Both the position numbers and the translations under genes were made by a program. The notes below the pieces were generated by a model, which saw only the letters and a program-made list of their open reading frames with translations, did no database searches and had not been told where the DNA came from. 37,013 nucleotides of DNA from NCBI GenBank assembly GCA_016214325.1, contig JACROS010000043.1:1-37013 (forward strand), given 5' to 3'. This stretch comes from Candidatus Omnitrophota bacterium. GTDB taxonomy: Bacteria > Omnitrophota > Gorgyraeia > Gygaellales > Profunditerraquicolaceae. Positions within the stretch are counted from its first letter, which is position 1. Each line of letters opens with the position of its first letter. Positions 1 to 37,013 of the stretch are shown here, piece by piece.

Positions 1-1
1 G

Positions 2-247
2 GAGAATCTTAACAAAGAAGGCAAACAAAGAATTAGCAAATTGGCTGTGGCAGCACTCATCTTTGGAATTCTAGGTATAATACTTAAACCAGCACCCTTA
101 GTTGCAATAATATTAGCTGAGACCTTTCGTTATAATAATAAGAAAAGAGAAATCCCTTTAAGAGGCAAAGGTATGGCGTGGTGGGGATTTGGGCTTGGGG
201 TATTGTTTTTAACAATGAGCCTAGCTATGATTTTCATTAAGAAGTAG
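2..247 (+). CDS. DUF4190-like small membrane protein, 3' end only
   Basis: The frame is open to the left edge, so this is the C-terminal part of a longer gene. The ORF track starts it at a TTG (41), but the same frame reads upstream as ENLNKEGKQRISK without a stop. Two hydrophobic segments are visible (AVAALIFGILGI and GFGLGVLFLTMSLAMIF), separated by a basic loop. The pattern KLAVAALIFGILGI...GKGMAWWGFGLGVL resembles the DUF4190 two-helix membrane domain. No catalytic residues are seen and no function can be assigned. A strong terminator follows 35 bases after the stop. Confidence 0.6.
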   Translation, partial: ENLNKEGKQRISKLAVAALIFGILGIILKPAPLVAIILAETFRYNNKKREIPLRGKGMAWWGFGLGVLFLTMSLAMIFIKK

Positions 248-282
248 CTTGGCGTATTAGGCATAAAAATAATAGTAAAGTA

Positions 283-320
283 GGGGCGTTTCAAGAAATT
301 AGAAGCGCCCCTTGTTTTTT
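283..320 (+). terminator. Rho-independent terminator after the DUF4190-like gene
   Basis: GGGGCGTTTC and GAAGCGCCCC form a 10-bp stem (one G-T pair) with a 9-base loop, followed directly by TTGTTTTTT. It ends the partial gene at the left edge. Confidence 0.85.
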
Positions 321-324
321 AACC

Positions 325-480
325 CAGATTTTGCAATAGCAAAATCTGCCCGTAGGGCCGCCTGATTAAATCTCAAAGAGATTTAATCAAGAATGGTGGG
401 GTAAACCCAAATTTTACCTGTATTTCTTTCTTACAACGTAAGTCGACGATAGCATATTTCTAATGTACAATTTGGGTTTA
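325..480. repeat. Palindrome-rich intergenic block (three perfect inverted repeats)
   Basis: This spacer holds three perfect inverted repeats in a row: CAGATTTTGC/GCAAAATCTG at 325-348, GATTAAATCTC/GAGATTTAATC at 364-388, and a long-range pair TAAACCCAAATT (402-413)/AATTTGGGTTTA (469-480). No T-run follows the second or third repeat, so they do not look like simple terminators. No ORF is seen here. It may be a dispersed palindromic element or a structured RNA, but the window has no second copy. Confidence 0.5.
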
Positions 481-485
481 ATATG

Positions 486-513
486 TTGATTTCGTTATCA
501 GAAGCGATATAAT
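486..513 (+). promoter_or_regulatory. Sigma70-type promoter for the addA-like operon
   Basis: TTGATT (486-491), a 16-nt spacer and a consensus TATAAT (508-513). The predicted start near 520 would give a transcript that includes the small ORF at 592 and the nuclease pair. Confidence 0.6.
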
Positions 514-591
514 CAAATTAGCATAAACAAGAAAACCAAAATAATTCCTGGTGTTTTATAAACCTAAACATAATTCTTAGCAGGAACAAAT

Positions 592-699
592 ATGTTAGAT
601 AGAATTCTGAAGCATAAATATTTTTATCATATTGTTGCAGTGGTCGCTGTTATTGTAGTGACAATCTATTTTATCGTTTTTAGTGGCACCTCCAATTAG
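592..699 (+). CDS. Possible 35-residue single-pass membrane peptide
   Basis: This ORF is too short for the ORF track. It has an ATG preceded by AGGA at 6-7 nt, a basic N-terminus (MLDRILKHKYFYH) and then one strongly hydrophobic stretch (IVAVVAVIVVTIYFIVF), ending GTSN-stop. It lies between the predicted promoter and the helicase gene and stops 8 bases before the next start, so it would be co-transcribed. Composition and position suggest a real small membrane protein, but I recognise no family. A chance ORF in AT-rich DNA cannot be excluded. Confidence 0.4.
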   Translation: MLDRILKHKYFYHIVAVVAVIVVTIYFIVFSGTSN

Positions 700-707
700 T
701 TTTTTCC

Positions 708-3700
708 ATGGTTCAAAGAATATCAAAAGAAACATTTCCTTGTATTTATGTTACCGAGGCATCCGCAGGAAGCGGGAAGACGTATACTCTAGCCAAAAGG
801 TATGTTAGGCTCTTAATTAATCCTTCTTTGGCCGCACAAGAAATTCCCCTTCAGACAATTCTTGCCATTACTTTTACAAATAAAGCAGCGTTAGAAATGA
901 AAGAGAGGATACTTGATTTTTTAAAGAAAATCGCTCTTGATAAATTTCCTACCATAGAAGAAAAAAATGAAATTATTAAGTTTCTAGGAGTGTCTGAGGA
1001 TGCTGTGCGTAAGAAGGTTTTTCTGATTATGGATGTGCTTTTGTCTAATTATCAATTTTTTCAGGTACAGACTATTGATAGCTTCATTAATGCCATATTG
1101 TCTGGCTGTGCTTTTAAACTGGATTTATCTGCTGGTTTTAAGACGCAAACTGAATACAAGGAGTATCTTTCTTATAGCCTTGATAAATTAATTGATAAAG
1201 CTGGTTCTGATAAAGATGTTTTAGAGTTATTCCGCGGATTTTTAAAACAATATCTTTATATTGAAAACAAAGAGGGATGGTTCCCCAAGAAGGATATTGC
1301 TCTTATTATTGCTGATTTATACTCTCGCAGTAATAAGTATCACGGTAAATTTCTACGCAGTAATATTGAAATTAAAGATTTGCTTTTTTGTAAGAATGAA
1401 GCTCTTGGGTTAATTGAAGAACTTGCACAAAATATTCCTGAAGGTACTGATAAGAGGTTTGCTGATTACCTGTCGGATTTCTCAAGTGATGATAAAGACA
1501 GTTTTGATATTGCAAAATTATCTAATTATTTTAACCGGGAGGGATTTCCGCTAAATAAAGGATACGTTCTTTCTTCTGAAATTGAAGTTCTTTGGAAGAA
1601 AATTAGAGTAAAATTAAAACAGCTTTGTGAACTGGAGGCTTTATCAAAGTTTAATTATTATATTGATATATTTAATCGGGTGCTTGAGGATTTGAAGATT
1701 AAGGCATCTAAAGAAGATGTTTTATTCTTGGAGGAGTTAAATAAGCAAGCGAGAGTTTTATTTGACGAAAAGTCACTGGAGCTGCCAGAGTTGTATCTTC
1801 GCCTTGCCACGCGTTTTAGGCATTTTTTGCTTGATGAATTTCAGGATACAAGTTTATTGCAATGGGAAAATCTGGTAACAATGATTCAGGAGGCGCTTTC
1901 TCAAGCAGGATCGCTTTTTTACGTTGGCGATAAAAAGCAGGCGATTTACCGGTTTAGAGGAGGAGAAGTTTCTTTAATTGATACTGTAAAAGAGCAGTTT
2001 AAGGGCTATCCAGTGATTAGCGATACCTTGCAAAGAAACTTTCGTAGTGCTAGAGAAATTGTTGAATTTAACAATGCTGTTTTTTCAAAAGAAAATTTAA
2101 CGCGTTTTTTGACAAAAGATGAAATTAAAAAAGAATTATCGCTCTTGTGTATTGATGAAGTGCTGCATATTTTTAAGGATGCTAAGCAAGAGGGTATGCG
2201 CCATAAAACCGGAGGGTATGTCAAGTGTGAGTTCATTGGCAATAAGAACGAGAATGAGAGAAACAGTGTGCTTAAAGAAAAGTTTATTTGTCAGTTGGAA
2301 GATTTAAGAAAAAGGTTTTCAGCAAAAGATATCGGTATTCTTACCCGCACTAATCTAGACGTTCAATTAGTGACCTCATGGCTCTTAGAAAAAAATATAC
2401 CTGTTGAATCGGAGAAAACACTTAATATTCGCGAGAATGCTTATATTAAGGAGCTTATTTCATTTCTTAAGTTTCTTAATTCTCCAATTGATAATCTTTC
2501 ATTTGCCTCTTTTATTTCAGGCAGTATCTTTTGTAAGGCCTCCGGCATTTCTCAGGAAAAAATCCGAGATTTTATTTTTAATGTTAACAATAACTCCGAT
2601 AATCAGGTGTATCTATACCGTAAATTCCAACTAGCCTTTCCGGATGTATGGGATAATTTGTTAAAAGACTTTTTTCGTAGTGTCGGCCTTGTGCCGCTTT
2701 ATGAGTTTGTGGTTACTATTTATAATAAATTCTCAATTCTTGGTAATTTTGAGCGTTACCAGGGTTTTTTTATGCGCTTTTTGGAGTTAGTTAAGGAGCA
2801 GGAAGAAAAAAATCCGGGAATATCTGATTTTATAGCGTTCTTTGATAGCGCTAGAGATGAGGATTTATTTGTTAATGTTACTTCTGATGAATCAGTGAGA
2901 GTGATGACAATTCATAAATCAAAGGGCCTGGAGTTTTCTGCGGTGGTAATTCCTTTTCTTGAAATGGATATTAAGCTTAATTCAGATGTAGTTGATGTTA
3001 AGGACGGCACTTTAAGACTGCTTTATATCAAGCAGAGATTTGGTGATTTTTCTGAAGGGCTTAACCAAATATTAGAAAGAGAATATTTGAAATCTTTTAT
3101 TGATGAATTAAATAGTGTTTATGTTGCTCTTACTCGTGCCCGGGATGAATTATATGTTTATGTTTCTCCGAGAGTAGGGAATAAACTCAATTTTGCCAGT
3201 TTATTATTTGAGAATAATAAACTTGAGATTGGAGAAAAACGTAATTTTCTAAAAGAAATTAAGCGTAAAGATTTATCTAATATTGAAATACCGGTTTGTG
3301 TTTATAAGGATTGGATACATCTTTTGCAGGATGAGTTTATTGATGAGAATGCCCTCATTCAAAGAGAAAAGATTTTAAAGGGCGATGTTTTGCATTTTGT
3401 TTTATCCTGCATCGGTAATTTATATAATCAGGATGGCGATCTATTCATAAGAAATGCGTTTCAAAAGGCAAAGCAAAGGTTTTTGAATTTTGATGACTTT
3501 CCTGGCTGTGAAAAGATTACCCGCAGGCTATTTAGTGATAAGGACTTCTTAGAGTATTTTTATCTTAAAGATGCCAAGGTGTATCAGGAAAAGGAGATTG
3601 TTTCTCGTTCAGGCGATACAAAAAGAATAGACCGTTTGATTATAAAAAAAGACGAAGCCGTTGTTATTGATTATAAAAGTGCCAGGATGCTTGGCCAAGA

Positions 3701-3818
3701 TTATCAAAAACAGGTAAAAGAGTATATGGAGCTTATCAAAGAGATTTATCCGAGTTTAATCGTGCGCGGAGTTTTAATTTATCTGGATGATTTAACCATA
3801 GAAGAGGTTGAGGCTTAA
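708..3818 (+). CDS. addA: AddA-like UvrD/Rep helicase with C-terminal PD-(D/E)XK nuclease
   Basis: ATP-driven 3'-5' helicase and exonuclease subunit, expected to process double-strand breaks for recombination with the AddB-like partner encoded directly downstream. Superfamily 1 motifs appear in order: Walker A ASAGSGKTYT (about residues 18-27), motif Ia AITFTNKAALEMKER, TIDSF, Walker B LLDEFQDTS (about 374), YVGDKKQAIYRFRGGE, LQRNFRS, VMTIHKSKGLEF and VALTRARDEL (about 805). The C-terminus carries the RecB-type nuclease signature RIDRLI...VVIDYKSA (about 986) and QVKEYMELI. The length of 1036 residues is a little shorter than Bacillus AddA. The track start is kept: the helicase motifs begin close to it, although no strong Shine-Dalgarno sequence is visible. 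A generic RecB-like name would also fit. Confidence 0.88.
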   Translation: MVQRISKETFPCIYVTEASAGSGKTYTLAKRYVRLLINPSLAAQEIPLQTILAITFTNKAALEMKERILDFLKKIALDKFPTIEEKNEIIKFLGVSEDAVRKKVFLIMDVLLSNYQFFQVQTIDSFINAILSGCAFKLDLSAGFKTQTEYKEYLSYSLDKLIDKAGSDKDVLELFRGFLKQYLYIENKEGWFPKKDIALIIADLYSRSNKYHGKFLRSNIEIKDLLFCKNEALGLIEELAQNIPEGTDKRFADYLSDFSSDDKDSFDIAKLSNYFNREGFPLNKGYVLSSEIEVLWKKIRVKLKQLCELEALSKFNYYIDIFNRVLEDLKIKASKEDVLFLEELNKQARVLFDEKSLELPELYLRLATRFRHFLLDEFQDTSLLQWENLVTMIQEALSQAGSLFYVGDKKQAIYRFRGGEVSLIDTVKEQFKGYPVISDTLQRNFRSAREIVEFNNAVFSKENLTRFLTKDEIKKELSLLCIDEVLHIFKDAKQEGMRHKTGGYVKCEFIGNKNENERNSVLKEKFICQLEDLRKRFSAKDIGILTRTNLDVQLVTSWLLEKNIPVESEKTLNIRENAYIKELISFLKFLNSPIDNLSFASFISGSIFCKASGISQEKIRDFIFNVNNNSDNQVYLYRKFQLAFPDVWDNLLKDFFRSVGLVPLYEFVVTIYNKFSILGNFERYQGFFMRFLELVKEQEEKNPGISDFIAFFDSARDEDLFVNVTSDESVRVMTIHKSKGLEFSAVVIPFLEMDIKLNSDVVDVKDGTLRLLYIKQRFGDFSEGLNQILEREYLKSFIDELNSVYVALTRARDELYVYVSPRVGNKLNFASLLFENNKLEIGEKRNFLKEIKRKDLSNIEIPVCVYKDWIHLLQDEFIDENALIQREKILKGDVLHFVLSCIGNLYNQDGDLFIRNAFQKAKQRFLNFDDFPGCEKITRRLFSDKDFLEYFYLKDAKVYQEKEIVSRSGDTKRIDRLIIKKDEAVVIDYKSARMLGQDYQKQVKEYMELIKEIYPSLIVRGVLIYLDDLTIEEVEA

Positions 3819-6671
3819 GTGGACAGGGTAATTACTTATAATTTAGAAGATAACTTTATAGAAAAAATCTGTGATTTCTCTAGAGAGAATTTCTTAGATA
3901 GCGGGAAAGATATCTCAAGAGTTTGTTTTGTTTTTGGCGGAAAGCGCCCGGGACTTTTCTTAAAGAGGCAATTGGGGAAGGTCTTAAAGAAAGGCTTTGT
4001 TTCACCGGCAGTTTTTTCTATTGACGAATTTATTCAGTATGTTTTAGAAAAAGAATCATTTTGCGGTAAAATCTCTGATTTAGATGCTGCTTTTATGGTT
4101 TTTAAACTGGCACAGGAAATCTCACCAGATATTTTAAAAGATCGTGATAGTTTTGCGCGGTTTTTACCCTGGGCAAGAGAGGTGTTGTCTTTTGTTGAAC
4201 AACTGGACCTGGAAGACATCTCTTATGAACCGCTTAAGAATGTTGAATTAAAGGCTGCAATTGGCTTTGATGTTCCGGAAAATATTAATCGTTTATTAGA
4301 AAGCATCATTGCTATAAGGCAAGAATTTCATAAGCGGCAAATTAAGAATAAATTATATTCCCGCGGATTAAGTTATTTGTTGGCCTCAAAACATATTTCA
4401 GGGATTAATTTTAGCGAGTTTGACCATATTTGTTTTTGTGGATTTTTTTATCTTCATAAAACTGAGAAAACAATCATAAAGACGCTTTTGGATGCCAAGA
4501 AAGCAATCTGTTTTTTCCAAGGCGATAGCCAGAATTGGCAGGTTCTAGAAAGTTTGTCTAAAGAGATTGCTTTTCCTATTAGTTCAGGTCTTGCATGCTG
4601 CAAGCCGCATGCTGCAAGCTGTATGCCGCGCATTTCCATTCAAACCGGTTTTGACGTGCATTCTGAAGCTGGGCTTGCCCGCGAGGCGCTTAAAAGAATA
4701 AAAGATTTGAATAATACAGTAATTGTCCTTCCTCAGCCGGATAATTTAATTCCTTTATTATCTGAGGTTACATCATGTACGGATAGTTTTAATGTTTCTA
4801 TGGGGTATCCTTTAAAAAGAAGCGCATTGTATTCGTTGTTTGAATGTGTATTTAAGGCTCAGGAAACAAAAAAAGATGGCCAGTATTATTCTAAAGATTA
4901 TCTGAAGTTAATGGCTCATCCTTTGGTAAAGAATTTGCGGTTGTTTAAAGAGGCTTCTGTTACCAGGGTTTTGGTGCATAAAATAGAAGAGGTGCTTATC
5001 GGGGCAGAAAATACCTCTTTAGGCGGAAGTCTTTTTGTGAATTTAGCTGATATTGAAAGACTGCGGGAGCTTTTTGATTTAGCGCTTGTTACCATGAAAA
5101 GCATGGAAATATATGTGACGTATGATGAACTAAGAAATGCTTTAGAAAAACTGCATAAGCTGTTGTTTGGCTTATGGGAGAATATTGGTAATTTTTATGA
5201 ATTTTCTTTGAGCCTTGACGAATTTATGGAGTGTTTAGTTGAGAAGAGCCATTTGGCAGCATATCCTTTAAACCTCAAGATGGCCGAGAAAATATTTGAT
5301 ATTAAAGAAGAATTATTTAATGCTAGTTTTAACCGTGAGCCATTTAACAAAGAGGAAATCTTTAAGATTTTTGATAACAAAATAGATGCTGAGCTAATTT
5401 CTTTTTCTGGATCTCCTTTAAAGGGCCTGCAAATTCTGGGCTTATTTGAGACTAGAGTTTTAAATTTTGAGAATGTAATAATTCTTGATGTCAATGAAGC
5501 AGTATTACCGAGCATGAAAATATATGAACCGCTTATTCCGCGCGAGGTAATGATTGGTTTGGGGATAAACCGTCTTGAAAAAGAAGAAGAGATCCAGCGT
5601 TATCAGTTTCGTAGGTTGATCTCAGGGGCAAAAACAGTGCATCTAATTTATCAAAAACGCCCAGAAAAAGAAAAGAGCCGTTTTGTTGAAGAATTAATCT
5701 GGCAGGAGCAGAAAAACAAAAATTCTCTTGAGGTTGTTACTATCCCTCAGGCAAGCTTTAAGGTGGAGGTTTTACCCAAAACATTAGAGATAAAAAAAGA
5801 TGAAAAGATTATTAATTATCTGAAAAATAAATCTTATTCTGCCTCTAGCCTTAATACTTATCTTTCTTGTCCGCTTAAGTTTTATTATCATTATTGCTTG
5901 GGCCTAGAAGAAAAAGAAGGCCTTGCGGATGAGCCGGAAGCAGTGGATATTGGTAATTTTTTGCATGAACTGCTTGAGAAAACATTTGAACCATTTTTAA
6001 GCAGAAAGCCAGAGTTTGACAAAAAGTTCCGGGATAATTTCTTTAACAGTCTCAATGATAAATTTGAAAATGATTTTGTCCGTAAAATGAAATCAGATTC
6101 TTTTTTGGTTAAGGCAGTGCTTGATTACCGGATGGAAAAATTTATTAAGAATGAAAAAGAGCGCGATGTTAGAAAGTTGATTTGTGTTGAGGAGCGCTTT
6201 GATGCCAGGATAAATTTGTCTGGCAACGAATATAAATTTACCGCCAAGATTGACCGCATTGACTGCTTAAGCGACAAAAGTTTTCTGGTCATTGATTATA
6301 AAACTGGATATACCCGAGAAGTGCTCCCGCTTGATGCAGAAAGAATTGCTGAGGCAGGATTTACCAGGGAAAAACTAAAAGATACCTTAAAATCATTTCA
6401 ACTTCCGCTTTATCTTTATTTAGTTTCCAGCGATAAGCGTTTTCAGGGAGCAAGAATTAATGCCGGGCTTTATTCATTAAAGAATTTAAGCCTCGAGAGG
6501 CTTTTTAGAAAAGAAGAGCACTTTGTAAATATAGAAAAAATAATGGAGGTATACCTTAAGGCCATGGAGGTTATTCTAGCAGAGATTACCAGCCCTGAGG
6601 TTTGTTTTAAGGCTGATGAAACTAATCAACGGTATTGTCATTACTGTCCATTTTTTTATTTGTGCAGGTAA
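3819..6671 (+). CDS. addB: AddB-like PD-(D/E)XK nuclease with Fe-S cysteines
   Basis: Second subunit of the putative AddAB-type break-processing enzyme. It starts at a GTG immediately after the addA-like stop with no gap, so the two are translationally linked. The C-terminal nuclease domain is clear: SASSLNTYLSCPLKFYYHYC (about 672-691), GNFLHELLE, VIDYKTGY (about 824) and QLPLYLYLV. Cys in LSC and the final CHYCPFFYLC (C-x2-C-x5-C) match the four cysteines that bind a 4Fe-4S cluster in AddB. The N-terminus (VFGGKRPGLFLKRQL) lacks a canonical Walker A, as in divergent AddB types. An in-frame 14-bp repeat (4590-4632) encodes an odd Cys/Ala/His-rich insert near residue 260. Confidence 0.82.
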   Translation: MDRVITYNLEDNFIEKICDFSRENFLDSGKDISRVCFVFGGKRPGLFLKRQLGKVLKKGFVSPAVFSIDEFIQYVLEKESFCGKISDLDAAFMVFKLAQEISPDILKDRDSFARFLPWAREVLSFVEQLDLEDISYEPLKNVELKAAIGFDVPENINRLLESIIAIRQEFHKRQIKNKLYSRGLSYLLASKHISGINFSEFDHICFCGFFYLHKTEKTIIKTLLDAKKAICFFQGDSQNWQVLESLSKEIAFPISSGLACCKPHAASCMPRISIQTGFDVHSEAGLAREALKRIKDLNNTVIVLPQPDNLIPLLSEVTSCTDSFNVSMGYPLKRSALYSLFECVFKAQETKKDGQYYSKDYLKLMAHPLVKNLRLFKEASVTRVLVHKIEEVLIGAENTSLGGSLFVNLADIERLRELFDLALVTMKSMEIYVTYDELRNALEKLHKLLFGLWENIGNFYEFSLSLDEFMECLVEKSHLAAYPLNLKMAEKIFDIKEELFNASFNREPFNKEEIFKIFDNKIDAELISFSGSPLKGLQILGLFETRVLNFENVIILDVNEAVLPSMKIYEPLIPREVMIGLGINRLEKEEEIQRYQFRRLISGAKTVHLIYQKRPEKEKSRFVEELIWQEQKNKNSLEVVTIPQASFKVEVLPKTLEIKKDEKIINYLKNKSYSASSLNTYLSCPLKFYYHYCLGLEEKEGLADEPEAVDIGNFLHELLEKTFEPFLSRKPEFDKKFRDNFFNSLNDKFENDFVRKMKSDSFLVKAVLDYRMEKFIKNEKERDVRKLICVEERFDARINLSGNEYKFTAKIDRIDCLSDKSFLVIDYKTGYTREVLPLDAERIAEAGFTREKLKDTLKSFQLPLYLYLVSSDKRFQGARINAGLYSLKNLSLERLFRKEEHFVNIEKIMEVYLKAMEVILAEITSPEVCFKADETNQRYCHYCPFFYLCR
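4590..4632 (+). repeat. Tandem 14-bp palindromic repeat inside the addB-like gene
   Basis: GCATGCTGCAAGC occurs at 4593-4605 and again at 4607-4619, followed by a degenerate third unit (GTATGCCGCGC). CTTGCA-TGC-TGCAAG (4590-4604) is itself palindromic. It is read in frame as ACCKPHAASCMPR, unlike the flanking protein composition. Confidence 0.65.
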
Positions 6672-6686
6672 AATAAAGGAGGAAAA

Positions 6687-7067
6687 ATGTATTCTGTAGA
6701 TATTACTAATAACAGCGATTATTTATTTAATGTAAAATCAAAAGATTATGAATTTAGTGTGGATGTTAATGGAAAAGGCGTAACGCCTCCTGATGCGTTT
6801 CTTGCAAGTTTAGGGACTTGTATCGGGGTTTATGTGCGTAAATATGCAAATGGTGCAAAGCTTGGGCTTGGTAAATTTAGTGTTAAGGTTGAAGCTGATT
6901 TATCTAAAGATGCTCCGGTATGTTTTAAAAAGATAAATGTTCAGGTGGATTTAAAGGGTGCTGGGCTTGATGAGCGCAGGTTAAAGGCTTTGCATGAATT
7001 TGTTAAGAACTGTCCGGTGCATAATACAATAAAAAATAATCCTGAAGTTGAAATTATTATTAGCTAA
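6687..7067 (+). CDS. OsmC/Ohr-family protein
   Basis: Small cytoplasmic protein of the OsmC superfamily, whose members reduce organic hydroperoxides through a Cys pair or act in sulfur-related chemistry. Both conserved Cys contexts are present: ASLGTCIGVYVRKYA (first Cys, on the central helix) and KNCPVHNTI (second Cys, near the C-terminus). The length of 126 residues is usual for the short YhfA-like branch rather than Ohr itself. A strong AAGGAGG lies 5 nt before the ATG. The next gene starts 12 bases downstream behind its own AAGGAGG, so the two form an operon. The pairing with a metallo-beta-lactamase/rhodanese protein points to persulfide or thiol peroxide handling (inference). Substrate unknown. 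Confidence 0.82.
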   Translation: MYSVDITNNSDYLFNVKSKDYEFSVDVNGKGVTPPDAFLASLGTCIGVYVRKYANGAKLGLGKFSVKVEADLSKDAPVCFKKINVQVDLKGAGLDERRLKALHEFVKNCPVHNTIKNNPEVEIIIS

Positions 7068-7078
7068 GGAGGTGCGTA

Positions 7079-8317
7079 ATGGATGAGAAGCTAAAGGTAA
7101 AGCAATTTTCAGCTGGAAGTTGTTATTCTTATGTCTTAAGTTCTCAGAATCAGGCTTTGATTATTGACCCTCATATTAGTTTATTCGGGGAATATTCAAA
7201 TTATCTCAAAAAGAAAAAGTTGTCCTTAAAAATAATAATTGATACTCACACTCATGCTGACCATTTTTCTCTTGCCGCAGTGCTTAAAAAGCAATTTGGT
7301 GCTTTGGTTTATATGCATGATAATGCTGTATCTTCTGTGGTAGACAGGCGCATTAAGGACGGAGATGATTTGGTTATTGGTTCAGTTACTTTAAAAGTAA
7401 TTTATTCCCCGGGACATACGGATGATGCGGTGAGTATTTATGGAGAAGGAAGGTTGTTTACCGCAGATGTGCTTTTAATTGGCAGCGTCGGAAGAACAGA
7501 CTTTCAAAATGGCTCTCCGGAGGCAATGTTTGATACTTTGCAGAAAATAAAGGCTTTGCCTGATGAAACAATTATTTTTCCGGGACACGATTATCATGGT
7601 AAATTTTATTCTACTATCGGTAAAGAAAAACAAAACAATGTTTTCTTGAAAGAAACAGATAAACAGGCTTTTGTTACAAATATGCGTCAAAAGAATATTC
7701 CAAAGCCGTTTAATATCGACAACATTATTCGCGTTAATCAAAAAGGAGAAGCAGTTTCTTTAGAGATGATTTCTCCGCGTGATGCATTTAATCTTGTTAA
7801 TAATGATAAGAATATAAGGCTGTTAGATGTGCGTTCTATCTTGGAGTTTGCGCAGTTGCATATAAAAGATTCAATAAATATCCCAATTGATATGCTTTCT
7901 GCAAGGATTAACGAATTAGGTAAAGATGCTCATGGTTATGTTGTGCTTTGCCGGACTGGAAATCGTTCTCCCATGGCAGCAGATATGTTGATACAATCTG
8001 GTATTCATGGGATAAAAGTTATGGATGGCGGGTTAACGAGTTGGGAAAAAGAAAAGCTGCCTGTTATAAAAGGCGTAGGCGGGGTTTCTATTGAACGCCA
8101 GGTAAGGCTCGCAGCTGGAAGTTTGGTTTTAGCAGGAGTACTGCTAGCTTTGTTTGTCCATGTAGCTTTTATAATTATATCCATATTTGTTAGCTGTGGG
8201 TTAATTTATTCTGCGTTAAGCGACAACTGTTTTATGGCGATGTTGTTGATGAAGTTGCCATATAATAAAAAGCTTTATAAAACTAAATTAGGCGGCGGTA
8301 CCTGCGCTATGGGGTAG
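7079..8317 (+). CDS. MBL-fold hydrolase fused to rhodanese and DUF2892-like membrane domain
   Basis: Three modules are visible. Residues 1-210 form a metallo-beta-lactamase domain with the metal motif THTHADH, SPGHTDD and FPGHDYHG, as in ETHE1-type persulfide dioxygenases. Residues about 230-335 are a rhodanese domain with the active-site loop CRTGNRS and the typical end MDGGLTSWEKEKLPV. The last 75 residues have two hydrophobic helices and end PYNKKLYKTKLGGG, resembling the DUF2892/YgaP-type membrane tail. MBL plus rhodanese is known from CstB-like proteins that oxidise persulfide and release thiosulfate. The added membrane tail would tether the enzyme to the inner membrane. Co-operonic with the OsmC-like gene. 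Confidence 0.85.
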   Translation: MDEKLKVKQFSAGSCYSYVLSSQNQALIIDPHISLFGEYSNYLKKKKLSLKIIIDTHTHADHFSLAAVLKKQFGALVYMHDNAVSSVVDRRIKDGDDLVIGSVTLKVIYSPGHTDDAVSIYGEGRLFTADVLLIGSVGRTDFQNGSPEAMFDTLQKIKALPDETIIFPGHDYHGKFYSTIGKEKQNNVFLKETDKQAFVTNMRQKNIPKPFNIDNIIRVNQKGEAVSLEMISPRDAFNLVNNDKNIRLLDVRSILEFAQLHIKDSINIPIDMLSARINELGKDAHGYVVLCRTGNRSPMAADMLIQSGIHGIKVMDGGLTSWEKEKLPVIKGVGGVSIERQVRLAAGSLVLAGVLLALFVHVAFIIISIFVSCGLIYSALSDNCFMAMLLMKLPYNKKLYKTKLGGGTCAMG

Positions 8318-8361
8318 TTGGTAACACTGCCTAAAAATACCTTACTTTTTAACTTCAATTC

Positions 8362-8370
8362 TGTTATAAT
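8362..8370 (+). promoter_or_regulatory. Extended -10 promoter for dnaX, apparently leaderless
   Basis: TGTTATAAT is a perfect extended -10 (TGnTATAAT) with no good -35. It ends 6 nt before the dnaX ATG, so the predicted transcription start falls at or next to the start codon. No Shine-Dalgarno sequence is visible. Confidence 0.65.
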
Positions 8371-8376
8371 TAAGCC

Positions 8377-9969
8377 ATGTCTTACACAGTTTTTGCCTTA
8401 AAATGGCGCCCGAAGAACTTTGATGAAGTTGTCGGGCAGGCCCATGTTACCGGTGTTTTAAAGAATTCTATCCAAAAGAGCCGTTTGGCGCACGCCTATT
8501 TGTTTTCTGGGCCTCGAGGGGTGGGTAAGACCTCTTGTGCCAGGATTCTGGCTAAATCGCTTAATTGTAAGGCTGGGCCTACAGCGAACCCCTGCCAGGA
8601 ATGTTCATCTTGCAAAGAAATTAACGATGGCCGTAGTTTGGATGTGATTGAAATTGACGGCGCCTCGAACCGCGGGATTGATGAAATCCGTGTTTTGCGG
8701 GAAAATGTTAAGTTTGCTCCTACCTCGGGTAGATTCAAGATTTATATTATTGATGAAGTGCATATGCTTACAACTGAGGCATTTAACGCGCTTTTAAAGA
8801 CGCTTGAAGAGCCGCCAGAGTTTGTTAAATTTATTTTTGCTACTACTAACCCAAATAAGGTTCTACCGACCATACTTTCGCGTTGTCAGCGTTTTGATTT
8901 TCGTAGAATTACTGCCCGCGAGATTGCCTCTCAGCTTGAAAAGATCGCTGCTGCTGAGAAAATTAATGTAGAAAAAGAAGTTTTATTTGCTATTTCTAAA
9001 TCTAGTGATGGTTCTTTAAGGGATGCTGAGTCAGTTTTGGATCAGCTGGTTTCATTTTCGCAACAGAGAATTTCTTTAAAAGATGTAATTTCTGTGTTGG
9101 GCCTGGTGGAGCAGGAAGCGCTTTTTGAAATTACTGACAGGATGATTAAAAAGGACCCGCAGGCTGTTTTGGCGCTATTTAATAAGTTGATTGATGAGGG
9201 CAAAGATGTGTTTGTTTTTCTATCTAATTTAATTGAGCATTTTCGTAATCTTATGATTGCTAAAGTTACTAAAGCAGATGCAAAACTTATTGATTTACCT
9301 GAGGATATATGCGCAAAGCTTTTGCAGCAAAGCCAGGCTATTAGCTTAGAAGAAATCTTTAGTGCTTTTAATATTTTGGTTAATACTCAAGAAATGGCCA
9401 AGCGTTTTGATTCACCGAGGATACCCTTGGAGATTAATTTAGTGCGCTTAAGCTGTGAGAGAAAGCAGGAGCATAATACAGTTAAATCTCAGCCTGTTCA
9501 GGAGTTAAAAATTCAGAAACCAGCTTTAAAGCAAGAAAGCTCTCCGATGGAGCTTAAGCCGGAAGTTAAGCCTAAAAAAGAAATTCTGCCAGAGCCAGCT
9601 TCTTTACCGGAAACAGTAAATATAACTTTAGAAGAAATAAAATCAGGCTGGAAAAATATTGTAACAGCTCTTAGCACGATAAAGATGTCTCTGGCTACTT
9701 ATTTAGATGAGGGCCAGCCGACAAAATTAAAGGGCGCGGTTTTAACTGTGAGTTTCCCGAAGAATTGCTCATTACATAAAGAGTCGCTTGAGTCAAAAGA
9801 TAACAGGGTAATAATTGAAAAGGCGTTTTTTGATGTTTTAAAAGTGAGCTTGCGTATTAATTTTAATCTTTCTGAAGAAGTAATCCGGGAAGAGCAAGGC
9901 ATGGATCATCCTTTTGTTAAATCTGCTTTGGATATGTTTAACGGTAGAGTGGTGAAAGAAGATAGGTAA
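8377..9969 (+). CDS. dnaX: DNA polymerase III subunit gamma/tau
   Basis: Clamp-loader ATPase of the replicative polymerase. The N-terminus shows the family start (YTVFALKWRPKNFDEVVGQ), Walker A GPRGVGKTSC, the four-Cys zinc site (C in LNCKAG, then CQECSSC), DEVHML Walker B, LLKTLEEPP and SRC sensor. Domain III follows to about residue 365, then a Lys/Pro/Glu-rich linker (about 370-410) and a short C-terminal domain. At 530 residues it is shorter than E. coli tau, as in many non-proteobacteria. No A_AAA_AAG slippery heptamer in the correct frame was found, so a programmed gamma product is not indicated. The recR ATG overlaps the stop codon. Confidence 0.95.
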   Translation: MSYTVFALKWRPKNFDEVVGQAHVTGVLKNSIQKSRLAHAYLFSGPRGVGKTSCARILAKSLNCKAGPTANPCQECSSCKEINDGRSLDVIEIDGASNRGIDEIRVLRENVKFAPTSGRFKIYIIDEVHMLTTEAFNALLKTLEEPPEFVKFIFATTNPNKVLPTILSRCQRFDFRRITAREIASQLEKIAAAEKINVEKEVLFAISKSSDGSLRDAESVLDQLVSFSQQRISLKDVISVLGLVEQEALFEITDRMIKKDPQAVLALFNKLIDEGKDVFVFLSNLIEHFRNLMIAKVTKADAKLIDLPEDICAKLLQQSQAISLEEIFSAFNILVNTQEMAKRFDSPRIPLEINLVRLSCERKQEHNTVKSQPVQELKIQKPALKQESSPMELKPEVKPKKEILPEPASLPETVNITLEEIKSGWKNIVTALSTIKMSLATYLDEGQPTKLKGAVLTVSFPKNCSLHKESLESKDNRVIIEKAFFDVLKVSLRINFNLSEEVIREEQGMDHPFVKSALDMFNGRVVKEDR

Positions 9970-10568
9970 TGGCAAATTATACTGAATCTATAGAAAAATT
10001 AATTGAAAGCCTGGTAAAGCTTCCTGGAATTGGAAGGCGCAGTGCTGAGCGCATAGTGAACCATATTTTAGGAGCTTCAAATCAGGAGTCCAAAGATTTG
10101 TCTGAGTCAATTACGCGCGTAAAAGAAAATGTGCGTTTTTGTTCTATTTGTAATAATTTGAGCGAAGAAGAAATTTGCAGGATTTGTTCGGATATCCGGC
10201 GGCACAAAGATGTGGTGTGTATTGTTGAGAAAACAAGTGATGTTGCTGCTATTGAGAAGGCAGGAACATATCATGGAGTGTATCACGTATTATTAGGATC
10301 AATTTCTCCTTTAGAAGGAAAGGGGCCGGGTGATTTAAAGATTGACGGCCTGATGAATCGAATTAAACAAAATAACATTAAAGAAATTATTATTGCTACT
10401 GATGCGGATACTGAGGGCGAAACCACTGCAATTTATTTGACAAAGCTTATTAAGCCTACGGGAGTTTCTTTGAGCCGTATTGGCCTTGGGCTTCCAGTTG
10501 GTTCTAACCTGGAATATGCAGATTCTACCACTCTTTCTAAGTCTCTTGAGGCCCGCCGCGCACTTTAA
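9969..10568 (+). CDS. recR: Recombination mediator protein RecR
   Basis: RecR acts with RecF/RecO to load RecA at gaps. The 199-residue length is standard. Visible features are the helix-hairpin-helix LVKLPGIGRRSAERI (residues 16-30), the zinc finger CSICNNLSEEEICRIC and the Toprim motif IIIATDADTEGE, and it ends with the usual SLEARRAL region. Its ATG overlaps the dnaX stop by one base (TAATG), so translation is coupled. In many bacteria a YbaB/EbfC gene sits between dnaX and recR; here it is absent. Confidence 0.95.
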   Translation: MANYTESIEKLIESLVKLPGIGRRSAERIVNHILGASNQESKDLSESITRVKENVRFCSICNNLSEEEICRICSDIRRHKDVVCIVEKTSDVAAIEKAGTYHGVYHVLLGSISPLEGKGPGDLKIDGLMNRIKQNNIKEIIIATDADTEGETTAIYLTKLIKPTGVSLSRIGLGLPVGSNLEYADSTTLSKSLEARRAL

Positions 10569-10571
10569 TCT

Positions 10572-12329
10572 ATGATTAGCATATCTAACGTTTCAAAAAA
10601 TTACGGTAAAAGAACTCTCTTTGAAGGAATTTCATTAAGCATTAATCAAGGAGAAAAGATTGGTTTAATCGGGCCTAATGGGTCGGGGAAGAGTACTTTG
10701 TTTTCTTTGATCCTGGGTGAGCTTGAACCTTCCTCAGGAGAAATTAAATTAAACAAAAATACGCATATCGGTTATCTTGCCCAGGAGTCAAAATTCCATT
10801 CAGAGCGAACAGTACTGGCGGAGTTGACTGAGGGTGATGATAGAATTCTGCGCTTTAAAAATGAGAAAGAAAAGCTTGAAGAGAAAAATGAGGCGGACAG
10901 CCACAGATACGGCGAGGTTTTGCATGAACTAGAAACCCTTGGATATTTTGAGCTTGAGCATAAAGCAAAAAAGATTCTTTCCGGGCTTGGATTTAAGGAA
11001 AAAGATTTTAATCGCCCAATTACTCAATTAAGCGGCGGATGGCAGATGCGTACTTTGTTGGCAAAGCTTTTGACTTTTCAGTATGATTTGCTGCTTTTAG
11101 ATGAGCCGACAAACTATTTGGATTTAAATGCAGCATTATGGCTTAAGGATTATTTGGCTTCTTTTGACGGCACATTTATCATGATTTCCCATGACAAGGC
11201 TTACTTAACAGAAGTTACTAATTACACTTTGATTCTTGAACACGGTAAAATCTTTAAAGTGCGGGGTAATTACGAGCATTATGAGCAAGTTAAGAAAGAA
11301 AGGCGTATTCATTTAGAGAAACAGTTTAAAGAACAGGAGAAAAAAAGAGCTCAGCTTGAAGAGTTTGTGGCTCGTTTTCATGCCCAGCCAAATAAGGCTG
11401 CTGCGGTGCGCTCTAAGCGCACGGCACTTGAGCGTTTGGCTCAGGAAGCAGTGGAGCTTCCTCCGGATACACGCGAGAGTATTGGGAGCTTTCATTTTCC
11501 GCCTACTAAAAGAAGCGGCCACCGGGTGATGCAGCTTGAGAAAATTTCAAAGAACTACGGCGAGATTCAGGTTTATAAAGATTTTGATTTTGAAATTACT
11601 CAAGGAGAGAAAGCAGTTTTGGCTGGAGAGAATGGTGCAGGTAAATCTACGCTTTTAAAAATTATGGCTGGCGTAGTTGATATTGACAGCGGCCAGCGTG
11701 TAGCTGGGCATAATGTTAGTGTTGGGTATTTTTCGCAGACGCGCCTTGACGTGTTGAGCCCGGAGAATACAGTTTTACGCGAGGCTTATTCTGCGGCCCC
11801 TGGGTATATGTCTGAAGAAACTATCCGGACCATTCTAGGAGCATTTTTATTTTCTGGTGATGATGCGGAGAAAAAGGTTAAGGTGTTGTCTGGAGGAGAG
11901 AAAAGCCGCCTGATTTTAGCTAAGCTTTTGATTAATCCTCCAAATTTTCTTTTATTAGATGAGCCAACTACGCATTTGGATGTGGATGCTGTTGAGGCAT
12001 TGGTTAAGGCGCTTAATGAGTATGAAGGGACAGTAGTTTTTATCAGCCATGATATTTATTTTGTGAGCCAGGTGGCAAATGTGGTTTATGAGGTTAAAAG
12101 CGGTAATGTACGTAAGTTTCCTGGAACATTTGAATATTATCTTGAGGCGAGAGATCGGCAAGAGGCTTCTTCGCCCGGGGTGAAACCAAAGGTTAGTCCT
12201 GAGAAAACAAAAATAGAAGAAGAAAAGAATAAGAAGAAGGAAGAAGAAAGAAAAAATAAAGAAGAATTATTGTTGAGATTACAGCTAAAATTAGTGAGCT
12301 TGAAGGCAGGATGCTTTAGGGGTAGTTAA
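10572..12329 (+). CDS. ABC-F family ATPase, C-terminus probably frameshifted
   Basis: Soluble protein with two ABC ATPase domains and no membrane part, the ABC-F class that acts on ribosomes (Uup/YdiF/EttA type). Domain 1 has GPNGSGKST and LSGGWQMRTLLAKLL/LLLDEPTNYLD. Domain 2 has GENGAGKST, LSGGEKSRLILAKLL and LLLDEPTTHLD. The interdomain linker is Lys/Arg-rich. The last ~18 residues (LRLQLKLVSLKAGCFRGS) do not look like an ABC-F tail, whereas the alternate frame from 12275 reads EITAKISELEGRML-stop, a typical coiled-coil end. A one-base loss in the preceding A/G-rich run would explain it. It starts 3 bases after recR and its 3' end overlaps corA by 4 bases. Confidence 0.88.
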   Translation: MISISNVSKNYGKRTLFEGISLSINQGEKIGLIGPNGSGKSTLFSLILGELEPSSGEIKLNKNTHIGYLAQESKFHSERTVLAELTEGDDRILRFKNEKEKLEEKNEADSHRYGEVLHELETLGYFELEHKAKKILSGLGFKEKDFNRPITQLSGGWQMRTLLAKLLTFQYDLLLLDEPTNYLDLNAALWLKDYLASFDGTFIMISHDKAYLTEVTNYTLILEHGKIFKVRGNYEHYEQVKKERRIHLEKQFKEQEKKRAQLEEFVARFHAQPNKAAAVRSKRTALERLAQEAVELPPDTRESIGSFHFPPTKRSGHRVMQLEKISKNYGEIQVYKDFDFEITQGEKAVLAGENGAGKSTLLKIMAGVVDIDSGQRVAGHNVSVGYFSQTRLDVLSPENTVLREAYSAAPGYMSEETIRTILGAFLFSGDDAEKKVKVLSGGEKSRLILAKLLINPPNFLLLDEPTTHLDVDAVEALVKALNEYEGTVVFISHDIYFVSQVANVVYEVKSGNVRKFPGTFEYYLEARDRQEASSPGVKPKVSPEKTKIEEEKNKKKEEERKNKEELLLRLQLKLVSLKAGCFRGS

Positions 12330-13297
12330 ATCCATTTCTTGCGTTTGAAATAAGTTAGCATAATTATGGTTGAGATGAGCATAAAGCCGATGACAGCAGG
12401 ATAGCCGAATTTGCTGTTAAGCTCAGGCATATGCCGGAAGTTCATGCCATAGATACTGGCAATAAGCGTTAAGGGCATCATAATAGTAGCAATTACTGTT
12501 AAGGTCTTCATGATTTCATTTAAACGGTTTGAAACTACAGAAACATAAGCTTCCATTGCGCCTGTTACAATATCCCGTGAAGTTCCGACGATATCATTGA
12601 GCCTAACCAGATTGTCGTGTATATTCCTGAAGTAAACTGCATTTGAAGGAGAAATAAGATGAAAATCTCCGCGGGCAACCAATCCCATGACGTCTGCTTG
12701 GGGGCCGATAGTGCGGCGCAGGTACATAATTTCATTTTTTAAGCCGTAGATTTTTTTAAGTGTTTCGTTTGTCGGGTCCTTGAATAATTCATCGCTCATT
12801 TCATCAACCATATTATCAAATTCATTTATAATTGGGAAATAGCTGTCTACAATACATTCAATGATGGAGTAGAGAAGAAAGTCTGCTCCATTCATGATGA
12901 TTGGGGACAATTTTCTGATTCTTTCTTTACTTGTAATTAGTGCATTGAGGCTGTCGGTATGAGTGGTAATTAGAAAGTTTTTCCCTAAACAGCAGTCAAG
13001 CTCTTGTGTCTTGATTCTTCCTCTTGCTTTGTCATGGGATTCCATAGAGAAGGCGACAAGAAAGATGTAATCTTTAAAGTTTTCAATTTTCGGGCGGGCA
13101 TTTACCATAATAAAATCTTCAATGGTTAGCGGGTGGAGGTTAAAGATTTCAGTAAGAATATCTATATCTGTATCATCCATATCCCGCATGTCGACCCAAA
13201 GCAGGTTTTTTTCGTCTTTTAAAGATTCTCGGATATCTTCAGGAGTAAGATTTGTTTTTAATTCTTTTTGCGGGGTGTAAAGAAATGCTTCGTACAT
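12326..13297 (-). CDS. corA: CorA-family divalent metal ion transporter
   Basis: Inner-membrane Mg2+/Co2+ channel protein. It has a large cytoplasmic N-domain (including LTIEDFIMVNARPKIENF), a long helix and two C-terminal membrane helices. The first helix carries the diagnostic loop YGMNFRHMPE (GMN motif), and the protein ends KRKKWI. I moved the start from the track's 13336 to the ATG at 13297. GGAG lies 5 nt before it (MYEAFLYTPQ), and the predicted -10 box (13335-13340) overlaps the upstream ATG, so the upstream codon would not be transcribed. The product is 323 residues, a normal CorA length. Convergent with the ABC-F gene, with a 4-bp overlap. Confidence 0.92.
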   Translation of the reverse strand: MYEAFLYTPQKELKTNLTPEDIRESLKDEKNLLWVDMRDMDDTDIDILTEIFNLHPLTIEDFIMVNARPKIENFKDYIFLVAFSMESHDKARGRIKTQELDCCLGKNFLITTHTDSLNALITSKERIRKLSPIIMNGADFLLYSIIECIVDSYFPIINEFDNMVDEMSDELFKDPTNETLKKIYGLKNEIMYLRRTIGPQADVMGLVARGDFHLISPSNAVYFRNIHDNLVRLNDIVGTSRDIVTGAMEAYVSVVSNRLNEIMKTLTVIATIMMPLTLIASIYGMNFRHMPELNSKFGYPAVIGFMLISTIIMLTYFKRKKWI

Positions 13298-13334
13298 ATC
13301 AGCTCCATTTTTAACAAAGTTTCGTATTTTATTC

Positions 13335-13362
13335 ATTTTAGCACAAAGCCTTTTCTAGGCAA
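13335..13362 (-). promoter_or_regulatory. Promoter for corA
   Basis: On the minus strand: TTGCCT (13357-13362), 16-nt spacer, TAAAAT (13335-13340). The predicted start, near 13328, supports the downstream corA start codon. Confidence 0.6.
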
Positions 13363-13405
13363 GAGAAAGATTTTTTATTAGGATTAGTTTGGTGCTGTTT
13401 AAATA

Positions 13406-13444
13406 AAAATACCCAGTTAATTAATAGTTTTAACTGGGTATTTT
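13406..13444 (-). terminator. Terminator downstream of tRNA-Asn (also symmetric for plus strand)
   Basis: AAAATACCCAGTTAA and TTAACTGGGTATTTT form a perfect 15-bp inverted repeat with a 9-base loop. Read on the minus strand it begins at the tRNA 3' end and finishes in a T-run. Confidence 0.85.
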
Positions 13445-13519
13445 GGCTCCCCCTCGAGGACTCGAACCTCGGACCTGGTGGTTAACAGCCACTCGCTCTA
13501 CCGACTGAGCTAAGGGGGA
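13444..13519 (-). tRNA. tRNA-Asn (anticodon GTT)
   Basis: The 76-nt minus-strand sequence folds as a full cloverleaf. The acceptor stem is TCCCCCT/AGGGGGA with discriminator G and an encoded CCA. The D arm is GCTCAGTCGGTAGAGC, the anticodon arm GGCTGTTAACC gives anticodon GTT, and the T arm contains GGTTCGAGTCC. A good promoter lies just upstream and a terminator just downstream, so it is a single-gene unit. Confidence 0.97.
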
Positions 13520-13530
13520 ATAGTTTAAAT

Positions 13531-13558
13531 ATTTTACCTTAAATAGCGACTCAGTCAA
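13531..13558 (-). promoter_or_regulatory. Promoter for tRNA-Asn
   Basis: On the minus strand: TTGACT (13553-13558), 16-nt spacer, TAAAAT (13531-13536). The -10 ends 11 nt before the mature tRNA 5' end. Confidence 0.75.
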
Positions 13559-13601
13559 ACAAAATCTTTTCAAAATAAATTAGAAATTCATCTCTAAAAT
13601 G

Positions 13602-13648
13602 TTGATATGCAAGTAAAATCTTGTATAGAGTTAAATTTTTGATAGAAT
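13602..13648 (+). promoter_or_regulatory. Possible promoter(s) for the histidine phosphatase gene
   Basis: Two overlapping candidates are visible: TTGATA-16-TATAGA (13602-13629) and TTGTAT-16-TAGAAT (13621-13648). I cannot tell which is used. Confidence 0.35.
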
Positions 13649-13680
13649 AATTCTAAAGAGGAGCTTAATTTTTTAATTCT

Positions 13681-14316
13681 ATGATGCGAAAAATTAAAAT
13701 TTTATCATTAATTTTTGTATTGCCGGTAATATTAGCGGCTACGGCGGTTTTTGCCGGGTCGCAACAGGATAAATCTCGAACTGATAATTTGCCTGCGCTC
13801 AAAAATGCGGTCATTCTTATCATCCGGCACGCCGAAAAACCGGAGAGTGGATATGTTCTGTCGCCGCAAGGCCAGGAGCGAGCCCAGGCTTATGTAAAGT
13901 ATTTTCAGAACTACACGATTGATTCTAAGCCTCTACACATAGATTATTTATTTTCTTCGGCTGATTCGGAGAAAAGCCATCGTCCACGTCTTACCATTGA
14001 GCCTCTTAGCAAAGCGCTTGGCATCAAAATCGATACCCGTTTCAAAAATGATGAGTTTTCAGAGTTAGCTCGAGAAATCCAATTGCGTCCGCACGGCAAA
14101 CATATTTTAATCTGCTGGCATCACGGAAGGATTCCTTTGCTTTTAAATGCGCTTGGCGTTGATCCTGATCGGCTTCTGCCTCAGGGAAAATGGCCGGCAG
14201 ATGTTTTTTGCTGGGTTATTCAACTGCGTTACAATGAAAATGGGCAGTTGTTTAACAGCATGTGCATTAATGAGAACCTGATGCCTGGAGATTCAACTAA
14301 ACATACCTTAAAGTAA
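13681..14316 (+). CDS. Secreted histidine phosphatase family protein
   Basis: The N-terminus is a signal peptide (MMRKIKILSLIFVLPVILAA...AVFAGS), so the product should be periplasmic. The phosphohistidine motif IIRHAEKPESG (about residues 47-57, the RHG/RHE signature) and the second catalytic His in CWHHGRIPLLL are present, with LSPQGQERAQAY between them. Substrate unknown; sugar phosphates or phosphate esters are possible. Codon use is somewhat richer in GC than its neighbours, a weak hint of transfer. An AAGAGGAG lies about 19 nt before the ATG, too far for normal spacing, and no in-frame start sits closer. Alone in its unit, divergent from tRNA-Asn. Confidence 0.8.
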   Translation: MMRKIKILSLIFVLPVILAATAVFAGSQQDKSRTDNLPALKNAVILIIRHAEKPESGYVLSPQGQERAQAYVKYFQNYTIDSKPLHIDYLFSSADSEKSHRPRLTIEPLSKALGIKIDTRFKNDEFSELAREIQLRPHGKHILICWHHGRIPLLLNALGVDPDRLLPQGKWPADVFCWVIQLRYNENGQLFNSMCINENLMPGDSTKHTLK

Positions 14317-14502
14317 TTATACGCTAGGTTAAAAAACGATAATTCAACCGATCGCTGTCCATTCTTCGAGTAAATCTTCCGCTCTTGTTAAACGCAGTCA
14401 GTTACGAAAATTGTTTATGAATGGGATTAGGATAAGAATAGTGTGTTTAAAATAAGCTGTTGGGTTTTTATCTGGAGGGGGAGTTTGATTACCAGGCACT
14501 TA

Positions 14503-14524
14503 AAGCCATATTGCAATATGGCTT
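14503..14524. promoter_or_regulatory. Perfect 22-bp palindrome abutting the choloylglycine hydrolase promoter
   Basis: AAGCCATATTG followed directly by its reverse complement CAATATGGCTT, with no loop. It overlaps the predicted -35 box by two bases, a position that fits an operator. The rest of the 268-base gap (14317-14584) shows no ORF. Confidence 0.55.
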
Positions 14525-14550
14525 GCCTAACTTTTTGGTAGAGCTATAAT
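14523..14550 (+). promoter_or_regulatory. Promoter for the choloylglycine hydrolase gene
   Basis: TTGCCT (14523-14528), 16-nt spacer, TATAAT (14545-14550). The segment TAGAGCTATAATT recurs exactly at the promoter of the sensor-like gene (17032-17044). Confidence 0.6.
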
Positions 14551-14584
14551 TGTCTTGGTTGTTTAAATTTTACAGGAGGCGACA

Positions 14585-15679
14585 ATGTCAAATAAACTTG
14601 CAACAAAGCTTTGGTTAGCATTAATTTTGTTTTTAGCTTTCTCGGATAATGCAGTTTTTGCCTGCAGCGATTTTCAGATTAAGGCAAAAGATAACAGTAT
14701 TATAATCGGGCGTTCAATGGAGTTTCCTGTTGATCTTCATTCTCGTGTAGTGATTGTCCCTCGGGGTAGGCAGTTTGTCAGTATTAATGACAAAGGCGTA
14801 AAAGGGATTAGTTGGACTAATAAATATGGTTTCTTGGGTATTGGTGCTTTTAATGTCAAGAATTCTTACTTAGAAGGTTTTAATGAAAAAGGCCTTGCTT
14901 TTGATGCCTTAATGTTTACAGGAGCTAAATATCAGCCAGCAGTGCCCGGCAAATTCGTAACCATAAGTGATTTCGGCTCTTGGATTATGGGTAATTTTGC
15001 GAATGTTGAAGAAGTAAAAGAAGCTTTACCTAAAATTAATGTTGCAGGAATAAAATTAAAAGAAGCAAATGGCGAGTTATATTTACATATTGCGCTGCAT
15101 GACGCCGCAGGGAAGAACCTTGTTATTGAATTTATTGAAGGAGAGGTAAAGGTTTATGATAATCCATTGGGGGTGATGACTAACCGCCCAGAATTTCCGT
15201 ATCATTTAGATAACCTGCGCAATTATATTAATCTGGATGCCTACGACAAGAAGGCTAAGATGATTCTCGGAGTTAAGATTGAGCCAACAGGAGTGGGTAG
15301 CGGAATGCTTGGTTTGCCGGGTGATTGGTCGCCGCCTTCTCGTTTTGTGCGTTTGGCACTAAGTGTTAATGAAGCTTTGCGGCCGGAAAATTCAGAGCAA
15401 GCAATTAATCTAGCGCAGCATATTTTGAATATTGTGGATATCCCTAAAGGAGTAATTAAAGAAAATCCTGCTCCTTTAATTACGCTTGAAGGTTATGCGC
15501 AGTGGGTGGTGATCAAGGATTTGACTAATAAGGTTCTTTATTACAAAACACATGACAACACTTCCTTAAAGAAGGTTGATTTGAAGTATTTTGACTTGAT
15601 GCCCGGAGCTTTAGAGCGTTCAATTGCTATTGACGACGCGCACCAGAGTGTTATTGATGTAAGCGCTGAATTAAAATAA
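14585..15679 (+). CDS. Choloylglycine hydrolase / penicillin V acylase family protein (Ntn hydrolase)
   Basis: Linear amide hydrolase of the N-terminal nucleophile class. A signal peptide (residues 1-26, ending AVFA) is followed at once by Cys27 in CSDFQIKAKDNSIIIGRSMEF, so signal cleavage would expose the catalytic Cys. Other family features are GRSMEF, NEKGLAFDALMF, LGVMTNRPEFPYHLDNL and SPPSRFVRLA. Bile salts are an unlikely substrate if the organism is not gut-associated. N-acyl homoserine lactones, N-acyl amino acids or penicillin V-like amides are known for other members. AGGAGG lies 7 nt before the ATG. Its own promoter has a palindrome at the -35 box. Confidence 0.87.
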   Translation: MSNKLATKLWLALILFLAFSDNAVFACSDFQIKAKDNSIIIGRSMEFPVDLHSRVVIVPRGRQFVSINDKGVKGISWTNKYGFLGIGAFNVKNSYLEGFNEKGLAFDALMFTGAKYQPAVPGKFVTISDFGSWIMGNFANVEEVKEALPKINVAGIKLKEANGELYLHIALHDAAGKNLVIEFIEGEVKVYDNPLGVMTNRPEFPYHLDNLRNYINLDAYDKKAKMILGVKIEPTGVGSGMLGLPGDWSPPSRFVRLALSVNEALRPENSEQAINLAQHILNIVDIPKGVIKENPAPLITLEGYAQWVVIKDLTNKVLYYKTHDNTSLKKVDLKYFDLMPGALERSIAIDDAHQSVIDVSAELK

Positions 15680-15693
15680 AAGGACAAGAATTA

Positions 15694-16287
15694 ATGATGC
15701 AAGATTTTAAAGAGCTAATAAAGTTTCTTCTTGGTTTTTCCCCGTGGCTTTTGTTTCTTTTTATATCCGGCCATACATTAGCCAGCCTGGAAAGAGCTAT
15801 TATTATTTGTTTCTTGGTTAGTTTTTTATTAGGTTTTAGAGATTTGTGCAAAGGTTTCATTTTGCAATGGGGAACTTTATTTTTCTTTATAACTTGTTTG
15901 ATAACTATTAATTTGATGAAACTAGTGTTTGTTGCAGAAAACATGGGGATAGTTTCAAATGGATTTCTTGCAAGTATTGTCTGGGTAACAATATTAATTA
16001 GAAAACCCTTTACACTGCAATATGCAAGATCGGATCTTCCTAGAGAAAGATGGGATGATCCAGGAGTTCTAAAAAGCTGTCGTTTTATAGCCATTGTTTG
16101 GGCGTTAATATTAACTTTTTCTACATTGGTATCTATTTTTAGAGTTTTTAGGCCTCATGTGTATTCTAGCGGTTTTTATTTTGATATTAGCCTAGCCACT
16201 ATGTTAGGGGGTAGTATTTTCACGGTTTTATATAAAAAATATAAACGAAACCAGCGTCTCCGACAAAATAAAGAAGTTGTTAAGTAA
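15694..16287 (+). CDS. Integral membrane protein of unknown function
   Basis: I do not recognise a named family with certainty. About five to six hydrophobic helices are visible (such as GFSPWLLFLFISGHTLA, AIIICFLVSFLLGF, WGTLFFFITCLITIN and FIAIVWALILTFSTLVSIF). A conserved-looking loop, PFTLQYARSDLPRERWDDPGVL, lies between helices, and the tail is basic. It begins 14 bases after the choloylglycine hydrolase stop behind AAGGACAAG, so it is probably co-transcribed with it. No catalytic motif is apparent. Confidence 0.7.
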   Translation: MMQDFKELIKFLLGFSPWLLFLFISGHTLASLERAIIICFLVSFLLGFRDLCKGFILQWGTLFFFITCLITINLMKLVFVAENMGIVSNGFLASIVWVTILIRKPFTLQYARSDLPRERWDDPGVLKSCRFIAIVWALILTFSTLVSIFRVFRPHVYSSGFYFDISLATMLGGSIFTVLYKKYKRNQRLRQNKEVVK

Positions 16288-16315
16288 CTTAGGTAGTTTA
16301 TTTTTAGTATTTATT

Positions 16316-17008
16316 ATGAGTTTAAAACTTGATTTACAAAGACACAGCGATAAGAAAAAGGCTGAAATATTACAGCGTTTCTTTAAAACCGGCGCTGGTG
16401 AATATGCCCAAGGGGATATTTTTATTGGAATTATAGTGCCGGTATTAAGAAGTTTGTCCAGGCAGTATCAAGATTTATCGTTTGCTGAAACTCTGCAGTT
16501 ACTTAAATCTCCGATTCATGAAGAGCGGCTGTTGTCTTTATTTATTTTTATCCTAAAATATAATAAATCTGATCTAACGGGGAAAGAAAAGATATATAAA
16601 ATATATTTGAATCATACTAAATATATAAATAATTGGGATCTTGTGGATGTTACGGCAAAGCATATTGTTGGGGATTTTCTAAAAAATAAAGACAGGTCGC
16701 CTCTTTATAAATTAGCTCACTCTGATTCTTTGTGGGAAAAAAGAATTGCTGTTTTATCTACGTTTCATTTTATTGGAAATAATGATTTTAAGGATGCTCT
16801 AAAAATAGCAGAAATTCTTGTTCAAGATGAGCACGATTTGATTCATAAGGCAGTAGGTTGGATGCTGCGGGAAGTAGGCAAAAGAAATATTAATTTCGAG
16901 GAGAAATTCTTAAACAAATATTATAAAGCTATGCCTAGAACAATGCTTAGGTATGCAATTGAGCGTTTTCCAGAATCAAAAAGAAAAGCATATTTAAATT
17001 CTAAATAA
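16316..17008 (+). CDS. AlkD-like DNA alkylation repair protein (HEAT-like repeats)
   Basis: AlkD-type glycosylases remove alkylated purines using a HEAT-like helical repeat fold. The sequence matches the family through KAEILQRFFKTGAGEYAQGD, FIGIIVPVLRSLSRQY, LLKSPIHEERLLSLFIF, INNWDLVDVTAKHIVG, LWEKRIAVLSTFHFIG and HKAVGWMLREVGKRN. The WDLVD and WMLREVGK segments contain the residues that face DNA in AlkD. I chose the ATG at 16316 (MSLKLDLQRH) because family homology begins there. The track's TTG at 16277 adds 13 hydrophobic residues and overlaps the upstream gene. The product is 230 residues. Confidence 0.85.
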   Translation: MSLKLDLQRHSDKKKAEILQRFFKTGAGEYAQGDIFIGIIVPVLRSLSRQYQDLSFAETLQLLKSPIHEERLLSLFIFILKYNKSDLTGKEKIYKIYLNHTKYINNWDLVDVTAKHIVGDFLKNKDRSPLYKLAHSDSLWEKRIAVLSTFHFIGNNDFKDALKIAEILVQDEHDLIHKAVGWMLREVGKRNINFEEKFLNKYYKAMPRTMLRYAIERFPESKRKAYLNSK

Positions 17009-17014
17009 TATTTA

Positions 17015-17042
17015 TTGCCCAGGTTATTCTTAGAGCTATAAT
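17015..17042 (+). promoter_or_regulatory. Promoter for the sensor-like gene
   Basis: TTGCCC (17015-17020), 16-nt spacer, TATAAT (17037-17042). It shares the 13-mer TAGAGCTATAATT with the promoter at 14523-14550. Confidence 0.55.
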
Positions 17043-17109
17043 TATATTAAGCACTGTTTGGTTATTTCTTTAAATTGTCGGATGAGCAAGATGGAGAAGA
17101 ATAATTAAT

Positions 17110-17523
17110 ATGTTATCAAGCAAGCAGAAAGATCTTAAGCCTAAAGTTTCAAATGCTGTCAAAGATTTAGCTATGGTTGTTGTGGTGTCTGTTTTTGTAG
17201 GTATTCTTTCATATTTCTTTGATGTGTTTGTTTTTATTGTAAGATTCCTGGAGCGGCATCCTCAAGATATAATCTATGTTGATGAAATTGTGACTGGGCT
17301 TTTAGCTCTAAGTATAGGCTTAGCTTTTTTTGCCTGGCGCAGATGGTTTGAGTTAAAAAAGGAAACTGCGGAGCGCATAAGGCTGCAGGAGGAAATTATT
17401 AGGATTGCAAATACAAAGGCAGAAACCGAGCGGATTATTTCTAAGCAACTTCGTAGTGAGATTGAGATACGAAAACAAGACATAAATCCTTCTTTTAATC
17501 ATAACAAAAAGAAGGATCTTTAA
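17110..17523 (+). CDS. Two-TM plus coiled-coil sensor-like protein without output domain
   Basis: The 137-residue protein has two membrane helices (about residues 20-45, VVVVSVFVGILSYFFDVFVFIV, and 60-75, VTGLLALSIGLAFFAW). A short extracytoplasmic loop separates them, then RRWFELKKE and a coiled coil (ERIRLQEEIIRIANTKAETERIISKQL). This looks like the N-terminal module that precedes PAS/kinase or GGDEF domains in membrane sensors. No output domain follows: the frame stops at 17523 and no kinase fragment is readable before the next gene. It could be a remnant or a stand-alone partner protein. GGAGAA lies about 12 nt before the ATG. Confidence 0.6.
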   Translation: MLSSKQKDLKPKVSNAVKDLAMVVVVSVFVGILSYFFDVFVFIVRFLERHPQDIIYVDEIVTGLLALSIGLAFFAWRRWFELKKETAERIRLQEEIIRIANTKAETERIISKQLRSEIEIRKQDINPSFNHNKKKDL

Positions 17524-17568
17524 AGTATGAGCTTGCAGGGGTTTATTAGTTAAAGAGCAGGTTGGATT

Positions 17569-18483
17569 ATGAAGACTAAAATAATATTTTTAATATTTAT
17601 CTTTTCTTTTGTTTCAGTTGTTTCGTTATTCTTCTTTAAAGAACGCCAAAATATTATAAGAAAACAAATTCTTTTAGAGAAAAGAAGAGAAAGTTGGCTG
17701 CATTTAAAGAAGGATCTAGCAAGCAAGGTTAAGCATTTTAGGGGCACAGTTGCTTTAGTGGTTGAAGACCTTGAAACTGGGCAGAAGATTGCTTTCAATC
17801 AGGAGAAGCTTTTGCCTTCAGCAAGCCTGGTGAAAGTTCCCATCATGCTTTCTTGTTTTTATGCGGCACAGGATAACAAGATCAATCTGAAGAATACTGT
17901 CATTCTTAGGTCTTCTAAAAAAGTGGGTGGGTCGAAAGTATTGGGCGATAAGCCGTCGGGTTCTGTTTTTACACTAGAAGAACTATTAGATCCTATGATC
18001 ACTCAAAGCGACAATACTGCTACTAATATGTTGATTGATAGCTTAGGGTTCGATTTGCTAAATACATATTTTAATAAAATTGGCCTCAAGAATACCAATA
18101 TTTCCCGTAAGATGATGGATTTTGCAGAAAGAAGAGAAGGAAAAGAAAATTATACAACTGCGCAAGAAATGGCCTACCTATTAAAGAGGATTTATTATAA
18201 GAAATTTTTGAATAAGGATATTTCTGAAAGATGCCTTGAATTGTTGGGCCAGCAGAAGGTTAATGACCGAATTCCTAGAAAACTTCCGAAGGGAACTTTT
18301 GTTGTTCATAAGACAGGTTTAGAAAATTATATTTGCCATGATGCGGGGATCGTGTTTACTGATAAGGGTAATTTTTTGATTTGTGTTTTGGTTAGGCATC
18401 AAGACAAACTTGCTCAACCTACTAAAAAATTTATATCTGATGTAACATTACTTGCGTATAATTATTATCAAGGTTTAAATTGA
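17569..18483 (+). CDS. Class A beta-lactamase-like serine hydrolase
   Basis: Penicillin-recognising serine enzyme of the beta-lactamase/transpeptidase fold, expected in the periplasm. The N-terminal hydrophobic helix (IIFLIFIFSFVSVVSLFFF) is a signal peptide or anchor. Active-site motifs are SLVK (Ser86, Lys89), SDN (Ser147) and KTG (Lys248) in the right order and spacing. The omega-loop region contains AERREGKENYTT, where the class A Glu would lie, but ExxLN is not exact. It may therefore be a true beta-lactamase or a D-Ala-D-Ala peptidase-like relative. The long segment before the catalytic domain (about residues 25-55) is charged and helical. Confidence 0.8.
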   Translation: MKTKIIFLIFIFSFVSVVSLFFFKERQNIIRKQILLEKRRESWLHLKKDLASKVKHFRGTVALVVEDLETGQKIAFNQEKLLPSASLVKVPIMLSCFYAAQDNKINLKNTVILRSSKKVGGSKVLGDKPSGSVFTLEELLDPMITQSDNTATNMLIDSLGFDLLNTYFNKIGLKNTNISRKMMDFAERREGKENYTTAQEMAYLLKRIYYKKFLNKDISERCLELLGQQKVNDRIPRKLPKGTFVVHKTGLENYICHDAGIVFTDKGNFLICVLVRHQDKLAQPTKKFISDVTLLAYNYYQGLN

Positions 18484-18506
18484 ATTTAAGGCTGCTAGTG
18501 AAGCCT

Positions 18507-18595
18507 CCTCGGCCTGAAGACCGGGGCTTCCTCCCGAGCAGAAATCGCATTTGCCTTCATCCCTCGGGCTAAAGTCTGGGGATTTCTGTCGAGGG
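18507..18595. repeat. Two diverged 32-bp copies of a GC-rich hairpin repeat
   Basis: 18507-18538 (CCTCGGCCTGAAGACCGGGG...) and 18562-18593 (CCTCGGGCTAAAGTCTGGGG...) match at about 24 of 32 positions. The second is bounded by CCCTCG/CGAGGG and the first lies in GAAGCC/GGCTTC, so each can fold. They are far richer in GC than the surroundings. They resemble the hairpins at IS200/IS605-type ends, but no transposase is present. They sit between convergent genes and could also stop transcription both ways. Confidence 0.5.
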
Positions 18596-18602
18596 ATTAA
18601 AG

Positions 18603-19229
18603 CTATTTAGCGAAATGTTTTATTATCCAAAACCCACCCACTAGTAAGATTACAAATACAATTGAGAGAATATCAAAGTATTTTTCAATTGAGTCGGCGA
18701 TTTTTTTCCCAAATACGCGCAGGCCGAGTGCGACCAAAAAGAATCTTCCTGCCCTGCCAAATATTGAGGCAACAACCACAGTTATTAAGGAAATATTAAA
18801 GATACCAGCAGCAATTGTAATTACTTTGTAGGGTATAGGAGTGAAAGCAGCTGTAAATATGGTGATAAATGAATTCTCGGAGAATTTTCTGCCGACTAAT
18901 TCAACCGCTGCATTTAGGTGGTAGGTGTTGATAATAGTTTTTCCGATTGTTTCATAAAGGCCCCATCCGATAAAATAACCAAGTAGTGCTCCAGCGACAG
19001 AACCAATCGTGCAGATTGTAGCGTATAGCGCCCACTTTTTTCTTTCTGCCATAACCATGGCAATAAGCAGTACATCAGGAGGTATCGGGAAAAATGAGCT
19101 TTCGCAAAAAGCAAGCCAAAAAAGCGCGTAAGGCGCTTGTTTGGTTTTTGCCCAATGCAGGGTCCAGTTGTACATTGCCTTTAAGAGGCGAAGAGGTGAT
19201 TTTATAAAGTTGATGATTTTATTTTTCAT
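18603..19229 (-). CDS. VTT/DedA-family membrane protein (YqaA-like)
   Basis: SNARE-associated/VTT domain protein. DedA-family members are lipid transporters or scramblases of the inner membrane. Typical features are WLAFCESSFFPIPPDVLLIAM (the E-x4-P-x-P-x(2) motif of the family), GSVAGALLGYFIGWG, and FTPIPYKVITIAAG followed by GRAGRFFLVA. At least four hydrophobic helices are visible, with one more at the C-terminus. The track start at 19301 is a TTG; I use the ATG at 19229 (MKNKIINFIK) because a TATAAT box (19255-19260) lies between the two. The product is 208 residues. Convergent with the beta-lactamase-like gene across the hairpin repeats. Confidence 0.85.
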   Translation of the reverse strand: MKNKIINFIKSPLRLLKAMYNWTLHWAKTKQAPYALFWLAFCESSFFPIPPDVLLIAMVMAERKKWALYATICTIGSVAGALLGYFIGWGLYETIGKTIINTYHLNAAVELVGRKFSENSFITIFTAAFTPIPYKVITIAAGIFNISLITVVVASIFGRAGRFFLVALGLRVFGKKIADSIEKYFDILSIVFVILLVGGFWIIKHFAK

Positions 19230-19254
19230 TTTAGCCACGATTTGTATTAGCGGT

Positions 19255-19282
19255 ATTATATCAGTCGTTTGTTCTTTGTCTA
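19255..19282 (-). promoter_or_regulatory. Promoter for the VTT/DedA gene
   Basis: On the minus strand: TAGACA (19277-19282), 16-nt spacer, TATAAT (19255-19260). The predicted start, near 19248, agrees with the ATG at 19229. Confidence 0.6.
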
Positions 19283-19335
19283 TATTTTTTAACCAACACA
19301 ACTGATGAAATTATTGCAACTAATGCAACTTTCTC

Positions 19336-19390
19336 TTGACATGATTTGTATGATATGATACACTTATCATACAAATCATGTAAATCATAC
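19336..19390 (+). promoter_or_regulatory. Promoter with a perfect 15-bp inverted-repeat operator for the abrB-like/efflux operon
   Basis: TTGACA (19336-19341), 17-nt spacer, TACACT (19359-19364). ATGATTTGTATGATA (19341-19355) and its exact reverse complement TATCATACAAATCAT (19365-19379) flank the -10 box with a 9-base gap. A third half-site, ATGTAAATCATAC (19378-19390), follows. Binding here would block RNA polymerase. The AbrB-like product of the first gene is the obvious candidate, giving autoregulation (inference). Confidence 0.8.
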
Positions 19391-19408
19391 TTTTATTAGG
19401 AGGTAAAT

Positions 19409-19639
19409 ATGGAAAAATTTCCCATGCCAAAGATGTATGGAGCTGTAACCGTAGGAGAGAGAGGGCAGGTGGTTATCCCTGCTGAAATTCGCAAGCAATA
19501 TGAAATTAAAACTGGGGATAAATTAATAGTTTTTGCCAAGCCCGGCGGGCCAATCGGTTTGATACCAAGCGATCAATTTACTCATTTTTTAGAGCATGCT
19601 ACTAAAATGCTCTCAAAGATAAAGCAAGCTAAACCATAA
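19409..19639 (+). CDS. AbrB/MazE/SpoVT-domain DNA-binding regulator
   Basis: The 76-residue protein has the swapped-hairpin AbrB fold signature: GAVTVGERGQVVIPAEIRKQYEIKTGDKLIVFAKPGGPIGLIPSDQF (about residues 11-58). A short helical tail (FLEHATKMLSKIKQA) may help oligomerisation. GGAGG lies 7 nt before the ATG. It is the first gene of the efflux run and stops 9 bases before the tolC-like start. No toxin gene accompanies it, so an antitoxin role is unlikely. With the inverted repeat at its promoter, I infer an autoregulator of the efflux (and perhaps peptide) operon. Confidence 0.88.
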   Translation: MEKFPMPKMYGAVTVGERGQVVIPAEIRKQYEIKTGDKLIVFAKPGGPIGLIPSDQFTHFLEHATKMLSKIKQAKP

Positions 19640-19648
19640 CTATAAATA

Positions 19649-20944
19649 ATGAAAAGTGCTGTAAGATTTTTATTAGGATTAATTATCAGTCTAGTTCTGT
19701 CAGCGCAAGGGATTTGTGCTGATGATCTGCTTAGCTGGCAGGATTGTTTAAAAAAAAAAAAAAAAAACAATCCTGATTTAATCTCTTCTGTTGAGAATAT
19801 CAGCCAGCAGAAATCAGCAAAGACAATTACAGCAAGTTCTCTCTATCCTCAAATTAATGCTGATCTTAATGTCTCTACATCTAAAACAGGAAAATCTTCT
19901 TCTACGTCTACAGGAAGCTCGTCAGCTACTTCAGGTGATTCATATTCTTATGGCGCTACAGGTTCACAGTTAATTTTTGATGGCTTTAAAACTCTTAATG
20001 AAGTTAATACAGCTAAACAAAATATTGAGGTTGCAAAACAAAGTTACCGTTTTGCTTCTTCAGAGATAAGGCTAAGTTTGCGTAATGCCTTTGTTAAATT
20101 GCTAGAGGCACAGGAATTAGTCAGGGTTGTTGAGGAAATTATAAAAATACGGCGGGATAATTTAGAATTAATTACTATGCGTTATTATTCAGGGCTTGAA
20201 CATAAAGGTGCTTTGTTGACTGCTCAGGCTAATCTTAGCCAGGCTAATTTTGAACTTTCTCAGGCAAAGAGAAATGTTGAGTTTTATCAGCGTCAGTTAA
20301 CTAAAGAAATGGGGCGTAAGGAATTTGTTCCTATGATTGTTAAGGGAGAGTTTGTTGTGCGTGATACTGCTAAGCCTAAACCGGATTTTGCATTGATAGT
20401 TAAAAATAATCCTTCAGTATTGCAGGTGTCTGCGCAAAAGGCAGCTGCATTTTATAGCCTCAGGTCGGCTTACGGTAATTTCAGCCCCCAGCTTATTGGT
20501 TCTGCTTCTGTGGATAAGGCTAATTCTCAATGGCCGCCAAATACCAATCAGTGGAGCGCCGGCCTTGGTTTAAGTATGCCTATATTTGAAGGAGGCTTAA
20601 GGTTGGCTCAAGTATCTCAGGCAAAATCAGTCTTGAAGCAATCAGGAGAAAATGAAAGAAGCGCTAAGGATACAGCAATAGTAGCTCTTGAGCAGTCTTG
20701 GGTTTTGTTACAGGATGGCCTGGAATTTGTTAATGTGCAAAAACAAATATTGAATGCAACAGAAGAGCGCTCAAAGATTGCAGAGGCGCAGTATTCAATT
20801 GGCTTTATGTCTTTTGATAATTGGATCATTATTGAAGATGATTTGGTGAAGGCAAAAAAGAATTATTTATTGGCTCAGGCAGATGCGCTTTTGGCTGAGG
20901 CAAATTGGATTCAGGCGAAAGGAGAAACTCTTGAATATGAATAA
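19649..20944 (+). CDS. TolC-family outer membrane efflux protein
   Basis: Outer-membrane/periplasmic channel of a tripartite pump. A signal peptide (MKSAVRFLLGLIISLVLSAQGICA) is followed by the family start LLSWQDCLKKKKKNNPDLISS. Two repeats of long helices follow (SSEIRLSLRNAFVKLLEAQELVRVV, LTAQANLSQANFELSQAKRNVEFYQRQL, then KDTAIVALEQSWVLLQDGLEFV and ILNATEERSKIAEAQYSIG), with SLYPQINADLNVS strands and a Ser/Thr-rich loop (SKTGKSSSTSTGSSSATSG). The KKKKK is encoded by an 18-A run, prone to slippage. The adaptor gene overlaps its last 8 bases. Confidence 0.9.
   Translation: MKSAVRFLLGLIISLVLSAQGICADDLLSWQDCLKKKKKNNPDLISSVENISQQKSAKTITASSLYPQINADLNVSTSKTGKSSSTSTGSSSATSGDSYSYGATGSQLIFDGFKTLNEVNTAKQNIEVAKQSYRFASSEIRLSLRNAFVKLLEAQELVRVVEEIIKIRRDNLELITMRYYSGLEHKGALLTAQANLSQANFELSQAKRNVEFYQRQLTKEMGRKEFVPMIVKGEFVVRDTAKPKPDFALIVKNNPSVLQVSAQKAAAFYSLRSAYGNFSPQLIGSASVDKANSQWPPNTNQWSAGLGLSMPIFEGGLRLAQVSQAKSVLKQSGENERSAKDTAIVALEQSWVLLQDGLEFVNVQKQILNATEERSKIAEAQYSIGFMSFDNWIIIEDDLVKAKKNYLLAQADALLAEANWIQAKGETLEYE
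19741..19773 (+). repeat. 18-A homopolymer within the tolC-like gene, inside a perfect inverted repeat
   Basis: A run of 18 A (19750-19767) lies near codons 34-40. It is bracketed by GGATTGTTT (19741-19749) and AAACAATCC (19765-19773), exact reverse complements. Gain or loss of one A shifts the frame early in the protein. Confidence 0.9.
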
Positions 20945-21914
20945 AAAGATTAAATTGATTTTTATTCTTTTGGTTGTATTTGCAGCGGGTTGGTTTTTGT
21001 TTTCAATGTTGCATCGGACAAAAAAACCCGATGAGGTTTATAAAGAGATTAAGCCTTTTTCTGGTAGTGTACAGAGTACATTTTCTACTGTTGGTTCGGT
21101 ATTGCCGAAAAACAGGCTGGAGATTAAGCCTCCGGTAGGAGGAAGAGTTGAAGAAATTTTGGTTAAAGAAGGGCAAAAGGTAAAAACAGGAGAAACCTTA
21201 GCTTGGATGAGTTCTACTGAGCGGGCAGCTCTGTTGGATGCAGCGCGCGGACAGGGAGAAAAATCTTTAGAATACTGGAAAGATGTTTATAAGGGGATTC
21301 CTTTAATTTCTCCGATAGACGGCGAAGTGATCGTTTCAAAGACACAGCCGGGCCAGACAGTAGTTACTAGTGATGCAGTGATTGTTCTTTCGGATAAGTT
21401 GATTGTTAGAGCACAGGTGGATGAAACCGATATCGGTAAAGTAAAACTTGGCCAACAGGTGGTTATGTCACTTGATGCCTATCCGCTTGAAAAAATAAAG
21501 GCTGTTGTGGACCATATTTATTATGAATCAAAAACAGTAAATAATGTTACCACTTATGAAGTTGATTTACTCCCGGAAGAGATTCCGGAATTCTTTCGCT
21601 CTGGGATGAATGCTACTATTTATTTTGTTAATAAGTCAGTTGAGCAAGCGCTGCTTATTCCTGGTGAGGCGATGGTAAAGGAAAATGGCAAAGAATATGT
21701 GCTTATTAAAGAATCTAATGGGAATGCGCCAGTCAAGCGTCTAATAGAGACGGGCATTTCCGACGAAAAGAATATTCAGGTTATCTCTGGAATAAATCCT
21801 GATGATATTGTTTTGGTTAAGGAGAAGAAATATTCGCTTCCTAAGGGTAGTTCTGCCTCTAGCCCATTTACTCCGTTTGGTGCAAAGAAAAAGGAAGATA
21901 AGCCGAAAAACTAA
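20937..21914 (+). CDS. HlyD/MacA-type periplasmic adaptor of a tripartite efflux pump
   Basis: Links the MacB-like transporter encoded next to the TolC-like channel. An N-terminal anchor (IKLIFILLVVFAAGWFLFSML) is followed by a lipoyl/barrel-sandwich half (LEIKPPVGGRVEEILVKEGQKVKTGETLAWM). A very short linking helix replaces the usual long hairpin, then comes the second half (ISPIDGEVIVSKTQPGQTVVT), a beta-barrel (LIVRAQVDETDIGKVKLGQQV) and a membrane-proximal domain ending in a Lys-rich tail. I start at the ATG at 20937; the track's 20883 lies inside tolC. It overlaps tolC by 8 bases, and GGAG lies 10-12 nt upstream. Confidence 0.88.
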   Translation: MNKKIKLIFILLVVFAAGWFLFSMLHRTKKPDEVYKEIKPFSGSVQSTFSTVGSVLPKNRLEIKPPVGGRVEEILVKEGQKVKTGETLAWMSSTERAALLDAARGQGEKSLEYWKDVYKGIPLISPIDGEVIVSKTQPGQTVVTSDAVIVLSDKLIVRAQVDETDIGKVKLGQQVVMSLDAYPLEKIKAVVDHIYYESKTVNNVTTYEVDLLPEEIPEFFRSGMNATIYFVNKSVEQALLIPGEAMVKENGKEYVLIKESNGNAPVKRLIETGISDEKNIQVISGINPDDIVLVKEKKYSLPKGSSASSPFTPFGAKKKEDKPKN

Positions 21915-21915
21915 T

Positions 21916-23874
21916 ATGATTGAACTAAAAGAAGTATTTAAGACCTATAAAATGGGCGACACCGAAGTGCGCGCCCTTAATAATGTGTCATTAAAGATTT
22001 CTGCAGGTGAATTTGTAGCGATTATGGGGCCGTCGGGATCCGGTAAATCAACATTAATGCATGTGCTTGGTTTATTGGATCAGCCGGATGCAGGCAATTA
22101 TGTTTTAGACAAAAGAGAGATTAATGGATTAAGCGAAGAGAAGCTGGCTATTATTAGAAATCAGTTGATTGGTTTTGTTTTTCAGCAGTTTCATTTGTTG
22201 GCTCGGTTGACGGCGCTTGATAATGCAGAATTGCCTTTAATCTACGCCGGAAAAAGGCATCTTAGAGAAAAAGCGCGTCAGAAGATTGAGCTTGTTGGGT
22301 TAAAAGATCGTATATCGCACCGTCCTAATGAGCTTTCTGGTGGGCAGCAGCAGCGTGTTGCTATTGCCAGAGCATTGGTTAATGATCCTCCGATTATCCT
22401 TGCGGATGAACCGACGGGAAATCTTGATTCTAAAAGCAAAGAAGAAATTTTAAATATTCTAAAGCAGCTCAATCAAGAAGGTAAAACTTTAATTATTGTT
22501 ACGCATGAAAGAGAAATTGCCGAGCATGCAAAAAGAATTATTTTTATGCGCGATGGAGAAATTGTTTCTGATGAAAAAAATAATGTTAATCCGTTGATAG
22601 TAAGCCCGGATATTCCCGATGGCGTTGAGTTTGAGAATAAATCTACGGCATCTACAGGAGCAAAGTTTATTGATTATTTGCGCGAGGCATGTTTTGCAAT
22701 ATGGTCGCATAAATTAAGGTCATTTTTATCAATCTTGGGTATATTAATTGGAGTAGGCGCTGTAATTGCTATGCTTGCTTTGGGCCAGGGAGCAAAAGCG
22801 GCAATTGAGAAGCAGTTAACAGGGCTTGGTTCAAATCTTTTAGTAGTTAGAGCCGGATCACCTAAATTGCATGGAGTTGCACTTGAATCAGGCACAGTTA
22901 CCCGTTTTACTTTTCAGGATGTGGATGCCTTGCGTAATTTATCAGATGAAATTGTCCGGGTGAGCCCGTCAGTATCCGGGCGGGGGCAGATTGTTTATTT
23001 CAATAAAAACTGGAATACTCAGGTTGAAGGCGTTGATGTTGATTATGAATATATGCGTTCATTTACCCCGGAAGTGGGCAGGTTTTTTAGTGCATCAGAA
23101 GTGAGGATGCGTGAAAAAGTAGCATTGCTAGGCACAACTGTGGCAAGGGAGCTTTTTGGAGAAGCTAACCCAATAGGAGAAGTAATTAAAATTAATTTAA
23201 TTAATTTTCAGGTAATTGGGGTATTACCTGAAAAGGGGGCCACTACATTTCGCGATCAAGATGATGTTATTCTTATCCCGGTGACAACCGCGATGTTTAG
23301 AGTATTTGGCAAACAGTATGTTGATGCTATTTTTATTGAATGCCGCGATCCCCAGGCAATGGATGCTCTTTCAGATTCAATCTCAGCAATGATTATAAAA
23401 TTACACCGGTTAAGAAAAGATAATGAGGATTCTTTTGAAATTCGTAACATGGCGGATATTAAGAAAACTCTTGAGGCTACAACAAAAACCATGTCTTTAT
23501 TGCTGGGTGCAATTGCAGCAATTTCTCTTTTTGTAGGCGGAATTGGTATTATGAATATTATGCTTGTTTCTGTTACAGAGCGCACGAGAGAAATTGGCCT
23601 GCGTAAAGCAATTGGGGCAAATAATCGGGATATTTTGGTGCAATTTCTAATTGAAGCTGTGTTAATGTCAGTTTTTGGAGGCGTGGGAGGAATTTTATTA
23701 GGAGCCGGCGTATCGGCATTGGTTACTACTATTGCCGGATGGAGCATGATTGTTTCATTATCTTCTGTGATTCTTGCGACGGTATTTTCACTTATTGTGG
23801 GTGTTGTGTTTGGGCTCTGGCCTGCAAAGCAGGCATCCAGGCTTGATCCTATTGAGGCATTGAGATATGAATAA
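21916..23874 (+). CDS. macB: MacB-type ABC transporter (ATPase fused to FtsX-like permease)
   Basis: The 652-residue half-transporter has an N-terminal ATPase (residues 1-225) with GPSGSGKST (38-46), Q-loop [15 protein letters not shown], signature [25 protein letters not shown] and THERE. The permease begins [32 protein letters not shown] (about 255-285). It has a periplasmic MacB-PCD domain and three C-terminal helices with the FtsX motif [21 protein letters not shown]. MacB proteins export macrolides, peptides or toxins by mechanotransmission through MacA and TolC. The start is moved from 21802 to the ATG at 21916, one base after the adaptor stop. Its place directly upstream of the peptide genes suggests it may export their product (inference). 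Confidence 0.92.
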
Positions 23875-23876
23875 GA

Positions 23877-24731
23877 ATGATTGAATTAAGGCTAAGCTTG
23901 AGGAAAAATAATTCTGGTGCCCTGGAGCTTTTGAATTCTGTGCTTTTAAATTGCGGTGTTAAGCAGGAGAGAATAGTGGAGAAAAAACATAAGAATAGAA
24001 TTTATCTTTCAGTTTTTCCTGAAACAACGAAACAGGCCGTCAGCTTACAGAGAAAAATCTCTCTTTCCGGCTTAAAAGGTATTTATTTAAAGAAAATCCT
24101 GCTCAAGGACTCTGATTGGAAGACGCGTTGGAAGAAATATTTTAAGCCTTTTAATATTACCAGAAATATTAGGGTTATTCCTTTGGGAAGAAGAGATTTT
24201 GATAAGAATAAAACACTTAAAAGAATTCATATTGATACAGTTGTTGCTTTTGGAACAGGGACTCATCCGACGACCAAGATGGTGGCGCAGTTTATTACTT
24301 CTAAGAAAGGAAAGTTTTTTAGTTTTCTTGATATTGGCACAGGCTCAGGGATTCTTTCGGTGGTTGCTTCTTGTTGTGGGGCAGGTGAAATATTTGCTAT
24401 TGATTTTGACGAGCAGGCAATTAAAACCGCAAAAAACAATTTCTTCCTAAATTGCATTGAGCCGGATTATATTAAGGCAATTGATTTTGGCAACTTTAAC
24501 CCAAAAAGAAAATTTGATTTTATCGCCGCAAATTTGCTCACAGATGATTTATTAAGATTTAAAACAAAGCTGGTGGCTTTATTGAATCCTGGAGGGTATT
24601 TGGCTGTTTCCGGGATTCATAAAGATAATTACAAACGCTTTAGGGAATATTTTAAAAGCAGACAAATTTTATTCTTGAATGTTAATAAAATTAAAGGTTG
24701 GTATGCTTGCTTGCTGAGAAAAGAAAAGTAA
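23877..24731 (+). CDS. prmA: Ribosomal protein L11 methyltransferase-like protein
   Basis: SAM-dependent methyltransferase of the PrmA family, which trimethylates ribosomal protein L11. The substrate domain is N-terminal. The catalytic domain shows the hallmark VAFGTGTHPTTKM, then FLDIGTGSGILSVVASCCGA (motif I), IFAIDFDEQAIKTAKNN (motif II) and DFIAANLLTDDLL (motif IV region). The length of 284 is close to the usual 290-310. It starts 2 bases after macB, and the next gene starts 3 bases after its stop. Given the peptide genes around it, modification of another protein or peptide is conceivable, but the motifs are those of ordinary PrmA. Confidence 0.85.
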   Translation: MIELRLSLRKNNSGALELLNSVLLNCGVKQERIVEKKHKNRIYLSVFPETTKQAVSLQRKISLSGLKGIYLKKILLKDSDWKTRWKKYFKPFNITRNIRVIPLGRRDFDKNKTLKRIHIDTVVAFGTGTHPTTKMVAQFITSKKGKFFSFLDIGTGSGILSVVASCCGAGEIFAIDFDEQAIKTAKNNFFLNCIEPDYIKAIDFGNFNPKRKFDFIAANLLTDDLLRFKTKLVALLNPGGYLAVSGIHKDNYKRFREYFKSRQILFLNVNKIKGWYACLLRKEK

Positions 24732-24734
24732 ATT

Positions 24735-25814
24735 TTGATGAAAAAAAATGTATTTAATTTTGATTCAAGTGATCTTAGTGATAACAAAAAAGATATTTGT
24801 GCTATTTTAGGCTCAGGAAATATCAAGCTAACTTCTTTTTTAAACTGGCCCGAAATGTTAAGAGTTGCCAGGCACTCGAGTGTTTCCCCTAGTTTATATT
24901 TGGCTGCTAAGCATAATGAGAAAAAGTTTTGTGTCCCTGACGAAATATATAAGGAATTAAAACTTGATTATACTATTTGTAGTTTTTTAAATCAGATTAA
25001 GTTAGAAGATTTTGAAAGAGTCTCGTTTGAATTTAAAAAAACAAATATCAGCTTTATTTTGCTCAAAGGAATTCATCTCTTGAATACGGCATTTAGTTTT
25101 GATTCCGGGGCGCGAGCAATAGGTGATATTGATATTTTGGTTAAAAAAGATGATTTAGTGAGTGCTTCTAGAATTATAACTGTTCTTGGTTACAAGTATT
25201 TTGAATCATTAACAAATGCTCGTCCTACACGGATGTTTATTAAAAAAAGTGAAACTGGGATTGAGTTAGCTGTTCATTTACATACACACATAGTTAATCT
25301 TTCGGAAAAATTTATGGATAAGGATTTGACGAGTATTAATCTTGATGATATTTTTAGCTCGGCCAATGTTGCAGCGCCATTATTTGGTAAAGATGCTGGT
25401 TTATTGATGAAAAATGAACACATGCTAATAAGCCTGTGCGAGCATGGGTTTAGGCATGGTTTTGCCCGCTTGGGCTTACTTTATGATATTCATAAATTTA
25501 TTGGCTACGCAGGGAATAACTTGGATTGGCAGGAAGTTAAGAGAGTATCTGTTAGCTGGTCAATTAAGGTTCCTGTTTGTCAAGGGCTTTATCTTTCAAG
25601 ACTATTCTTTGGTACAAATATAGAAGCTGATTTTTTGAGTCAGCTTTGTCCGAAGGGGTTTTCTTTGCTGGAGCAGTATCTTCTAGGAAGAGTTGCTAAA
25701 CAGGATTATCTTAAAGAGTATGAATATCCATTTTTATATTTTTTACAGAAGAAACCTTTGTTTTCCAAGACACGTTTTTTAAAAACTTGCTTTAGCAATA
25801 AGTTTAGAATATAA
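24735..25814 (+). CDS. Nucleotidyltransferase-fold protein (PF14907-like)
   Basis: The core ILLKGIHLLNTAF...GARAIGDIDILVKKDDLVSASRII (about residues 115-150) fits the uncharacterised nucleotidyltransferase family. DIDILV is the metal-binding D-x-D, followed later by IELAVHLHTHI. Proteins of this family often lie beside PqqD-like, HPr-kinase-like and radical SAM genes in peptide or polysaccharide clusters. A nucleotidyltransferase-family protein has been linked to modification of a phosphorylated lasso peptide C-terminus (pseudomycoidin). The gene starts 3 bases after prmA and ends 8 bases before the radical SAM gene. Substrate not identifiable from sequence. Confidence 0.75.
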   Translation: MMKKNVFNFDSSDLSDNKKDICAILGSGNIKLTSFLNWPEMLRVARHSSVSPSLYLAAKHNEKKFCVPDEIYKELKLDYTICSFLNQIKLEDFERVSFEFKKTNISFILLKGIHLLNTAFSFDSGARAIGDIDILVKKDDLVSASRIITVLGYKYFESLTNARPTRMFIKKSETGIELAVHLHTHIVNLSEKFMDKDLTSINLDDIFSSANVAAPLFGKDAGLLMKNEHMLISLCEHGFRHGFARLGLLYDIHKFIGYAGNNLDWQEVKRVSVSWSIKVPVCQGLYLSRLFFGTNIEADFLSQLCPKGFSLLEQYLLGRVAKQDYLKEYEYPFLYFLQKKPLFSKTRFLKTCFSNKFRI

Positions 25815-25815
25815 T
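25787..25815 (+). promoter_or_regulatory. Internal promoter for the radical SAM/precursor genes
   Basis: TTGCTT (25787-25792), 17-nt spacer, TATAAT (25810-25815), lying in the end of the nucleotidyltransferase gene. The -10 box ends 7 nt before the radical SAM ATG, which has no Shine-Dalgarno sequence, so a leaderless transcript is predicted. Confidence 0.6.
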
Positions 25816-25822
25816 ACTTTTA

Positions 25823-26893
25823 ATGAATAGCTCAACTGAACTTTTCGATGCTATAGTTGCAAAAATTGAGCATAGCCGTATACCGCTTAATGCTCATATT
25901 GACCTTACCTATCGTTGTAATCTGAATTGTGTTCATTGCTATTGTCAAAATCTCTCGCCTAGTTTCTCAAGGGGCCAACCAGAAATGAGTGATAGTGAAA
26001 TATTAAAACTTATTGATGAGCTTGCTGAAATTGGTTCGCTTTTTCTTACCTTGTCCGGAGGAGAAGTATTGCTTCATCCATCTTTTTTTAAAATTGCCGA
26101 ATATGCAAGGAAGCGCAATTTTTCTGTTACAGTGCTTACTAACGGAATGTTGGTTGATAAAAATATGGCACAGAGATTAGCGGGGCTGTCTTTAAAAAGT
26201 GTTGAGTTGAGTATTTATGGTGCCAGTGCTACAGTGCATGATTCTATTACTGGTAAAATAGGATCTTTTGAAAAACTTAAACAGGCAGTTGGTTTCTTAA
26301 AAGATGCTGGTTTGTGGGTGATGTTGAAGTCGGTAATTATGAAGCAAAATATGCATGAGGCCCACCAGATAGAAGATGCAGCCTTAGCTATGGGTGCAGA
26401 TAAGTATATTTCTACTTTGGAAGTTACTGTTAAAAATGATGGTTCAAATGATCCCAAAAGATTTCAGTTATCTGAACAAGATTTACTGAAACTTCTCATT
26501 GATGATCCAGATCCGCTACCTGGGGCAGATCAGGCATTAGGGCAAAAAGCAGAGGATAGGCCGATATGCGGTTGCGGCATATTAGGGACATATATTTCTC
26601 CTTATGGAGAAGTTTATCCTTGTATCCAGCTTTTGGTTTCAATGGGAAATATCCGCGAGAAAAACTTTGCCCAAATCTGGCGCTCATCATCAGAAATTCG
26701 GGATAAACTCGATTCTATTCGCACATACGCGGATATGCCTTATTGCAGGGATTGTAAATTTGTGGGTGTATGTAAGAAATGTTTAGGGACAGTGTATTTG
26801 GAGACTGGCGATTTGTGCGCTTGCCATCAGACGCAGCGTGCCATACTGGAAAAAGGCTATCAAGTATATTGTAAACAAGGAGGGGAGAGATGA
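25823..26893 (+). CDS. Radical SAM/SPASM peptide-modifying enzyme
   Basis: Radical SAM enzyme with the cluster motif CNLNCVHC (Cys32, Cys36, Cys39) followed by YCQN, and the family segments FLTLSGGEVLLHPSF and VTVLTNGMLV. The C-terminal SPASM-like region (about residues 245-345) has ICGCGILGTYISPYGEVYPC, a MGNIREKNFAQIW segment and a Cys-rich end (YCRDCKFVGVCKKCLG...LCACH) able to bind auxiliary Fe-S clusters. SPASM enzymes install thioether, C-C or other bonds on ribosomal peptides. No N-terminal RRE is fused; a separate PqqD-like gene lies downstream. Its stop overlaps the ATG of the 53-residue peptide (ATGA), strong evidence that this peptide is its substrate. Confidence 0.88.
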   Translation: MNSSTELFDAIVAKIEHSRIPLNAHIDLTYRCNLNCVHCYCQNLSPSFSRGQPEMSDSEILKLIDELAEIGSLFLTLSGGEVLLHPSFFKIAEYARKRNFSVTVLTNGMLVDKNMAQRLAGLSLKSVELSIYGASATVHDSITGKIGSFEKLKQAVGFLKDAGLWVMLKSVIMKQNMHEAHQIEDAALAMGADKYISTLEVTVKNDGSNDPKRFQLSEQDLLKLLIDDPDPLPGADQALGQKAEDRPICGCGILGTYISPYGEVYPCIQLLVSMGNIREKNFAQIWRSSSEIRDKLDSIRTYADMPYCRDCKFVGVCKKCLGTVYLETGDLCACHQTQRAILEKGYQVYCKQGGER

Positions 26894-27051
26894 GTGATAA
26901 GAAAAAGAAATATGTGAAACCGCAGTTAAAAAAGCTGAATATGCTGGAGGTAAGCGCAGCTGTTTGTTGCCGGAGGAATGGAGCTGTTCCTGATTGTAGT
27001 ATGGTTAATAAAACTGGCGGTAAAAGTAGTAAATATAATACTCAGTCGTAA
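26890..27051 (+). CDS. Putative RiPP precursor peptide, 53 residues
   Basis: Not in the ORF track because it is short. GGAGGGG lies just before the ATG, which overlaps the radical SAM stop. The Lys-rich leader MSDKKKKYVKPQLKKLNMLEVSA contains Y8-x-x-P11-x-L13, the motif that PqqD-like recognition elements bind in lasso-peptide leaders. The core side is AAVCCRRNGAVPDCSMVNKT...KYNTQS, with Cys26, Cys27 and Cys36, and Ser as the very last residue. Position, strong ribosome site, leader-core layout and Cys content make a precursor the best reading. The cleavage site could lie near VSAA-V. No homologue can be checked here. Confidence 0.75.
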   Translation: MSDKKKKYVKPQLKKLNMLEVSAAVCCRRNGAVPDCSMVNKTGGKSSKYNTQS

Positions 27052-27059
27052 TTTCTTCA

Positions 27060-27470
27060 GTGCAAGAATTTAAGATTACAATACAGGGTAAAAGCATGAT
27101 GCCTTTCTTGCTTCCCAGGTCTTTTGCAATAGTAAGGTTTTGTGGAGTTGATCAGCTTTGTTTGGGAGATATTGCAGTTTTTAAAGAAAAAGGCTTGTTT
27201 ATTTGTCATCGGGTAATAAAAATATTACAGCGTAATAGTCAGGTTATCTTGAGGACAAAACCAGACATTTCTTTCTTAGCAGATCCATTGATAAATAATA
27301 GCTTAATTGTAGGCAAAATAATCTCTGTGCAATATGGAAAGGTCTATTTTAAAATTGATTCTTTTCCAATAAGGATTTTTGGTTATTTACTTGGCTATAG
27401 CATTCCTTTTTTAGCCCGGGTTTATTTTAAAACAAAGAAGATTCTTTATGCTTTCAACAATCGGAATTAA
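27060..27470 (+). CDS. Small S24/S26-family (signal peptidase-like) peptidase
   Basis: The 136-residue protein starts at GTG 27060, 8 bases after the peptide stop. IQGKSMMPFLLP carries the catalytic Ser motif (S-M-x-P) and LCLGDIAVF is the conserved G-D box. FICHRVIKI has His-Arg where bacterial signal peptidase I has Lys-Arg, as in SipW/ER-type enzymes using a Ser-His pair. TKPDISFLADPL corresponds to the TKGDxN...D box. The C-terminus has a hydrophobic stretch (IFGYLLGYSIPFLARVYF) that could associate with the membrane. In this cluster it is a candidate leader peptidase (inference). Its end overlaps the kinase-like gene by 23 bases. Confidence 0.75.
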   Translation: MQEFKITIQGKSMMPFLLPRSFAIVRFCGVDQLCLGDIAVFKEKGLFICHRVIKILQRNSQVILRTKPDISFLADPLINNSLIVGKIISVQYGKVYFKIDSFPIRIFGYLLGYSIPFLARVYFKTKKILYAFNNRN

Positions 27471-28248
27471 TTTCGCAGGAATTCAGTATAAAATAGAAGG
27501 TATTGATCTTAAAGAAGAAACCGGTCAATTTTTAGATGGCTTTATGGGTTTTTCTGACTCAGATGTTGTTTATACAGTTAAGATCAATAGGAATGCTTCG
27601 TGGCAGATTAAAGATTCAGAGTTTCAAACCTTGCCAGAATGGAATAAAGATACGCTTAAAATTGGGTTATCTTTTTGTGATGTAGAAATTGATTTTGTGC
27701 GTCGAAATGTGTTTGTTTTAACAGGAAAATATATCGGCTTGTTTGGTTTGCTTCGGTTTTTGTCTGCAATGCATCTTGTTCGTAATAATGGTTTTCTATT
27801 GCATGCTAGTTCTTTAACTACTGTTAAAGGTGTTTATGTATTTAGCGGAGTTTCAGAAAGTGGCAAAACTACTATTGCTCGGATGGCAGAGGAAAATATG
27901 CGTGTTTTAACCGATGAGACAACGGCAATCTTTAAAAATCAATCTGTATTTGAAGCGCATGCTACTCCTTTTGCTGGAGAATTAGGTAATCTTGGATTTA
28001 ATTCTGGTTCAAAATTAAAGGCTTTATTTTTTATTAGAAAAGATAATTCTTTTTGGCATAGACGCTTAGAAAAGCAAGAAGTTGTGAAGGAGCTTTTTAG
28101 AAATGCAATTTTTACTGCGCTAGATCAGAAAATAATTGAAACTGTTTTTAATACTTTTATTTCATTTGCCGAAAACGTGTCTTGTTACGAACTTGGATTT
28201 AACCGTTCAAAAGATTTATGGAGGTATATTGATGGAATTGCTGGATAA
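27448..28248 (+). CDS. HPr-kinase-like (HprK-related) P-loop kinase
   Basis: The 266-residue protein has an N-terminal beta-rich domain. The kinase core is GFLLHASSL (conserved His), YVFSGVSESGKTTIARM (Walker A GVSESGKTT, about residue 133) and MRVLTDETTAIF (Walker B-like). This is the layout of HprK-related kinases, not true HPr kinase: the HPrK K/R loop signature is not seen and no HPr gene is nearby. Homologues in lasso clusters (paeninodin type) phosphorylate the C-terminal Ser of the precursor. The peptide encoded here also ends in Ser. It overlaps the peptidase gene upstream and the pqqD-like gene downstream, so all three are tightly coupled. Confidence 0.78.
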   Translation: MLSTIGINFAGIQYKIEGIDLKEETGQFLDGFMGFSDSDVVYTVKINRNASWQIKDSEFQTLPEWNKDTLKIGLSFCDVEIDFVRRNVFVLTGKYIGLFGLLRFLSAMHLVRNNGFLLHASSLTTVKGVYVFSGVSESGKTTIARMAEENMRVLTDETTAIFKNQSVFEAHATPFAGELGNLGFNSGSKLKALFFIRKDNSFWHRRLEKQEVVKELFRNAIFTALDQKIIETVFNTFISFAENVSCYELGFNRSKDLWRYIDGIAG

Positions 28249-28510
28249 GAAATTCTTACGCAACAAGAATGTCGCTTGGCGAATTATTGATGGTGAAGCA
28301 TTGTTGGTGCATCCTTCTACAAACATTATTTCTCCGCTTGATGAAATATGTACGCGTATTTGGGAACTGATAGATGGCAAGCTTACTGGTAGAGATATTG
28401 CTGGTATTGTTGAAAAAGAGTTTACAGAGAACCTTTCTGTTATTGAAACTGATTTGAATGCATTCCTTGATGAACTCCTTCAAAATAATCTCATTATTTT
28501 ATGCGATTAA
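28232..28510 (+). CDS. PqqD-family peptide-binding (RRE) protein
   Basis: The 92-residue PqqD-like protein fits a winged-helix RiPP recognition element. Typical features are a basic N-terminus, AWRIIDGEALLVHPSTNIISPLDEICTRIWELIDGKLTGRDIAGIVEKEF, then a helix ending DLNAFLDELLQNNLI. I start at the ATG at 28232, preceded by a strong GGAGG, rather than at 28136 inside the kinase gene. It overlaps the kinase end by 17 bases and the methyltransferase start by 10. Its likely job is to hold the leader (YxxPxL motif) for the radical SAM enzyme and other tailoring enzymes. Confidence 0.87.
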   Translation: MELLDKKFLRNKNVAWRIIDGEALLVHPSTNIISPLDEICTRIWELIDGKLTGRDIAGIVEKEFTENLSVIETDLNAFLDELLQNNLIILCD

Positions 28511-29319
28511 TTTCTTGTATTTCATTTTCTATTAGTAGGGGTCTTTATTTTATCTCAGAAAGATTATATAGGCTTATAGCTATGTTTGATGCTTTTAATG
28601 TAGCTGTTTTGACGCCAGAAGAGATGGCGGATATAGGGCGTCGAGCATATAATCGACTCTCTGAACAGTTTGGTTCAGAAGAAACGATTAGAACAGGCCT
28701 GGTGGATTGGGAAAAGGAAGCAGTTGCTCGTTTTTGCCAAAAGAAAAGTTCGTTTCTTGTGCTTGGTTGTGGTGGAGGCAGAGAAGTAGTTGCTTTAGCA
28801 AAAATGGGATTTTCTGTTGTGGGGATAGATTCATCTTTGGGGATGCTGGAGATTGGCCGTGTTAATGCTCAGCGTGAAAAAGTAGCTGTAGATTTTAGAG
28901 AAGGAGATTTTTTGTCGCCTGATACAGGTAAAGACAAATTTTCTTACTGTCTTTTGTCTTGTGTTATGTATAGTTCTGTTCCCTCTCGCCAGATGCGCGT
29001 AGCCATGCTTAGGCAGATTAGGAATGTTCTTGAGGATAAAGGAATTTTGATTATTCATTTTTTGCTTGATTCTAAGAAAGTTAATAGCCGTTGGCACACA
29101 GCAAAGAAGAAAATAGCTTCTTTTTTTCGCGGGAATGTTACTTATTCTCCCGGAGATACATTTTCTACGTCTTTGCATTTCATGAGGTATTTTCCAAGTG
29201 ATGAAGAAGTTGTTTTAGAAGCTAAGGAAGCCGGTTTTCTTGTGCAGGCTAAGGGTGTTTTTCCGGAATCAGAATATATGGTGCTTTCACATGAAAGAAG
29301 TTTTCTAATAGGAAGCTAA
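28501..29319 (+). CDS. Class I SAM-dependent methyltransferase
   Basis: The 272-residue methyltransferase has SFLVLGCGGGREVVALAKMGFSVVGIDSSLGML (motif I and post-I, about residues 79-118) and DFREGDFLSP. A C-terminal region is rich in aromatic and basic residues (HFMRYFPSDEEVVLEAKEAGFLV). The first ~27 residues form a hydrophobic, amphipathic extension. A second ATG (residue 28, MFDAFNVAVL) could be the true start, but the track ATG overlaps the pqqD-like stop in the manner of this operon. In this context it may methylate the peptide or its modified C-terminus (inference). Its 3' end overlaps the convergent ABC permease gene by 15 bases. Confidence 0.8.
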   Translation: MRLISCISFSISRGLYFISERLYRLIAMFDAFNVAVLTPEEMADIGRRAYNRLSEQFGSEETIRTGLVDWEKEAVARFCQKKSSFLVLGCGGGREVVALAKMGFSVVGIDSSLGMLEIGRVNAQREKVAVDFREGDFLSPDTGKDKFSYCLLSCVMYSSVPSRQMRVAMLRQIRNVLEDKGILIIHFLLDSKKVNSRWHTAKKKIASFFRGNVTYSPGDTFSTSLHFMRYFPSDEEVVLEAKEAGFLVQAKGVFPESEYMVLSHERSFLIGS

Positions 29320-30108
29320 TGTTCCTTGTTTTTTTGCATAATTAATTGCCCAACCGAAGAATTTTATGCCTGTCGGAAGCAGTACTGTAGAAAATATCAC
29401 AAGAATAGTTAATTCAGTTTTAAGCTGATAGATGGTGTAGCCGCGGTATACTGCAAGCTCCATTGCCTTTACTGCATAGGTCACTGGAAAAAGCATGGAG
29501 ATTATTTGTAACCATCCTGGAAGCACAGAGATCGGAAAGAAAATTCCTCCGACGATTCCTTCAAAAGCTCCAATCACCCAAGCTAAAGGGTTTCCTCTTT
29601 TAAAAATCACTACAAAACTTGCTGAAATTATTCCAAGGCCTGTGAATGAAAGAATGCTTAATATAAGCACTAATGCTACTGAGGCAAGATTGGCTGAGCC
29701 TAAATTAACCCTAAAAACAAATAAGCCAAGGATGGCATAAATAGCAAAGTCAACACTGGCTACGATAAAGTTCCAGATGCCTAGTCCTGCTAATATAATC
29801 TTGGTTTTGGTTGGAGTTAAAATGATTGCTTCTAATGTTCCTTCCATTTGTTCGTCGGCAATTTTCTGAGGAAATGAATTTATTCCGACAGAAATATAGC
29901 CAAAAAGGCCGGTACTTACTAATACATAAGAAAAATAATCTACTCCAAATAATTCTAGGTGAGTTGTGATTTTCTGTCCGAAGAGTTTGTTAATAAAAAA
30001 ATAGCTTAAGAGTCCTAAAAAGATACTGGCAATATTTAAGGCTAAGGGAAATTGATATGATGATTCAACTAAAAATGTTTTTTTTAAGAAGGCGATAATT
30101 TTTTTCAT
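29305..30108 (-). CDS. ABC-2 type transporter permease
   Basis: The 267-residue membrane protein has six predicted helices (including IASIFLGLLSYFFI, YVLVSTGLFGYISVGI, FIVASVDFAIYAILGLFVF, LVLILSILSFTGLGIISASFVVIF and WVIGAFEGIVGGIFFPISVLP). EGTLEAIILTPT and PISVLPGWLQIISMLFPVTYAV are typical of ABC-2 permeases for drugs, polysaccharides or peptides. It starts 2 bases after the ATPase gene, so they form a pair. Convergent with the peptide cluster, it could provide export or self-protection, but could also serve the polysaccharide locus to its right. Confidence 0.87.
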   Translation of the reverse strand: MKKIIAFLKKTFLVESSYQFPLALNIASIFLGLLSYFFINKLFGQKITTHLELFGVDYFSYVLVSTGLFGYISVGINSFPQKIADEQMEGTLEAIILTPTKTKIILAGLGIWNFIVASVDFAIYAILGLFVFRVNLGSANLASVALVLILSILSFTGLGIISASFVVIFKRGNPLAWVIGAFEGIVGGIFFPISVLPGWLQIISMLFPVTYAVKAMELAVYRGYTIYQLKTELTILVIFSTVLLPTGIKFFGWAINYAKKQGTLASY

Positions 30109-30110
30109 AT

Positions 30111-30893
30111 TTATTGGTTTTCTAACGCTATTTTTTCATATGTTTCTTTTAAAGAATTAAATTCAGCTTTCAACGTAGATTTAGTTAGTGTCTCGCGCAA
30201 TCGGCCATTTTTTAATATAATTGCTTTGTCGCAGAAATTAGATATTTCTTCTAAGTGGTGCGTGGTAAAAATTATTGTTTTGTTTCTTTTGGTGGCTAAT
30301 TCGTCAAGGACAAATTGCATAAACCGTTGTGCTGAAAGGTAGTCGAGGCTCTTCGTTGGTTCATCTAACAGGAGTAGCTCTGGATCGTGTGCTAGGGCTC
30401 TAATTAATGATATGGCCTGTTTCATTCCAGCTGAATAACTGTCAAATCTTTTGTTTAGGTCTAAAAATCTAAATAATTCTGAAAGCTCATTTGCTTTTTT
30501 GAAAGCTGTTTTGGAATCAATGTTGTGCAGTGCCATAAAGAATTCTAAATTCTGTTTTCCCGTTAGTCTCCAGTAAAAACCGCGTTCTTGAAGAGAAGAA
30601 AATCCTATGAGTGAACGAATATTAAGATTGTCCTTTTCAATGTATTTACCTGCAATGCTTATGGTGCCTGAGTCGGGAAATAAAAGAGTGGCAATAATTT
30701 TTAATAACGTGGTTTTTCCGGCGCCATTGGGGCCAAGAATGCCGAGAATTTTTCCTTTCTCTAAAGAAAAAGAAAGGTCTGTAATGGCATGAGTAGATAA
30801 TTTATTTTGAAATTTAAGGCTTACTATTTGAGAAAAGGATAGGGATGGGGTGAAATTCTTAGAGATATGATTTAATTCTACAAAATTTTCCAT
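30111..30893 (-). CDS. ABC transporter ATP-binding protein (ABC-2 partner)
   Basis: The 260-residue ATPase has GILGPNGAGKTTLLKI (Walker A), signature YSAGMKQAISLIRAL, LLLDEPTKSLD (Walker B) and TTHHLEE (H-loop). The N-terminus has an extra stretch (SLSFSQIVSLKFQNKLSTHAITDL) as in exporters of the NatA/YhaQ or polysaccharide type. It is transcribed from its own promoter (30902-30930, minus) divergent from the PIG-L gene. The ATG lies 8 nt after the -10 box without a Shine-Dalgarno sequence. Confidence 0.9.
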   Translation of the reverse strand: MENFVELNHISKNFTPSLSFSQIVSLKFQNKLSTHAITDLSFSLEKGKILGILGPNGAGKTTLLKIIATLLFPDSGTISIAGKYIEKDNLNIRSLIGFSSLQERGFYWRLTGKQNLEFFMALHNIDSKTAFKKANELSELFRFLDLNKRFDSYSAGMKQAISLIRALAHDPELLLLDEPTKSLDYLSAQRFMQFVLDELATKRNKTIIFTTHHLEEISNFCDKAIILKNGRLRETLTKSTLKAEFNSLKETYEKIALENQ

Positions 30894-30901
30894 TGGATTT
30901 T

Positions 30902-30930
30902 AGTCTAACAGAAAACAAATCTTGCGTCAA
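30902..30930 (-). promoter_or_regulatory. Promoter for the ABC-2 transporter pair
   Basis: On the minus strand: TTGACG (30925-30930), 17-nt spacer, TAGACT (30902-30907) with an extended TG. The ATG lies 8 nt further on, so the mRNA may be leaderless. Confidence 0.6.
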
Positions 30931-30958
30931 TGTTTGTTAATAAAATCATGGATTTCTT

Positions 30959-30986
30959 TTGACATTTAATAAATTGTTTGTAAAAT
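30959..30986 (+). promoter_or_regulatory. Promoter for the polysaccharide locus
   Basis: TTGACA (30959-30964), 16-nt spacer, TAAAAT (30981-30986), about 55 nt upstream of the PIG-L gene start. It is divergent from the ABC promoter. Confidence 0.7.
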
Positions 30987-31040
30987 AAAACTATAGTCTT
31001 TGTGATTTAAGTAATGAGTAGAAAATAGAAGGAGGGTGGA

Positions 31041-31670
31041 TTGAATATATTGGCGATAGGTGCGCACCCGGATGACATAGAGTTTGGCTGTGGGGCTACG
31101 CTTTTGCAATTCTCCCGTCGCGGGCATAAAGTATTTTTTTTCGTGGCTACTGAGGGAGAGGTTGGCGCAAAAGAAGGCTTAAGAAGAAAAGAAGAGATGA
31201 ATGCGATGCGTTTTCTGGGCGCTAAAAAAGTATTGTGGGGTGGATGTGTTGACACTAATGTTCCCACTAGTAAAGAGTTGATTGATGAAATTGAGGCAGT
31301 GATTAAAGAAGTGAAGCCTGATATTGTGTTTTTTAATTTTTCTGATGATACTCATCAGGACCATCGCGCTGTGGCAAATTGTGCGCTTTCTGCAACTAGA
31401 TATGTGAAAAAAGCTCTCTTTTATGAAGTTCCCACCACTAGGAATTTTGAGCCGGATGTTTTTATGGATGCAAGCAGTGTAATGCAGAAAAAGGTTTCTT
31501 TGCTTAAGTTGCATAAATCACAAATCAAAAGGACTCGTGTGCCAAAGCTGACCATCTTAGAGAGCGCCTTGGCCTGCGCGATGTTCAGGGGCTATCAAGC
31601 TAGAGTAAAATTTGCCGAGGGGTTTAAGGCAGTGCGTTTTATGCTTGATTTTGAATCTGACAAATTATGA
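31041..31670 (+). CDS. PIG-L family LmbE-like deacetylase
   Basis: Zinc-dependent N-deacetylase of the PIG-L/LmbE fold, often acting on N-acetylglucosaminyl compounds. LAIGAHPDDIEFGCGATL has the metal-binding A-H-P-D-D, followed by VFFFVATEGE and FFNFSDDTHQDHRAVANCAL (third metal His). The start is TTG, supported by GGAGGG 4 nt upstream and the lack of any ATG before the AHPDD motif. The product is 209 residues. The WecA-like gene overlaps its stop by 4 bases (ATGA), so it probably edits the lipid-linked or nucleotide sugar used in this locus (inference). Confidence 0.9.
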   Translation: MNILAIGAHPDDIEFGCGATLLQFSRRGHKVFFFVATEGEVGAKEGLRRKEEMNAMRFLGAKKVLWGGCVDTNVPTSKELIDEIEAVIKEVKPDIVFFNFSDDTHQDHRAVANCALSATRYVKKALFYEVPTTRNFEPDVFMDASSVMQKKVSLLKLHKSQIKRTRVPKLTILESALACAMFRGYQARVKFAEGFKAVRFMLDFESDKL

Positions 31671-32692
31671 GGCTGCGCTTAATTCTTCTGTCCTCGTTTA
31701 TAATTAGCTTTGTTTTAACTCCCTTTCTTATAAAGTTATCCCGCAGATTAAAAGTTCTTGATTATCCAGCAGAAAGAAAAATTCATAATGTTCCCATGCC
31801 TCGGTTGGGAGGAGTAGCAGTTTATTTGGCCACCGTGGTATCCTTATCTTTTGGCATTTTCTCTTCAGCTAAATTAACCGCAATATTTCTAGGGGGGACA
31901 TTGATTTTTGTTCTGGGGCTAGTGGATGACATTAAGCATATTTCTGCTTCTTCAAGATTACTTGGACAAATTATCGCTTCAGCAATTTTAATAAGTTCCG
32001 GTATTTATATCGATGTTTTTCCTGCTGCCTTTAACTTTTTTAATTATTTTATTACTGTAGTTTGGCTAGTGGGTATTACTAATGCTGTAAATTACTTAGA
32101 TGGGGTAGATGGCTTGGCTACTTTGCTGGCGATTTCAATATTGGCATGTTTTACTTATATAGGTTTTATATCTAATCAGTTCTGGTTATTAAATTTAATT
32201 GTTGCTTTGTCTGCAGCATTGCTAGGTTTCTTGAGATACAATTTCCCTAAAGCAAGAATTTTTCTTGGAGATTGCGGCAGTAATTTTATTGGGTTTATTT
32301 TAGGGGCTGTTGGAATTATGGGCACATGGGCAGAGGATAGTGTTGTAAAAATATTTGTGCCGGTTTTTATACTGGGAGTTCCGATTTTTGATATGTGTTT
32401 TACTACTGTAATGCGCATTAGAGAAGATAAGATACATGATGTTATTGAATGGCTCGAATATGCAGGAAAGGATCATTTTCACCACCGCTTGATGAATTTA
32501 GGGTTAAATAGAGTCGGAGTTGTGTGTTTAATTTGTGCTTCAAGTATAATCTTGGGTATTTCTGGTATAGTTTTGTATAATTCTGAAAGAACCGATGCTT
32601 ATTTTATGTTGGTACAGTCGTTTTTTATCTTCGTTATTATTTCTATCCTCATGATTATGGGCAGTAGGGTTTCCTGTAAAAATCAGAGTTAA
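31667..32692 (+). CDS. WecA/MraY-type undecaprenyl-phosphate sugar-1-phosphate transferase
   Basis: Inner-membrane phosphoglycosyl transferase that starts lipid-linked glycan assembly by loading a HexNAc-1-phosphate on undecaprenyl phosphate. About ten hydrophobic helices are visible. Signature loops are ERKIHNVPMPRLGGVAVYLA, FVLGLVDDIKHISA (Asp-Asp), NYLDGVDGLA, KARIFLGDCGSNFIGF and the cytoplasmic GKDHFHHRLMNLG, all as in the WecA/TagO group rather than MraY. The length of 341 residues is typical. It likely supplies the first sugar of the polysaccharide exported by the Wza/Wzz system downstream. Confidence 0.9.
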   Translation: MRLRLILLSSFIISFVLTPFLIKLSRRLKVLDYPAERKIHNVPMPRLGGVAVYLATVVSLSFGIFSSAKLTAIFLGGTLIFVLGLVDDIKHISASSRLLGQIIASAILISSGIYIDVFPAAFNFFNYFITVVWLVGITNAVNYLDGVDGLATLLAISILACFTYIGFISNQFWLLNLIVALSAALLGFLRYNFPKARIFLGDCGSNFIGFILGAVGIMGTWAEDSVVKIFVPVFILGVPIFDMCFTTVMRIREDKIHDVIEWLEYAGKDHFHHRLMNLGLNRVGVVCLICASSIILGISGIVLYNSERTDAYFMLVQSFFIFVIISILMIMGSRVSCKNQS

Positions 32693-32712
32693 AAAGAAAG
32701 TGGTTTTTGTTT

Positions 32713-33393
32713 ATGATTGTAAGTGTTCATCAGCCCCAGTATATTCCTTGGCTTGGCTATTTTGATAAAATAAAAAAAAGCGATTGTTTTGTTTTTCTTG
32801 ATGATGTGCAATATAAGAAAAGAGAGTATGAGAACCGCAATAAAATCAAGGCTTCTGCTGGGGCGCATTGGCTGACTGTCCCGGTAATTACTAAAGGCGC
32901 TTATTTTCAGAAAATAAGCGATGTTTTAATTGATAATGCTCAAAGATGGCAGGAGAAACATTACAAAGCTTTTGAGTTTAATTATGGCAAGGCCGCATAC
33001 TTTAAGAATTATTTACCATTTTTAGAAGAAATTTATCTTCAGAAGAAATGGGTAAACTTAGTTGATTTAAACATTTTTATTATAAAATTTGTATTGAAAG
33101 AATTAGGAATTGGTACTAAGATATACTTAGAATCTCAGGTTCAGGCTGATGGCCAGGCTACTGACAGGATTGTAAATATTTGCCGTAAATTAACTTGTGA
33201 TTCGTATCTATCCGGCATAGGAGGAACAGCTTATCTAAAGGAAGAAAAGTTTTCTTCTGCCGGAATAAAATTGATTTATCAGGATTTTAAGCATCCGGAA
33301 TATCCTCAGCAATTCGGGGAATTTGAAAGTAATTTGTCTGTGATGGATTTGCTTTTAAATTGCGGCCCGCAAGCAAGTAAATATTTTGCCTAA
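32713..33393 (+). CDS. WbqC family protein
   Basis: WbqC-like proteins occur in O-antigen and capsule loci; their reaction is mostly undefined, and some help make amino-sugar amides. The family start MIVSVHQPQYIPWLGYFDKIKKSD is clear, with FLDDVQYKKREYENRNKIK, LTVPV, CDSYLSGIGGTAYL and IKLIYQDFKHPEYPQQFGEFESNLSVMDLLLNCG following. I start at the ATG at 32713; the track's TTG at 32707 adds two residues only. The product is 226 residues. It lies 20 bases after the WecA-like gene, and the ATPase gene begins 5 bases after its stop. Confidence 0.88.
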   Translation: MIVSVHQPQYIPWLGYFDKIKKSDCFVFLDDVQYKKREYENRNKIKASAGAHWLTVPVITKGAYFQKISDVLIDNAQRWQEKHYKAFEFNYGKAAYFKNYLPFLEEIYLQKKWVNLVDLNIFIIKFVLKELGIGTKIYLESQVQADGQATDRIVNICRKLTCDSYLSGIGGTAYLKEEKFSSAGIKLIYQDFKHPEYPQQFGEFESNLSVMDLLLNCGPQASKYFA

Positions 33394-33398
33394 AAATT

Positions 33399-34211
33399 AT
33401 GTATGAAAGTTACTGGAATTTAAAAGATAAACCTTTCGAAAACACTCCTGATCCTCGTTTTTTCTTTTTAAGTCGGCAGCATAATGAAATCCTCTCTCGC
33501 TTTATGTATGTAATTGAGCAGCGTAAACAAATGGCCATGTTTACAGGAGAATATGGAGCCGGCAAGACTCTTGTGAACATGATGATTCTTTCAAAATATA
33601 AAGAAAAGTTAGATTATAAAATTATTCTGATTATAAATCCTTGTCTTAGTTTGATTGATTTCTTACGGGAGATACATTATCAACTAAAGAATGATCCTGC
33701 AATAGGGATGTCAAAATTTGAAATTTTAAATTCTCTCAGGCAGGGGTTATTAGAGAACCCTCATTTGAGAAAGATTATTATTATTGATGAATCGCAGATG
33801 ATAGAAGATTTAAACATCTTTGAAGAGCTTAGACTGCTTTCTAATATTACTTTTGAGCATCAGTTTATGTCAAGCATTATTCTCGTCGGACAGCCGCAGT
33901 TAAAAGACAAGGCTTATCAGTTTCCACAATTACGTCAAAGATTGGCCCTTGTGCATCATCTTAACCATCTTTCTGAGGAAGAGACAAGAGAGTATGTCGA
34001 TTACAGGCTGAGAGTGGCGGGTGCAAAATTTACAATTTTTGATGATGAAACTCTTAGTGTTATTTTTGAAGTAACTAAAGGAGTGCCCCGTCTTGTTAAC
34101 ACTTTATGCGATATAAGCCTTGCGATTGGAAAGGCTCAGAGTAGAACGACTATTAATAAAGAAATTATTGATCAGGTTGCTTCTGAAATAATAAGAGAAA
34201 TCAATGCTTGA
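33399..34211 (+). CDS. ExeA/XrtA-associated type AAA ATPase
   Basis: The 270-residue AAA+ ATPase begins YWNLKDKPFENTPDPRFFFLSRQHNEIL, the hallmark of ExeA/GspA-like ATPases and of those in exosortase-linked exopolysaccharide loci. Walker A is GEYGAGKTLVN (an altered P-loop that keeps GKT), Walker B is KIIIIDESQMI, and the sensor region is LVGQPQLKDK...LRQRL. The C-terminal domain helps select partners (KGVPRLVNTLCDISL). No peptidoglycan-binding domain is fused, unlike GspA. Co-transcription with WecA-, HD-GYP- and Wza-like genes points to assembly or control of surface polysaccharide. Confidence 0.87.
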   Translation: MYESYWNLKDKPFENTPDPRFFFLSRQHNEILSRFMYVIEQRKQMAMFTGEYGAGKTLVNMMILSKYKEKLDYKIILIINPCLSLIDFLREIHYQLKNDPAIGMSKFEILNSLRQGLLENPHLRKIIIIDESQMIEDLNIFEELRLLSNITFEHQFMSSIILVGQPQLKDKAYQFPQLRQRLALVHHLNHLSEEETREYVDYRLRVAGAKFTIFDDETLSVIFEVTKGVPRLVNTLCDISLAIGKAQSRTTINKEIIDQVASEIIREINA

Positions 34212-35331
34212 TTTTTCAAATCTTTATAATTCCCAAAACAATGAAAAAGATAATTTGAAGGATGCGAAAACAGATAAGCCTTTAGATAATCTTCCGCAAG
34301 AGCCTGTTAAATCTCCAGGAGAATTTTCATCTTCAGGAAATCAAGCCAGCCAAGGTATTTCATTTTCTGAAATAAATTTCAGCCAGGAAGACACCACTTT
34401 TAACGAGAACGTTTTTCAAAACTCAAGGCAGTTTTATCTTGAATGCCTTGCAATGGCAGAGGATGCGATAAATAATCTTCAGAAGGCAAAGGGAGTAGAT
34501 TTTCAAGCTATTCACAAAAAGATTCTTGAACTAACTGAGAATATTTCTTTTGGTGATAAGTATTTCTTGGTTTTAATGAATGAGGTTAAAAATAACAATT
34601 TTCTTGCTGTGGAATCAGTAAATGTAGCAATTCTTGCCCTTGAGATAGGAATCCAGCTTGGATTTAATAAATCAAAGCTGGAGAAACTGGCTCTTGCTGG
34701 TTTTTTTCATGATATGGGTTTAGGGAAAATGATAAATCTGGTTAATTCTACGAGGTCGCTTACTTTTAATGAAGTAAATCAGATAAAAGGGCATCCTCGC
34801 GTAATTATGGATTTACTCAACAATGAAGCAGGAATTTCTGAGGAAGTAATTAACGGAATTTTACATCATCATGAAAAACTGGATGGCTCAGGTTATCCGA
34901 ACGGATTAAAAAAAGGGCAAATTAGCGAATTTGGCCAGATAATTTCGGTAGCTGATATTTTTGAATCATTGACTCATCCTCGTCCATACCGCAATCAGGT
35001 AAATTTCTTGGAGGCATTTAAGACTATTTTTCAGTCCAAGCAGGAAAGAATAAATCCTAAGTATGTTGATGCTTTGATCAGAGGTGTTGGATTTTATCCG
35101 CTTGGAAGCTGGGTGAAGTTGGATGATGGGCATATCGGCAAGGTTGTATTTGTTGATAAGAAATTCCCCTTGAGGCCGGTTATTCTGATTTTATTTTATT
35201 CAACAGGAAAAACTCTTGATGTTCCTAAGAGGATAGATTTAAGAAGACACGCTCAGTCTAATATTGTGACAATTATTTCTTCTGATGAGGTTAACTCTCT
35301 TGCCGTTATAAAGAAAGAATTAGCAAATTAA
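34204..35331 (+). CDS. HD-GYP domain protein (putative cyclic-di-GMP phosphodiesterase)
   Basis: The first ~70 residues are polar and low-complexity (NSQNNEKDNLKDAKTDKPLDNL). The HD-GYP domain follows at about 125-300: VNVAILALEIG, GFFHDMGLGKM (HD), KGHPRVIMDLL, HHHEKLDGSGYPNGLKKGQIS (HH and GYP), and VADIFESLTHPRPYR. The final ~70 residues contain a small beta domain (GSWVKLDDGHIGKVVFVDKK...) common after HD-GYP domains. Catalytic His/Asp residues are intact, so it should break down cyclic di-GMP, a usual controller of polysaccharide output. The start overlaps the ATPase gene by 8 bases. Confidence 0.87.
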   Translation: MLDFSNLYNSQNNEKDNLKDAKTDKPLDNLPQEPVKSPGEFSSSGNQASQGISFSEINFSQEDTTFNENVFQNSRQFYLECLAMAEDAINNLQKAKGVDFQAIHKKILELTENISFGDKYFLVLMNEVKNNNFLAVESVNVAILALEIGIQLGFNKSKLEKLALAGFFHDMGLGKMINLVNSTRSLTFNEVNQIKGHPRVIMDLLNNEAGISEEVINGILHHHEKLDGSGYPNGLKKGQISEFGQIISVADIFESLTHPRPYRNQVNFLEAFKTIFQSKQERINPKYVDALIRGVGFYPLGSWVKLDDGHIGKVVFVDKKFPLRPVILILFYSTGKTLDVPKRIDLRRHAQSNIVTIISSDEVNSLAVIKKELAN

Positions 35332-35361
35332 TTGTAGTTTTATGTTTTCTGTAAATTATTG

Positions 35362-35389
35362 TTGAAATTAAAGTTATACCTGTTATAAT
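35362..35389 (+). promoter_or_regulatory. Promoter for the wza-like gene
   Basis: TTGAAA (35362-35367), 16-nt spacer, TATAAT (35384-35389) with an extended TGT. The ATG is 10 nt after the -10 box, so the leader is at most a few bases. The TGTTATAAT is identical to that of dnaX. Confidence 0.7.
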
Positions 35390-35399
35390 TTCTTTAATT

Positions 35400-36374
35400 A
35401 TGAAGAAAATCTTATTATTTTTCTTAGTAATCTTCGCTTCATGGTCTCTTTGTTTTGGTGTTGAAGAGAGCGCAGAGAGAATTTTTAGCTTTTCAATTGA
35501 AACTCCTCAGAAAGTTCAGGCAAACATTCCTTTTAGGGCCACCATAAAAGTAGTTGATAATCAGGGTAACATACTTAAAGATTATAGTTCGTGGGGAAAA
35601 GGCGTTGAGATTACTTCAGATACTGCAGGAAGCGTTACGCCGTCTTATATTGGCGCATCTTCTTTTATAGATGGTATTGCTAATGTTGAAATGACTTATA
35701 ATAAGGAAGGCGATATTACGCTTTCTTTTAATGAGGCACGTAAAGTTAAAAAAATAACTGAAAGTGACGCCGGGTCAGGAGCTAAGCAAATTCCCTTGTC
35801 GTATAAAATTAATTCCTATGATGAAATTGAAATTTCTGTTTGGCAAGCAGAAGGCTTGACGCAGACAGTTACTGTTTCGCCAGATGGAAATATTTTCTTT
35901 CCTCTTTTAGGAGAATTGCGCATTGAAGGCCTTACTGTAAAGCAACTTGCTGATATTGTAACAGAAAAGATCGCCGAGTATGTAAAGAGTCCTCAGGTGT
36001 CTGTTGTTTTAAAAAGGCTGGGAGGAAGAAGGGTAATTGTTTTGGGAGAAGTAAAATACCCTGGTGTTTACAATCTTCAGGAAATGAATATTATTGAGGC
36101 AGTTACTGCGGCAGGAGGTTTTACCGAGGATGCGGTAACAACCAAGGTTGTGATTATGCGCGGAGGCATGTATAAAAAACCTGATGTAAAATTTATTAAT
36201 GTTATTAAATTAATAAGGACGGGTAAATTTACTAAAGAGGCATATTTATTGCCAAATGATGTTGTATTTGTTTCCCGGAACTTTATTTCGGATTACCGTT
36301 ATTTTATAACAAATGTTATACCTAATGCAAGCCCGGATAAGGCGATTGAATATAGAACTCATAAGATGTGGTAA
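35400..36374 (+). CDS. Wza-like polysaccharide export protein with N-terminal Ig-like domain
   Basis: A signal peptide (MKKILLFFLVIFASWSLCFG) leads into an Ig-like/invasin-type region (about residues 30-120, FSIETPQKVQANIPFRATIKVVDNQGN). The poly-export domain follows (about 140-215, YKINSYDEIEISVW...VTVSPDGNIFFPLLGELRIEGLTVKQLADIVTEKI), then an SLBB domain (GRRVIVLGEVKYPGVYNLQEMNIIEAVTAAGGFT). A C-terminal helical stretch ends in THKMW. No clear lipobox is seen (SLCFG does not fit well). Members form the periplasmic/outer-membrane exit of polysaccharide exporters. The extra N-terminal beta domain is unusual for Wza. Its own promoter suggests separate control. Confidence 0.88.
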   Translation: MKKILLFFLVIFASWSLCFGVEESAERIFSFSIETPQKVQANIPFRATIKVVDNQGNILKDYSSWGKGVEITSDTAGSVTPSYIGASSFIDGIANVEMTYNKEGDITLSFNEARKVKKITESDAGSGAKQIPLSYKINSYDEIEISVWQAEGLTQTVTVSPDGNIFFPLLGELRIEGLTVKQLADIVTEKIAEYVKSPQVSVVLKRLGGRRVIVLGEVKYPGVYNLQEMNIIEAVTAAGGFTEDAVTTKVVIMRGGMYKKPDVKFINVIKLIRTGKFTKEAYLLPNDVVFVSRNFISDYRYFITNVIPNASPDKAIEYRTHKMW

Positions 36375-36392
36375 TGCTGATTCACCAATAAA

Positions 36393-37013
36393 ATGGCTAG
36401 ATACGAACTTAATATAAGGGATTACTGGAGAATAATGGCGCGCAGAAAAGGTATAATTTTTTTGAGCGCGTTTACGATTATTCTTGTGACGATTATTTAT
36501 ACTTTAAATCAGCCAAAGATTTATGAAGCAATTGCTGTTGTTAAGATTGAAAGGACCAATACTGCTGCTGGGTTATTGTTGGAATCGGTTATGCAGTGGG
36601 GCCCGGGAGACATTCTTACTACTGAATCTCAAGTAATTGAAAGTTGGCCGGTTGCAGAAAGAGCTGTGAAAACCTTAAATTTAATTGATTCAAAAACTTC
36701 GCCACCTGAAGCAAGAGAGATTGTTTCTGGAGTTCATGACAGTATTTCTACAAAAACACTTTCTGATACTAATTTAATTCAAATTATTATTAAATATATT
36801 TCAGCAAAGAAAGCTGCGGATATTGCTAATGCCGTGGCGCAGGCTTATTTGAAGGAAAATGAACTATCTCGCAGTAAGCGCAGTCGTGAAGTTAGAGAGT
36901 TTATTGAGCAACAACTACAGCTTTCAGAAAAAAAGTTAAAAAGCACTGAAGATACTATTATCCAGTTTCAGGAAAAAGAGAAAGCAACTGGGATTGCAAC
37001 GCATCTTCAGTCA
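36393..37013 (+). CDS. Wzz/GNVR-type polysaccharide chain-length protein, 5' part only
   Basis: Absent from the ORF track because it runs off the right edge. The ATG at 36393 opens MARYELNIRDYWRIMARRKGI, then a first membrane helix (IIFLSAFTIILVTIIYTL). A periplasmic region follows (PKIYEAIAVVKIERTNTAAGLLLES, VIESWPVAERAVKTLNLID, ISAKKAADIANAVAQAYLKENELSRS) and the start of a coiled coil (REFIEQQLQLSEKKLKSTEDTIIQFQEKE). This is the Wzz/exopolysaccharide transport (GNVR) layout. It could continue into a second helix and possibly a tyrosine kinase domain beyond the window. It begins 18 bases after the wza-like stop without a clear Shine-Dalgarno sequence. Confidence 0.88.
   Translation, partial: MARYELNIRDYWRIMARRKGIIFLSAFTIILVTIIYTLNQPKIYEAIAVVKIERTNTAAGLLLESVMQWGPGDILTTESQVIESWPVAERAVKTLNLIDSKTSPPEAREIVSGVHDSISTKTLSDTNLIQIIIKYISAKKAADIANAVAQAYLKENELSRSKRSREVREFIEQQLQLSEKKLKSTEDTIIQFQEKEKATGIATHLQS

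Follow-up and report, generated by a model that had tools for sequence, protein, structure and literature searches.

A candidate RiPP cassette of Candidatus Omnitrophota that combines a radical SAM/SPASM enzyme with an HprK-like kinase and a PF14907 nucleotidyltransferase

Gene content of the cassette

The window, a stretch of 37,013 nucleotides of contig JACROS010000043.1 from a Candidatus Omnitrophota bacterium, contains a seven-gene cassette on the forward strand (24738-29319). An initial annotation had described seven tightly packed, mostly overlapping genes for a nucleotidyltransferase, a radical SAM/SPASM enzyme, a small peptide, a peptidase, an HprK-related kinase, a PqqD-like protein and a methyltransferase. 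All seven ORFs were found where it had placed them, and the families were borne out by Pfam matches and by the predicted fold of the kinase; the start of the first gene had to be moved from an in-frame TTG at 24735 to the ATG one codon later. Four of the six junctions overlap (radical SAM/precursor by 4 nt, peptidase/kinase by 23 nt, kinase/PqqD by 17 nt and PqqD/methyltransferase by 10 nt), and the other two are gaps of 8 nt. The 1.48-Mb assembly has a single gene each for a kinase and a PqqD protein of these kinds, and a genome search found no close second copy of the radical SAM gene there, subject to the assembly being 84% complete, so that copies could be missing.

The first gene (24738-25814) encodes an NTP_transf_5 nucleotidyltransferase that scores 124 bits against PF14907 (cut-off 31.2). 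Its residues Asp130, Asp132 and Asp250 are invariant in 24 homologues, and its predicted model (pLDDT 88) resembles the MenT and ANT(2'') nucleotidyltransferases. The radical SAM/SPASM peptide maturase (25823-26893) matches PF04055 with 88 bits and the SPASM domain PF13186 with 43 bits, and its CxxxCxxC motif and SPASM cysteines, the cluster-binding residues that mark the maturases of sactipeptides and ranthipeptides, are invariant in 29 homologues. The solved structures closest to its profile are, in order, the sactipeptide synthase SkfB, PqqE, and then 5wgg and 5v1q, which were deposited simply as radical SAM proteins and which we take to be the peptide maturases CteB and SuiB. With SkfB and PqqE as its nearest solved relatives, the enzyme appears to belong to the peptide type and not with the non-peptide SPASM enzymes, a grouping that had been named beforehand as evidence against a RiPP pathway.

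The precursor gene (26890-27051) encodes 53 amino acids, and its ATG, which overlaps the stop codon of the radical SAM gene, lies downstream of a GGAGG sequence. The conserved Tyr, Pro and Glu columns of related peptides point to a leader, MSDKKKKYVKPQLKKLNMLEVSA (26890-26958), with a YxxPxL motif, followed by a putative core, AVCCRRNGAVPDCSMVNKTGGKSSKYNTQS (26959-27048), that contains Cys26, Cys27, Cys36 and the C-terminal Ser53. The peptidase (27060-27470) is of the S24/S26 (SipW/archaeal) type; its S24 score of 18.6 bits is weak and falls short of the cut-off, and its best model is the archaeal-type signal peptidase TIGR02228 (38 bits, E 1.2e-9, below the cut-off of 52). Its Ser12, His50 and Asp69 are conserved among 20 homologues and presumably correspond to the Ser/His type of archaeal and SipW signal peptidases. 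It is probably the leader peptidase of the cassette.

The kinase (27448-28248) gives almost no Pfam signal. Because a search of PDB sequences with its profile returned mostly P-loop matches, its fold was judged from a predicted model (pLDDT 92, built on a 41-row alignment), which matches PEPCK and HPr kinase/phosphatase structures, with a VIA Z of 14-15 to PEPCK over about 240 residues. His119 and the P-loop Lys140 are kept in 41 of 41 homologues and Asp156 in 36. The PqqD-like RiPP recognition element (28232-28510) scores 44 bits against PF05402 (cut-off 23.4) and 23 bits against the lasso-specific PqqD model NF033536, below its cut-off of 80. The SAM-dependent methyltransferase (28501-29319; PF13649, 50 bits) is an accessory component found mainly in the Omnitrophota clade, with orthologues at loci L048, L049, L054, L056 and L057.

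On the reverse strand, convergent with these genes, lie an ABC-2 permease (29305-30108; PF12698 and PF01061) and its ABC transporter ATPase partner (30111-30893; PF00005). This pair belongs to the cassette in addition to the seven genes: of the 30 permease homologues that score highest in the phylum, 25 have an HprK match no more than 10 kb away, and the ATPase occurs in 30 of the 56 Omnitrophota locus pieces. Matches to a MacB homologue were set aside, since ABC ATPases match one another. It is probable that the pair exports the product.

Conservation of the gene set and of the precursor design

The initial annotation had proposed a search of the same phylum for co-occurrence of the genes. 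In a sample of 384 genomes, the matching contigs of which are Candidatus Omnitrophota, a radical SAM homologue at E<=1e-60 occurs in 15 genomes. In 14 of them an HprK homologue lies no more than 10 kb away; in the fifteenth (G162) the contig ends inside the radical SAM gene itself. A scan of genome contigs extended the relatives of the cassette to at least about 15 phyla including Omnitrophota. Among the matches listed, the same gene set is carried by Acidobacteriota, Rokubacteria, Nitrospirota, Lentisphaerota, Chloroflexota, Thermodesulfobacteriota, Verrucomicrobiota, Elusimicrobiota, Aminicenantes and others; most loci come from metagenome-assembled genomes, so the assignments to rare phyla may include contamination. 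The matches listed comprise 105 non-duplicate loci with both radical SAM and HprK genes, of which 98 have PqqD, 64 the S26-type peptidase and 63 the nucleotidyltransferase, with a fused protein counted only once. Fusions join the peptidase to the kinase (L056), the methyltransferase to the nucleotidyltransferase (L056 and L057) and the peptidase to the nucleotidyltransferase (L064, L072, L085 and others).

The precursor is conserved along with the enzymes. The radical SAM clade of the window has 12 members (support 98/99 in the tree), and all 12 loci encode a precursor of 49-55 amino acids with a basic start, a YxxP leader, a Glu located 6-8 residues ahead of a CC pair, a third Cys and a C-terminal Ser. 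In wider relatives the YxxP (or WxxP) leader and the cysteines are kept while the core varies. In all loci of the clade, and in most of the wider relatives, a small Cys-containing peptide is encoded next to the radical SAM gene, and its consistent absence, the other observation that had been put forward as contradicting the pathway, is not what these genomes contain. Automatic labelling left 21 of 95 loci with no assigned precursor, and in several of these a clear one was evident on inspection; no NCBIfam model exists for any of the 34 precursors tested. A small precursor with a conserved leader and a variable core, beside genes for a maturase, a recognition element and a peptidase, is the general hallmark of a RiPP locus, and the cassette has it.

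The leader cleavage point is placed by small residues at -3 and -1. At this putative site 11 of the 12 clade precursors, including that of the window (EVSA), read E(V/A)(G/S)(A/S/T), L056 alone being different (ETFV); for this reason the S26-type peptidase is proposed to cut after a small residue.

The C-terminal serine and the relationship to lasso peptide clusters

Among the matches listed, 51 of 68 precursors in kinase-bearing loci end in Ser, whereas Ser accounts for 9.6% of the 14 residues ahead of the C-terminus in the same precursors. The precursor candidates for this count were selected on four features, namely the leader motif, Cys, a low Arg content and their position, ignoring the C-terminus. 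The corresponding binomial value of 1.7e-44 overstates the significance, as related loci are counted as separate, and is not meant literally; the pattern itself recurs in different phyla and with differing cores. The 17 precursors that lack a C-terminal Ser despite an HprK gene in the locus include most of two radical SAM subclades (L058/L154/L159/L161/L177 and L164-L166), and because of them the kinase may act elsewhere in some subclades. In the stretches covered, none of the five loci of the former subclade has an S26 gene.

A C-terminal Ser beside an HprK-like kinase is the combination that defines the kinase subtype of lasso peptide clusters. According to a review, the C-terminal Ser of a lasso peptide is phosphorylated by the kinase PadeK, and a His-Lys-Asp-Asp set is essential in such kinases (PMC9266682). 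The second acidic residue of this set is Glu in the window kinase and in 26 of its 41 homologues, as opposed to Asp in the lasso kinases. By analogy, the HprK-like kinase would quite probably phosphorylate the C-terminal Ser of the precursor. It is also conceivable, though slightly short of an even chance, that the NTP_transf_5 protein acts on the resulting phosphate, again by analogy with lasso systems, where a hexose on the phospho-Ser requires PsmN (PMC9266682).

Homologues of both proteins occur together in a lasso context. A search of plasmids with the kinase gave no match, and a search with the nucleotidyltransferase gave four records, including Priestia, with no lasso genes nearby, and Paenibacillus. 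The plasmid locus of Paenibacillus cellulosilyticus (L191) encodes, in order, a PF14907 protein (208 bits to PF14907 and 97 bits to the profile of the cassette nucleotidyltransferase), an Asn-synthase-type cyclase (PF00733), a small precursor ending in Ser, and an HprK-like kinase (52 bits to the cassette kinase profile; hhalign 97.7%); its downstream ORFs may be read, from their sequence, as PqqD-like, B2-like and ABC transporter proteins. On the strength of these homologues, the kinase and nucleotidyltransferase of the window, and the C-terminal Ser of its precursor, are features that lasso clusters also have. The lasso clusters with a tailoring kinase, such as those of paeninodin and pseudomycoidin, have in common with the window a C-terminal Ser, PqqD (B1), an HprK-like kinase and a nucleotidyltransferase (PMC9266682), and the PF05402 match of the window is likewise a discrete recognition element of the B1 kind. 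Unlike them, the window has a core with three cysteines, and in place of the Asn-synthase-like cyclase and the transglutaminase-like B2 protease it has a radical SAM/SPASM enzyme and an S26-type peptidase. No cassette protein matches PF00733, the PF00733 matches of the genome being on other contigs, and NCBIfam and Pfam models detect no B2 domain in the cassette proteins, in agreement with the initial statement that a lasso cyclase/protease pair is missing.

Several other named systems have part of the gene content. SynChlorMet (TIGR04248-TIGR04251), the nearest named cassette by content, also has a PqqD-like protein, an HprK-like protein (ScmC) and radical SAM/SPASM enzymes; judged by model names, it has two of the latter versus one in the window, where the nucleotidyltransferase, S26-type peptidase and methyltransferase are extra. 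ScmC is matched at E<=0.001 by 31 of the 41 kinase homologues, the window kinase itself giving no match at E<=0.1, and the scores of the window fall well below the other SynChlorMet cut-offs (ScmE 90 of 400 bits, ScmF 84 of 400, ScmD 23 of 100), as do those of the relatives scanned. Sactipeptide and ranthipeptide clusters (AlbA, SkfB, StsB, CteB) likewise place a SPASM radical SAM gene beside a short Cys-containing precursor; in contrast to these, the recognition element of the cassette is a separate PqqD protein, and to our knowledge the kinase, nucleotidyltransferase and S26-type peptidase have no part in such clusters. The radical SAM enzyme is far from the AlbA and StsB equivalog cut-offs (107 of 850 and 104 of 625 bits). 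GeoRSP (TIGR04302/TIGR04303) also pairs PqqD with a radical SAM/SPASM enzyme, with cut-offs that the window proteins do not reach (radical SAM 92 of 400 bits, PqqD 26 of 100), and no cassette protein attains the cut-off of any NCBIfam equivalog.

A search of the literature, covering open-licence papers, found no description of this gene combination. The initial view that the combination is not a described RiPP class stands for the exact set, and has to be qualified in that the kinase, nucleotidyltransferase and PqqD are common to lasso clusters and that an HprK-like protein, PqqD and radical SAM occur together in SynChlorMet, the cut-offs of which are not reached. The cassette is best filed as known enzyme families in an undescribed combination, with parts shared with lasso clusters.

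Proposed pathway and alternatives

Co-occurrence of the genes, the conserved design of the precursor and the peptide-type relatives of the radical SAM enzyme support the candidate RiPP pathway, for which we infer the following chemical steps and order. The discrete PqqD would bind the basic YxxPx(L/V/I) leader and deliver the peptide to the radical SAM/SPASM enzyme for radical crosslinking of its CC-x(n)-C core. The likeliest crosslink is a Cys-to-carbon thioether, a tentative choice, other bonds being possible and not distinguishable by sequence. The HprK-like kinase would then phosphorylate the C-terminal Ser as lasso kinases do, the NTP_transf_5 protein would add a nucleotidyl or sugar group to the Ser phosphate, the Ser/His S26-type peptidase would cut the leader after a small residue 2-4 residues before CC, the methyltransferase would cap a free group, and export of the product would fall to the convergent ABC-2 transporter. 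That the locus makes a RiPP with leader-bound radical SAM modification is very likely, and that it makes a leader-dependent RiPP by the whole of this pathway can be held with good but lesser confidence. The chances are about even that the cassette represents an undescribed and widespread RiPP class, namely radical SAM-crosslinked Cys peptides in which the C-terminal Ser is phosphorylated and then nucleotidylated or glycosylated and the leader is removed by a signal-peptidase-type enzyme, so that a lasso tail-tailoring module would operate on a different scaffold.

The product might instead be a small redox or metal cofactor cut from a peptide, like PQQ or mycofactocin, with the kinase, nucleotidyltransferase and S26-type peptidase trimming and activating the remaining piece. 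The radical SAM enzyme scores well to MftC over most of its length, PqqE is its second-nearest solved relative and the system is single copy, but the PqqE and MftC cut-offs are not reached (100 of 381 and 144 of 265 bits). Moreover, the cores of PQQ and mycofactocin precursors are nearly invariant, whereas those of the cassette vary, contain Cys and end in an unchanging Ser, and the genes are linked to an ABC exporter; a cofactor is accordingly unlikely.

It is similarly improbable that the peptide is a surface decoration, attached by the kinase and nucleotidyltransferase to a cell-surface polysaccharide or glycan by way of the phosphate on its C-terminal Ser. Polysaccharide export genes do adjoin the cassette in the window and in many Omnitrophota loci (Poly_export in 19 of 56 pieces and Wzz in 19 of 56), and PsmN is needed for a hexose on the phospho-Ser of a lasso peptide (PMC9266682), but 26 of the 56 pieces, many of them short, have no polysaccharide export neighbour. 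Finally, small ORFs do arise by chance and the peptidase and kinase match Pfam families weakly, but a chance clustering of unrelated genes around a 53-residue ORF that is not a gene is ruled out for practical purposes, because the gene set and precursor are conserved across the phylum and beyond and genes are fused in several loci.

The leader-dependent RiPP pathway would provide a testable family of peptide products for Omnitrophota, which have hardly been cultured, and for Acidobacteriota. The cassette offers a route to what PF14907, the "uncharacterised nucleotidyltransferase" family, transfers. It also suggests that an HprK-like kinase and a PF14907 protein form a transferable unit acting on the C-terminal Ser of RiPPs beyond lasso peptides, in which case genomes may be mined for small ORFs that end in Ser and adjoin an HprK gene.

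Genes flanking the cassette

Directly upstream of the cassette, on the same strand (window 19649-24731), lie three kinds of efflux gene (TolC-like, MacA-like and MacB-like) together with a gene for a PrmA-like methyltransferase; no PrmA gene was seen adjoining the cassette in its relatives. After the cassette, polysaccharide genes (PIG-L, GT4/WecA-like, WbqC, AAA_22 ATPase, HD domain and Poly_export) occupy window 31041-36374. Among 56 locus pieces from Omnitrophota, Wzz is found beside the cassette in 19 and Poly_export likewise in 19.

Variant gene contents

Another version of the cassette is found at four related loci (L167, L172, L176 and L179), most of which have two radical SAM genes and carry PqqD and radical SAM as a fusion or a pair; HprK is also present, and L172, L176 and L179 additionally encode the nucleotidyltransferase and a full ABC exporter of approximately 585 residues. 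At the related locus L160 (4688-6907), PqqD, HprK and the nucleotidyltransferase are grouped together, and the 11 kb covered there has no radical SAM gene. One radical SAM subclade (L058, L154, L159, L161 and L177) has precursors of the YEKPKMxVKKLxxFFxxC type, which are without a C-terminal serine, and yet HprK is present in these loci; an S26 gene was not found in the stretch of sequence covered at any of the five.

A C25 peptidase gene at HprK

Five Omnitrophota loci have a large peptidase gene of the gingipain family (C25) at the HprK gene of the cassette, either immediately upstream or separated by one short gene: L052:6788-10486 (-), L053:8012-11464 (-), L061:8888-15001 (-), L062:10048-15999 (-) and L063:8346-11405 (-). 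The window has no such gene. The C25 peptidase of these five loci could process the cassette's product, or it could have no relation to the cassette.
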